Assembly (NCBI GenBank): GCA_948567375.1
Contig: OX419756.1
Span: 62,820,333-62,884,332 of the forward strand
From: Lunularia cruciata
Taxonomy: Eukaryota; Streptophyta; Marchantiopsida; Lunulariales; Lunulariaceae
Reading direction: 5' to 3'
DNA length: 64,000 nt
How positions within the stretch are numbered: position 1 is the first letter of the stretch; each line of letters begins with the position of its first letter. Both the position numbers and the translations under genes were made by a program. The notes below the pieces were generated by a model, which saw only the letters and a list, made by a program, of their open reading frames with translations, was not told the DNA's origin and ran no database searches. Positions 1 through 64,000 of the stretch are shown piece by piece.

Positions 1-79
1 TTGACAGTGATAGGTGCATGCAGGAGGTGTGATTTCTTGGTAGAAACTCAAAGTGACAAAAGATGAAGAAGCGCAACTC

Positions 80-87
80 TATAAAAA
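80..87 (+). promoter_or_regulatory. TATA-like box of the family-A LTR
   Basis: TATAAAAA lies 20 nt before the conserved ATG at 107. The same box in the same place is found in the LTRs at 21601-21610, at 13985-13991 (-) and at 58548-58555 (-). It is altered to CTCTAAAAA in the LTR at 26486-29609. A pol II start about 30 nt downstream would fall at or just after that ATG. Confidence 0.55.
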
Positions 88-106
88 TTGAACTTGCAAC
101 AATGAA

Positions 107-2683
107 ATGTCAAGTAATTTTGCTTTGCCGTTGAGAAGTCATCTTGCAGGTGATCATGGGAAGGGAAATAGAGTTGGAATCGTGTCAGTGCGCAAGGAAG
201 AAGTTGCGAGAGTGAAATCAAGAGAGAGTGAGAAGGTAGAAGAGATGGGAGGAGGAAAGAAGAACTCCAAATTTGTAATGAGAAATCATGCAATTCAGAG
301 GTTAGATGTAATAGCGAGTATCAAAGTCTTGAGCCGACTTTGGATCAATTTCTGGCATGGAACTAGAATGTAAGCTTTCCAGGATTCAAGACATAAATCA
401 TCGAGAGCAAGAGTCTCGATGGACCCAAGGAAGAAGGGAAGAGAGGAAATCTGGCTTGCTGGATAGAGTCGGATTGGAGACTTGTACTCGGGAAGGAGGC
501 AGGCTTGGAGCAGGGAGCCACGTTCTTGGGGAAGGGAGAGATAGCTCAAGAGACACATGAGGTGAGAGATGCCTTCTCATCAAAGAGGACAAAGAATGGG
601 TATAAGGTTGAGAGCTACAAAGACCCTGTGAAGAGAGGGATCGTGAGTGCCCTGATGGCTATCCTGAAGTCAGAACCACATATGTGATGAAACACCAAGC
701 GGTGTTCTTTCACAAGCTTTTCACAGGAGAACCAATCAATTGGGTGAGGTGTTTCCATGGGGGAACGAGGCAGATGGTGTGGAATTTGCAGGATAAGTCG
801 CCTCTACACTACATCGTGCTATTTGCAGCACACTTCTACCTTGGGCTCAACCTGCTGAACTTGGCGGAGCGGACTCGGATGGTGTCGCATTTCCATCCGG
901 ATCTACAAAAGGAAGTCGATGTGAAGGAGCATCAATACATCCTGCAGATCAGGAGCACTGATGACTACTATGCAAAGACGGGGAAGAATGTGGAAGTCAC
1001 AGTGAGTACCCCGACTACAAAGAAGAGGGGTCGGCAAGGTGAAGCCAAAGACATCAAGAAACCTCGGAAGACACGGAGAGGCAACCCGAGGCAAAGTATG
1101 GTGGTAATTGAGTCGGAGGACGAAGACTCATAAGAAGATGCCGAGCTCAAAACTGAAGACTTGGAACACAAGGAGGAGCCTGAGCTAATGCTGCAGAGTG
1201 GAGATACAAGCAGCGATAGTGATGAAGGGGGAGGAACAACATCGGTGCCAGCGGCTGAAGAATACAAAGAAGAAGAAGTGCAAGCCGAGATGGAAGTCGA
1301 AGACAACACATAGTTGGAAGATGAAGTAACTGTGCCCGAAGAAAAGAAGATCGCAGTATAGCAAGGAGTTTGCTCAAGACGTAAGGCGAAGTGTGAAGCG
1401 GGGCCGAATAAAGCAAAGGAAGAGGTAGGTGAAAGCTCGGGAAGTGAGGCTTCAATTCCGATACGAAGACTGCAGAGATGAAGGCGAGTATCGGATGAAT
1501 AGGAAGTACAAAGAGAAGTGGCCATACAAGAAGACATAACCCCGAGTGAAGGAATGGAGTACCTGCGGGAGAGTGTGTGTCCATTGTTGGTGAAATTGGA
1601 GCACAAAAAGAAGGAGATGCAGTCAACATGTCCAGAGGTAAAGACTGTATTGCAGGTGTTGGCCAGATTAGAAGACGAAAACTTGGAGTTGAAGAATAGT
1701 ATAACCCGAGGTGAGGAGGAAAGGGAAGTGCTGCGAGCGGAGGCAGTAGAGAGAAGTCAGGTAATTGAAGACCTGAAGAGAGAAGTCAGTTATCAAGAGG
1801 ATCTTGTGAGGAAGAGTGACATAGCAAGGGAGAGACAAGTAGTGGAGTATGAGATCTTGAAGCAACAGTTTGTTGATTCACGACTAGAAATTATCCATGC
1901 TATGATGAGGGTTGTAGAGAAGGAACAAGAGCTTGATAGAGTGATGGAGAGTGTAGAAGAGAAGAAGCAACTCTGAAAACGAGAGTTGGCAACACGATAT
2001 AGAGAAGAAGAAAGACTACAAAAATTACTTTGTAATCAGGAGGAGAGAGTTGTACAGAAGGAGAAGGAGAAGGAGACGGTGAAAGCCGAGTTTGAAGCGG
2101 AGTTGGTGATGTACCGAGAGGACTGGCTTGCAGATTGAGAGCGAGAGAGGAAGATGAGATTGGAGCCGTTGAAGGAGATTGTCCTCAGGATGAACGTGAT
2201 GTTGAGTACAGAGGCCAGCGTTCGAATTGAAGAGACAAGACTGCACGAGTGGAAGTTGTTGGTGCAGGAGACACAGCAAAGATAGACAAAAGACACTGAT
2301 TTGAATGCCTTGTTGATTAGTTTAAGGACTCGTGTAGATAGGAAGATATTAGAAGTAGAAGACAACATTTCAATTAGATTAGACTTAGTGAAAATAGAGA
2401 TAGAAAAGCTTCGGAAGGATGTTAGAGCAAAACCCAAGGTAGATAACATAGGAGTACAAATGTCTTCAAAGTTACCATTGGAGACATTAGAGAAGAGTGG
2501 ATGAGGAGATAAGAAGTTAGATAGATTACCCACTAGTGCAATTTCAAATCAGGAAAGAGAGTTGCTGGAATTGGTAGAGGAAGTAGAAGATATGAAACCC
2601 GAGGATAGAGTAGTAGGAAGTAAATTTACTTTGGGTTCAAGTTTAAAAGCCGAGGAAGAAGTAGACATCGGATCGGAGTAGTA
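107..2683 (+). pseudogene. LTR-internal coiled-coil ORF, broken copy
   Basis: This is the degenerate counterpart of the intact 875-codon frame at 11391-14018 (-). The order is the same: an N-terminal part beginning MSSNF, a globular part with HQAVFFHKLF and AHFYLGLNLL, the acidic segment VVIESEDEDS, and a long coiled coil rich in Glu, Lys and Arg. The longest surviving frame covers 684-1133. It is broken by a frameshift near 360-500 and by many stops, for example TAA at 1131-1133, TAG near 1312, 1359 and 1499, and TGA near 1975, 2137 and 2502. It is not functional. It lies wholly inside the 5' LTR. Confidence 0.85.
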
Positions 2684-3482
2684 ACAGATTTGAGATTTGA
2701 AGGGGCAGATATGAAGAGGTGCATTGTCATTTTGGATCTGTAGGTTAGAAAGGTTGTTGTAGAACGGTATAGTTGTTAGAACTGTTGATTGCTTCACTAC
2801 TTAAGAGTGGCAATCACAGTCAAATGTTGTTCAGTGCTCATTATTTCTGAGAATAGATAAAGCGAAGTGTGTGAAGTAGTGCTTGTCGCTTGAGCTTGAT
2901 TCCGAGTATCAACTTTGTGTCTGTGTTTGTGAGTGTGTGAAGAAATTTGAAGTGCAAGTCAATGTGCTTATTGGATGTTGGATTCCACAGCCTTGATCTT
3001 CATTCTATGTGTTTGATTGTGAGTGAAGTGCAATCAAAGCAATGCCTTGACAGATCTAAGAGGAATTGTAGTGTTGGTAGTATTTTGCATTTGTGAGTGC
3101 AATGCGAGGTTGATGTGAAGCAATTTTGATTTAGGAAGTTGTGCCTTCAGTGGAGGGGTGAAACACAATTCTGAGGCAAAGTTGTTTTGCAGTGAAGTGC
3201 CGTTTTTGGGAGAGCCTGAATCATCACAATCAAGATTGTTTGGAAAGATTTGATGGAGTTGTGATTATGGAGTGTTACTTTGTGACAAGATTGCAAATCA
3301 GTGCTTGTTACTCTCTTCTGGGTGTGGTTTCTACCTAAGAGATTAAAGACGCAATCAAGAAGAACTACATTGTTTCTGTTTGACTTCGTATTTGGAAATT
3401 TCTGACTTGTATCTCTGCGGGAACAAACTTTACTTACCTGATTACTGCAAAAGAGATATTTGTTGGGTTGTCACATGATTTT

Positions 3483-3500
3483 TGGTTCCACTGCCGGGGA
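3483..3500 (+). other. Primer-binding site of outer family-A element
   Basis: TGGTTCCACTGCCGGGGA begins 7 nt after the LTR end. From memory, the 3' ends of plant tRNA-Glu isoacceptors (CCCGGCAAYGGAACCA) are complementary to TGGTTCCRTTGCCGGG, which fits with about one mismatch over 16 nt. It would prime minus-strand DNA synthesis. tRNA-Asp, common in the Athila group, fits worse. Confidence 0.75.
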
Positions 3501-3563
3501 TAAAAATCTTGGAAGTGGAAGAATACAAAGCCAAATTCAAAACTGGATATCAACGTAATATGA

Positions 3564-6267
3564 ATGTCTGCATCGAGAGAACAACGGGAAGAGAGAGCTC
3601 AAAGACGAGCACTTCAGCGTGAAAAAGACGAACATTTGAACGTCCCATCTCATCCACCGTTGACGAAACTGAACGAGAGGTGTTGGATTTTCAACTCCTT
3701 CAGGAAGTGCAAGAAGCCCTGCAAGAACTTGACCACAAGAAACGCCAAGGAGGGTGGCAAGGCTACTTTGCATCTCCCTCTTTGTCCAAGAAGAAGAAAG
3801 AATTGAGTGGGCAAACATATGCATTGTGGCCCAGTACACCAACTTCTCCTTGAGCTGTAAAGGAAGTTGTGTCCTTGAAGAACTTTGTTCAAGAAAAGAC
3901 AACACAAACACTTACTGAAGACAAGTGTCAACATCTTCTACGAACAATTCCTCGGTTGTCCCGAAGGAATTTTGAAGAACCAATCGAAGGTGTTGATCCT
4001 GAATCTTCCACTTGGGTTGAAGTCAACACCCTCATAGCAGAAATTGTCAAAGAAGACCCCACCTTGAATTTGACAAATTGGAACCCCTGGGCTGACAACA
4101 CGGCGTCAATACCAGCCAATCCTTTAGTTCCGTCAAGTTCAACACTACCTCATCCGATCCCAATGCATCAAAGGATGACTTCGCTGCCTATCACCCGACA
4201 CGCCTATTAGAAGTACAAGAGGACAGAACAAGACGAAGACCCCAATGAATTCATCAAAGAATTTGGAGTCATCTCCTTTGCTAACAAGGAGCATGACTCG
4301 GCGGATCGACTGAGAATTTTCCCAAGTTTGCTCTGAAAGAAAGCTCGGAGCTGGTACACCCATGTGACCCAGAAGGGGTTCATACCAGCAGACTGGGCAG
4401 ACTTGAGAAACAACTTCCTGGAACAATTCCGGGAGGTTGACTACAACACGAGTGTCTTCGCGGCACTCAACGATTTGGACCAAGGCAAGAAGGAGAAGTT
4501 GAGAGACTACTCTGAGCGGTTCATGGCACTATTGAACCAAGTTCCCAAGCAATCGGGGCTGGTGGGTTACTCCAATACCCAAGGCATTACCTGGTTCCTC
4601 GGGGGCCTTTCACCAAAGATACAAATCTTTGCAAGGGAGAGGAATGTAACTTCCCTGGACAAAGAACTCAAACATGTCGCTTGTTACCAAGCGGCTCACT
4701 CTCACTCTGCCGGTAACCGGAGAAATCGGGAGAAGAAAGGCAAGAAGCCCAGAAGGAGAGCTTCACGCAGTACATCCCCTTCTTCGGACAAATCCTCCAT
4801 TTCTTTGAGCTCTTCTTTGGAATCCGAAGAAGAATCAAAGCCAAGACGAGTCAGAAGATGTGGAGGCAAGAAACCAGTGACTCCTCCAGCAAAGAGTGTA
4901 AATAAGGTGGATACCAAGCTGGATGCCCTCATCAAGGAGTTTTCGATTTCAAGATCCAGATGATTGGGGCCAAAGACCAAAGGAAGGCCCCAGCGTTTGG
5001 AAGATCAAATGTATGGTGCACCGCATGTGGCAAATCAGGCCACGCCAACATAGAATGTAATACTTGTAATGCATTCACGGTGTAGCAATTTGGTTGGGTT
5101 CCGGGATGGAACCAAGACGAGGACGAAGAGGCTGTGTACCAAACGCAGGAAGTATAGCCTCAAGCAAGCATATCGTATCAAGGTCCAAGGTTTGGACCCA
5201 AGGAGTATAACCTCAATGCTCCTCCACAAAGACCACCAATGAGCAACCAAAATTGGCCTCAGAATGTTGCACCCGGAGCCTGTTATAATTGTGGCTTGAT
5301 GGGACATTGGTCTCCAAACTGTCCCGAGCCAAGAAGGCAAATTGGGTATGTTCCCCTGTGTGGAAATTGTAAAGGATCGGGGCAAACGGGCAACCAATGT
5401 CCTCACCCACCAAACCCGAAGCCGCGTGTAAAGTATGTACAGACCCCCGCTGAGCATGCAGCACTTCAGCCAAAGGGGGATACGAATGTAAATTGCATCA
5501 CTCTTGAGGAAGAAAGACCTCAAGAAGGGAGTCCGGCCTCAGAAGGAGAATGGCCGGACCTTGAAATTTTGAAAGTTGAGACACGCTCCAGTAAGAAGAA
5601 GCGTGATCTTGAAGAACTGAGTATGACCTTGTTGTCTTCCAGAAAGGCAAAGAGATTGCGCCCAAAGGCAATTCTTTCTGCCAAGGAGGAAAAGATCCTC
5701 AAAAAAGCCAAAGCTAAAGCCTTGCAGAAAGAACTAAAGGAGGCACTACCCAGGACTCGAGAATTGAGTTTGGAAGAGGAGACGAAGACTAAGTCTCCAG
5801 TTTTTTTGGCAGACATCCAATCCGAAGTAAAGGGTCTGATCCAAGCCGAGGTGGGCCAACCCGAGGAACCTCGGGTTAAGGCCATCAGCAAGCCCGTCAC
5901 CATTTTGAAGCGTCCCGAAGTCAAGAGGGAACATGGAGAGACTTTGGACCCAAAGCCGAAGGCAAAGACGGTCAAATTAGGAGGAGTTCCCCAATACAAT
6001 ATTGTAGCAGATCTGGCATCCACAAATGCCAACGTTACATTCAAGCAATTGTGGGAAGATAACAAGCTCTACAAGAGACAGTTGAATTCGGCCCTCAAGA
6101 AGGTGAGGTCGATGTCCAAGAAGGACCTGCCGGCTATCTATCGTATTGAGCAAGAAGATTTGGGATCTCCCGAGGTAGACGTGGAGATTGCAGGGTGCAT
6201 GATCACATCGATACCCATTGACTCTGTGTCTGGTGTGAATGTCATGACCAAAGATACTGCAAATTGA
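3564..6267 (+). pseudogene. gag: gag of outer family-A element, broken
   Basis: This would encode the capsid/nucleocapsid polyprotein of a Ty3/gypsy element. The first Met (MSASREQREER) lies 63 nt after the primer-binding site. A retrotransposon-gag-like capsid stretch follows around 4210-4700, then a basic Ser/Arg segment. Three zinc knuckles follow: one near 5018-5060 (CTACGKSGHANIEC), one near 5280-5321 (CYNCGLMGHWSPNC) and a third near 5359-5400 (CGNCKGSGQTGNQC) in which the His is replaced by Gln. Frame 5239-6267 is open for 342 codons and ends in a long charged region. Frameshifts near 3700, 4210 and 4330 and stops near 3855, 4961, 5083 and 5156 break it. Confidence 0.85.
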
Positions 6268-6690
6268 CTCGGGTATCACACGTTTGAACCAACACCCCGA
6301 GTGTTGAAGTTTGCAAACCAAACGAGGAGATGGCCTTTGGGCATGCTGTCAAACATTACTATGATCATTGGAGGGGTGCCCTTCAAGTTGAACTACATCG
6401 TGTTGCGACTAGTGACAAAGACATGTTACCCTCTGTTGATTGGCAGACCCTGGTCGTACAGTGCCCAAGTTGTGGTGGATTGGCATCAGTAGAAGTTAAG
6501 ATTCAAGGACATTTTGCTCAAAGATCAGAAGCTGGTGACTGTGAGTTAGACGAAGGTTCCCCATCTCAGCGAAACAAGTTTTTCGGAAGAGGAGGACGAA
6601 TCCAAAGACTCATTGTCTCCATCCTCAGACAAATCCAAAGATGAAGTCCAAGTTAATTACTTGGAATGTTACAAGGTGGATGTTGAGGAC
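6190..6690 (+). pseudogene. Aspartic protease region of outer family-A element, truncated
   Basis: The conserved stretch ending in GVNVM follows IPIDSVS, in the position of the protease active site. The usual D-S/T-G triad is not clean here. Downstream are the flap-like hydrophobic stretch and LLIGRPW near 6436-6456, a typical protease C-terminal motif. A TGA interrupts at 6265-6267. The sequence stops abruptly at 6690, where a family-B LTR begins. Reverse transcriptase and RNase H of this element are missing from the window. Integrase resumes at 19995. Confidence 0.72.
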
Positions 6691-7382
6691 TGTAACACCC
6701 ATTTGTGCATGTGTGTGGTATTGTGATATTTAGCTTGGTATTCCAAGTACTTAAGAGATATTATTTATATAGAGATAAAGGATGGTTCTATATTAGTCAT
6801 GGTTAGCAAAAGTTAGTCATAGCTAAGATAGAGGGGACCTTACTTTAGAGGAAGTAGAAAAGATAAGCACCACTATTTTGGATTTAAGTGTGTTGACTTG
6901 GTATTATTCCTAGGTGTTTGGCTTTGAGGAAAGAGTTGAGAACTCTTGGGTCCGCAAGCCTTTTTGTTTTGGATTCTTCTTTAGTCCAAGGATAGCCCAT
7001 GTGAAGGAATCCTTGACTTAGTGGTTGAGTCAAGATACAACCACATGCTTAGGGGAATATGCCCATGTGAATGGATATTCCTTTCTACTTTTTGACTTTA
7101 CTTGACTTTTAGTCTAATAACTTGAGTTACTATGGTAATTAGTAACTTTGGTATGTAACTATTTCACAAGTATATAAACAAGGGGTGAGGAGGTACTCAT
7201 CATCCTTTCATTTACAACTATCTCTCTCTCATTGAGTTCTCTAGTGAACAATGTCTTGAGTCTTGGAGTGTTAGCCTTGGAGGAGTATAATGGAGTTGGG
7301 ATTCCTTGCCTTCTTAGTCCATGGTGCGCTACCATAATAGCCATCAGAGGTTCGTCCTGAGTGAGAGACAGTCCGGCTCACA
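6691..7382 (+). repeat. 5' LTR of family-B element
   Basis: It starts TGTAACACCC and ends GGCTCACA, 4 nt before a primer-binding site. It is close to the 3' LTR at 19291-19994 and to the minus-strand LTR at 30906-31617. A more diverged copy lies at 41343-42014. A TATA-like box lies at 7171. Confidence 0.92.
7171..7178 (+). promoter_or_regulatory. TATA-like box of family-B LTR
   Basis: TATATAAA lies about 480 bp into the LTR. The minus-strand LTR keeps a related TTTATATAC region. The 3' LTR has CTATAAGC instead. It probably marks the U3/R start of this family. Confidence 0.5.
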
Positions 7383-7386
7383 TTTT

Positions 7387-7404
7387 TGGTTCCGTTGCCG
7401 GGAC
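7387..7404 (+). other. Primer-binding site of family-B element (tRNA-Glu)
   Basis: TGGTTCCGTTGCCGGGAC lies 4 nt after the LTR. It is the exact 18-nt complement of the plant tRNA-Glu(CTC) 3' end as I recall it (GTCCCGGCAACGGAACCA). Confidence 0.82.
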
Positions 7405-7423
7405 CTCTCTAGAAGGCAAGATA

Positions 7424-7594
7424 ATGTTCTGCGTTCAATTCTACATTAGGCAGAAAGAGGCTATTAGAGCTCACTTGGAGAGAACATTAGGAGAGGAGAG
7501 GGCTGAACTTATGTTAGAGAACCAAGATCCATTTGTATACCCTTTAGTTCATTATGATGTCTTTGAGGTGATTTTGTACATCTTGTACACATGA
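7424..7594 (+). CDS. Small leader ORF of family B, unknown function
   Basis: This frame of 56 codons starts at MFCVQFYIRQ just after the primer-binding site and ends at ILYILYT. A near-identical frame lies in the minus copy (30694-30927), so it is conserved within the family. Its C-terminal part (DPFVYPLVHYD...VILYILYT) resembles the end of a second leader ORF at 8719-8883 (EPFVFPRVDYS...LVLYILY). That suggests an internal duplication. I do not recognise a domain. It precedes gag and may be regulatory rather than coding. Confidence 0.4.
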   Translation: MFCVQFYIRQKEAIRAHLERTLGEERAELMLENQDPFVYPLVHYDVFEVILYILYT

Positions 7595-8004
7595 GAGGAA
7601 TTGGAGAGATTGTGTGAGGTGGATTGCAGATTTTGGGGATTAAGGTGATTTTGGGCAAAATCTCAAGTTTGAGATCTGGACTTGAGATTTCTACACATGA
7701 CAGCTTGGATTATTTTTCAGTTAGCACACTTGAAATTATTGTGAGAGCTTTTATGCGCACTGGGCTAGAATTTTTGAAAGTTGATAGGGTAAAGTGCTCT
7801 CGCAAGTGCATGCTCTTTGGAAAATTGTACAGAGTTTGCCATTTCCTTTAATTTTTAGTTAATTGTCCTGAAAATTTCCAAGAAAATTCAGTGCATTGTA
7901 TCCAACCTGGTGCAACAAAAAATTAGAGAGATAGCGTTCTTGCGCAGAGAGAAATGAGTTTTTGAAGTGAGGGGAGTGGTTTTGAGACCAAATCTGAAAT
8001 ATGT

Positions 8005-8716
8005 GTGCTGAATAGAAAGGTGTGTAGGCCAAATGGCTCCATGAAAAGATCTGAAATTTGCAGGGAGAGATATCCTAGAGTTGTGATCAAGTGTGAAAAA
8101 TTTCAGAGGATTGTGACATACTGGTTGGGGGATTTTAGTGACATTGTGAGGAAGGGTCAATTCTGCAGAGTGGAGATCTCATGCATGAGGAGTTTGAGAT
8201 CAACAAAAAGCATGTTTGAGTGTTTAGATTCATCTTGGGAACATGGAGGGTCATCAAGAGTGGAAATTGAGATAATGCAAGGTTCCTTAAGGGTTTGAGG
8301 TGATTGTAGGGGTGGATTTGAGGAAAAGAGAGTTTAGAATAGAATTTGAAGAGAGTGTTGAGAGGATCCAAAAACCTACACCACTTGGAGGAAAGAGTGA
8401 GTCTAAGTGCTTTTTGTATGGAGAGAAGAGACATAAGGCAAGTTCATGTCCATTGACCTTTGAGAGCAAGAGATTGAGAGAAAGGAGAGGCTTACTGGAC
8501 TTGGGTTTACATGTTGGACCTTCTTCACCAAGATTGGGAGGGAGAAGATCTAAGAGCAAGGAGTTGTGTGAGGTTTGTGGAGTTGAAGGACTTCCAAAAG
8601 GACATGAGTGTAGTGGAGTAAAATCACTTTTGGAGACTTTGGTGAAGGATCTTGGAGAGAGTCTTAGTACAGCTACAGAAATACTACCACCTTCATCAGC
8701 TAGTTCTCAAGATTAG
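8005..8716 (+). pseudogene. Family-B leader ORF with CCHC zinc knuckle, upstream of gag
   Basis: This is an extra reading frame between the primer-binding site and gag. It runs as overlapping frames 8005-8298 and 8300-8716. In the minus copy (about 29640-30050) the join reads through as VPQGFEVIV, so the TAA near 8290 is a local mutation. A zinc knuckle follows (SKCFLYGEKRHKASSC). Its second Cys is Tyr here but Cys in the minus copy (KCFLCGE). A second Cys/His cluster is CEVCGVEGLPKGHEC. Position and content recall the extra ORF upstream of gag in Ogre/Tat elements. Resemblance to DUF4283-zinc-knuckle proteins is a guess. Confidence 0.55.
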
Positions 8717-8718
8717 TG

Positions 8719-8883
8719 ATGGAGATAACCTTTCAACTTATAGATAAACTATCTATGGGAGTTCGATTAATATGCACTCTAGGATTTGATGTTGCTATAG
8801 AAATCTTGGAGCAACCTGAACCGTTTGTGTTCCCTAGGGTGGATTACTCTCAAATGGTGTTAGTCTTGTATATACTCTATTAG
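8719..8883 (+). CDS. Second small leader ORF of family B
   Basis: This frame of 54 codons (MEITFQLIDKLS...LYILY) lies just before gag. The equivalent in the minus copy is at about 26285-26450 and carries changes. Its end resembles the end of the leader ORF at 7424-7594. Function is unknown. Confidence 0.35.
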   Translation: MEITFQLIDKLSMGVRLICTLGFDVAIEILEQPEPFVFPRVDYSQMVLVLYILY

Positions 8884-8950
8884 TTATAGAGGAAGCAAAA
8901 AGAAAAGAGAAAAAAAAATTGAGAGAAGAGAAAGATAGTGAGAGGTTAAG

Positions 8951-10430
8951 ATGGGGAAACTTCCGGTTTTCTTTGGCAAGGATGGAGAAGATGTGGAGGC
9001 CTTTGTGGGAGACTTCAAGAGAGCTTGCATAGGAAACAATGAGAGGAGGAAGAATGAGTGGGCCTCATTATTACCAGATTTCTTTGAGGATGCAACACTT
9101 ACATGGTATGAGTCAGAATACCAAAAGATAGAGAGGAGAGATGGGGAAGAGGATTCTTGAGAAACTTTGACTTCAGCACTCATTGAGAACTTTCTTCTTG
9201 ATGAGAGTTATGAGAGATTGATGGGTGAGGTTACATTTCTCAAGCAAGGAGATGGAGAGAAAGTGAGAGTCTATGTGGAAAGAGTGGAAAAGTTGGAGTC
9301 CAAATTTCGCATAGTGTTGAGGAAGGGTGGGGATGATGTGGAGACTATAATGATTGGCATAGGAGCCATGCTCACCGAGAATTTTGTTGGAGGGTTAAGA
9401 CCACAAATAAGAAGCAAGGTGAGATATGAGAAACCTTCTTCCAAGGTTGAAGCTATCAAGATCGCGATTCGTATGGAGGAGAGTTTGGAAGGGGATGAGA
9501 GTGATTTGGTGGTGAAGGAGGTTTTGCATCCTCCTCAAGGCTAAAAGTATGGTGGAAATTCTGATAATTTGGTGACAAGGGTTGCACCACAAGTAGTAGT
9601 TGCTCCTGTTCTTGCACCTCCACCAAAAGATCCACTTCAAACCATCACAGAACAACTTGCAGATCTCAAGATCAATGTGGTGCAACTATGGGAGAAGAGA
9701 GAGGTGGATCAGAATGTAGGGAGAGGGTCTAGAAATTATGGAAACTATCCATATAGAGGAGGCCAACCAGCCAACAATTTCAATGATAGAAATTGTTTTG
9801 GTTGTGGAGGAAGAGGCCATATCCAAAGGAATTGCCCAAATTCCACTTACCATGGAGGAAGGGGTTACGAGGGAGCAAATTGAGGGAAAGAGGGAGGTAT
9901 TGAACCCAAGTGGCTCCTTATCCCAACAAAGGTAAGGGGATAGCATCCATAGATGTGGTTGAGAGCAAGTATGAGAAGGGAGAGTGCTCAAACTCCAAGG
10001 GTCTTAATTTGGAGCTTTTGGCACAAGAGAAGAAGAGAGCTCATTTTGCAGAGGATGTTCACTCTTCTCAAGGATTAACTTCAAGCAAGGATACTCCTAT
10101 ATCTACTAGGAGCACTCGCATCTCGACACCATCAACAACAAAGACTCCAAGGAAGAAGTTGGGGATGGAGGACTTCTTGATCTCGAAGCAACAATGGAAC
10201 TACAATGTGTTGGAGGATGTTGGTAGTCACAAGGCTAACATCACAGTGGGCCTATTAATTGCTTTGAACCCTACCTTGAGAAAGGAGCTTAGAGGTGGTT
10301 TGAGTTCTACAAGGAGCAAGAGGAAGAAGAAGGCAAAAGTTCCAGTATCAATGGGGGTGGTGGATGCCAAGCTAGCACCATGGGAGGCTTGTGAATATGC
10401 CTCCAAGATTGATGTGAGAGTGAATGGTCA
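8951..10430 (+). pseudogene. gag: gag of family-B element, broken
   Basis: This is a Ty3/gypsy gag. It starts MGKLPVFFGKDGEDVEAF, with a capsid-type segment to about residue 190, a proline-rich linker (APPPKDPLQT), and one zinc knuckle CFGCGGRGHIQRNC near 9797-9838 followed by a Gly/Arg/Tyr tail. Nonsense codons occur at 9158-9160, 9541-9543 and 9881-9883. A frameshift near 9885-9910 moves the rest to another frame. The minus copy at 25004-26241 has sense codons at the same places. The downstream frame (9910 on) runs into the protease. Confidence 0.88.
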
Positions 10431-10596
10431 TAACATCAAGGATGCATTGGTTGATGGAGGATCAGTAGTGAATGCCATGTCAAAAAGGTTGATGTTGAAG
10501 TTGGGTATGATACCCTCAAGACCTTTAACATTTGTGGTGAGCATGGCAAACAAGCAACAAGTTCGACCAGTAGGGGTGATGGATAAAGTGGTAGTT
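10428..10596 (+). pseudogene. Aspartic protease (N-terminal part) of family B
   Basis: NGHNIKDALVDGGSVVNAMS carries the putative active site as D-G-G in place of D-S/T-G. MIPSRPLTFVVSMANKQQVRPV follows. The gene is cut at 10596 by the minus-strand family-A insertion and resumes at 16060. The same D-G-G/A motif is in the copies at 24706-25239 (-) and 63351-63665 (+), so it is a family trait. Confidence 0.72.
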
Positions 10597-11390
10597 TGTG
10601 ACAACCCGGCAAATATCACTTTTGCGGTAATCGGGTAAGTAAAGTTCGTTCCCGCAGAGATACGAGTCAGAAATATCCAAATACGAAGCAAAGTAACAAT
10701 TTCAGTTCTTCTTGAGTTCTTCTTTAGTCTCTCAGGTAGAAACCACACCCAGAAGAGAGTAACAAGCACTGACTCGCAGTCTTGTCACAAATTAACACTC
10801 CATAATCACAACGTCATCAAATCTTTCCAAGCAATCTTGATTGTGATGATTCAGGCTCTCCCGAAAACGGCACTTCACTGCAAAACGACTTCGCCTCAGA
10901 ATTGTGTTCTACCCCTCCACTGAAGGCACAACTTCCTCGATCAAAATTGCTTCACATCAACTTCACACTACACTCACAAATGCAGAATACTACCAACACT
11001 ACAATTCCTCTCAGATCTGTCAAGGCATTGCTTTGATTGCACTTCACTCAAGATCAAACACACAGAATGAAGATCAAGGCTGTGGAATCCAACATCCAAC
11101 AAGCACTCTGACTTGCACTTTGAATTTCTCCAAACACTCACAAACACAATTACAAAGTTGATACTCGAAATCAAGCTCAAGCGACGAGCACTGCTTCACA
11201 GCACTTTGCTTTATCTATTCTCAGAAATAATGAGCACTGAACAACAATTTCCTGCGAATGCCACTCTTAAATAGTGAAGCAATCGACAGTTCTAACAACT
11301 ATACCGTTTCTACAACAACTGTTCCAACCTGTAGATCCGAAATGACAATGCACCTCTTCATATTTGCCCCTTCAAATCTCAAATCGGTTA

Positions 11391-14018
11391 CTAATCCGAT
11401 CGGATGTCTACTTCTTCCTCGGCTTTCAACCCTGAACCCGAAGTAATCTTACTTCCTACTATTCTGTCTGCGGGTTTCACAACTCTTACATCTTCTACCA
11501 GATCCAGCAATTCTCTTTCCTGATCTGAAATTGTACTAGCAGGTAATCTATCTAACTCTTCATCTTTCGACCCACTCTTCTCTACTGTTCCTGAGGCCAA
11601 CTCCAAAGACATTTGGATCCCGATGTCATCTACGTCGGGTTTTGCTTTAACATCCTGCCAAAGCTTTTCTAACTCTATTCTTACTAAGTCCAATCTAATC
11701 GCGATATTGTCTTCTACTTCTAAGATCTTCCTATCTACACGAGTTCTCAATTTAATCAACAAGGCATTCAGATCTGTATCTTTCGCTTGCCTTCGCCTCG
11801 TCTCCTGCACTAACAGCTTCAACTCGTGCAGACGCGTTTCTTCAATTCGAACGCTGGTCTGTGTACTTAGCATTGCGTTTACTCTGAGGACTATCTCCTG
11901 CAATGGCTCTAATCTTGTCTTCCTTTCTCGTTCCCGATCTGCAAGCCATTCCTCTCTGTACATCGCCAACTCTTCTTCAAATTCGGCCTTCACTGCGTCC
12001 TTCTCTTTCTCCTTCTGTGCAACCTTTCTTTCCTGATTACGAAGTAAGTCTCGTAATCTCTCTTCTTCTCCATATCTCACAGCCAACTCTCGCTGCCAGA
12101 GTTGCTTCTTCTCCTCCATACTCTCCATCACTCGATCGAGCTCTTGATCCTTTGATGCTACTCTCGCCATAGCATGGATGAGCTCTACTCTTGAATCAGC
12201 AAACTGCTGCTTCAAGATTTCAAATTCAGCTACTTGTCGCTCCCTTATGACATCACTCTTCCTCGCAAGATCCTCTCGATAGCTCAATTCTCTCCTCAGG
12301 TCTTCGATTACCTGACTTCTCTCCACTTCTTCCACTTGCAATACTTTTCTCTCCTTCTCACCTCGGGTTATACTCTTCTTCAACTCCGAGTTTTCTTCTT
12401 CTAATCTCGATACCACCTGCAATATAGTCTTTACCTCTGGACAAGTCGACTGCATCTCCTTTTTCTTCTTCTCCAACTTCACCAACAGCGGGCATACTAC
12501 CATCTGCAGGTAATCTACTCCATTAATGATACCTTCGTCCCCTCTCGGAGTAGTCTCTCTTCTTTCTTCGTGTTCTCCCGATTCTCGCCTTCTTCTCTGG
12601 AGCCTTCGTATTGGAATTGATGCTTCACTGCCCAAGCTTCCTTCTACTTCTTCTGTCACTCTACTCGGTCCCGCTTCCCCCTTTGCCTTACGTCTCGAGC
12701 GAATTCCTCGCTGTACTGCGATCTTCTTCTCCTTGAGCACCGGTACTTTGTCTTCCAGCGCTGCATTGTCTTTGGCTTTTACCTCGGCTTGAATTTCTTC
12801 TTCGTATTTTTCAGGCGTTGGTGCCGAGGTCATTTCTCCACCGACTTCACTATCACTGCTTGTATCTCCACTCTGCAATGTCAGCTCAGGTTCCTCCTCA
12901 CGTTCTGAGTCCTCCGTCTTGAGCTCGGCTTCACCTTCTGAGTCTTCATCTTCCGACTCAATCACCACCATTCCTCGCCTCGGGTTATTTTTCTGCATCT
13001 TCCGAGGTTTCTTGTTTTCTTCGGCGTCTGCTTGCCGAGTTCTCTTCTTCGTTGGGGTACTTTCAACGACCTCCACGTTCTTCCCTGTCTTCAAGTAGTA
13101 ATCGTCTGCGCTCCGGATTTGGAGAATGTATTGCTGCTCCTCCGCGTTGACTTCCTTTCGCACATCCGGATGGAAGTGCGACACCATCCGATTCCGCTCC
13201 GCCGAGTTCAGCAAATTGAGCCCGAGATAGAAATGCGCTGCAAACGGCACAATATAATGTGGAGGGGACTTATCCCGCAGATTCCACACCATCTGCCTTG
13301 TTCTCCCGTGAAAACACCTCGCCCAATTAATTGGTTCTCCTGCAAAAAATTTGTGAAAGAACACCGCTTGGTGTTTCATCACATAGGTAGTTCTCTCCGG
13401 CTTCAGGATTGCCATCAAAGCACTCACAATTCCTCTCTTGACAGGGTCTTTGTAACTTTCTACCTTGTACCCATTCTTCGTTCTCTTCGACGAGAAGGCA
13501 TCTCTCACCTCCTGAGTTTCTTGGGCTATCTCCCCTTTCCCCAAGAATGTGGCCCCCTGCTTCGAGCCTGCCTCCTTCCCGAGTACGAGTCTCCAATCCA
13601 AATCTGTCCAGTGCGCCGGATTTCCTCTCTTCCCTTCTTCCTCGGGACCATCGAGACATTTACTCTCGATGATTTCTGTCATGAATCCTGGAAAACTTAT
13701 GTTCCAATTCCATGCCAAAAAGGTGATCCGAAGTCGGCTCAAGACTTCGATCCTCGTTACTACATCTAATCTCCGAATTGCATGATTTCTCATTGCAAAT
13801 TTGGAGTTCTTCTTCCCTCCTCCCATCTCTTCTGCTTTCTTTTGGTCTCTCGATTTCTCTCTCTCGACTTCTCCCTTACGCACTAACCCAAGGCCAACGC
13901 TATGTCCCTTTCCCCGATCACCTGCAAGACGACTCTTCAACGGCAAAGGAAAATTGCTCGACATTTCGTCGTTGCAGTTTCGTTTTTTATAGAGTTGCAC
14001 TTCTTTGTCTTCCGTCAC
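11391..14018 (-). CDS. Intact LTR-encoded nuclear-type coiled-coil protein (875 codons), unknown function
   Basis: This is the only intact copy of the LTR reading frame. Residues 65-310 look globular and helical (HQAVFFHKFF near 216, AHFYLGLNLL near 261). Residues 324-341 are strongly basic (KKRTRQ...NKKPRK, possible nuclear signal). Residues 350-460 are acidic and Ser-rich (VVIESEDEDSEGE). Residues about 505-800 form a long charged coiled coil, and the tail is acidic. No enzyme motif was seen. Met1 overlaps the TATA-like box and is an unlikely start. Met19 (13964, MSSNF) and Met65 (13826, MGGGKKNS) are conserved in other copies and are better candidates. The frame lies wholly in the LTR. The globular part faintly recalls plant-transposon-associated domains. 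Function is unknown. Confidence 0.82.
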   Translation of the reverse strand: MTEDKEVQLYKKRNCNDEMSSNFPLPLKSRLAGDRGKGHSVGLGLVRKGEVEREKSRDQKKAEEMGGGKKNSKFAMRNHAIRRLDVVTRIEVLSRLRITFLAWNWNISFPGFMTEIIESKCLDGPEEEGKRGNPAHWTDLDWRLVLGKEAGSKQGATFLGKGEIAQETQEVRDAFSSKRTKNGYKVESYKDPVKRGIVSALMAILKPERTTYVMKHQAVFFHKFFAGEPINWARCFHGRTRQMVWNLRDKSPPHYIVPFAAHFYLGLNLLNSAERNRMVSHFHPDVRKEVNAEEQQYILQIRSADDYYLKTGKNVEVVESTPTKKRTRQADAEENKKPRKMQKNNPRRGMVVIESEDEDSEGEAELKTEDSEREEEPELTLQSGDTSSDSEVGGEMTSAPTPEKYEEEIQAEVKAKDNAALEDKVPVLKEKKIAVQRGIRSRRKAKGEAGPSRVTEEVEGSLGSEASIPIRRLQRRRRESGEHEERRETTPRGDEGIINGVDYLQMVVCPLLVKLEKKKKEMQSTCPEVKTILQVVSRLEEENSELKKSITRGEKERKVLQVEEVERSQVIEDLRRELSYREDLARKSDVIRERQVAEFEILKQQFADSRVELIHAMARVASKDQELDRVMESMEEKKQLWQRELAVRYGEEERLRDLLRNQERKVAQKEKEKDAVKAEFEEELAMYREEWLADRERERKTRLEPLQEIVLRVNAMLSTQTSVRIEETRLHELKLLVQETRRRQAKDTDLNALLIKLRTRVDRKILEVEDNIAIRLDLVRIELEKLWQDVKAKPDVDDIGIQMSLELASGTVEKSGSKDEELDRLPASTISDQERELLDLVEDVRVVKPADRIVGSKITSGSGLKAEEEVDIRSD
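13985..13991 (-). promoter_or_regulatory. TATA-like box of family-A LTR
   Basis: TATAAAA (read on -) lies about 20 nt upstream of the Met19 codon of the LTR frame and is conserved in position among LTR copies. It would make the LTR frame the first one on a transcript started in this LTR. Confidence 0.5.
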
Positions 14019-14172
14019 TTCGAGTTTCTACCGAGAAATCACACCTCCTGCATGCACCCATTACTGTCGCCTCACCTTCACGCGTATGAGCCGCCAATTT
14101 TGAAACCGCCCCTTCTTGAATTTCTGGCCCCGACGAAAGGTTGTTAGACTGTCTTTGCCTTGGGTTGAGCTC

Positions 14173-14183
14173 CCCCCCCCCCC
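14173..14183 (-). other. Variable homopolymer G run in LTR U3
   Basis: Read on -, there are 11 G before GAGCTCAACCC. The same place has 12 G at 15847-15858, 8 G at 21414-21421 (+), 6 at 29405-29410 and 5 at 58735-58739. It is a length-variable tract upstream of the TATA-like box. Confidence 0.7.
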
Positions 14184-14378
14184 GATCCAATTTACTTCGT
14201 ATCGTTTGCTGACACGGCATTTCAAAGTACTTCGCCTTATGACCCAAGGTCACTTTACTTCGGGTTTCACCCCAAAGACAGTTTTCATCGTCTTCTTCGG
14301 CCAACCAGGCACAATCCGACTTCTCTATACACTTCTTCTGCTTTATTTTGAAAAAAAAATAAAAATGTGGGCACCACA

Positions 14379-14392
14379 TACCCCCTCCCTCA
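14379..14392 (-). other. Polypurine tract before 3' LTR (family A)
   Basis: Read on -, GAGGGAGGGGG-TA stands directly before the LTR start TGTGG and overlaps the integrase stop codon. The equivalent tract is at 21201-21213 (+). It primes plus-strand DNA synthesis and fixes where the LTR begins. Confidence 0.82.
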
Positions 14393-15590
14393 AATGTGAG
14401 CGTCCCCGCGAACATAGACCTCGGGTGTCTTAGAAACTTCCGAGTCTATGGTCCAATATCTCCGAACTCTCCACCTGTTTACTCGAGTGGCAAAAGGATT
14501 ACCTTCCAAATCAACAAGTTGCAGGGATCCATTTTCGTAAAGATGATGAACTCGATAGGGACCCATCCATCGCAAATGCAACTTGCCTGGAAAAAATATT
14601 CGGCGATTATCATATAACAAAACCAAATCCCCTTCTCGTACAGTCACAGGCTTGATTCTCTGATCGTGCCTGAATTTCCGCTGTGCTTGTACTTCTTTCG
14701 TGGTTTGCATTGCATCGTCTCTTTTCTCTTGTAACCACATCAATTGTTGAATCCGAAGATCCTGACTTTCCTCTTCCGACATTCGTTCTTCGCACAGGAC
14801 TCGATAAGTCGGAACTTCAAATTCAACTGGCAGTATGGGGTGCAAGCCATATGTCAAGAAGTATGGAGTTTGTTTGGTTGTAATCTTCTCTGTTGTCCGA
14901 TAGGCCCATTACGCGGTTGGTAATTTTGTATCCCAGTCATAGGCATAATTGACAGTCACCTTATTCAAAATTTTACAAAGTAACCCATTCGCTTTTTCCG
15001 TTAAGCCATTCGCTTTTGGGTTATAAGGAGTCGTCTTCCGATGTTTAATCTGAAAATACTTGGTTAACTCCTCCATTACAGAGTTCAAAAAATGTGTTCC
15101 TCGGTCACTGACCAATTCCAGAGGACACCCATATCGGGAGATGATGTTTTGAAAGAAAAATTCCGCCACCGTTTCAGCATCATCTCTGCGAGTTGCTTCC
15201 GCTTCAACCATCTTGGTAGCGTAATCAGTGCAAACCAAAATATATCGCTTTCTTGTGACTCGGGTTACTGGTTGAATGGGACCCACAAAATCAATACCCC
15301 ATTTCTCAAAGGGAGCCAAAGGCAAAATTGGTTTCAAAGGCCATTGAGAAGTGGCCGTCGGCTTCCCTATTCTCTGACACGCATCACAGCTTCGAATATG
15401 AGCATGTACATCTTTGTACATTGTAGGCCACCAATACCCTGCCAAAAGAATTTTCTTTACAGTATTCTTCAGAGCATAGTGTCCTCCCGATGCCTCGGAG
15501 TGTAAAGATTCAATTACTCCTCCTACTTCGTATGACTCCAAGCATCGCCGAAGTACGTCATCTTCGCCCATCTTAAATAAAATGCTATTA
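14390..15590 (-). pseudogene. Integrase C-terminal two-thirds, family A
   Basis: The frame 15571-14909 carries the His-His-Cys-Cys zinc site (LHSEASGGH ... CDACQ) and the DDE core: Asp in KWGIDFVGP, Asp in LVSDRGTH, Glu in NGLTEKANG. After one TAA at 14906-14908 the frame continues to 14390 with the GPY/F C-terminal module (LRWMGPYRVHHLYENG). The stop abuts the purine tract. There is no chromodomain. The 5' end is joined to an LTR fragment at about 15592. Apart from the single stop it is the best-preserved integrase of this family here. Confidence 0.88.
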
Positions 15591-15592
15591 AA

Positions 15593-16059
15593 TCACCTGC
15601 AAGACGACTCCTCAACGGCAAAGGAAAATTGCTCGACATTTCGTCGTTGCAGTTTCGTTTTTTATAGAGTTGCACTTCTTTGTCTTCCGTCACTTCGAGT
15701 TTCTACCGAGAAATCACACCTCCTGCATGCACCCGTTACTGTCGCCTCACCTTCACGCGTATGAGCCACCAATTTCAAAACCGCCCCTTCTTGAATTTCT
15801 CGCCCCGACGAAAGGTTGTGAGACTGTCTTTGCCTCGGGTTGAGCTCCCCCCCCCCCCGATCCGAAGACAATTTACTTTGTATCGTTTGCTGACACGGCA
15901 TTTCAGAGTACTTCGCCTTATGACCCAAGGTCACTTTACTTCGGGTTTCACCCCGAAGACAGTTTTCGTCGTCTTCTTCGGCCAACCAGGCGCAATCCGA
16001 CTTCTCTATACACTTCTTCTGCTTTATTTTGAAAAAAAACAAAAAATGTGGGCACCACA
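15593..16059 (-). repeat. Truncated 5' LTR (first 467 bp), family A
   Basis: This repeats 13920-14378 and begins at the element edge with TGTGGTGCCCACA. It ends inside the start of the LTR frame (around residue 35), where it is fused to integrase sequence. It includes the TATA-like box. Confidence 0.88.
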
Positions 16060-16840
16060 TAGTTTCAGTTATGGGAGTTCAAAATCTCATGACTTTCCAA
16101 GTCTTGAAGGATTCAAGCTATGACTTACTTCTTGGGAGGCCATAATTGAGAGCAGCATGCACAACTGATCGATGGCACAAAGGGTACTTGAGGATTGGGC
16201 CATCAAACCATAAAGTCACAGTTCTTGTGACTAACACCACCAACAGTTCACTTTCAGATACACCATCTTCTGATTATTGGAAATCAGATTCTGAAGAAGG
16301 AGTTTCAGGTGTGGACACAAGCATGGAAGAGGAGACTTCCACGGAGGAGGATGAATCTGGATCTGATTCAGACGTGTATCCTTTGTATGCTATGGATTTT
16401 GCACCTAAGCCAGAGGTTTTGAAGGACCCAGATAAATCACCATTGACACTTGAGGAAGTAGAGAGAAAGTTAGCTACCCCCAAGTATGGCCCAAATGTTA
16501 CCAAGAAAGAGAAGGTGAGATTTGAGGACATTTTCCGCAAGTTCATCCATGTGTTTGCGTTTAGTTACAGGGATTTGAAGGAAGTCACCTTGGAGGAGCA
16601 CAAGATAGAGGTGGAGTCACATGCAAGACCAATCCGCCAAAAGCAACGTCGCATTAGCCCACCAATATCTTTGGTTGTGAAGGAGGAGATTGATAAGCTC
16701 AAGGAGGCTAGATTTATCTTTGAGGTGGAGAATTCAGAATGGGTGTCTCCAATTGTCATTGTGAAGAAAAAGAATGGCAAGCTTTGGGTTTGTGTGGATT
16801 ACAAGAAGCTCAATGTTGTTACCAAGAAGGACTACTAGCC
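16060..16840 (+). pseudogene. Family-B protease end, acidic linker and RT start
   Basis: This continues the protease after the insertion (DLLLGRP near 16123-16143, then TAA where the minus copy has Trp). An acidic Ser/Glu/Asp linker follows (MEEETSTEEDESGSDSD), then the RT N-terminal region with EFSYRDL-like and VKEEIDKL motifs, ENSEWVSPIVIVKKKNGK and VCVDYKKLN. A TAG at 16836-16838 ends the frame where the minus copy has Tyr. Confidence 0.85.
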
Positions 16841-17255
16841 ATTGCCATTCATTGATGAGATCTTGGAGGAGGTTGCAGGTCATGAGAGGTACAGTTTTGG
16901 AGATGGTTATAGTGGATACAACCAAATCAAGATTGCACCAGAGCATTAACAACTCACCACGTTCACCACACCTTGGGGAACTTACGCTTTCAAGGTCATG
17001 GCTTTTGGGCTTTGCAATGCTCCAGCCACATTCCAATGGTTCATGAACAAGGTATTTGAACCTTTCATTGGGAAATTTGTGAGAGACTTCATTGATGACT
17101 TTTGTGTCTATGGGAGCAAGGAGGAGCACTTTGAGCACCTAATCAAAGTCTTGCAATGCTTGGATGAGGCAAATGCATCACTCAACCCAGAGAAGTGCAT
17201 TTTTGGATGTGAAGAAGGTCTATTTTGGGGCACATCATCTCCAAGGATGGAATAG
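16839..17255 (+). pseudogene. Reverse transcriptase palm, family B
   Basis: The RT motifs DGYSGYNQ, MAFGLCNAPATFQ and the catalytic FIDDF (about 17088-17102) are present in order. A TAA near 16948 replaces a Gln codon, and a frameshift at about 17222 moves the rest of pol into the frame starting at 17225. It is inactive. Confidence 0.88.
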
Positions 17256-19250
17256 CAATTGATCCTGAGAAGGTGAGGAAAATCTCAGACCTTCCATTCC
17301 CTTCAAGCTTGACAAAGTTACGCCAATTCTTGGGGATGGTTGGATACTATAGGAGGTTCATCTTCACATTTTCCAACAAAGCTTATGCATTGACCATCGT
17401 CATGAAGAAGGGTGTAGATTACATGGTGATTTTGGAGGACAAGGAGGCTCTCAAAGCTTTTGAGGAGCTCAAGCAATCCCTTGTTGTAGGTTCAATTCTT
17501 GCTAGACCTGATTGGAGTAAGCCTTTCATCCTCTACATTGATGCTTCTAATGTAGCTATAGGATGCACTCTTAGTCAATTAGACCAAGATGAGCATGATC
17601 ATCCAATAGCTTATGCTAGTAGGCAGATGGTTTCAGCAGAGAAGAACTACTCTATCACAGAGAGAGAAGGGTTGGCAGTGATCTTTGGTCTCAAGAAGTT
17701 TAGACACTACTTGATTGGAGGGAAAGCCACCATTGTCACGGATCACAAGGCTTTGAAGAACATCTTCAACAAGCCTAATGCTGAAGGGAGACTAGCAAGG
17801 TGGATGATTCTCTTATCTGAGTATGACTACACCATTGAGGATAGGCCAAGAAAGAAACATGCAAATGCTGATTTGTTATCAAGAGCCTATGATCATGATG
17901 GAGATGAGCCTGTGGATGATTCCTTCACGGATGAGGAGCTCATGACAATCTCAGTCACTCAAGAGGTTCCAATGGAGTTCAAGGACATTGCAAACTTTGT
18001 GACAAGAGGTTACTATCCAAAAGGGATGCATGCTAGGGAGAGGAAGGCCCTTGCAGCAAGATCTAGACCTTACACAATGGTGGAAGATATCCTTTTTCAC
18101 CAAGGAGCACATGGTCTACTTCAAAGAGCAGTGGGTAAGGAAGAGTCTATCCTACTCATAAAGGAGTTTCATGAAGGTTTAGTATGTGGAGGACACTTTG
18201 CAGGAAAGGTGATTGCTTTCAAGATTCTAGATGCAGGTTACCATTGGAGAGGGATTTTCAAGGATTGTCTTGATTATTGCAAAACTTGTCATGTTTGTCA
18301 AGCTTTTGCTAGAAAGTCTACATCCACTCCACCACTTAGATCAATTCCATTGCTAGGACCTTTTGAGAAGTGGGGAATTGATTTTGTAGGTCCTCTCAAT
18401 AGAACCCCAAGGAACAATCGGTACATTGTGGTAGTTACTGATTACCTTACCAAAAGGGTTGAGGCTAGACCATTGACGGACAAGAATGAAGATGAAGTGG
18501 GTAGATTTCTTTACGAACGCATTATCACTAGGTTTGGATGCCCTTTGGAGTTGGTTTTTGATAGAGGAGGAGAGTTTACAGGGAGCATTACTACATCCAT
18601 GCTACGACATTTCTCTATCACACATAGAGTAACTACATCCTATAAGCCAAATTCCAGTGGCTTGGGAGAGAGAACCAATCAGACCTTGTGCATGATGTTG
18701 GCCAAAGATGCAGAAATGGAGAGGGCTAAACATCATTGGGACAAGAGGATTCATGCAGTTTTGTGGGAGTATAGGACAACCATGAAGACTTCTACCCGAT
18801 ATTCTCCATTTCAATTGGTATATGGTATTGAGTCTACCTTACCTATTCACTTTGATCTTCCTACCGTCCAAAGCATTCATAGGAGATTGAAAAAGCACAA
18901 GGAGGTGATGCAGAGAAGTCAAGGAAGGATCAACTCATGGAACTGGAAGAGGCAAGAGCAGTTGCTATGGTTTGAGTGGAGCAAGCCCAAAGGAAACAAA
19001 AGGAGAGCTATGACAAGAGGCTAGGCAAGAAGAAGGTGGAGACTTTCAAAGAAGGTGATTGGGTAATTTTGTTTGATTCCATTTGATTCAAGAGCGTGCA
19101 AAAGAAGTTTTTGCCTAAGTACTTTGGACCTTTCATAGTGGAGAAGGTGTGGGGCAATTACACCTATGATCTCAAGGAGTTGGGAGGAAGACACTTTGAT
19201 AGGATTAACCATGATAAGTTGAAGATGTACCATAGAAGGTAGAGAGACCT
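17225..19250 (+). pseudogene. RT thumb, RNase H and integrase, family B
   Basis: Frame 17225-19024 is open for 599 codons. The RT thumb has FLGMVGYYRRFI. RNase H has LYIDASNVAIG, ITEREGLAVIFGLKKFRHYL and VTDHKAL. The integrase zinc site (FHEGLVCGGHFAGK ... CKTCHVC) and the DDE core follow (Asp in WGIDFVGP, Asp in VFDRGGEF, Glu in GLGERTNQ). After a frameshift near 19000, the GPF-type C-terminal module (KYFGPFIVEKVWGNYTY) is in another frame up to about 19240. It has no chromodomain. This is the longest intact pol stretch in the window. Confidence 0.9.
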
Positions 19251-19276
19251 TCACTTTGAGGACAAAGTGAAAACTT

Positions 19277-19290
19277 AGTCCGGGGGTAAA
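19277..19290 (+). other. Purine-rich tract before family-B 3' LTR
   Basis: AGTCCGGGGGTAAA stands directly upstream of the LTR start TGTAACACCC and is the likely plus-strand primer. Confidence 0.65.
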
Positions 19291-19994
19291 TGTAACACCC
19301 ATATGTGCATGTGTGTGGTATTGTGAATTTAACTTGGTATTACAAGTACTTAAGAGATATTATTTATATAGAGATAAAGGATGGTTCTATATTAGTCATG
19401 GTTAGCTAAAGTTAGTCATAGCTAAGATAGAAGGGACCTTACTTTAGAGGAAGTAAAAAAGATGAGCACCACTATTTTGGATTTTAGTGTGTTGACTTGG
19501 TATTATTCCTAGGTGTTTGGCTTTGAGGAAAGAGTTGAGAACTCTTTGGCCCGCAAGCCTTTTTGTTTTGGATTCTTCTTTAGTCCAAGGATAGCCCATG
19601 TGAAGGAATCCTTGACTTAGTGGTTGGGTCAAGATAAGACCAAATGCTTAGGGGAATATGCCCATGTGAATGGATATTCCTTTCTACTTTTTGACTTTAC
19701 TTGACTTTTAGTCTAGTAACTTGAGTTACTACGGTAATTAGTAACTTTGGTACGTAACTATTTCACAAGTCTATAAGCAAAGGGTGAGGAGGAACTTATC
19801 ATCCTTTCATTTGCAACTATCTCTCTCTCATTGAGTTCTCTAGTGAGTAATGTCTTGAGTCTTGGAGTGTTAGTCTTGGAGTGGAGCCTTGGAGGAGTAT
19901 GATGGAGTTGGGGTTCCTTGCCTTTTTAGTCCATGGTGTGCTACCATAATAGCCATCAGAGGTTCATCTTGAGTGAGAGACAGGCCGGCTCACA
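19291..19994 (+). repeat. 3' LTR of family-B element
   Basis: It is a 704-bp copy of 6691-7382 with about 35 substitutions and a 12-13 bp insertion (hand count). It ends CTCACA, and family-A integrase sequence follows immediately. Confidence 0.92.
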
Positions 19995-21202
19995 GCTCAA
20001 ACACTGTATTTTATTTAAGATGGGCAAAGACAAAGTACTTTGGCGATGCTTGGAGACATACAAAGTAGGAGGAGTGATTGAATCTTTACACTCCAAAGCA
20101 TCGGGAGGACACTATGCTCTGAAGAATACTATAAAGAAAATTCTTTCGGCAGGATATTGGTGGCCTACAATGTACAAAGATGTACATGCTCATATCCAAA
20201 GCTGTGACGCTTGTCAGAGAACGGGGAAGCTGACGGCTACCTCTCAATGGCCTTTGAGACCAATTTTTCCTTTGGCCCCATTTGAGAAATGGGGGATTTA
20301 TTTTGTGGGTCCCATTCAACCAGTGACCCCAAGTCACAAGAAAGCGATACATTTTGGTTTGCACTGACTATGCTACCAAGATGGTTGAAGTTGAAGCAAC
20401 TCTCAGAGATGATGCTGAAACTGTGGCAGAATTCTTCTTTCGAAACATCATCTCCTGATATGGGTGTCCTTTGGAATTGGTCAATGACCAAGGAACACAT
20501 TTTATGAACCCTGTAATGGAGGCGTTAACCAAGTCCTTTCAGATTAAACATCGGAAGACAACTCCTTATAACCCAAAAGCAAATGGCTTAACGGAAAAAG
20601 CGAATGGGGTACTTTGTAAAATTTTGAATAAGGTGACTGTCAATTATGCCTATGATTGGGATACAAAATTACCAGCCGTGTTGTGGGCATATCGAATGAC
20701 AGAGAAGATTACAACCAAACAAACTCCATAGTTCTTGACATATGGCTTGCATCCCATACTGGCAGTTGAATTTGAAGTTCCGACATATTGGGTTCTTTGC
20801 AAAGAATGAATGTCGGAAGAGGAAAGTCAGGATCTTCAGATTCATCAACTGATGTGGTTAGAAGAGAAAAGAGACAACGCAATGCAAACCACAAAAGAAG
20901 TACAAGCACAGAGGAAAGTCAGGCACAATAAGAGAATCAAGCATGTGACTGTACAAGAAGGGGATTAAGTTTTGTTATATGACAATCGCCAAATATGTTT
21001 TCCTGGCAAGTTGCATTTGAGATGGATGGGTCCCTATTGAGTTCTTCATCTTTACAAAAATGGGTCCATGCAGCTTGTAGACTTGGAAGGTAATCCTTTT
21101 TCCACTTGAGTAAACGGGTGGAGAGTTCGGAGATATTGGACCATAGACTCGGAAGTTTCTAAGACACCCAAGGTCTATGTTTGTGGGGACGCTCACATTT
21201 GA
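19995..21202 (+). pseudogene. Integrase of outer family-A element
   Basis: This is the continuation of the element that starts at the left edge. The zinc site (LHSKASGGH ... CDACQ) is kept. The first catalytic Asp is lost: codon 20299-20301 reads Tyr (WGIYFVGP), while the sister copy has Asp. Frameshifts occur near 20340 and 20460, a TAG lies near 20729, and further stops lie near 20808 and 20968. The GPY-like C-terminal region ends at TGA 21200-21202, overlapping the purine tract. Confidence 0.85.
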
Positions 21203-21213
21203 GGGAGGGAGTA
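21201..21213 (+). other. Polypurine tract of outer family-A element
   Basis: GAGGGAGGGAGTA lies immediately before TGTGGTGCCC. It corresponds to 14379-14392 (-). Confidence 0.82.
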
Positions 21214-21835
21214 TGTGGTGCCCACATTTTATTTTATTTTCAAAATAAAGAAGAAGAAGTGTATAGAGAATGCGGATTGCGCCTGTATGGCCAAAGAAGG
21301 TGAAGAAAAGAGTCTTTGGGATGAAACCCGAGGTAAAGTGACTTCGGGTCATAAGGCGAAGTACTCGGAAATGCCTTGTCAACATACAACCCAAAGTAAA
21401 TTATCTTCGTATTGGGGGGGGAGCTCAACCCGAAGCAAAGACAGTCTAACAACCTTTCGTCGGGGGGAGAAATTCAAGAAGGGACCGTTCAAAAACCGGC
21501 AGCCCATACGCGCAAAGGTTGATTGACAGTGATAGGTGCATGCAGGTGGTGTGATTTCTCGGTAGAAACTCGAAGTGACAAAAGACAAAGAAGCGCAACT
21601 CTATAAAAATTGAACTTGCAATGACAAAATGTCAAGTAATTTTCCTTTGCCATTGAGAAGTCGTCTTGCAGGTGATCGTGGGAGGAAATAGAGTTGGAAT
21701 CATGTCAATGCGCAAGGAAGAAGTCACGAGAGTGAAATTGAGAGAGAGCGAGAAGGTAGAAGAGATGGGAGGAGGAAAGAAGAACTCCAAATTTGTAGTG
21801 AGAAATCATGCAATTCGGAGGTTAGATATAATAGC
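21214..21835 (+). repeat. 3' LTR of outer family-A element, truncated
   Basis: It starts TGTGGTGCCC and follows the LTR pattern through the G run, the TATA-like box and the first codons of the LTR frame (MSSNF..., MGGGKKNS). It breaks at about 21835, where minus-strand family-B integrase begins. The remaining 3.1 kb of the LTR is not found at the other side. Confidence 0.87.
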
Positions 21836-22480
21836 TTCTTGTAAACTCTCCTCCTCTATCATAAACCAACTCTAAAGGGCATCCAAACCTAGTGATAATG
21901 CGTTCATAAAGAAATCTACCCACTTCATCTTCATTCTTGTCCCTCAATGGTCTAGCCTCAACCCACTTGGTAAGGTAATCAGTAACTACCACAATGTACC
22001 GATTGTTTCTTGGGGTTCTATTGAGAGGACCTACAAAATCAATTCCCCACTTCTCAAAAGGTCCTAGCAATGGAATTGATCTAAGTGGTGGAGTGGATGT
22101 AGAATTTCTAGCATAAGCTTGACAAACATGACAAGTTTTGCAATAATCAAGACAATCCTTGAAAATCCCTCTCTAATGGTAACCTGTATCTAGAATCTTG
22201 AAAGCGGTCACCTTTCCTGCAAAGTGTCCTCCACATACTAAACCTTCATGAAACTCCTTTATGATTAGGATAGACTCTTCCTTACCCACTGCTCTTCGAA
22301 GTAGACCATCTACTCCTTGGTGAAAAAGAATATCCTCCACCATTGTGTAAGGTCTAGATCTTGCTGCAAGGGCCTTCCTCTCCCTAGCATGCATCCCTTC
22401 TGGATAGTTAACTCTTGTCACAAAATCCACAATCTCCTTGTACTCTATTGGAACTTCTTGAGTGATTGAGATTTTCATGA
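21836..22480 (-). pseudogene. Integrase fragment, family B minus copy
   Basis: The zinc site (FHEGLVCGGHFAGK) and the core up to LVYDRGGEFT are present, then the sequence is replaced by LTR sequence of the outer element. A stop near 22173 splits it. The first two catalytic Asp residues (WGIDFVGP and VYDRGGEF) are kept. The Glu region is lost. Confidence 0.85.
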
Positions 22481-23360
22481 GCTCCTCATCCGGGAAGGAA
22501 TCATCCATTGGCTCATCTCCATCATGATCATAGGCTCTAGATAAAAAATCAGCATTTGCATGTTTCTTTCTTGGCCTATCCTCAATGGTGTAGTCATACT
22601 CAGACAAGAGTATCATCCACCTTGCTAGTCTCCCTTCAACATTTGGCTTGTTGAAGATGTACTTCAAAGCCTTGTGATCCGTGACAATGGTGGCTTTCCC
22701 TCCAATCAAGTTATGTCTAAACTTCTTGAGACCAAAGATCACTACCAACCCTTCTCTCTCCGTGACAGAGTAGTTCTTCTCTCCTAAAACCATCTACCTA
22801 CTAGCATAAGCTATTGGATGATCATGCACATCTTGGTCTAATTGACTAAGAGTGCATCCTACTCAGAGAAGAGTATCATCCACCTTGCTAGTCTCCTTTC
22901 AACATTAGGCTTGTTGAAGATGTACTTCAAAGCCTTGTGATCTGTGACAATGGTGGCTTTCCCTCCAATCAAGTAGTGTCTAAACTTCTTGAGACCAAAG
23001 ATCACTGCCAACCTTTCTCTCTCCGTGACATAGTAGTTCTTCTCTGCTAGAACCATCTGCCTACTAGCATAAGCTATTGGATGATCATGCACATCTTGGT
23101 CTAATTGACTAAGAGTGCATCCTATAGCTACATTAGAAGCATTAGTGTAGAGGATGAAAGGCTACTCCAATCAGGTTTAGCAAGAATTGGAGCTACAACA
23201 AGGGATTGCTTGAGCTCCTCAAAAGCTTTGAGAGCCTCCTTGTCCTCCAAAATCACCATGTTATCTACACCCTTCTTCATGTAGATGGTCAATGCATAAG
23301 CATTGTTGGAAAATGAGAAGATGAACCTCCTATAGTATCCAACCATCCCCAAGAATTGGC
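22481..23360 (-). pseudogene. RNase H with internal 263-bp tandem duplication, family B
   Basis: RNase H motifs (VTEREGLVVIFGLKKFRH, IVTDHKALKYIFNKP) occur twice because 22597-22859 is repeated at 22860-23122 with scattered differences. 263 is not a multiple of three, so the duplication shifts the frame. The RT thumb motif GMVGYYRRFIF lies at the upstream end. Confidence 0.88.
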
Positions 23361-23990
23361 GTTACTTTGTCAAGCTTGAAGGGAATGGAAGGTCTGAGAT
23401 TTTCCTCACCTTCTCAAGATCAACTGCTATTCCATCCTTGGAGATGATGTGCCCCAAAAGTAGACCTTCTTCACATCCAAAAATGCACTTCTCTAGGTTG
23501 AGTGATGCATTTGCCTCATCCAAGCGTTGCAAGAATTTGACTAGGTGCTCAAAGTGCTCCTCCTTGCTTCCATAGACACAAAAGTCATCAATGAAGTCTC
23601 TCACAAATTTCCCAATGAAAGTTTCAAATACATTGTTCATGGACCGTTGGAATGTGGCATTGCAAAGCCCAAAAGGCATGACCTTGAAAGCATAAGTTCC
23701 CCAAGGTGTGGTGAATGTGGTGAGTTGTTGATGCTCTGGTGCAATCTTGATTTGGTTATATCCTGTTTAACCATCTCCAAAACTGTACCTCTCATGACCT
23801 GCAACCTCCTCCAAGATCTCATCAATGAATGAAAATGGGTAGTAGTCCTTCTTGGTAACAACATTGAGCTTCTTGTAATCCACACATACCCGAAGCTTGC
23901 CATTCTTTTTCTTCACAATGACAATTGGAGACACCCATTCTGAATTCTCTACCTCAAAGATAAATCTAGCCTCCTTGAGCTTATAAATCT
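23361..23990 (-). pseudogene. Reverse transcriptase, family B minus copy
   Basis: The palm motifs FGLCNA (with a 3-nt loss of the Pro-Ala part), DFIDDFCVYG and the upstream VCVDYKKLNVVTKKDYYPF are present. Stops and frameshifts near 23680-23770 separate the pieces. Confidence 0.85.
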
Positions 23991-24800
23991 CCTCCTTCAC
24001 AACCAAAGATATTGGTGTGCTAATGCGATGTTGCTTTTGGCGGATTGGTCTTGCATGTGACTCCACCTCTAACTTGTGCTCCTCCAAGGTGACTTCCTTC
24101 AAATCCCTATAACTAAAAGCAAACACATGGATGAACTTGCGGAAAATCTCCTCAAATCTCACCTTCTCTTCCTTGGTAACATTTGGACCATACTTGAGGG
24201 TAGATAACCTTCTCTCTACCTCCTCAAGTGTCAATGGTGATTTATTTGGGTCCTTCAAAACCGCTGGCTTAGGTGCAAAATCCATAGCACACAAAGGATA
24301 CACATCTGAATCAGATTTAGATTCATCCTCCTCCGTGGAAGTCTCCTCTTCCATACTTGTGTCCACATGTGAAGCTCCTTCTTCAGAATCTGATTCCCAA
24401 TAATCAAAAGATGGTGTATCCGAATATGAAGTGTTGGTGGTGTTAGTCACAAGAAATGTGACTCTATGGTTTGATGGCCCAATCCTCAAGTACCCTTTGT
24501 GCCATCGATCAGTTGTGCATGCTGCTCTCAACCATGGCCTCCCAAGAAGTAAGTCATAGCTTGAATCCTTCAAGACTTGGAAAGTCATGAGATTTTGAAC
24601 TCCCATAATTGAAACTACCACTTTATCCATCACCTCTACTGGTCGAACTTGTTGCTTGTTTGCCATGCTCACCACAAATGTTGAAGGTCTTGAGGGTATC
24701 ATACCCTACTTCTTCATCAACCTTTCTAACATGGCATTTATTGCTGATGCTCCATCAACCAATGCATCCTTGATGTTGTGACCATTCACTCTCACATCAA
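23991..24800 (-). pseudogene. Protease and acidic linker, family B minus copy
   Basis: Frame 24702-23767 carries DLLLGRPWLRAACTTDRW, the acidic linker MEEETSTEEDESKSDSD and the RT start. The protease active-site region is upstream as ALVDGASAINAM, where the Gly after D-G is Ala, followed by a stop near 24704. It spans the site where the plus copy was hit by the 10597-16059 insertion and so shows the empty target sequence. Confidence 0.82.
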
Positions 24801-26241
24801 TCTTGGAGGCATATTCACAAGCCTCCCATGGTGCTGGCTTGGCATCCACCACCCCCATTGATATTGGAACTTTTGCCTTCTTCTTCCTCTTGCTCCTTGT
24901 AGAACTCAAACCACATCTAAGCTCCCTTCTCAAGGTATGGTTCAAAGCAATCAATTGGCCCACTGTGATTTTAGCCTTGTGACTACCAACATCCTCCAAC
25001 ACATTATAGTTCCATTGTTGCTTTGAAATCAAGAAATCCTCCATCCCCAACTTCTTCCTTGGAGTCTTTGTTGTTGATGGTGTTGAGGTGCGAGTGCTCC
25101 CAGTAGACATAGGAGTATCCTTGAGAAGAGTGAACATCCTCTGCAAAACGAGCTCTCTTCTTCTCTTGTGCCAAAAGCTCCAAATTAAGACTCTTGGAGT
25201 TTGAGCACTCTCCCTTCTCATACTTGCTCTCCACCACATCTATGAATGCTATCCCCTTACCTTTGTTTGGATTAGGAGCCACTTGGGTTTCACTACCACC
25301 CTCTTTCCCTCTATTGGCTCCTTCATAACTCCTTCCTCCATGGTAAGTGGAATTTGGGCAATTCCTTTGGATATGGCCTCTTCTTCCACAACCAAAACAA
25401 TTTCTATCATTGAAATTGTTGGCTGGTTGAACTCCTCTATATGGATAGTTTCCATAACTCCTAGGCCTTCTCCCTACATTCTGATCCTCCTCTCTCTTCT
25501 CCCATAGTTGCACCACATTGATCTTGAGATCCGCAAGTTGTTCTGTGATGGTTGGAAGAAGATCCTTTGGTGGAGGTGCAAGAATTGGAGCAACTAATAC
25601 TTGTGGTGCAACCCTTGTCACCAAAGTATCAGAAGTTCCACCATACTTGTAGTCTTGAGGAGGATGCACAACCTTCTTCACCACCAAATCACTCTCATCT
25701 CCTTCCAAACTCTCCTCCATACAAATTGCGATCTTGATAGCTTCAACCTTGGAAGAAGGCTTCTCATATCTCAACTTGCTTCTAATTTGTGGTCTCAACC
25801 CTCCAACAAAACTCTTGGTGAGCATGGCCCTTATGCCAATCATTGTAGTCTCCACATCATCCCACCCTTCCTCAACACTATGCAAAATCTGGACTTTAAC
25901 TTTTCTACTCTTTCCACATAGACTCTCACTTTCTCTCCATCTCCTTGCTTGAGAAATGTAACCTCACTCATCAATCTCTCATAACTCTCATCAGGAAGAA
26001 AGTTCTCAATGAGTGCTGAAGTCAAAGTCTCCCAAGACTCCTCTTCCACATCTCTCCTCTCTCTCTTTTGGTATTTTGACTCATACCATGTAAGTGCTGC
26101 ATCCTCAAAGAAATCTGGTAATAATGAGGCCCACTCATTCTTCCTCCTCTTATTGTTTCCTATGCAAGCTCTCTTGAAGTCTCTCACAAAGGCCTCCACA
26201 TCTTCTCCATCCTTGCCAAAGAAAACCGGAAGTTTCTCCAT
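24801..26241 (-). pseudogene. gag: gag, family B minus copy
   Basis: It starts MEKLPVFFGKDGEDVEAF at 26241. Frame 25885-25004 (293 codons) includes the linker, the zinc knuckle CFGCGRRGHIQRNC and the basic tail. It lacks the nonsense codons of the plus copy, but a frameshift near 25840-25890 and another near 25130 break it. Confidence 0.87.
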
Positions 26242-26485
26242 CTTAACCTCTCACTATCTTTCTTTTCTCTCACTCTATAACTAATAGAGTATATACATGA
26301 CTAACACCATTTGAGAGTAATCCACCCTAGGGAACACAAAAGGTTAAGGTTGCTCCAAGATTTCTATAGCAACATCAAATTCTAGAGTGCATATTAATCG
26401 AATCCTCATGGATAGTTTATCCATAAGTTGAAAGATTATCTCCATCACTAATCTTGAGAACTAGCTGATGAAGGTGGTAGTATTT

Positions 26486-29400
26486 TGTGACAACCTAGCA
26501 AATATCACTTTTGCAGTAGTTGGGTAAGTAAAGTTTGTTCCCGCAGAGATACGAGTCAGAATTGGTCAAATACGAAGCAAAGTAACAATTTCAGTTCTTC
26601 TTGGTTGCGTCTTTAATCTCTCAGGTAGAAACCACACCCAGAAGAGAGTAACAAACACTGATTCGCAGTCTTGTCACAAATTAACACTCCTTAATCACAA
26701 ATCCTTCAATTCTTTCCAAACAATCTTGATTGTGATGATTCAGGCTCTCCCAAAAACGGCACTTCACTGCAAAACAACTTACACCTAAACCCTTATCTCC
26801 CGACCCACTCTTCTCTAATGTCTCTGATGGTTACTCTGAAGACATTTGGACTCCTATGTTATCTACTTCGGGTTTTGCTCTAACATCCTTCCGAAGCTTT
26901 TCTAACTCTATTTTCACTAAGTCTAATCTAATTGAAATGTTATCCTCTACCTCTAACACCTTTCTGTCTACACAAGTTCTCAGTTTTATTAACAAGGCAT
27001 TCATCTCGGTGTCTTTTGCTTGTCTTCACCTCGTCTCCTGCACCAACAGTTTTAACTTGTGTAGTCACGCTTCTTCAATTCAAACGCTGACTTCTATACT
27101 TAACATTGCATTCACCCTAAGGACTATCTCCTTCAATGGCTCCAACCTTGTCTTCCGTTCTCATTCCCGATCTGCAAGCCATTCCTTTCGGTACATCTCC
27201 AACTCTGCCTCAAATTCGGCTTTCACCGTCTCCTTCTCCTTCTCCTTCTGTACAACTTTCTCTTCCTGATTACGAAGTAATTCTCGTAATCAGTCGTCTT
27301 CTTTATACCCCGCAGACAACTCTCTTTGCCAAAGTTGCTTCTTCTCCTCCATACTCTCCATCACTCTATCGAGCTCTTGATCCTTTGCTGCTACCCTCGC
27401 CATAGCATGGATAAGTTCTACTCTTGAATCAGCAAACTGGTGCTTCAAGATTTCAAATTCAGCTACCCATCTTTCCCTTGCTATGTCACTCTTTCTCGCA
27501 AGATCCTCTCAATAATTTACTTCTCTCTTCAGGTCTTCAATTACCTGACTTCGCTCTACTGCCTCCGCTCGCAGTACTTCTCTCTCCTCCTCACCTCGGG
27601 TTATACCTCTCTTCAACTCCGAGTTCTCTTCCTCTAATCTTGATAAGACCTGCAAAACAGTCTTCACCTCTGGACAAGTTGACTGCGTCTCCTTCTTCTT
27701 GTGCTCCAACTTCACCAACAACGGGCACACTACCTCTCACAGGTAATCAACTCCATCACTGGCAACTACTTCTTCCCGCGGAGTGGTCTCTCTTTTCTCC
27801 TTGTGTTCTCCTGATACTCACCTTCTTCTGTGGAGTCTTTGTATTGGAATCAACGCCTCACTGCCCAAGCTTTCTTCTACCTCTTCCTTCCCTCTACTTG
27901 GCCCCGCTTCACACTTCAGCTTACGTCGCGAGCAAACTCCTTGCTGCACTGCGATCTTCTTTTCCTCGACCACCGGAACTTCGTCTTCCAATGGCGAGTT
28001 GTCTTTGGCTTCCACCTCGGCTTGCACTTCTTCTTCTTCCTTGTTAGCCGCTGGCACTGATGTCATCTCTCCTCCTTCTTCACTGTCACTGCTCGTATCT
28101 CCACTTTGCAATGTCAGTTCAGGTTCCTCCTCATGTTCCGAGTCCTCCGTCTTGAGCTCGGCCTCGCCTTCTGAGTCTTCATCTTCCGACTCAATCACCA
28201 CCATACTTTGCCTTGGGTTACTTCTTTGCATCTTCCAAGGTTTCTTTCTTTCTTCAGCTTCTCCTTGCCAACTCCTCTTCTTCGTTGGAGTACTTACTAC
28301 GACCTCCACGTTCTTTCCTGTCTTCGCGTAGTAGTCGTCCGTGCTCCGGATTTGGAGAATATATTGCTGCTCCTTGACATTGACCTCCTTTTGCACATCC
28401 GGATGGAAGTGCAACACCATCCGATTCCGCTCCGCCAAGGTCAGTAGATTGAGCCCGAGGTAGAAGTGTGCTGCAAACGGCACAATGTAATGTGGAGGCA
28501 ACTTATCCTGCAAATTCCACACCATCTGCCTTGTTCTCCCATGAAAACACCTTGCCCAATTGATAGGTTCTCCTGCAAACAACTTGTGGAAGAACACCGC
28601 TTGGTGTTTCATCACATAAGTCGTTCTTTCCGGCTTCAAGATTGCCATGAGAGCACTCACAATTCCCCTCTTGATAGGATCTTTGTAGCTCTCAACCTTA
28701 TACCCATTCTTTGTTCTTTTCGATGAGAAGGCATCTCTCACCTCCTATGTTTCTTGGACTATCTCTCCTTTCCCCAAGAACGTGGCTCCTTGCTCCGAGC
28801 CTGCCTCCTTCCCGAGTACGAGTCTCCAATCCGACTCTGTCCAGTGAGTCGGATTTCCTCTCTTTCCTTCTTCCTCGGGTCTATCCAGACACTTACTCTT
28901 GATGATTTCTGTCATGAATCTTGGAAAACTCACATTTAGTTCCATGCCAGAAAGGTGATCTAAAGTCGGCTCAAGACTTCGATCCTTGCTATCAAATCTA
29001 ATCTCCAAATCGCATGATTTCTCACTATGAATTCGGAGTTCTTCTTCCCTCCTCCCATCTCTTCTACTTTCTCACTTTCTCTCAATTTCACTCTTGCGAC
29101 TTCTCCCTTGCGCACTAACACGAGTCCAACTCTATTTCCCTTTCCCCGATCATCTGCAAGACAACTCCTCAATGGCGAAGGAAAATTGCTCGACATTTTG
29201 TCGTTGCAGTTTTGATTTTTAGAGAGTTGCACTTCTTCATCTTCCGTCACTTCAAGTTCCTACCGAGAAATCACACCTCCAACATGCACCTGTCATTGTC
29301 AATCAACCTTCGCTCGTATGAGCCGCCAGTTTTGAAATGGCCCCTTCTTGAATTTCTCGCCCCGACGAAAGGTTGTTAGACTATCTTCGCCTTGGGTTGA

Positions 29401-29609
29401 GCTCCCCCCGATCCGAAGACAATTTACTTTGGGTTGTTTGTTGATAGGGCATTTCTGAGTACTTCACCTTATGACCCAAAGTCACTTTACTTTGGGTTTC
29501 CTCCCGAAGACTCCTTTCTTCGCTTTCTTCGGTCATACAGGTGCAATCCGACTTCTCTATACACTTCTTCTCCTTTATTTTGAAAAAAACAAAAAATGTG
29601 GGCACCACA
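26486..29609 (-). mobile_element. Solo family-A LTR inserted in family-B leader
   Basis: The perfect duplication TATTT (26481-26485 and 29610-29614) brackets a unit that starts TGTGGTGCCC and ends GTTGTCACA in its own orientation. It contains no pol. It is 3124 bp long because about 0.65 kb between the 3' non-coding part and the end of the LTR frame is deleted at about 26783. Joining the flanks restores the family-B leader seen at 8670-8720. Confidence 0.93.
26790..29196 (-). pseudogene. LTR-internal coiled-coil ORF in solo LTR, broken
   Basis: This frame starts MSSNFPSPL at 29196 and shows the same order of parts. Residues equivalent to about 173-480 are open as 28741-27818, including HQAVFFHKLF and VVIESEDEDS. 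Stops near 28744, 27737 and 27510 and the C-terminal deletion inactivate it. Confidence 0.85.
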
Positions 29610-29614
29610 TATTT

Positions 29615-30880
29615 CTATAGCTTTACTAAGACTCTCTCCAAGATCCTTCACCAAAGTCTCCAAAAGTGATTTTACTCCACTACACTCATGTCCTTTTGGA
29701 AGTCCTTCAATTCCACAAACCTCACACAAGTCCTTGGTCTTAGATCTTCTCTCTCCCAATCTTGGTGAAGAAGGTCCAACATGCAAACCAAGTCAAGTAA
29801 GCCTCTCCTTTCCCTCAATCTCTTGCTCTCAAAGGTCAATGGACATGAACTTGCCTTATGTCACTTCTCCACACAGAAAGCACTTAGACTCACTCTTTCC
29901 TCCAAGTGGTGAAGGTTTTTGGATCCTCTCAACACTCTCTTCAAATTCTATTGTAAACTCTCTTTTCCTCAAATACACCCTTACAATCACCTCAAACCCT
30001 TGGGGAACCTTGCATAATCTCAATTTCCACTGTTGATGACCCTCCATGTTCCCAAGATGAATCTAAACACTCACACATGCTTTTTGTGGATCTCAAACTC
30101 CTCGTGCATGAGATCTCCACTCTGCAAAATTGACCCTTCCTCACAATGTCACTCTAATCTCCCAACCACTATCTCACAGTCCTCTAAAAGTTTTCCCACT
30201 TGATAAAAACTCTAAGGCGTCCCTCTGTGCAAAATTTCAGATCTTTTCATTGAGCCATTGGCCCTTGACACCTTTCTATTCAGCACACATATTTCAGATT
30301 TGGTCTAAAAACCACCCTCCTCACTTCAAAAACTCATAACTCCCTGCGCAAGAAAGATCTCTCTCTAAGTTTTGTGACCGCAAGTAGGATAAAATGCACT
30401 GAATTTTCTTGGAAATTTTCAAGACAATTCAGTAAAAATTGAAGAAATGGCAGACTCTGTACAATTTTCCAGAGAGCATGCAGTTGCGGGAGCACTTTAC
30501 CCTATCAACTTTCAAAATTTTTAGCCCAGTGTGCATAGTAGCCCTCACAATAATTTTAAGTGTGCTAATTGAAAAATAACCCAAGCTATCATGTGTAGAA
30601 ATTTTAGGTCAGATCTCAAACTTGAGATTTTGCCCAAAATCACCTTAATCCCCAAAATTTGCAATCCACCTCACACAATCTCTCCACTTCCTCTCATGTG
30701 TACAAGATGTACAAAATCACCTCAAAGACATCATAATGAACTATAGGGTATACAAATGGATCTTGGTTCTCTAACATAAGTTCAGCCCTCTCCTCTCCTA
30801 TTGTTCTCTCCAAGTGAGCTCGCATAGCCTCCTTCTGCCTAATGTAGAATTGAACGCGGAACATTATCTTGCCTTCTAGA
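29615..30880 (-). pseudogene. Family-B leader ORFs, minus copy
   Basis: This contains the zinc-knuckle leader frame (KCFLCGE intact CX2C, then a frameshift) at about 30050-29640 and the small frame MFRVQFYIRQ...ILYILYT at 30860-30694. Between them, about 30060-30690 is AT-rich and has many stops in every frame. It corresponds to 7600-8230 of the plus copy. Confidence 0.55.
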
Positions 30881-30883
30881 GAG

Positions 30884-30901
30884 GTCTCGGCAACGGAACC
30901 A
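30884..30901 (-). other. Primer-binding site, family-B minus copy
   Basis: Read on -, TGGTTCCGTTGCCGAGAC differs from the plus copy at one base. It lies 4 nt from the LTR. Confidence 0.8.
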
Positions 30902-30905
30902 AAAA

Positions 30906-31617
30906 TGTAAGCCGACCTGTCTCTCACTCAGGATGAACCTTTGATGGCTATTATGGTAGCGCACCATGGACTAAGAAGGCAAGGAACCCCAACTCCATCA
31001 TACTCCTCCAAGGCTAACACTCCAAGACTCAAGACATTGTTCACTAGAGAACTCAATGAGAGAGAGATAGTTGCAAATGAAAGGATGATGAGTACCTCCT
31101 CACCCCTTGTTTATATACTTGTGAAATAGTTTCATACCAAATTACCGTAGTAACTAATTACCGTACTAATTACCGTAGTAACTCAAGTTACTAGACTAAA
31201 AGTCAAGTAAAGTCAAAAAGTAGAAAGGAATATCCATTCACATGGGCATATTCCCCTAAGCATGTGGTCTTATCTTGACCCAACCACTAAGTCAAGGATT
31301 CCTTCACATGGGCTATCCTTGGACTAAAGAAGAATCCAATACAAAAAGGCTTGCGGGCCCAAGAGTTCTGAACTCTTTCCTCAAAGCCAAACACCTAGGA
31401 ATAATACCAAGTCAACACACTAAAATCCAAAATAGAGGTGCTCATCTTTTTTACTTCCTCTACAGTAAGGTCCCCTCTATCTTAGCTATGAATAAATTTA
31501 GCTAACCATGACTAATATAGAACCATCCTTTATCTCTATATTAATAATATCTCTTAAGTACTTGTAATAGCAAGCTAAATATCACAATACCACACACATG
31601 CACAAATGGGTGTTACA
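30906..31617 (-). repeat. 5' LTR of family-B minus copy
   Basis: Read on -, it starts TGTAACACCC at 31617 and ends GGCTTACA at 30906. It is 712 bp long. A small duplication of TAATTACCGTA sits near 31140-31180. Confidence 0.9.
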
Positions 31618-31898
31618 AGACATGCAACCCAATCCAAAGAACCTATAATAATTGTTCCTCGGGTTCAGCCAATCAAGAAAGTACATGTAAAGAAAGTGAC
31701 TACCTCAAGATCAAGAAGACATTTAGAGTGACAAAAAATAGACATGTAGAATTGTCATGTCAATTGAAGATTGATTGAAGAATGACCAATCAACAAAAGA
31801 CTATAAGATCAAGATGTCATCACATGCATTCTGAAATGTCACAATGATATCTTAGGCCTCTTAATAGTTGTCATGAAGGATTTAGCATCTCAGGTTTT

Positions 31899-32690
31899 GT
31901 GGAGGGTTTGATCTATCAAAGACCAAGAGTGAAGAAGCATACAATGGTCCCAAAAGGGAATAAACAAAGTCTAGTGAGTGGTCTTTCAATTCATCAATTA
32001 GATTTAGTTGCAATGATCAAAGTCTTGAATAAACTTTGCATCACATTTTTGGCTTGGAATTGGAATTTAAGTTTTCTAGGTTTCATGGCAAAAATTGCTG
32101 CCAGAAATTGCAAAGATGGGCCCAAGCATGAAGGGAAGAAAGGAAATCTGGCTCAATAGACTTAGTCAGATTTGAGATTAGTCTTAGGGAGAGAAGCAAG
32201 AGAAGTAGGGGGAGTCATCTTCCATAGGAAATGTGAGTCTTCAAAGAAATTGCCAAGGTAAAGAACTCTTTCAACAGACCTCACACCAAAAATGGGTACA
32301 AGAAGGATAGTTATAAGGATCCAATATAAAGGGAGATCATAAGCACAATGATGGACATGTTTAAGCCAGAGCAAACCACCTATGTAACAATGCAGCAAGT
32401 GGTGTTCTTCCACCAGAGGTTTGTAAGAGAGGCAGTAGATTGGGCAAAGTGTTTGTACCAACGCGTCATGCATATGATTACTAGTTGGAGAGTGGATAAT
32501 TTGTACCCTTTGTAGCTCACTTCTACTTTGGATTAAATTTGCTTAGCTTGGAGGAGAGAGGATGGATGGTGTCCCTTTCATCCTGACTTATAGAGAGAAG
32601 TTGATGGAGATGAGCAGTATTATATGAATCAAGTTTGAGAAGGCAATGACTACTATTTCAAGAGCAAGAAGGAGAGGATAGTCTCCATGG
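31899..32690 (+). pseudogene. LTR-frame N-terminal fragment (A')
   Basis: This is homologous to residues about 75-320 of the intact frame: HQLDLVAMIKVLNKLCITFLA, then TMQQVVFFHQRFV-like and AHFYFGLNLLSLEERG. At about 32690-32700 it passes without a gap into gag, at a shared ACTCTCACTCT stretch. Confidence 0.75.
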
Positions 32691-32699
32691 ATACTCTCA

Positions 32700-33598
32700 C
32701 TCTTCCAATAACCAAAGAAATTGGGAGAAGAAAGGCAAGAAGCTAAGAAGAAGAGCTTCTCATAATACTTCTCCTTCTTCATAAGAATCATGCATGTCTT
32801 CTAGTTCTTCTTTAGAATCCAAAGAAGATTGAAAAACAAAAAGTATACAAAGGCGAGGAGGAAAGAAAGCTTGACATTCTCAGCAAAAGTTTTAAATAAG
32901 ACCAACATTAAGCTATAGACTCTTAGAAAAGAATTTGTGGATTTTAAGATCCAAATGATTGAGGCAAAGGACCAAAGGAAGCCTCCTTCATTTGGAAGAC
33001 CAAATTTATGGTGTGCTACATATGGCAAGTCAGGCCATGCCAACACAAAGTGTTTGACCCAAACTGCATTTCTAGTGCAACAAATTGATTGGGTCCCAAG
33101 ATGGGACTAAAGTGAGGAAGTGTACCAAACCCAAGAGTTACAACCTCAAGCTAGCACATTGTAACAAGGTCTAAGGTATGGACCAAGGAAGTATAACAAT
33201 AATACTCCTCAACAAGGACCGCTAATGGGTGGCCAAAGCAATCCTCAAAATGTTGCACCAAGAGCATGTTACAATTGTGGCTCTATGGGCCCTTAGTTTC
33301 CAAATTGTCTTGAGCCAAGGTGTTAGGTTGGGTATGTGCTCCTTTGTAGAAATTGCAAAGGTTCAAGACACACTGGAAATCAGTGCACTCAACCACCCAA
33401 CCCAAAGCCACCGGTAAAGTATATATAGCTAAACATGCTATGCTTCAGGCAAAAGGAGATACTAATGTAAATATAGCTCTTGAGTAGGAAAGACCTCAAG
33501 AAGAGAGTCCGGTTTCACAAGGAGAATGGTCAAACCTCAAAATTGAAAGTTTGAGACATGCTCAAGAAAGAAGAAGCATGATCCCAAAGAAGTGAGTA

Positions 33599-33631
<33 letters not shown>

Positions 33632-34310
33632 CTTCTTCTTCTTCTTCTTCATCATCATGAAAGGCAAAGAGACTATGCCCTAAAGCTATCTTGTCTGCTA
33701 AGGAGGAGAAAATTTTGGTGAAAGCCAAAGCTAGAGCCTTGTAGAAGGAAATCCATGAGGTAGTACAAAAGACTCGGGAGATGAGTTTGGAGGAGGATAC
33801 AAAGACAAAGCCTCTAGTGTTTCTGGTTGACATCTGATCCAAGCCAAGGTAGGTAAACCTAAAGAACCTTGGGTGAACACCACAGGTACTCCAATCACCA
33901 TCATGAAGCACCCCAAAATCTATTTGAACGAGGAGAGACTTCTAACCCAAAGTCAAAGGTGAAGAAGGTGAAGTTGGAGAGAGTACTCCAATACAATATT
34001 GTGGTAGACCTAGCATCCATGAATGCTCAATCACATTTAAGAAATTCTGAGAAGACAACAAGCTATATAAGAAGCAGTTAAGTTTGGCCTTCAAGAAAGT
34101 AAGAGCAATGACCAAGAAAGATTTGTTGGCCATCTATCATATTGAACAAGAAGATTTGGGATCTCCCAAAGTGGATGCAAAGATCATGGGTTGCATGATT
34201 ACCTTGATCCCCATTAATTTGGGTTGTGGTGTAAATGTCATGATGGAGGACACCACACATCATTTGGGGTACCAAAATTTTGAGCCTACACCCTAAAATT
34301 GAAGTTTCCA
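32700..34310 (+). pseudogene. gag: gag of A' element
   Basis: It parallels the family-A gag: a basic Ser/Arg segment, knuckle-like CATYGKSGHANTKC (second Cys is Tyr), CYNCGSMGP (the His region is damaged) and CRNCKGSRHTGNQC. In the acidic part a CTT microsatellite (about 33600-33649) is expanded in place of SSSS-type codons. Many stops are present. Confidence 0.8.
33600..33657 (+). repeat. CTT/TTC microsatellite in gag
   Basis: About 16 TTC triplets followed by ATC triplets lie within the gag-derived sequence. The other gag copies have only a short Ser-coding stretch here. Confidence 0.92.
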
Positions 34311-35330
34311 AACCAAACCAAGAGATGGCTTTTGGTCATGCTGTCAAATATAACTGTGATCATCAAGGGAGTGCCCTTTAAGCTGAACTACATCATGTTG
34401 AGACCAGTGACCAAGATTGGTTATTTGCTACTGATTGAAAGACCTTGGTTGTGTAGCGCCCTAGTTGTTGTGGATTGGCACCAACAGAAGTTGAAGACCA
34501 AAAGGTGGTGATTGTGAGTTGGAAAAAGGTTTCCCACCTAGGGGAAACAACTTTGTCAGAAGATAAAGATGAATCCAAAGATTGATCATCTTCATCTTCC
34601 AAAGGCTCTGATGAAGAAGTCCAAGTTAATTACTTGGAGTGCTACGAGGTAGAGGTCAAAGACAAAGACCTATATGATATCACCTTAGGTGAAATTTTTA
34701 TAGGATGGAGGTTTGACTAATGTTCAACTCGGATTAAGCTGAGTCAGTCACATTGAAGGAATCATCAATCTCAATGATTGTCAAAAGAAAAAATTTGAAA
34801 ATTCAAAGACAATCACTTTAGAGGAGTTAGACTTGGAAGATTTGAGTGTGCTAGGATTTCCAAAAATTAAACCCAATTACAAGAAGATCATCATCCCTTA
34901 CTTTTACTGATACAATTTTGGACCAAGTAGCTGGTCATCCTTACTATAGTTTTCTTGATGGATTTCCAGGTTATAATCAAGTATCCACTCAAGAAGAAGG
35001 CAAGGAAAAACCTACATTCACCACCAATGGGGCACTTTTGCTTATAATCAAATGCCCTTTGGGTTGTGTAATGCTTCCACTACTTTCCAATGAATGATGA
35101 ATGCAATCTTCAAAGATTTTCTATGCAAATTTGTGGAGTTCTTCATTGATGATTTTTGTGTTTTTGGGCAAAGAGAAGTACATTTGGATTACCTACACCA
35201 AACTTTGAAAGGTGTCATTTTGCCAACTTGTCACTACACCCAAAGAAATGCTTGTTTGCAATGAAGAAAGGTACTCTTCTGGGGCATCAAGTCTCAAGCT
35301 AAGGTATTGAAGTCAATGTCAAGAAGGTGA
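34190..35330 (+). pseudogene. Protease and reverse transcriptase of A'
   Basis: The protease region has LGCGVNVM and LLIERPW-like motifs. RT is recognisable by GFPGYNQ, FGLCNAS and FFIDDF (about 35141-35158), followed by FLGHQVS. It is heavily frameshifted. Confidence 0.78.
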
Positions 35331-35708
35331 AAGTCATCTCAGCTTTGGAATCCCCTAAAAACATTTGTGAGCTGAGAGCCTTGTTAAGACATGTTGGATG
35401 GTACAAAGGCTTCATATCAAATTACACGGCGCTTGCTGCACCACTAGCAAAGCTTTTGAAGAAGTCCAAAGACTACTTGTGGGAAGCAAAACACGAAGAA
35501 GCTTTCCAAGTGTTGAAGAAGAAACTGATTGAAGCACAAGTTACGAGGGCCCTAAATTGGGACGTACCTTTTCATGTGTATGTGGACACTTCATCCATGG
35601 CAATTGGAGTAGTCTTAAGTCAAGAGGATAAGACAAAGAAAGACTGTCCAATTTACTATGCTAGTTGGCAACTTTTAGTTGCAAAAAAGAATTATTTGAT
35701 GATTGAAA
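35327..35708 (+). pseudogene. RT thumb and RNase H start of A'
   Basis: LRHVGWYKGFI (thumb), FHVYVDTSSMAIGVVLSQ (RNase H first Asp) and YASWQLLVAKKNYLMIE are in one open frame. At about 35708 it changes directly into the LTR frame (CTNESGKMITNWRM) instead of continuing RNase H. Confidence 0.82.
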
Positions 35709-37235
35709 GTGTTTGCACCAACGAGTCGGGAAAATGATTACCAATTGGAGAATGGATATGCCATCCCATTAATTTGTACCCTTTATAGCTCATTTCTACT
35801 TTAGATTAAATTTACTTAGCTTGGAAGCAAGAGGACAGATGGTGTCACACTTTCAACCTGACTTACGAAGAGAAGCTAATAGAGATTAGTAGTATTATAT
35901 CAATTAGGTTTGAGAAGGTGATGACTACTACCTCAAGAGTGGGAAGGAAAAGATATTGTCTATGGACATCCCCATGCCAAGATAGCAAAGTAGACCCAAA
36001 GGAAGAATCATGCCAGTATAGCCGAAGAAGATAAGAAGGCTGAATCCAAAGCCATGCCAATAGAAGTAAAGGAATCGTCTTTGAAGGAAGAATTAGAAGG
36101 AGAAACCAAGTCAAAGGGTGAAGACTCAGGAGCAGAAGAAGATTCATGCTGCAGAGTAGAGAGTCCAACAATGAGGGTGAAGGAGAGCCCAAAGTTCAGC
36201 AATTGGGGAAAGAGGTTGTTGGAGAGGAAGAGCGGGAGTTTCACAAGACAATTGACCAAATGAAGGGAGAAGACAAGCCTTGTTTGGAGTTGCTTGAAAT
36301 TTGAGTTAGAAGACAAACAAGCAAGAGAGCATGATTGAAACAAATTGCTCATGTCCAAGTAAAGCCAAAGATGAAGAAGAGAGCTTGGATGATGTAATGT
36401 TGAAGGTACAAAGATTGCATCTTCAGGGTAAAGCACCATCCAAAGAAGTGCCAACCCAAGACAAAGACGTGGGAGATGATGAAGGAAGACATGTTGGAGT
36501 CAAGTATCCATCAAAGGTGCAACTACAAAGGAAGGAGGAAGAGTTGAAGAAGGATCATCCTAGATTGAAAGATGAGTTGGAAGTAGTAAGACATTGGAGC
36601 AAAGAGACCTTGGAGTTGCAAAGGAAGCTAACTTGAGGAGAGAAGGAAGCCAAAGAAATTTGGGTTAAAGCATTTCTTTGGAAGAAAAGCCTTGATACCT
36701 TGTAGGAGAATTTTGTGAAGCTTAGTGAAGAGCTAAAAGAGCAAAAGACATTGGTCAAGAAGATGAAGTGTGACGTTGTTGATGCTTGGGTAGAAGTAAA
36801 CACTTGAAGGCAATTTTGGCAGTAATGGAGCAAGAGTTGGAGAGTCTAAGGAAGGGTGCAGCAGAGAAGGATCAAGCATGGCAATGAGAGTTAGCAAATA
36901 GACATTAAGAGGAAGATTGATTGCAAGGGTTGATTAGAAGTGTAGAAGGTCAACTAGGCCAATATGTGGAGGAGAAGGAAGCACCGAAGGCCAATTCAAG
37001 GACAAGTTGATGATGCATCGGAAAAATTTGGAGGTAGAGCAAAGTAAGGAGAAAATAGTTATGAGTTTGGAGTGAAATTTGGTAGGGATAGTTGTGGAAG
37101 AGTTAAAAGTGATGCTGAGTACTAAGGCCAGGGATAAGATAGAAGAGGTGTGGTTGCACAAGTTCAAGTTGCTAGAGCAAGAAACAAGAAGAAGGAAGGC
37201 AAAGGATGTAGACTTCCTATCTAGGTTAGAAACTC
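35709..37235 (+). pseudogene. LTR-frame middle fragment between RNase H and integrase (A')
   Basis: This is homologous to residues about 240-755 of the intact frame: AHFYFRLNLLSLE, an acidic middle, and a coiled coil to LLEQETRRRKAKDVD. It has several stops. Its position between RNase H and integrase is abnormal for this family. Confidence 0.75.
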
Positions 37236-38300
37236 AAGACCAAGACTTGGAAGTCATTGATCGGTTTCTTGATGAAGGGCTACATCACTTGATGGCAATG
37301 CAAAGTATGAGATATGCAACCAAATATCACTATCTACGTACTTTCTAGTGTCATGGGGACTAAACCTAAGCAAAGTGCAGTCTTCCTCAAGAAAATGGGA
37401 CCATACCAGCTGAAGCACAACATTTTATTTAAAATGTACAAAGGTGCAGTACTTTGGAGATGCTTGGAGGCATACAAAGTTGGAGGAGTAATTGAGTTCT
37501 TACACTTAGAAGCATCAAGAGCACACTATGACCTGAAGAATACTATAAAGAAAATTCTCTTATCAAGGTATTAGTGGCCTATAATGTACAAGGATACTCA
37601 AGCCCATATCCAAAGTTGTGATGTATGTCAAAGAACAAGAAAGCCAATGGCTACTTCCTAGTGGCATTTGAGACCAATTTTGCCATTGGCCCCATTTGAG
37701 AAATAGGGAATTGATTTTGTGGATCCAACACAACTAGTGATCCAATTCACAAGGAAGAGATATATCTTGGTGTGTGTTGATTATGCTACCAAGATTGTTG
37801 AAGCCAAGGCAACTCAAAGAGATGATGCAAAAACTATAGCTGAATTTTCTTTTGAGACATCATTTCTTGTTAAGAATGCCCTCTAGAATTGGTAAGTGAT
37901 TGAGGGACTCATTTTTTGAACTCTTTGGTTGAGGCGTTAACCAAGTACTTCCAAATCAAACATCAAAAGACAATGCCTTACAACCCAAAGGCCAACAGAT
38001 TAACAAAGAAAGCAAATGGATTGTTTTGTTAAATTTTGAATAAGGTTACTATCAACTATGCCTTTGATTAGGACACAAAGTTACATGCAGCTTTTTAGGC
38101 ATATAGAACCACCAAATAGATTACAACCAAGCAAACTCCATATTTCTTGACATATGGATTTCATCCATACTACCAATTGAATTTGAAGTACCATCATATC
38201 GGATCCTTCATGAGAAACAATTGTCAGAGGAAGAAAGTCAAGATCTTTGGATTCATCAACTGATGTGGTTAGAAGAGAAACAAGCCAATGCAATGCAAAG
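37236..38300 (+). pseudogene. Integrase of A'
   Basis: Frame-shifted pieces match family-A integrase: LFKMYKGAVLWRCLEAYKVGG at about 37426, the zinc-site region, a damaged core (the first motif reads ...EIGN*FCG) and a C-terminal part to about 38300. There the sequence switches to the LTR frame. The GPY module and purine tract are absent. Confidence 0.75.
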
Positions 38301-38305
38301 ACAAC

Positions 38306-39320
38306 TCGGAGTTGAGGAGTAAGTTAACCAAAGGAGAGAAGGAAGCTAAAGAACTTTAGGTTGATGCTATTCTTTATAGGAAGAGTTTTGATAATCTAAA
38401 GGAGAGTTTTGTAAAGCACAACAAAGAACTTGAATGACAAACTAAAGAATTGAAGGAGCTGAAGGCAACATTCAAAAAATTGAAGGGAGAATTCATGGGT
38501 GGTAGTGCATTGCTTGGAGGTGCTACATTTGAAGGCAATGGCAATAGTGATGGATCAAAAACCAAAGAGCTTAAGAAAGAGTGCATAGGAGAAGGATTAA
38601 TCCTAGCAGCAAGATTTGGTAGAGAGACATCATGAAGAAGACAAGTTGTGAGGGCTGCTGAGAAGTGTAGATACTCAACTAGTCCAATATGTGGAGGAGA
38701 AGGAAGCATTGAAAGTAGAATTTGAGGATGAGTTGAAGATGTATTGGAATGTGTTAGAAGTAGAGAGGAGTCAAGAGAAGATAGCTCCACGGAGTGAGAT
38801 GGATTCAAAAAGAGTAGTCATTGTAGAGTTGAAACTAATGTTGAGCATTGAAGCCAAAGTAAAGATGGAGGATTCAGGAGTGCACAAGTTGAAGTTGGTG
38901 GTGAAGGAGACAAGGAAGAAAAGGTGAGGATATTAACATGAAAAAGTTGTTAACTGACCTAAGAGACCATGTAGATAGGACAATGCTGGAGATAGGAGAC
39001 AATGTGAGTCTCAAATTAGATTTAGTTAGATCAGATTTAGACAAATATGTAGTGAGGTGAAAGTTAACACTAGATGCAAAGTAGCAGAGGTAGGAGTGCA
39101 AGTGTCTTTGGGTGTCTTACCTAGGTACAATGCAATTGTTAGAGTAGAGAAGGAGGAAGTAATTAATAGATCAATGACTTCAATTTTAGTTTAGATTGAA
39201 GAAAGGATAAAAATAGAAGAGAAATTTGTAATTGTAGATAAACTTGAAGAAGTAGAAGAAGTGATTGAAGATACATTGGGTTTAGAAGCTGAAATTGAGG
39301 TGGACATCATATTGGATTAG
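38306..39320 (+). pseudogene. LTR-frame C-terminal fragment (A')
   Basis: This is the coiled-coil part from about residue 550 to the end (…VDIILD then TAG at 39318-39320), with numerous stops. It overlaps in content with 36600-37230. Confidence 0.75.
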
Positions 39321-40124
39321 TATACTTTTGAGATATGAAGAGGCAGATATGAAGAGGTGGATTGTCACTTTTGATTTGTAGGTTGGTAAAGTTGTTGTAG
39401 AATAGTATGTTATTAGATAATTGTCAAGTGCTCTACTTATTAAAAGAAAAAATTTGCATTGTTGTTGTTATTAAATTCAGTTCAATATTCATATTTTGAA
39501 GTTGAGTAAAGCAAAGTGATGTAACTTAGTGCTCATATTTTTAGCTTAATTCCAAGTATCAATCCTTTGTGTGTGTTTGTGAGTGTTTGGTAAATTTTGA
39601 AGTCCAAGTCAATGAGCTTGTCAGATGTTGGATTCCCCAGTGCTGATTTCATTCTATGTGTTTGACCTTGAGTGGATAGCAGTCAAAGCAAGGCCTTGAT
39701 GAATCTATGAGGAATTGTAGTGTTGGTAGTTTTTTGCATTGGTGAGTGCAACATTGGATTGATGCAAAGCAATTTTGATTGAGGAAGTTGTGCCTTCAAT
39801 GGAGGGGTGGAACACAATTCCAAGGTGAACTTGTTTCATGGTGAAGTAGCATTCTTTGGGGAGAAGTTAATCATCACAATCAAAGTTGAATTGGAAAGAG
39901 AATGATGAATTGTGATTATGGGTGTTGTGATTTGTGACATGACTGCAATTTAGTGCTTGTTACTCTCTTTTGGATGTGGTTTCTACCTAAGAGACTAAAG
40001 AAAAAACAAAGAACTATTTGTGACATTTGGGATTGCATATTTGACCATTTTTTACTCATATCTCTATGTGAACAAACTATTACTTGCTAATTACTGCAAA
40101 AGTGATACTTGCTAGGTTGTCACA
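39321..40124 (+). repeat. LTR 3' non-coding end (A')
   Basis: This is the counterpart of 2684-3475, ending GTTGTCACA. Shared landmarks are the GAGGAATTGTAGTGTTGGTAG stretch and the region around GTGGTTTCTACCTAAGAGA. Family-B' sequence follows at once. Confidence 0.8.
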
Positions 40125-40126
40125 TG

Positions 40127-42014
40127 TTGCTAAACACTCATTTTTTTTTGGAATTCCTTCCACTCCACAAACATCACACAACTCCTTGGTCTTAGATCTC
40201 CTCCCTCCCAATCTTGGCGAAGAATGTCCAATATGCAATCCCAAGTCAAATAAGGCTCTCCTTCCCTCAATATCTTGCTCTCAAAGGTCAATGAACATGA
40301 AATTGCCTCATGTCTCTTCTTTCTACATAAAAAGCACTTAGAATCACTCTTCTTCTAAGTAGTGTATGTTTTTAGATCCTCTCAACACTCTCTTCAAATT
40401 CTATTCTAAACTCTCTTTTCCTCAAATCAACCCCTAAAATGACCTCAAACCCTTTAGGACCTTGCATAACCTCAATTTCCACTCTTGGTGACCCAACTTG
40501 TTCTTAAGATGAGTCTAAACACTCAAACATGCTTTTGGTTGTTCTCACACTCTTCATGCATGAGATCTCAACTCTCCAAAATTGACCCCTCCTCACAATG
40601 TCACTAAATTAGCTCAATTGGTATATTATAGTCCTTTGAAAATTTTCACATTTAATCACCACCCCAAGGTGTGCTCCCATGAAAAATTTCAGATCTTTTC
40701 ATTGAGCTATTTGGCCTAGGCACCTTTCTATTCCATATTTGGTCTAAAAACCACCCCCTTCACTTCAAAACTTTATAACTCTCTCTTCATGAATGATCTT
40801 TCTCTGATTTTTGATCCAAGAGGTAGAATTTCTACCATTGAGTTTTCTTGAGAAGGTCCATAGCAATTCAATTCAAGAAGTAGAAATTGCAAACTCTATA
40901 AAATTTTCTAGAGAGCATGTAAGTTTGGGGGTAGTTTACCCTATCAACTTCCAAAAATTCTAGCCCAATGCATGTACTAGCTCTCATAATAATATGAAGT
41001 GTGCTAACTGAATGATAACCCAAGCTATCAAATGTAGAAATTCCAAGTCTTTATCATAAACTTGAAGATTTGCCCACATTGACCATAATCTCCAAAATCT
41101 TGCAATCCACTCTACACAATCTCTCCAAATCCTCTCATGTGTACAAGATGTACAATATCACCTCAAAGACATCATAGTGAACTATAGAGTACCCAAATGG
41201 GTTTTGGTTAACATAAGTTCAATTCTCTCCTCTTGTGAAGTTCTTTCCAAGTGAGCTCTCATAGTTTCCTTTTATCTATATAGAATTGTTTGTGGAATAT
41301 TATCATGCTTTCTAGAGAGGTCCCAACAACTAAACCAAAACTATGATCTGATTTGTCTTTCAGTCACGATGAACCTCCAATGGCAAATATAGTAGTGCAT
41401 CATGGACTCAAAAGGCAAGGAACCCTAACTCCATCATACTCCTCCAAGGCTAACACTCCAAGACTCAAATCATTCCTCACTAGAGAACTCAATGAGAGAG
41501 ATATAGTTGGAAATGAAAAGATGATGAGTACGTCCTCACCCATAGTTTTAGTGCACCAAAGTTATTAATTATTGGAGTTACTCAAGCTACTAGGAAAAAT
41601 CTCAAATAAAGTCAAAAGTGTAAAGGAATATCCATACTCATGGGAATATTCTCCTTAGCATGTGGTCTTATCTTGACCCAACACTAAGTCAAGAATTCCT
41701 TCACATGGGCTATCCTTGGACCAAAGAAGAATCTAAAGTAAAAAGGCTTATGGGTCCAAGAGTTCTCAACTCTTTCCTCAAAGCCAAACACTTAAGAATA
41801 ATACCAAGTCAATACACTAGAATCCAATATAGTGGTGCTCATCTTTTCAACTTCCTCTAAATTAAGTCCCCTCTATCTTAGCTATGACTAAATTTAGTTA
41901 TTCATGACTAATGTAGAACCATTCTTTATCTATATATAAATAATATCTCTCAAGTACTTGTTATACCAAACTAAATATCACAATAGCACATACATGTACA
42001 AATAGGTGTTACAG
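40127..42014 (-). mobile_element. Family-B relative (B'): leader and 5' LTR only
   Basis: Read on -, this consists of an LTR (42014-41343, starting TGTAACACC), a decayed primer-binding site (41337-41320, TGGTTTAGTTGTTGGGAC) and the leader with a decayed zinc-knuckle frame. It is cut at 40127 before gag. It is more diverged than the other family-B copies. Confidence 0.82.
41343..42014 (-). repeat. 5' LTR of B'
   Basis: It is a degenerate copy of the 0.7-kb family-B LTR. The end near the primer-binding site is eroded. Confidence 0.8.
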
Positions 42015-45000
42015 ACCACATCTTGATGGAACATAACCATATAATTGTACAAGTATCATACACCATGATCTACTTTCTTGAACCTCCTCCACCTTTACAC
42101 CTCCAAATCAGTGCCTCAATGTGTTTGTTATATTCATCCAATTTGTGATGGATACTTCTAAAGACACTTTTGAACTTGGCATCACCATGCTCGTGCAACT
42201 TCTCTGCCAACTTGGTCAATTGTTTAGTGAAGTAAGTCTTGGCCTCTTATGTATATATCTTTGACTTCAACTTCCCCAACTTAGCATGGTGATCTTGGGT
42301 CATAGCAACCAACTCCACTTGGTTCTTTAGTCTATTGGCAGTGTCTTCCATAACTATAAGGACTCTCATTTGTTCCTTGTCTAGGGTATCATGGATAGAT
42401 TGCAACTCCATATCCACCTTTTTTATAACTTGTGCTTAGAGGATGTGCATCTTGGCAATCTCCAAGGGGGCATTAAGATTGTTTCTCTACAACTTTCTTT
42501 TCTAAAGACCATCTAGCTCCTTTTTTAGGGATGTTACCTCCTTGTCCCAAGCATCCAACTCCTTGGTATGCTTCTTCTTCATTTCCTCTGCTTGGATCTA
42601 CCTTTGATAATTGTTAAGTTGGAGTCTAGTTGGGTAATCTGCTTCCTCAATCCCACTATCTCCTCCTTCATTTTAGTCATCTCCTTATCCTTTTCTTGCA
42701 TACTCTCCTCTTATGTAATTTTGTAGTCTATGAATGCACTCTCTCATTGGGTAGACCTTGCCTTTATCACTGTAAGGTCTACCTTGACACTCTATAATTC
42801 TTCATTGTGCTTTATTAGCACAATGTCACTATCATACTTCCAAGTCTTGTAGTTTTTGGAAAGTACAATGAGCTCACCTTGCTTCATCATTAAAGAGGCT
42901 TCTTAATTTTCCAAAGCACCTTCAAGGTGACAAGTCCAAGCGTCTGTGGAAGTCATGTCCTTTTCTTTTTGTGGTGCTCACCATACTGATTCCTTCCTTT
43001 TGCTTGTGCTAGCCACTCTTGGAGATTTACTATGTAAGTTCAAGATGTTGTTTGTCATGTGCATCATACTCTTTCATTTCCATGAGCTAGGTCTCCAAGT
43101 GCAAAATGTGGGTGTTAACTTTGACCAATTTCCTCTCCATTGCTTGCTTTTCCCATATAGTTGTCTGACTTTGAAAGTGCAAGAAATCAATCAATCTCTT
43201 GTGGTCCATCATCTTAGGGTCAATTTCTTGGTGGGTAGGAAGTAGTTCCTCTAGGATTTCAATATCGGTCCCAACATGAAGACAACCCAAAACAACAATG
43301 GACAATAGTTAAGTGGGCACATGAGGGGCTCTCCATGTAAACCATCAAACTTGGCTTGGGCCATGGTGCCTCTTGTGGTAGCTTGCACTGCTCTACTTGG
43401 TTGTGGAGGATCCAAGTCAGGGTGGGAATCATTGGTGTACTCTGTACTCCTAGCACTTCTGAGGAACTAGCGGGTTATCCTTCTTCATGTCTAGGCTCAC
43501 TCACCACCATCTCCTTGGTTTTGACAGGTTTAGAAGTGGGAATAAGTGCTGAAATAATCATATCTAGGTCCAAGGACTTTTGTCTCCTTGGTCCTTTACC
43601 TTTCTCCTCTTTCAAAAGTCTCCTTCTGCTTGACCAGGACAGTGAATGTAAGACAGTCTTGAGCAGCGGTTCCTGAGGTGGAGTTACCACCTAGTGATTC
43701 TCCTCCTTGAAAGACAGTCTAAACCTAAACTGTTCAATCTTCATGTATTGGTGTTGGGGAAGAAGTCCTCTTTTGCAATCATGATATTAAGACCTCCTTG
43801 TCATCCACCTTAATTTTACCTCAACCCCAACCAAAGCAATGTTGTGGATCAGGCTGCCCCAACCCACTTGATCTAGCACATCCAACTCTAACACCATTGC
43901 AAGAGCAGATTGAACCTCCATTCCCACATCCTCTCTTCCTCCTGCACTGTTGGAAGATACCTTTATATTGGAGAAGGATTTCTCATACTCTAGAGGCGCT
44001 AATTCCATAGATGGTGAAAGTTCCCTCTCTTGTTCTACAAGCACCATGGCTTCATTTGAGGAGCACCTTGTGAATCTTGGTCAGCTCCCCTACCACTTCT
44101 TGATCATAATTCATCATTGGCCTAGGAAGCCTCCTCCTCTAGAAGGTCCACTACTTGAGGATTTGATATATGTCTCTTCCTAGTCCTTAGTGGAGTCACA
44201 ACCACCTTTTGTTTTCTGATTCTTTCCCCAATGGCCTTGTCTATGGGTACCCACTTAGTCATCTTCTTGTATTTGATAAATGCATCCTTGTACTTCTTGA
44301 TCTCTCCTTCATATCCCGGTTGGTTGTGATAATACCCCAAGGGATAGTAATACATTGGGAAGAGCTTCCTCTCTCCCTTATGTAGTAGTCTCATCCCAAT
44401 ATAAAAATGCAACATAGATGGTGAGAGGGACGTAGGTCCTCCCATCATTTGAAATTGCTCCTTAAGTTCTTGGGTTCAATGATAGGACATCCTCACCCAG
44501 TCTATAGTTTTCCTTTGTGTAGCAAGTGGAAGAAAGTTGCATGCCCATTATTCACATATGTTGTCCATGAGGATTTGAAGAACTTTGTGATCAAAGTTAA
44601 CATGGTATGGCAAATAGGGTCATGTTATCCATGCACCTTCCAACCATTCCCTATCTTCTTGTGTTTGAACAAGGACTAATACTTCCTTATCATTTCTTTT
44701 GATGGTTGGGGTATGTCTTCATTGAAGTGCATTGCTTCAGGTGTTGAATTGGACTGAGCACTTTTTGCCAAGGCTCCTCAGTCCATGCAAACGCATTTCT
44801 TCTCAAGTTAGAGACGTTCAGGTTTTTTGTCTCCTTAATTTTGACTACCACTAGAAGAGGCATGCAAAGTCCCAAATCCATAGTAGAAATCATAGATGTG
44901 TTGAATAGGTAATCTATATAGCCGTATTGCACCCACTTCTCTACTCAGTGTGATTGCAATACGATGCAAATCTTCTTCTTTTTGGAAGACATTATGGTAT

Positions 45001-45500
45001 GAAAGTGCACTTTGAGCCTGATTCTCACTTCATGTTCTCAATCCCTATCACCCTCTCTCATAGTCTGTTAAATTGCTCAAATTTTCTAAGCTCTTCCTTC
45101 TCCTAAAATGTTCCCACTCGCACAACTTCAAACACTCCAAGAATGGGTAGGGCTTCAAGACAATTCAATAGAACCTTACCTCCTTGTGAGGTGCTGCATC
45201 TATACACTTTAATCAATCCATTTGAGATTTTGGCATGCATTTTTGGTGAAGCATCATGGTGCATGTATGTATGAAGTGGCATGAGCACTGATGGAGACCA
45301 AAACTAGTTCTTTATCCTACATGTCATCTCCTTGTTAAGTAGGAAGTTGAAGCAATATTGACTAGCAATGACATTCAACATGTCATCCCACACTTGTGTT
45401 TGTAGTACCTTTGTTCATGGTACCTTTAACTCCAACATACATTCTCTTTTTCTGGTGATTCTTTAGGAACTTTTTGTGGCGATTGAGCTAGAAGCTATAC
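42015..45500 (-). pseudogene. Family-C LTR-type coiled-coil frame, minus copy, broken
   Basis: Read on -, this is a diverged version of the LTR frame. The N-terminal part near 45290-45100 (LMPLHTYMHHDASP, LNCLEALPILGVFEVVRVG) is followed by LHFYIGMRLLHKGERKLF (44448-44122), which fits the AHFYLGLNLLNSAERNRMV landmark. An acidic part (44047-43787) and a coiled coil full of stops continue to about 42060. It parallels the plus copy at 53200-62180. No intact frame exceeds about 110 codons. Confidence 0.7.
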
Positions 45501-46300
45501 TTTATATCTTCAAGTATCATCCTACTCAACATGATATGCTTATTTGGGGAAAACAACCCAAAAAAATCTGCCTAAGGAAACATCAGGTAGGCTGCTAAAC
45601 TATCCATTTGCCCACATTTACTCCCTTCTATTCTAATGCATTAGATCACCCTTCCTCATCATGCTCCCCTTGATATCTCCTTTGGATAGATTTAGAGTTT
45701 ATACATGATCAACTATTAAGTCCCTTAATGAGGAGTGGACTTCATGTTGTATGATAGAGAATAGTGTGGATCCATATGAGGTTAGTAGCCATATTCTAGG
45801 ACCTCCCTCCCATGCATGAAGGGGAGTGGGATCTTTAATGGAGATATAGTCTATTTTATATTCAAAGACCCATTGTTAGGTACATTGATGTTGCATTAGA
45901 GCATCTTAGAGTAGAGCACCTTTTGCCAAATCTATATCCCTTAAAAGTAAGGGATATAGATTTGGAGGACAAGGAAAATGCTCCTCCTAATTTTTTTCAC
46001 CTTGATCCTATTACCATTCATCCTCCCATTGTATAGGATATGATTTTGTCTTGAGGAGGACATCTTCATTCTTGCACATTTGTATGCATATATTATGTTA
46101 CAATTATATTTTTAATATATTCACATTCATCTCACACTCACTTCTATGTTCTTCTTTGTCAAACATGAATATGCATGGTGAATTTTCTTTAATGACATGG
46201 TGCTTTATGTGATATTTGTATTGTCAATTGCATCTTATTTGCTAAATTTTGTATCTTTCTGACAATGTTGCTCTTGCTTTTGAAAATTTTTAAATTTACA
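45501..46300. other. AT-rich stretch without a gene
   Basis: No convincing coding frame was found. A short run near 45955-46050 on + (DLEDKEN-like) may be a retroelement scrap. The one clear structure is the perfect inverted repeat at 45926-45965. Confidence 0.5.
45926..45965. repeat. Perfect 18-bp inverted repeat with 4-nt loop
   Basis: The left arm CCAAATCTATATCCCTTA (45926-45943) and the right arm TAAGGGATATAGATTTGG (45948-45965) are exact complements around AAAG. It could be a hairpin, a MITE remnant or a binding site. Confidence 0.92.
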
Positions 46301-46329
46301 CTGATTGATCACATACTACCAAAGACTTG

Positions 46330-46620
46330 ACCAAAGACTGCTTGTATCACCACCAAGACTTCACTTTGGCAAAATTCAGCAGCATAACATCAATGGAAGC
46401 TCCAATTGGACCTTTGCAGATAACCAACAATACTCAAGCAAGCTGTTTAGATCAAGCAAAATCCAGCAAGACTCAACAAGCTGTTTTGGTCAAACAGACA
46501 GTGTGACCACAACAAGTCAGCAGCAAGTCACCAACAAGCTTTTTGGGTTTAACAAAACCACAACAAGACCCCAATGAGCTTTTTAGGTCAAGAAGAACCC
46601 AAGCAACATTGCTAAAGCCC
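46330..46620 (+). repeat. Degenerate tandem repeat, about 60-bp unit
   Basis: Four imperfect units share CAAGCTGTTT-(A/T)G-TCAA or CAAGCTTTTTGGG and an AACAAG-rich spacer. Translated on + they give repeated (S/N)KLF or SCFG blocks in a Gln/Ser/Thr-rich frame (46305-46577). It may be non-coding. Confidence 0.6.
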
Positions 46621-46818
46621 CAACACAACTCAAAGTGTGTGGCAAACCCCATATCACAACATGGTTAGACTCCAAAATAACTTGGCATGTGTGGAAAAAC
46701 TTGAGTCCTAGTGCAGCAAAAGAATTATTTTTATAGCAAAATTTGAGCTCAACATGTTAATAGTGTCTTTTGAGAGCAAAAACTGTTTATTTGAAAAATC
46801 ATATACTTTCCCTCTAGA

Positions 46819-46888
46819 GAGATGATTGACATATTACAATTAAGACAATATGAGATGATTGACATATTACACAATTGACACAATATGA
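46819..46888 (+). repeat. Two-copy tandem repeat, about 36 bp
   Basis: GAGATGATTGACATATTACA occurs at 46819 and again at 46852, each followed by AATT-GACAATAT-like sequence. Confidence 0.8.
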
Positions 46889-47013
46889 CAAGAATATGTA
46901 GTCAAAATTTATATATCTGTTTGGCTTTCTAGAGATCATACAGAATATAGTATAAGTACCCCACTCTAGACTCTAAATGGAGTACATTGTGTGTGATTGA
47001 CTCCTTTGTCACA

Positions 47014-47268
47014 CTAATCACTCTCACTTGAACTGCCTGTTTTGTAGTCAAGAAATTTTGGATCACAACTAACACTGTCAATTGGTGTACTATCTATGTT
47101 AGAGAGTATTCTCATTAAACTCTTTATTTCCTCTGGTATTTTCCACACTTTTGCTAGTTCTAAGATAATAGAATGATACCTTTTGGATTCAGCATCCCTC
47201 TCTTTTATTCTCCTCTTCTCTAACTTAGAAATCAATAAAATCTCTTCAAATTCACATTTCTTGGGCAA
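47014..47268 (-). CDS. Hypothetical frame, possibly a C-terminal exon
   Basis: This 84-codon frame (MPKKCEFEEILLISKLEKRR...) is rich in charged helical residues and ends SSSESD. It lies downstream of the frame at 47576-48134 on the same strand. It could be a final exon or a decayed remnant of a helical, SANT/trihelix-type transposon-associated protein. It is not recognised with confidence. Confidence 0.25.
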   Translation of the reverse strand: MPKKCEFEEILLISKLEKRRIKERDAESKRYHSIILELAKVWKIPEEIKSLMRILSNIDSTPIDSVSCDPKFLDYKTGSSSESD

Positions 47269-47575
47269 CTTTCCATATTTTCCATCTTATGCGCTCCAAT
47301 TTTTGCCAACTAACATCTTTCTTGGGCTTCCATTGATTCACTTTTCAACTTTATAACATTTAAAAGATCATGTGCAAAGGTAGCAACCATTGAAGACAAA
47401 GGTGTCTTAAATTAAGAAACCTTCTTCTATTTTATGACTCATTCTCCTGCACTCTCTCTTTTTCACCCTCTTTCTTTTCTCTTTCCTGAACTTCTTGTGA
47501 TCAAGGTTCCTCTTTGGTAGGTGAAGTTGGTTGACGTGGGAATTCCTATGATTTTGATGGGTGAAAGGATGTGAT

Positions 47576-48134
47576 TTAACTCTCCTCTACTTGCATGTGC
47601 ACATGGTACTCCTCTATACCTGTTCCATGGTAAGTTTGTACATAAGGAAACGACTCTTGGGTGCTAGGAACAAAAAATACTTGAAAATAAAATGTTGGTT
47701 TGTGGCTAGTTCTTGACCCATGTGTGTTCTCTGCACAATACTCAAATGGTAGCTCCAATGAAACTCAAGATCCAGATCCAGTTCTTCATCTATGACCATC
47801 TCTAAAAACAAATTTCTACACCTACACTCAAGAGAGCAAGTGGTGAAATATTGGCTCTAGTGCCAAATAGAAGATCCATTCTTGCATAATAGGGACGCTG
47901 CCTATTCAACTTATCTTCAATAGTTCTCTGTCCTTGTTTGAGTTCCTTCTTGGTTAGCCCTCCTCTGTGCACTTGTCTTTCCAGTTTCAAGCTGATTTGT
48001 AGGAAGCCATGTAGCACACCCAATTTTAGTAGAATCTTTAACCATTCATAAATTATTAAAAACACTTCACAAACTTCAGAAGATAAGTGGCCATGTAGCT
48101 GAACATGGTGCTTTTCTGAACAAGTTTCTTGCAA
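47576..48134 (-). pseudogene. Decayed gene fragment, trihelix/SANT-like (tentative)
   Basis: Frames 48134-47802 and 47811-47576 fit one gene with a frame change near 47810. The first contains LTKKELKQGQRTIEDKLNRQ, then YYARMDLLFGTRANISPLAL. A Tyr-x-x-Met-Asp-x-Leu-Phe-Gly pattern after a helical region recalls plant trihelix or Myb/SANT-like proteins. The second ends TYHGTGIEEYHVHMQVEES. I cannot name the family. No retroelement motif was seen. Confidence 0.3.
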
Positions 48135-48463
48135 GTACCTCCATGAAATGTTTTGTAATGTTTGGGATCCTCAAGATAATCCAAAATTTAACGATAATTG
48201 TGAGAGACTATTTTAAACTGTCTTCATCCCCTACTTTTGGTCTACACCTCGGCAGAAGGCTGCCGCAAGGTCCCAAGGACACCATGTTCAAAAGATGCTA
48301 AAATTTTACTGATGCAAGAGCTGGAATGAAAGCGGGAGATGGTAGACTTGGAACATTGGTATTGAGACTAATGGGACTTTGCGTGGGAAGGGGTGTGCCG
48401 TCCATATTTATTACCATAGGGAGAATTGAAAAGCCTGCACACTTCAGTTGTCTCCCACTCCTC

Positions 48464-48594
48464 AAAATGCCTGAGCATCAAGAAGTTACATCACTGCAAG
48501 TCTTGGCGCCCAAAAACTTCCACTTCCCAAAATGCCTGCAGATCAAGAAGTTACATAACTATAACTGCAAGTCTTGTAGTCCGAAAACTTCCAT
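48464..48594 (+). repeat. Two-copy tandem duplication, about 65-70 bp
   Basis: The block AAAATGCCTG...ATCAAGAAGTTACAT...TGCAAGTCTTG...AAAACTTCCA at 48464-48528 is repeated at 48529-48594 with an extra few bases and substitutions. Confidence 0.85.
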
Positions 48595-48923
48595 CGGATG
48601 GGATCAAAAATTATCTAGATTTCTAAATTGACCAAGGTAAAGAGGATAACTAACGATTTAGAAAACTAACAAAGCAACAATCAGACGAGGAATGAGGGCA
48701 ATAGCAAAGATGGAGAAAGGGGAATCCTTAATTTTGAAAAATCTTAGTAAGGTGGTGGGGTGTAGAGTTCAATTCACATTCAGGATTCTTTTCTTGTCAC
48801 GGAGCACTCACTTTAGAGCTGCACTCACTTTTCCCTGTTAATTAATGCATGTTAGAGGTCGGTCCTGATTTAGGTCGGTAAAGTTTATCAATATATGAAA
48901 AAGCGGAAACGGTACCGTAAAGT

Positions 48924-49107
48924 GGTTGAATACCCCTCATGTATTTAACGAGCATTTCATTTTCCTTGCATCTTAATTTTTTAGTTAGTGGGGAAACATT
49001 TTACGGTAAACCTACATTGGATACCAGCCATATATTTAACTGGCATTTCATTTTCCTTGTATCTTTTTTTGTATAGGTAGTGAGGAAACATTTTATGGGT
49101 AGTAAAC
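48924..49107 (+). repeat. Two-copy tandem duplication, about 91 bp
   Basis: Copy 1 is at 48924-49011 and copy 2 at 49015-49107. Both contain GCATTTCATTTTCCTTG and GAAACATTTTA. They lie upstream of the proline-rich gene. Confidence 0.87.
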
Positions 49108-49160
49108 GTACCTTGCCCGTAAAGAACCCGTCAAAGTCATTATTAAAACGCACTAGTGTT

Positions 49161-49900
49161 TACAAGTTGAAAGAACGACTTGAGCTTGAGCTCTAGATTT
49201 TGGTAAGAATAGACAAATCGAAAGAAATGTTCTGTGAGAATAACACTACTGGATTTCAATTGTTTGAGAATTTATTTAAGGTAGATGAGACGCACATTCC
49301 TGTCTGTCAGCCATCAATCACAGAAGTCATGATTGAGTTACCAAAACATGCAATTTCTCACAAGCACGTCGGCTGGTAGTGCTGCTTCGAACCTTTATAT
49401 ACTGCGTGGTATATATCACTGTTTCTATCAATCAACTGTTTATTAGATTTCATATATGTTTAGCTATAATCACTTGTCTTCCTCACGCTTTCCGTAGAGA
49501 GTCCTCTATTAATGATACAGATTTTCAACTTTTTTATCACACAACTTCCTTTAATTGCTGAGTACAGGAGTAGCAGAATCCAGAATCCCTCTACAGTTTA
49601 TGGTGATGTCCGTACAGTCCTTACAAATTGGAATTATCGACTTGTGCTCTACATTTCGGTAAGAAAAGAAAGAATCGAAGAGATGTTCGGAGAGAATAAC
49701 ACAACCGAATTTCCGTGTTTCAGAACTTTCAAGGTGGATGAGATGCATATTTCTGTCTTGGAGTCTAGCAATCATAGACATGATTTAGTTCGCAAAACAT
49801 TGAAAGTCTCGCAAGCACGCCGACTGGTAAGAGAATGGTAGTGCTGCTTCAAAGCTACATAGACTGCATGATCACCGTTAGCAACCAACATGCCCTTCAT
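49161..49900 (+). repeat. Direct duplication, offset 461 bp, upstream of the proline-rich gene
   Basis: 49161-49440 aligns with 49622-49900. Shared landmarks are CGACTTG, TTTCGGTAAGAA-like, GAGAATAACAC, AAGGT-GATGAGA-GCA-ATT-CTGTCT, CACAAGCACG/CGCAAGCACG and TAGTGCTGCTTC. The second copy runs to within 40-50 nt of the ATG at 49940, so the promoter/leader appears duplicated. Confidence 0.85.
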
Positions 49901-49939
49901 CATACTTTGAGTACCGATTGTAGACGCAGGACTTGCAGA

Positions 49940-50350
49940 ATGGGGAGTATTGCCAACATGCGGAAGATGAGTCACTCCACAACTGGCTTCTTCATGGTAC
50001 TGGTATGCTGCGTGTGTATCGGAGGAATGCTGTTGCCCACAGCAATGGGATCTCGCGTTCTTATGGCGGATATTCCATCAGCAGCACCACCAGCCTTGCG
50101 CAGTTCCGATCCTGATTTCCATCTACCCCGTTTACCCACACTACCCCCTCTACCCAATATTTTTTCTGGATCAAATCCACCTTCTGCGCACCCTTCCCCA
50201 CCTTCCAGGTCCAATCCTGATTCCCATCCACCCCCTTTCTCCACACAGCCCCCTCTACCCAATATCTTTCAGCTTCCGAGTCCACCTCCTTTCCGTCTAC
50301 CTTCTGTCCCTTCCGTCCCATTCCCCTCCCATCCACCTCCTTCTCCCTGA
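49940..50350 (+). CDS. Small secreted proline-rich protein (putative), 136 codons
   Basis: The start at 49940 (MGSIANMRKMS) was chosen over the ATG at 49835 because it places a hydrophobic stretch (GFFMVLVCCVCIGGMLLPTAMG) near the N-terminus as a signal peptide, with likely cleavage near AMG-SRV. The rest is about one-third proline, with two related blocks (SDPDFHLPRLPTLPPLPNIF and SNPDSHPPPFSTQPPLPNIF). It is probably extracellular or cell-wall associated. After the TGA at 50348-50350 the same frame continues for about 32 codons, still Pro/Ser/His-rich, with ARAPESH and ARAPSSH. So this may be a shortened allele. No intron is needed. It is the only non-retroelement gene I would defend here. 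Confidence 0.6.
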   Translation: MGSIANMRKMSHSTTGFFMVLVCCVCIGGMLLPTAMGSRVLMADIPSAAPPALRSSDPDFHLPRLPTLPPLPNIFSGSNPPSAHPSPPSRSNPDSHPPPFSTQPPLPNIFQLPSPPPFRLPSVPSVPFPSHPPPSP

Positions 50351-50887
50351 GCTACACATTCCCCTCCTCCTCCACACAATGCGTCTCCTGCTCGGGCTCC
50401 GGAATCTCATGATCATTCTGCCAGGGCTCCCAGTTCTCATAGGGGGTGATCATCCATAATGTATATTGGGCATGTGAAGCTGAGACTTCAGAGACTCTGC
50501 TGACAATTCTGCAACGGTTCCTAGTGCACACCGGGGATGATCATCAGCCGTCTCATATTTGTAGATTTACTGGTTCGGACGCCTTATTGCTTAACTCGTC
50601 CGCACATTGGTTGACTTTCTTAAAGAGCTTCCTGGCTCTCGCGGTTTACAGATGTAAAGTTTACACGTCCGAATCAAAATTTTTGTTTGAGTGCTGTGAT
50701 GGTGGCTACAAGAGCTTGGATCTGTCCGCAGATTTGCCTTTCCATGAGTTCCGGCTCGCCGACTAACATTGGCACCAACCGCGTGGACGAACGGAGGTAG
50801 CGATGCCCTCAGTGCTCAAGAGTACACCGAAATTCGGTAAATGAAATAAGCGCTATGCACATGACTCGAGGATGGGCCAAGATAGGG

Positions 50888-51511
50888 AGCTGCAGAATGC
50901 TATTCCCAGAATCCTGTGCTCATAGGTCGCAGCATGGATAACTATTTGTTGAAATAAGTTTGCTCAAATGGGTGCCTGAATGGCTGCTCCTCAGTACATC
51001 TGGGAACACTTCGGTTCTGTCATTAAAAGGCGTGGAATACCGGTCATCTGATATCTTTAGGAATTGAAATAAAGGTTTACTCTGCCCGAATTATCTTTCC
51101 TTCCCTTTCTTAGATCTGGATGGGTTGACCTGATGAGATGTTAAAGAGAAAATAAAAGCAACAATTGCATGAGATCCTTCAAGAGAAATTATGTTCCCCA
51201 ATTCGTACTTGTACTTCTTACAGCGTCTAGCTGCAGAAAGCTATTTCGGAGAATCCTGTGCTCATAGGTCGCATGCGTAACTATTTGTTGAAATAAGTTT
51301 GTTCGAACGGTGCCTGCTCCTCGATACACGGAGGAGCAGGCATCATTAAGAAGCGTGGAATACCGCTCATGTGATGTCTTTGAGAATTTGAATCAATTAT
51401 ACTCTGCCAGGATTATCTTTCTTTCATTTCCCAGATCTGGATGGTTTGACGTTTTTGAGATATATGAGATGTTATAGAAAAAATAAAAGAGAATTGCATG
51501 AGATCCTTCAA
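50888..51511 (+). repeat. Direct duplication, offset 341 bp, downstream of the proline-rich gene
   Basis: 50888-51180 aligns with 51229-51511. Shared landmarks are AGCTGCAGAA, GAATCCTGTGCTCATAGGTCGCA, AACTATTTGTTGAAATAAGTTTG, GCGTGGAATACCG and TTGCATGAGATCCTTCAA. The second copy contains a 12-bp hairpin not found in the first. Confidence 0.9.
51311..51342. repeat. 12-bp perfect hairpin in second downstream copy
   Basis: TGCCTGCTCCTC (51311-51322) and GAGGAGCAGGCA (51331-51342) pair around GATACACG. The first copy has TGCCTGAATGGCTGCTCCTC without the right arm. Confidence 0.9.
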
Positions 51512-51531
51512 AAATTTTAAACGATGTCGAG

Positions 51532-51604
51532 TTTTGCATAATTTATGTAAGTGAAGAATAGCTGAATAAAACCAAATTCAATTATTCTTCACTTACATAA
51601 TGGA
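51532..51604. repeat. Inverted repeat, about 18 bp perfect, extendable to about 29 bp
   Basis: TTATGTAAGTGAAGAATA (51543-51560) pairs with TATTCTTCACTTACATAA (51583-51600). The pairing extends inward with two mismatches to a loop of about 8 nt (AAAACCAA). It could be a small MITE-like or fold-back element or an RNA hairpin. Confidence 0.88.
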
Positions 51605-52150
51605 TAATACAGAACCACGTTAATCATGTTCTACAGAAGAAAACCAAATATTTTGCAGTTTCGAATGTATTTAGTTGTCTGCCTCTACTTCCATGGACCA
51701 TATAAATTATTTGACTGCGATCCATCGAGTATCTAAATTTTAGTGCATGAGAATAAATTTGTATTTCTGTTAATATCAACCAATGAATCAAGAAATCGAT
51801 CTTTGTGTAATATACCATAGCATGCTTTTAGTGTTCGAATTAACAATTTGTCTCTAAAAAGTAAGAAAATAAAAATTTGAAACTGTAAAATTTAAAATAT
51901 TCAGTCTTATACTAGATTGAAGAACTTGCTCCTTCCTCTATTACAACAGTTTACGGTTGCTTCTTTGTTTAGTAAACTATGTCCACAGAAATGATTTGAA
52001 CAACAAAAAGTATATACCACACTTCTATATATTACATTTAGTTATTTGTAGGGTTTTCCAATTTGTAATATTATATAAAACATAACCCACAGAAACTATA
52101 AACTACAGTATTCTAAACTGAATTGAGATGAACATTTAAACATTACATAG
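51605..52150. other. AT-rich stretch, nothing recognised
   Basis: Stops are frequent in all frames. I see no motif, repeat or retroelement similarity in this stretch. Confidence 0.5.
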
Positions 52151-52189
52151 CTCCTCATTTTTGAGAATTCAAATTCTTCTTTGCTTGGA

Positions 52190-53000
52190 AACCAAACCAC
52201 CAATTCTTGTTTTCTTGGTTTGATTGCAATGGCTCATTAATCACTAACTTCTTTTTTGTCTTGTGCTAACATCTCCTACCTTGTAGAACAATCTTCATGT
52301 GATAATTCATATGATAACACATTGTTGATAAAAAATTTGGTATACCAGCAAGAAACATGCCATTCTCTTGAGAGATAGGGTCAGAAATGGCTAGGTTTGA
52401 GGGTTTAGTGTTTAGGTCACCAATTGCAGTTCTTTATTGTAACCTATTCAACTCCTTGAGCAAAAACTGCTCCTAGAATAGGGAAGTGTCACCACCAACA
52501 ATGCACCTCAACACATCAAAACTTGAAAGATCACTTTCACTAAGAATGAGTTTCAACTATTTCTTGAAGGTGATGACTCAATCAACTCTGAAGGTGCTAC
52601 TTACTGCTGCTTCATTACAAACACATGTTCAACTACAACCCCAAAATCTATGTTCTACCCTTCCTAGAAGGCACAACTCTGAAAGCACTTTGCATTGACA
52701 ATAGGACTTTGATTTTGTGGTACTTTCAACACTACAGTTCATTTTTTATCCATCAAGGCAATGCTTTGCTCCTTCAAAGCACATAGGGATCCCAGACAGT
52801 AATTACAAGTACAGATGATCACTCCCACTCAAGCACTTGGGTTCCTACTACAAAAGTTCCTCACCATTGGTTACTGTAGACATACAAGCAACACTCAAAA
52901 TCTAAGCAAAAGGAGCAAAGAGATCTTGCCCCTTTTGCTTTATCTTTGGAAGATTGAAAGAATTATTTACAAGTAAGCCAATATGTGATAGCCCACTTTG
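52190..53000 (-). repeat. LTR 3'-part fragment of the A/C type
   Basis: Read on -, it shares landmarks with the non-coding LTR ends: GCATTGCCTTGATGGAT, GTAGTGTTG, GTTGTGCCTTCTAGGAAGGGTAGAACA and a GGTTTCCAAGCAAAG-like end. Neither a primer-binding site nor a coding part is attached. It is strongly diverged. Confidence 0.55.
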
Positions 53001-53289
53001 CATCTCCTTATGCAGATTTTTTTTTCTTTTTTCTTTTTTCTGCAATCAGTCAAGTACCTAGATTATAATAATGCTAGTAATTAGGGCTTAGGGCTTTTAT
53101 TTCAAATCACCCAGAAGAATACACTGAACATGCAGTCAAAAGATATCATTAGGAAAGACTACCTCTACACAAGTAGAGGAGATGACAGCCTGAGACCATG
53201 ATACCACAAACACAATAACAATGACAAGTATGGCAGCATTTGGCCATCAGTCTTTAGGGCTTCAACTCCCCATGAGCAATTGCTGGCAT

Positions 53290-55165
53290 GTAGGATGAAG
53301 AACCGGTTTTGGTCACATCAGTCCTTATGCCACTTCACACATGTGAGACCAACAATGCTTCACCATTGATGATTGATGAAAATCAGCAATGAACAGATTG
53401 AAAGATTATAAATGACTCATCTCTAGAGGAGGTAAGTTTCAATAAATGGAATGTATGTCACCTTTAAGGTTCACAAGGAAAATCTCTTAGACAAATTAGG
53501 TGACCTTGCTTGACAGAGTCTTAAGTCTTGAGGTTTAGCACAAGTGACTATGTGAGCGGTGATCAAGAGCAAGAGAGTACTGAAGCAATTGAGTAAATTG
53601 GGACTTGAAGCGTTGGGTAACATGATGTTTCCATAAAAAAAGAAGACTCTAGCCTCAGTTGCCTTATGTTCTCCAGGAATGGAGGAATAGGCACATTAAG
53701 ACTATGTGGAATATCTCAATTCCAAGCATCTTTGATTCTTGTTGTGGATTTTGGATTTCACTTATCTCCCAATGGTGTTGGAGATCAAAGACAAGTAGAA
53801 TTCAAACTTCACCAACTTGCATGGTGATGTGCTTGCTTGGACAGAGGAGCATTTGCAGAAGGTTCTTTGATCAGCTCTACACATGGAGCAATGTACCTTG
53901 ACCAAGAGTGGTCTTGACCAACAGATGAGATGACAAGAAAATTTGAAGCCTCATATAAGTATGCCAAGATAGGGAATGGCTGGAAGGTGCATGGGTGTAA
54001 CAATCCTATCATGCATACTTTTGTGATCTTGCTCATGAAGCTCTTCAAATCAATGAGGAAAACTTATGTCAACAATGGGCAGGCCACCTTCTTCTAGCTG
54101 TTACATGAAGGAAGATCCATGGATTGAGCATAGATGTTTTATCATTGTGCTCATGAGGTGACAGAGAAATTGTAGACACCCAAGAGAAACACTTTCATCT
54201 CTTTGTTTGTCCTGCACTTTTATACAGGGATAAGGCTGCTGAAGAGGGAAGAATGGATGCTCTTCCTAGCACATTACTACCTTGTGGGATATCATCAAGC
54301 CCATGTGGCAAAGACCAAGAAGTACAAGGATGTATTTCTCAAGTATCAAAAGATAGGGAAATAGGTGCCAATCAACTAGCTTGTGAGAGCAAGCACAAGC
54401 AAATAAAAGGCAACCATAATGCAAGTTCAAATGGGAAGTGACACTAGCCTAATCGTCAAGTCATGGACTCTTTGGATGAGGAGAATTTCCAATCAGAGGA
54501 AAAATTGGGATTGGGAAACAAAGATGGGAGTGACCGCAAATCACAAGGAACTTCCCATGCAAAAGAACTCCAAGTAAATGTGGAGAAGGAATTGTCACCA
54601 ATTGTGGAGGTAGAGCTTCTAGAGTGGGAGACTTCTTTTTCTCAAATAGAAGTGTCCTTTGAACGTAAAGGAGGGGATGTGCAGCAAGGCATGGAGGTGC
54701 AATCCACCCTTGTGGGTGTGGTGGAGTTGAGAGTACTAGACCAACCCAGCTAACGAAGAAGAGGAGAAGGCAATGGTGGAAGAGGAGGAGATTATTGCAA
54801 AATCCAAATTGCAAGCAAAGAAGACCTCTCCTCCAACATTGGGATTGGAGACAATGCAGATTTTGACTGTCTTACCTTTTATAGAGCAACAAGAGACAAC
54901 TCCACCTCAGGATCTTGTGCTCAAGAATATCCAAACTATGCCATCATCATCATGCGGGTGTAGCTTCTTGAGTGAAGAAAAATGGAAGGGTCCAAGGAAC
55001 CAACTGTCCTTGGACTTGGTTGAAGTAATTTTGGCTACATCTGTTGCTGCTAAGATTGTGGCTATTGAAGTGTCAATTAGGAGTAGGAGTGTCAAGTAGG
55101 AGATTGGAAGAGGAGAAAGATGAAACAAGTTCTTTGACAATACCTGAAGTAGAAGCCACCATGGT
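53290..55165 (+). pseudogene. Family-C coiled-coil frame, N-terminal half
   Basis: This includes LMPLHTCETNNASP near 53330, a landmark LHFYTGIRLL near 54215-54245 (frameshifted), and acidic open stretches at 54463-54753 and 54773-55099 (MVEEEEIIAKSK...). Stops are frequent before 54460. The frame reads across the target duplication ATGGT into 58941, so it was one gene before the LTR inserted. Confidence 0.7.
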
Positions 55166-58100
55166 TCTGACAACCCGGCAAATATCACTTTTGCGGTAAT
55201 CGGGTAAGTAAAGTTCGTTCCTATAGAGATACGAGTCAAAATTTCCAAATACGAAGCAAAGTAATAATTTCAGTTCTTCTTGAGTTCTTCTTTAGTCTCT
55301 CAGGTAGACACCACACCCAGAAGAGAGTAACAAGCACTGACTTGCAGTCTTGTCACAAATTCACACTCCTTAATCACAACTCCATCAAATCTTTCCAAAC
55401 AATCTTGATTGTGATGATTCAGGCTCTCCAAAAATGGCACTTCACTGCAAAATGACTTCACCTCAGAATTGTGTTCCACCCCTTTAATGAAAGCACAACT
55501 TCCTTGATCGAAATTGCTTCACATCAACCTCGCACTGCACTCACAAATGCAGAATACTACCAACACTACAATTCCTTTCAGATCTGTCAATGCATTGCTC
55601 CGATTGCACTTCACTCAGGATCAAACAAACAGAATGAAGATCAAGGCTGTGGAATCCAATATCCAACAAGCACACTGACTTGCACTTTGAATTTCTTCAC
55701 ACACTCACAAACACAATTGCAAAGTTGATACTCAAAATCAAGCTCAAGCAACGAGCACTGCCTCACAGCACTTTGCTTTATCTATTTTCAGAAATTATGA
55801 GCACTGAACAACATTTCTTTGCAAATGACACTCTTAAGTAGTGAAGCAATCGACAGTTTTAACAACTATACCGTTCTACAACAACTCTTCTAACCTGCAG
55901 ATCCAAAATGACAATGCACCTCTTCATATCTACCTCTTCAAATCTCAAATCTGTTACTAATCCGATCCGATGTCTACTTTGTCATCGGCTTTCAAACCCA
56001 AACCCAAAGTAAATTTACTTCTTACTTTCCTGTCCTCAGGTTTCATATCTTCTACCTCTTCTACCAGATCCAACAATTTTCTTTCCTGATCTGAAATTGC
56101 ACTAGTGGGTAATCTATCTAACTCTTCATCTCTCAAACCACTCTTCTCTAATGTCTCCACCGGTAACTCCAAAGACATTTGCACTCCTATGTTATCTACT
56201 TCGGGTTTTGCTCTAACATCTTTCTGAAGTTTTTCTATTTTAATTTTCACTAAGTCTAATCTAATCGAAATGTTGTCTTCTTCCTCTAAGATCTTCTTGT
56301 CTACACGAGTTCTGAGACTAATTAACAAGGCATTCACATGTGTATCTTTTGCTTGTCTTTGCCTCATCTCTTGCACCAACAACTTCAACTCATGCAGCCT
56401 CTTCTCTTCAATCCGAACGTTGGCCTTTGTACTCAACATTGCATTCATCCTGAGGACAATTTCCATCAATGGCTCCAATCTCATCTTCCTCTCTCGTTCT
56501 CGATCCACAAGCCAGTCCTCCCTGTACATTGCCAATTCTGCTTTGAACTTGGCTTTCACCGTCTCCTTCTCCTTCTCCTTCTGTACAACCTTCTCCTCCT
56601 GATTACAAAGTAACTCTCGTAATCTCTCTTCTTCCCTATACTGTGCTGCCAACTCTTGTTGCCAGAGTTGCTTCTTCTTCTCGACACTCTCCATCACCCT
56701 ATGGAGCTCCTGATCCTTTGCAGCTACTCTCGCCATAGCATGGATAACTTCTACTCTTGAATCAGCAAACTGCTACTTCAAGATCTCATACTCAGCTACT
56801 TGTCTCTCCCTTGCTATGTTACTCTTCTTCACAAGATCCTCTCGATAATGCACTTCTCTCTTCAAGTCTTCAATTACCTGACTTCTCACTACTGCCTCCG
56901 CTTGTAGTACTTCTCTCTCTTCCTCACCTCAAGTTATACTCTTCTTCAACTCCGAGTTTTCTTCTTCCAGTCTTGCTAATACCTACAACACAATCTTCAC
57001 CTCTAGACAAGTTGACTGCATCTCCTTCTTCCTGTACTCTAGCTTTACTAACAACGGGCACACAACTTCTCACAGGTACTCCACTCCATCACTAGCAACT
57101 ACTTCAACCTATGGAGTGATCTCCTTCTTTACCTCTTCTTCTCCCGATACTCACCTTCTTCTCTATAGTCATCGTATCAAAATAGACGCCTTGCTTCCCA
57201 AGCTTTCATGTGCTTCTTCCTTCACCATACTTGGACCTGCTTTGTACTTCACCTTATGTCTCGAGCGAACTCCTCTCTGCACTGTGATCTTCTTCTCTTC
57301 GGGCTTAGTTACATCGTCTTCCAACTATGTGTTGTCCTCGGCTTTGATTTCTACTTGCACTTCTTCTTCTTCTGTAGCAGCCAGCGCCAATGTCATTTCT
57401 CCTCCTTCATTGTTGTCGCTACTTGTATCTCCACTCTATAGTGTTAGCTTGGGCTCCTCCTTGTGTTTTGAGTCTTTGGTCTTAAGCTCGGCATCACCTT
57501 CCGAGTCTTCATCCTCCGACTCGATCACCACCATACCTCACCTTGGGTTGCCTCTCCTGGTCTTCCAAGGTTTCTTTGTGACTTCGGCTTCACCCTGCCA
57601 ACTTCTCTTCTTTGAGTTTGGAGCACTCACTTTGATCTCCACGTTCTTCCCTGTCTTTGTATAGTAGTCATCGGTGCTCCTGATTTGCAAAATGTATTGC
57701 TGTTCCTCGACATTGACCTCCTTTCTCAAATTAGGATGGAAGTGCCACACCATCCGAGTTCGCTCCGCCGAGTTCAGCAGATTCAACCCGAGGTAGAAAT
57801 GCGTTGCAAACGGCACGATGTAGTGTGGAGGCGATTTTTCCTACAAATTCCACACCATTTGTCGTGTTCTCCCATGGAAACACCTTGCCCAATTGATTGG
57901 TTTTCCTGCAAATAACTTATGAAAGAACACCGCTTGGTGTTTCATCACATACGTGGTTCTCTTTAGCTTCAGGATGGCCATCAGCGCACTCACAATTCCT
58001 CTTCATAGGGTCTTTGTAGCTCTTGACTTTGTACCCATTCTTTATCCGCTTTGACGAGAATGCATCTCTCACTTCTTGAGTTTCTTGAGCTATCTCTCCC

Positions 58101-58935
58101 TTCCCCAAGAACGTGGCCCCCTGCTCCGAGCCTGCTTCCTTCCCAAGTACAAGTCTCCAATCTGACTTTGTCTAACAAGCCGGATTTCCTCTCTTCCCTT
58201 CCTCCTCGAGTCCATCGAGACACTTGCTCTCGATGATTTCTGTCATGAAACCTAGGAGGCTCACATTCCTGTTCCACGCCAAGAAAGTGATCCAAAGTCG
58301 GCTCAAGACTTTGATCCTAGCGATCATATCTAACTTCCAAATTGGATGATTTCTCACTGCAAATTCAGAGTTCTTCTTTCCTCCTCCCATCTCTTCTGCC
58401 TTCTCACTATCTCTCAATTTCACTCTCACGACTTCTCCCTTATACACTAATGTGATTCCAACTCTATTTCCCTTCCCATGATCACCTGCAAGACAACTTC
58501 TCAACGGCAAAGGAAAATTACTCGACATTTTGTCATTGCAAGTTCGATTTTTATAGAGTTGCACTTTCTTTGTCTTTCTTCACTTTGAGTTTCTATTGAG
58601 AAATCACACCTCACATGCACCTGTCACTGTCAATCAACCTTCGCGCGTATGGGCCGCCGGTTTTTGAATGGTCCCTTCTTGAATTTCTCACCCCGACAAA
58701 AGGTTGTTAGACGGTCTTTGCCTCGGGTTGAGCTCCCCCGATACAAAGACACCTTACTTTGGGTTGTATGCTGACAAGGCATTTTTGAGTACGTCGCCTT
58801 ATGACCCAAAGTCACTTTACTTTGGGTTTCATCCCGAAGACTCTTTTCTTCACCTTCTCCGGCCATACAGGCGCAATCCGACTTCTCTATACACGTCTTC
58901 TTCTTTATTTTGAAAAAAAACAAAAATTGTGGGCA
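55166..58935 (-). mobile_element. Near-complete solo family-A LTR in the family-C frame
   Basis: The duplication ATGGT (55161-55165 and 58936-58940) brackets 3770 bp that is LTR only. The end near 55166 reads TCTGACAACC on + instead of TGTGACAACC. The other end has lost about 4 bp of TGTGGTGCCCAC. The rest matches 10597-14378 throughout, including a TATA-like box at 58548-58555. Confidence 0.9.
55957..58528 (-). pseudogene. LTR-internal coiled-coil ORF in solo LTR, broken
   Basis: It starts MSSNFPLPL at 58528 and is open to about 58172. The C-terminal 259 residues are open (56736-55957, ending VDIGSD like the intact copy). The middle has stops and frameshifts near 58165, 58000, 57840, 57440 and 56770-57100. 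Landmarks FYLGLNLLNSAERTRMV and EKEKETVKAKFKAELAMYRED are clear. Confidence 0.86.
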
Positions 58936-58940
58936 ATGGT

Positions 58941-59763
58941 AGTCACAACACCTATTTTGTGATCAGCCACAAGAAAGGGAAGCATCCTTGACACCACAAT
59001 AGGAGGAAACTAGAACCAATGCGGCCCCCAATGGCTTATGAGGATCCAAAATTAAATTATGCTATGAATTACCAACCCTTATCAACCTAGGTTATTCACA
59101 TGTTGGAGCCAGTGTGGAAAGCTATGGAGGACCTATTGCCTACTTATTGGGAGATCAACCCGACCTTGATGGACAACAAATGCTTGATGGAACTTCTACA
59201 CTATCAAATTCAGAAGGCTATCTAGGATAAGCTTGTAGTGGAGAAGGAGTTGATCAAGGCCCACACCAGCATTGTATACCTAGAAGCTCAACTTACTCCA
59301 ATTCAAGAGCATTGCCAATACCAAGAACAAATGTTGAACCAAGTTGGGGTTTGAGAGCTCATGCCATTGGGACGAGGGTCTGTGTGGTTGTGGAAGGAAG
59401 AAATTGTCACCGTAACCAAACCCCAGCAAGCCGGACCAAGGAAAGAGAAATGGTCTTGAGTGCTAACCTGTCACAAGTTTGGGAGTTGGAGGCTATTGCA
59501 CACAAGGATGCAGAGCTGCAAAGAACTAGAGGAGAGCACAATGCCTTATCTACAAGCTACAAGGTGTTGAAGAAGGATATTGACATCATGTTGGAACAAT
59601 ACCAAGTGGAGTTGTATCAAGTCAAGGCCGAGCTTGCAATGATGAAGATAGGTACTGCCCTGAAAGAAAAAGCGTTCAAGGATTGCAAGGCAGCCCAAGA
59701 AGCAAAGTTCCAAGAGAAGGACAACAAAATGGCCCTAATGAAGAAGGGGATATCACTTACATG
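58941..59763 (+). pseudogene. Family-C coiled-coil frame, middle part
   Basis: After the duplication the frame continues with a Pro/Met-rich piece (MRPPMAYEDPKLNYAM) and then a coiled coil, open for 150 codons at 59312-59764 in a shifted frame (LELEAIAHKDAELQ-like heptads). It ends where unrelated integrase-like sequence approaches. Confidence 0.65.
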
Positions 59764-59989
59764 ACAACGGTTCTCCTAATTGGACTCCAATTTACTATTC
59801 AATCAAAGGGAGGTCCAAGTGTTGTATAGAGGAGATGAAGAAGAAGCACAAGGGGAAATTGAGTGCTAAGGATGAGGATGTAACATCTCTCAAGAACTAA
59901 ATGTTCCTTGTCTCTAGAACACCAAGGAAAAGTAGGCCCTCAACATAGATGTTAAAAAGGCCCAAATGCATGTTGAGGAACTAATCACA

Positions 59990-60900
59990 ATTGTCAGTAA
60001 CCACAATGACTATGAGCAGATCTTCTGCAAGTCAAGAAACCCACAAGCAAATGGTCAAGTCAAACAATCAAAGATCATTTTGTTAACAATCCTTAAAAAA
60101 TGGTAAGTTTAAATCTAACAGATTGGGACAAAAAACTTATATGTGAACTATGAGCTTACAGTACCATAGTAAAGCTTTCTATGGGCTTTACTACATTCCA
60201 ACTTGTCTATAGGCAAGAGGACACTTTTCACATCAAGTGCTTGATCTCATTGCTTAGAGTACTTATGAGCAATTCAACCAAGATGTCTAAGTCTGAAGAG
60301 GGAAAGATCACTAAAGAACTGGTTTTCTCAATGTATAACCTAATGGAAAAGTGTCTAAGTGTGTTTGCAATATGAAAAAGTGTCTACTTTGTATGCAATA
60401 CATCACCTCGGCCAAGCATAAAACCTATTTTGACTCCTACTTAAAATAAAGAAGATATGGTCTTAAAGTTCAATGACAAGGTTGGTTGGTTCCCTAACAA
60501 ATTTGTAGAAAAGTGGCTAGGTCCTTATTAAATATGGGAATTTTTTGACATTGAGTTAGTACAATTACAGATATTGGACAAAGAAGTTCTAGAGTCCCAT
60601 ACAAATAGCACAAATTGCAAACCTTACAGCATGCAATTCATTCTATTGTTAGGTAAGGAAGATTTTGCCAAATAATTCAATAGAAGAAACACCACCAAAA
60701 AGGATTCTACCACTAAGATGAAGGGGAGCCAAATGTTCAATAGGAGGATCAAGATGTTGACATTGGGTAAGACAATGAATTTCATCAAGAGATTGATGAC
60801 CTAGAAGGACTAGATCCAACTTGTATGAAATTACCAAATGTAGATGTCCTTGAAGAGAAGAGAAGGATGCTTGGGTTATTGCCAACAATAGACTAAGGAC
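59990..60900 (+). pseudogene. Integrase C-terminal fragment of another Ty3/gypsy family
   Basis: NPQANGQVKQSKIILLTILKK matches the conserved integrase Glu region (usually ...GQxE). DWDKK, then FQLVYRQE and a GPY-like (LGPY/KWLGPY) region near 60500-60540 follow. It lies inside the coiled-coil frame. It has many stops. Confidence 0.6.
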
Positions 60901-61099
60901 AAGTCGAGTGCATGGGACAATTTAGAGTGACTAAGATGAAAAGGAGGTTGGGTTATGGTGGCAAGAGCCTAGAGCATGCCTATAAATTAAAGTTTCAAAT
61001 CAGGATGGAGAGAACATGCAACCTCAGTCTCAAGGAATACATTACTTGTCTAGTGTGGTCTTTCCTTTGCTTGTGCAATTGTAAGAACAATTGCAGTAT

Positions 61100-62183
61100 T
61101 ACAAGAAGGATCATCCCAAGGTTCAAACAGAACTGCAATCCTACAAATGATGCAAATGCAGCAAGGGGTGTTAGAATCCAAGCTTGGCAAGGTACAGAGT
61201 AAAGCCAAGGCACTCCATATTGAATATGAAGTTTACAAGAGGTCACTAGAAGATTTATAGGGAGGTTATGATCAACATGGTAAGCATCTAGAATGGCAAC
61301 TAGAAGACTTAAAAGAAAAATGGAACAAGCTGCTAAAGGTGAAAGAGGAGTTGGATGCAATCTAGACCAAGCTAGCTCAATAGAAGATGAAAGATAAAAT
61401 GTAGGAAGCTAAGATCATAGAACTAAAAGCTGCTATAGTAAAGAAGGACAGGGATAGGGCAGCAAAAATCATGAGATTGAAAGAGGGGTAGAGATTGAAA
61501 AGTTGTATTGAGCAATTTGAAGCCAGGGTGGTTAAACACGATGCAAACATAGTGCTGCTGATTGAAAAACACTAAAAGAGAATTGAACACCTTTGAATTC
61601 AGTTGGTAGAAGAATGTCATTTGGACAGAAGCAATAAGAGGTTGCAAGAGGAGGAAATCAAACCAAGGTGCTGAAATTGGCAATCCATTGGTTCAAGGCA
61701 ATGTTGAGAACCAAGATAGATGCTGAATTGAAGGAGATGTATCTTCAAAAACTGCTCGTTGATCTTATAGAACGGGTAAATATGAAAGTAGGAGAAGTAG
61801 CTCATAATCTCTGGATTATATTAGATTTAGTGACACATTAAGTAAACAATATAGTTACTTTGTTGGCAAGTCATATTGAGAACCAAGCTAAGGTTTCTGA
61901 CTTTGGAGGGCAGTTCAACTTGGCTGAGTTCTTCACATTGCCTAGGAATAGTAGAGAGGTGGAGCAGGAGGTAACCCAACTAGCCATGAAAATTTTGGCA
62001 TCCAAAACCAAAGATAAGATTGTAGTAGAAGGTGTAGAATTTGGTATTAACTTTTCAAGGGTAGTTTCAATTGCAGAACCTTTACCTTCACTCAAAACTG
62101 ATGTAGCTTTGGAGTTGGAAGAAGAGAGGATAGTAGAAGGTCATAGTGAGGTAGTACCAATAGAGTCAGATCTAAATAGATAG
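61100..62183 (+). pseudogene. Family-C coiled-coil frame, C-terminal part
   Basis: Glu/Lys-rich heptad sequence with stops leads to a 107-codon open end (61860-62183) that terminates PIESDLNR, comparable to VDIGSD/VDIRSD at the end of the family-A frame. Confidence 0.62.
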
Positions 62184-62880
62184 CAGTTGCATATCCATAG
62201 TGCCAATTTTGCAAGGAGCGTTGCTTTATATTAGTGGAGTTGGTTGAAGTAGTTAGTAGTTTTGGTAGTTTCTATTAGTCCAACGTGCTCATGCTATTTT
62301 ATACCTGCATTTGTGGGAGTGTTGTGCTCAATAGGAGCAGAAGATGAAGTGTTGATGAAGTGCTTGTTGTTATTTATTAGTTCTAAGTGTAAATTGAATG
62401 TTGTTGTCTATTAATACTTGAAGAATTTTGGGGTGCAAGTGAAGGATTGTCAAGTGTTGGATTCAACATCTTTTAATTCCATTCAATGTTTGTGATCCTC
62501 AATGAAACACTTGCAAAGCAAGGCCTTGATGAATCCTCAAGAAATATAGTGTTGCTTGTACTTAGGCTTTGCAGAGAAAGTCAAGATGCATATGGAAAGT
62601 AATCTTGAATTGGGAAGTTGTACTTTTGAAGAAGAATGGAATATACTTCCAAGGTAAAGTTACTTTGTGACAAAGTAATTTACCTTGTATCAACTGAATA
62701 ATCACAATTGAGTATACTTTGAAGAGAAGTTGAAGAATTGTGATGTGGAATGACACTATTATTTGGAACGGGAAGTATTGCAAGTTGAGGTTGATTCAAA
62801 GGAACCTAGTTCTTTGTCTCAACAAACTGCACTTCAAACTGCTATAATGTCTTCAATTTCACTTACATAATAGATGTACC
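62184..62880 (+). repeat. Family-C LTR 3' end (non-coding)
   Basis: It parallels 2684-3475 in spacing and in short landmarks (GCAAGGCCTTGATGAATC, ATAGTGTTGCTTGTA, GGGAAGTTGTACTTTTG). No clear primer-binding site follows, so the end is probably eroded or deleted. Confidence 0.55.
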
Positions 62881-62889
62881 AAAATTATA

Positions 62890-63045
62890 AGGGGAAAAAA
62901 TGAGAAAAATACCTAGATGAATTCATTGAGGAGTTTAAGGCTTTTTTTATTACAAATAAGGAACATGATTCTCAAGATTGCTTACAAATCTTCCCAAGTC
63001 TCAAAAAGATCAGAGCTAGTTTACCCATGTTACTCAACTAGTGAA
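62890..63045 (+). pseudogene. gag: Family-A/C-type gag scrap
   Basis: LDEFIEEFKAFFITNKEHDSQD and IFPSLKK match the family-A gag at about 4243-4330. It is fused at about 63045 to family-B gag sequence. Confidence 0.65.
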
Positions 63046-64000
63046 ACCCAGTGGCTCCTAATCCAAACAAAGGTAAGGGAATATCATCTATAGATGTGGT
63101 TGAGAGCAAGTATGAGAAGAGGACTGCTCAAACTCCAAAGGTTTGAATTTGGTTATTTTGGCACAAGAGAAGAAGGGAGCTCATTTTGCAAAGAATGTAC
63201 ACTTTTCTCAAGAAAGAACTCCTAGTAAGGATACTCCTATGCCTAGTAGTAGCAATTGTGCTAGCATCTCAACACCATCAACAACAAAGATTGCAAGGAA
63301 GAAGTTGGGGATGGAGGAGTTCTTGATCTCAAATCAACAATGTAACTAGTGTGTTGGAGGATGTTAGTTGTCACAAGGCTAGCATCAAAGTGAGCCAACT
63401 GATCACTTTGAATCCTACCTTGAGAAAGGAGCTTAGAGGTGGTTTTAGTTCTACAAGGAGTAAGAGGAAGAAGAAAGTGAAAGCTACAATATCAATGGGG
63501 TTGGTGGATGTCAAACCAACACCATGGGAGGCTTGTGAATATGTTTCCAAGGTTGATGTGAGAGTGAATGGTCATAACATCAAAGATGCACTTGTTGATG
63601 GAGGATCTATAGTGAATACCATGTCAAAAATTTTAATGAAGAAGTTGGGTATGATACCTTCATAATTTGTGGTGAGCATGGCAAACAAGCAACAAGTTAA
63701 GCCAATAGAGGTGATGGATAAGGTGGTAGTTTCAGTTATGGGAGTTCATAATCTCATGATTTTCCAAGTCTTGAAGGATTCAAGCAATGGTTTTGCTTCT
63801 CAGGAGGCCATGGTTGACAACAAAACACACAATTGATCAATGGCACAAAGTGTACTTAAGGATTTCTCCATCAAAACATTAAGTTAAAATTCTTATGACC
63901 AACACTTTACACTCAAATATACCGTTTTCTGATTATTAGGAATCATTTTAGAAGAATGAGCTTCAAGTGTGGACACAAGTATTGAGGAAGAGACTTCCAT
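63046..64000 (+). pseudogene. Family-B gag end and protease, right edge
   Basis: It matches 9900-10596 and 16060 onward: PNPNKGKGI, VESKYEK, TPSTTKIARKKLGMEEFL, and the protease motif ALVDGGSIVNTMS followed by KLGMIPS. Frameshifts lie near 63120 and 63345 and a stop at 63663-63665. The acidic linker starts at the window edge. Confidence 0.85.

Follow-up and report, generated by a model that had tools for sequence, protein, structure and literature searches.

A protein gene under purifying selection inside the long terminal repeat of a Ty3/gypsy-type retrotransposon family in Lunularia cruciata

The locus and its repeat unit

The window considered here is a stretch of 64,000 nucleotides of Lunularia cruciata DNA. 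At its centre of interest lies a repeat unit of 3,782 bp, read from 14378 to 10597 on the minus strand, which forms the 3' long terminal repeat (LTR) of an element that we call A1 (Table 1). The unit shows the hallmarks of an LTR, namely TG...CA ends, a polypurine tract and 5-bp duplications. At the start of the A1 LTR, GAGGGAGGGGGTA immediately precedes TGTGGTGCCC at 14378. The LTR of element B ends with ...TTGTCACA at 3475, followed by a 7-nt spacer and a site beginning with TGG at 3483; tRNA and Rfam scans of the window gave no matches. An initial annotation of this DNA had bounded the unit by a purine tract plus TG on one side and by CA plus a primer-binding site on the other. The tract was found at A1, and a primer-site-like sequence in one copy, that of B.

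Table 1 Features of the LTR family in the window
Feature	Position	Strand	Evidence or remark
Complete LTR, 3,782 bp, 3' LTR of A1	10597..14378	-	Polypurine tract at start; outer-edge TAGTT duplication; gap-free empty site
Polypurine tract GAGGGAGGGGG (A1)	14381..14391	-	Counterpart GAGGGAGGGAG at the corresponding place in element B
Integrase of A1	14909..15571	-	PF00665 E 7.5e-14; PF17921 E 1.7e-13
Truncated 5' LTR of A1, LTR 1-462	15592..16059	-	95.5% identity to A1 3' LTR
Likely gene, 811 codons, ATG at LTR 553 to TAG	11391..13826	-	dN/dS; third-position excess; ATG/stop conservation (open run up to 14018)
TATAAAA, putative LTR promoter, LTR 388	13985..13991	-	In 5/6 LTR copies; 165 bp before ATG
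Conserved non-coding LTR tail past the gene	10597..11390	-	Low divergence; aligns in D too
Solo LTR A2, broken frame, ~660 bp missing	26486..29609	-	TATTT duplication; gap-free empty site; 11 stops
Solo LTR E, broken frame	55166..58935	-	ATGGT duplication; 13 stops
5' LTR of element B, from LTR ~311, broken frame	1..3475	+	83% identity to A1 LTR; 12 stops; cut by window edge
Primer-site-like sequence of element B, TGGTTCCACTGCCGGGGA	3483..3500	+	7 nt past LTR end
Gag region of element B, two open pieces	4337..6264	+	PF03732 E 9.1e-11; zf-CCHC E 1.9e-5
3' LTR of element B, first ~620 bp, includes gene's start	21214..21833	+	LTR comparison

Three insertions had been reported to carry 5-bp duplications exactly at the edges of this unit, and all three do: TAGTT/TAGTT at 10597-16059, TATTT/TATTT at 26486-29609 and ATGGT/ATGGT at 55166-58935. 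Duplications around a shorter repeat, named at the time as an outcome that would overturn the claim, were not seen. When the flanks are joined, the first two insertions each reveal an empty site, an uninterrupted copy that aligns gap-free over the junction (298 bp at 95.3% and 300 bp at 95.0%, respectively), while the joined flanks of the third match a sequence over 118 bp only, at 67.8%, and not across the junction. The LTR of this third insertion begins 5 nt inward, at TGCCCACA, and at the opposite end it has TCTGAC in place of TGTGAC. With the polypurine tract, the primer-site-like sequence, duplications in 3/3 cases and two gap-free empty sites, the 3,782-bp repeat is an LTR.

Matches of the Ty3/gypsy kind occur in B (PF03732), in a diverged element D (PF17919/PF17917) and in A1 and B (PF00665/PF17921). 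Judged by these gag, RNase H and integrase matches the family is Ty3/gypsy-type, in agreement with the initial annotation. The integrase sequence also indicates that the host is liverwort-like. The order of RT-RNase H before integrase is seen in D only, an element that we read as rearranged and whose open RT piece lacks a Pfam match at E 0.01. A1 (10597-16059) is a pol-less copy from which gag, protease and RT are missing. Its 5' LTR keeps only the first 462 LTR positions and is joined to integrase. An origin of this junction from spliced RNA was considered and rejected: the 13 nt that follow CAG in A1 match neither B nor D on the integrase side, and the junction therefore looks like a deletion with filler.

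A gene maintained as protein

In sense orientation within the LTR lies an open run of 878 codons from stop to stop (11391-14018, minus strand). Counted from a GTG it has the 875 codons originally described, but the gene probably starts at the ATG at 13826, giving 811 codons. The excess of third-position differences begins at LTR 553, and the ATG is conserved in 5/5 copies that reach this point, the stop in 3/3.

Across six pairs of four LTR copies, separated by a dS of 0.46-0.68, the frame has a dN/dS of 0.16-0.23, against 0.74-1.33 for the other two frames; the integrase of related elements gives 0.14-0.32 (three pairs). The third-position excess holds against D as well, with 84/72/129 over 245 codons, and in the LTR of a family C the codon pattern is neither strong nor consistent. 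These comparisons demonstrate that a Ty3/gypsy-type family has a sense-oriented protein gene of ~811 codons wholly within its ~3.8-kb LTR, and that this gene was under purifying selection during the spread of the family. The earlier statement that the frame is part of the LTR is borne out, since duplications and empty sites enclose the whole unit and the sense-oriented frame was selected as a protein.

The only intact frame is 11391-14018; in three of the four long LTR copies the frame is broken. In A2 it is interrupted by 11 in-frame stops and a 1-nt deletion, and ~660 bp are missing, among them the frame end; E has 13 stops and a 2-nt deletion. Both are solo LTRs free of pol as first described, but the frames they were said to carry are damaged. 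A full element was likewise expected to hold the frame twice. This is partly so in B, where frame sequence flanks gag-pol on both sides, in a decayed 5' LTR and in the initial ~620 bp of its 3' counterpart. Within the window, neither two complete LTRs nor two complete gene copies occur in any one element.

The predicted protein

The protein is predicted to consist of an N-terminal domain, basic and acidic stretches, and very long C-terminal helices. Its C-terminal half is modelled as such, with helices of 191 and 69 residues in the model of residues 495-830 (mean pLDDT 77.8; 145/336 residues at 90 or above). The model of the N-terminal region, with a mean pLDDT of 40.3, was too poor to serve as a search query.

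Does the protein have relatives? The whole sequence matched no Pfam family with an E-value of 1 or below, and nine pieces of it, searched at E up to 10, gave weak unrelated matches only (best E 0.019). The profiles of the plant mobile domain (PF10536), Transposase_28 (PF04195) and Athila ORF-1 (PF03078) did not match, though distant kinship to them is possible. No relative appeared among PDB sequences, in viral contigs or in a large protein set, neither among the 7,999 candidates sharing most words nor, at E<=1, among 873 candidates. PHROGs yielded a single hit (E 0.018), to a family whose function is unknown, and this was taken as chance. As far as Pfam, PDB, the large protein set and the viral contigs reach, the protein is without a detected relative outside the window. 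Our guess is that it may be a nuclear accessory factor of the element, acting for example in expression, silencing relief or RNA export; the nuclear placement is suggested by its composition.

Position of the gene within the LTR

Two further features bear on the layout of the LTR. The TATAAAA near its start, lost in 26486-29609, is the sole TATAWAW of the LTR copies compared, and its expectation per 165 nt is ~0.015 under a first-order model and 0.054 from the window density. Past the gene, the tail diverges by 5-15% per 150-bp window from LTR 3001, whereas the third codon positions of the gene, counted from LTR 601, diverge by 14-50%. RNA structure z-scores of the tail lie between -2.0 and 1.0, mostly near 0 (150-nt windows, four copies).

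We favour, with a probability of roughly 0.6, an explanation in which the selected gene lies inside the LTR, in R-U5, and encodes what we guess to be an accessory protein. R-U5 is preferred to U3 because the sole conserved TATA box precedes the frame. If this box is the LTR promoter, U3 would measure ~415 bp, and the genomic RNA would begin with the gene, ahead of the primer site. Because of this position ordinary reverse transcription would copy it into both LTRs at each transposition, and every new LTR, including the solo LTRs left by recombination, would hold promoter and gene together as a cassette until decay sets in. One simple origin could be an ORF0 once located between primer site and gag, which joined the LTR as priming moved downstream. 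Gag would follow an 811-codon gene and a tail of ~790 nt, so that splicing, internal initiation or another promoter would be needed. Counting against this explanation as a whole are the broken long copies and element D, which has no exact TATAWAW upstream of its frame. Besides the frame pieces on its 5' side, D carries others in the interval from RNase H to integrase and immediately past integrase.

A possible but distinctly weaker alternative leaves the gene inside the LTR and moves it to U3, as in sag of mouse mammary tumour virus (MMTV). The TATA box would then be a private promoter, and genomic RNA would start from a second promoter after the stop (LTR ~3106-3140). Translation of gag-pol would be unobstructed and the RNA would carry the gene once, near its 3' end. 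A TATTTAA at LTR 3106 of A1, the conserved sequence after it and the strongly conserved tail fit this arrangement. However, TATTTAA is present in A1 only, its counterparts being TACTTAA in E and B and TTATTAA in D, and the conserved TATA is the one at LTR 388.

It is improbable that the frame goes back to a foreign gene or insertion captured a single time by an ancestral LTR, and that it has since been a passenger without a role for the element. The missing relatives outside the window would suit such an origin, but a dN/dS near 0.2 over this range of dS argues against it, as do the frame pieces that recur in D and the N-terminal domain that is also found in a third family.

Even less credible is a short true LTR with the frame as an ordinary internal extra ORF. 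The D pieces on either side of its integrase point in this direction and form a caveat to the statement that a frame between integrase and a short LTR, the second outcome named initially as refuting, was not seen as such. For this family a short LTR is contradicted by the duplications and empty sites, which bracket the entire 3.8-kb unit with pol absent in 2/3 cases, and in B by the frame sequence on both sides of gag-pol. A chance open frame in purine-rich DNA, to which the GC and AT skew of the region might hint, is ruled out by 2,000 simulated LTRs of the same second-order composition (Markov-2, either strand; longest open run median 184, maximum 479 codons) together with the codon pattern and dN/dS.

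Comparison with known systems

In MMTV, an animal retrovirus, the superantigen gene sag is located in the U3 part of the LTR. As here, a complete protein gene lies inside an LTR, and sag is present in both LTRs. The present case differs as a plant Ty3/gypsy element with ~811 codons, probably in R-U5. The comparison with Sag drawn at the outset is apt in that both LTRs contain a protein gene, and perhaps not for its position, since the TATA box favours R-U5. The two proteins are presumably unrelated; the whole LTR protein has no Pfam family.

Among plant Ty3/gypsy elements, coding sequence within an LTR is described for CRM group A centromeric retrotransposons, whose pol tail (CR motif) extends into the 3' LTR (PMC3059260). 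According to the part of that description covered, this is no separate gene, hence a solo LTR would hold no complete gene (PMC3059260). In A1 pol does not continue into the 3' LTR: between its integrase and the ATG lie the polypurine tract, the TATA box and >500 bp of LTR, and the gene is a frame with start and stop codons of its own. Rice Retrosat2, RIRE3 and RIRE8 have a fast-evolving extra frame, ORF0, upstream of gag, together with LTRs of >3.2 kb and a TATA box near the LTR start, all of which resemble our family; in the text covered, ORF0 is described upstream of the gag-pol frame and apart from the LTR, which sets it apart by description (PMC3485330). Additional ORFs of plant LTR retrotransposons are assigned to the internal region, where most of them lie downstream of pol and ahead of the 3' LTR (PMC7264820); a survey classifies them according to strand and to whether they occupy the 5' or the 3' part (PMC6317226). 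They are likewise family-wide extra frames of unknown function beside gag-pol, but none is described inside an LTR in the text covered (PMC7264820, PMC6317226). Cassandra TRIM elements do have a functional sequence of its own within a plant LTR, a 5S rRNA-like region transcribed by RNA polymerase III, but in the part covered no protein is encoded by it (PMC12786077). As far as these descriptions go, known extra genes of plant elements, ORF0 and eORFs included, sit between the LTRs, whereas the present gene is inside the LTR. In the literature covered, with few subscription papers among it, no plant LTR was seen to contain a complete gene.

Implications

LTRs are usually viewed as control regions that encode nothing, and solo LTRs as relics devoid of genes. 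With a selected gene of such size in a plant LTR, solo LTRs can be coding loci, copies reduced to the LTR can still carry the gene, and annotation that masks LTRs would miss a protein family. The element can also multiply an accessory gene beyond the copy number of gag-pol.

A bolder and doubtful extension is that in a bryophyte Ty3/gypsy lineage the LTR has become a self-contained gene with promoter, 811-codon gene and leader, copied twice per transposition and kept in solo LTRs, after the primer site moved downstream of an ORF0. Any intact LTR might then supply a protein that acts in trans, perhaps by countering silencing, in which case solo LTRs and pol-less copies like A1 would support the family. 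The gene inside the LTR also allows a direct test of one way in which LTRs can grow, a primer site moving past a gene.

A long open frame within the long terminal repeat

The initial annotation described an 875-codon frame inside the long terminal repeat (LTR) of a Ty3/gypsy family, and this frame is indeed present within the 3' LTR of element A1. The unit that holds it begins with TGTGGTGCCC, immediately preceded by a polypurine tract, and terminates with GTTGTCACA. At the corresponding unit end of the plus-strand element B (position 3475), a 7-nt spacer is followed by a primer-site-like sequence starting with TGG and then by gag. The 5-bp duplications claimed for the unit edges are exact in all three insertions (TAGTT, TATTT and ATGGT). 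Two of these, TAGTT and TATTT, sit within copies of another element family, C, and their joined flanks align with uninterrupted C copies free of gaps over the junction (298 bp at 95.3% and 300 bp at 95.0%, respectively). For the ATGGT insertion the target family is too diverged, and the joined flanks gave a single match, 118 bp at 67.8%, which leaves the junction uncovered. The placement of the frame within the LTR is well supported. That a full element carries the frame twice holds in part: frame sequence occurs in both LTRs of B, and none of the elements in the window has both LTRs complete.

The frame is intact only in the 3' LTR of A1, an element from which gag, protease, RT and the greater part of the 5' LTR are gone. 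The solo LTRs A2 and E had been credited with carrying it as well; they hold its remains instead. In-frame stops number 11 in A2 and 13 in E, and 12 in B; a few frame-breaking indels occur among these copies, and about 660 bp of LTR are missing from A2.

Family C offers two observations of its own: a zinc-knuckle-like cysteine/histidine cluster lies in an open frame that crosses an LTR end, and a minus-strand copy has a 263-bp tandem duplication (95% alike).

Features of the LTR gene, its relatives and neighbouring elements
Feature	Position	Strand	Content
A1, 3' LTR	10597-14378	-	LTR unit
A1, frame	11391-14018	-	intact frame
B, 5' LTR	1-3475	+	frame sequence
B, partial 3' LTR	21214-21833	+	frame sequence, first ~620 bp of LTR
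A2, solo LTR	26486-29609	-	frame remains
E, solo LTR	55166-58935	-	frame remains
D, frame piece	within 31618-40130	+	5' side, residues 69-313
D, frame piece	within 31618-40130	+	between RNase H and integrase, residues 234-750
D, frame piece	within 31618-40130	+	immediately after integrase, residues 542-785
Third family, first copy	44341-44669	-	N-terminal-domain relative
Third family, second copy	53861-54352	+	N-terminal-domain relative
D-like LTR fragment	61171-62744		C-terminal frame part, tail
Family C, open frame	8291-8713		cysteine/histidine cluster
Family C, duplication	22594-23119	-	tandem duplication

Selection on the encoded protein

The open run spans 878 codons, compared with a longest run of 479 in 2,000 second-order simulations. 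In six pairwise comparisons of the four long LTR copies (817-871 codons each, stop codons excluded from the rates), this frame has a dN/dS of 0.16-0.23 and the two other frames 0.74-1.33; integrase gives 0.14-0.32 (A1, B and the diverged related element D, three pairs). Third-position differences dominate from LTR position 553 on (0.114/0.067/0.260 per site by codon position in 553-1350), also against D (84/72/129 over 245 codons). Between the LTR copies this excess is absent from U3 and from the stretch downstream of the stop. In family C, whose LTR is 2 kb long, the LTR has no strong or consistent codon pattern. The pattern in LTR 415-552 is ambiguous (0.094/0.178/0.217). The ATG at LTR 553 is kept in all five copies that reach that far and the stop codon in three of three, and the likely gene comprises 811 codons (13826-11391). 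Selection on the encoded protein is clear.

Position of the gene: R-U5 or U3

The motif TATAAAA at LTR 388 is the sole TATAWAW in these LTRs; it occurs in five of six copies and is lost from A2. Per 165 nt, a first-order model predicts about 0.015 such motifs and the density across the window itself 0.054. Should TATAAAA serve as the LTR promoter, U3 would measure ~415 bp, and the gene, in R-U5, would precede the primer site and come first on the genomic RNA. Counting against this, gag would come after the gene and a tail of ~790 nt, and D has no exact TATAWAW ahead of its frame. Alternatively, a second promoter could lie downstream of the gene's stop: A1 has TATTTAA at LTR 3106, but the site reads TACTTAA in E and B and TTATTAA in D. 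The tail is unusually conserved: from LTR 3001 onward, 150-bp windows diverge by 5-15%, compared with 14-50% at gene third positions from LTR 601 on. Either promoter model can explain this conservation. On the motifs, R-U5 is the more probable location, though short of proven. Under both models reverse transcription would copy the gene into both LTRs.

Relatives and possible exchange of the LTR gene

Element D is a mosaic in which gag, RT-RNase H and integrase are interspersed with pieces of the LTR gene, everything lying on the plus strand. Because of this interspersion, and because the pieces cover overlapping parts of the protein, we read D as a rearranged element. Its placement of the frame pieces runs against a simple story, and the frame may have been internal in D's ancestor. 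Within the window, the D relatives share 36-51% identity with the N-terminal part of the protein, and a third family holds relatives of the N-terminal domain only (27-35%). The two third-family copies are 66% alike over 541 bp, and E is inserted in the second. The D-like LTR fragment contains the helix-rich C-terminal part of the frame followed by the conserved tail, in LTR order.

Between A1 and B, dS is 0.19 in integrase and 0.61 in the LTR gene; the tail differs by 9.3%. In this pair the LTR gene seems older in history than its surroundings, which suggests that LTR gene variants have been exchanged between subfamilies. Searched with the A1 integrase, 533 candidates yielded 400 proteins at E<=0.001; among the best 120, Riccia fluitans (70% identity) and Marchantia polymorpha (68-78%) supply the nearest named proteins, and Calypogeia fissa (60%) comes next. 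By themselves these integrase matches make a liverwort host likely.

The protein

Pfam contains no match to the full-length protein at E up to 1 and no credible one to its pieces, and the PDB sequences contain none at E up to 0.1. A large protein set including liverwort proteins yielded no relative, with one search scoring only 7,999 candidates. Basic residues (301-350) are followed by an acidic stretch (351-400), and the C-terminal half is charged and poor in proline and glycine. For residues 495-830 the model shows long helices of 191 and 69 residues (mean pLDDT 77.8, at least 90 in 145 of 336 residues, pTM 0.28); the N-terminal model is poor (mean pLDDT 40.3). Since a heptad signal (p<0.05, uncorrected) appears in 4 of 27 windows, all inside 485-680, only a partial coiled coil is likely. 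From composition, a nuclear location and an accessory role would be guesses.

Comparison with known systems

In MMTV, an animal retrovirus, the LTR contains a complete gene, sag. The LTR gene described here has features in common with it and with each of several plant systems, yet is identical to none. In the plant accounts consulted, extra ORFs are reported from the internal region (PMC7264820; PMC6317226). In rice Retrosat2 an ORF0 precedes gag, and the >3.2-kb LTR has a TATA box close to its start (PMC3485330), pol runs on into the 3' LTR in CRM group A elements (PMC3059260), and Cassandra carries a 5S rRNA-like region within its LTR (PMC12786077). Our search of the open-access literature found no printed plant case of a complete, separate protein gene in an LTR, which is no proof of absence. 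Having such a gene, complete and separate, within the LTR of a plant element is what distinguishes the Lunularia cruciata family.
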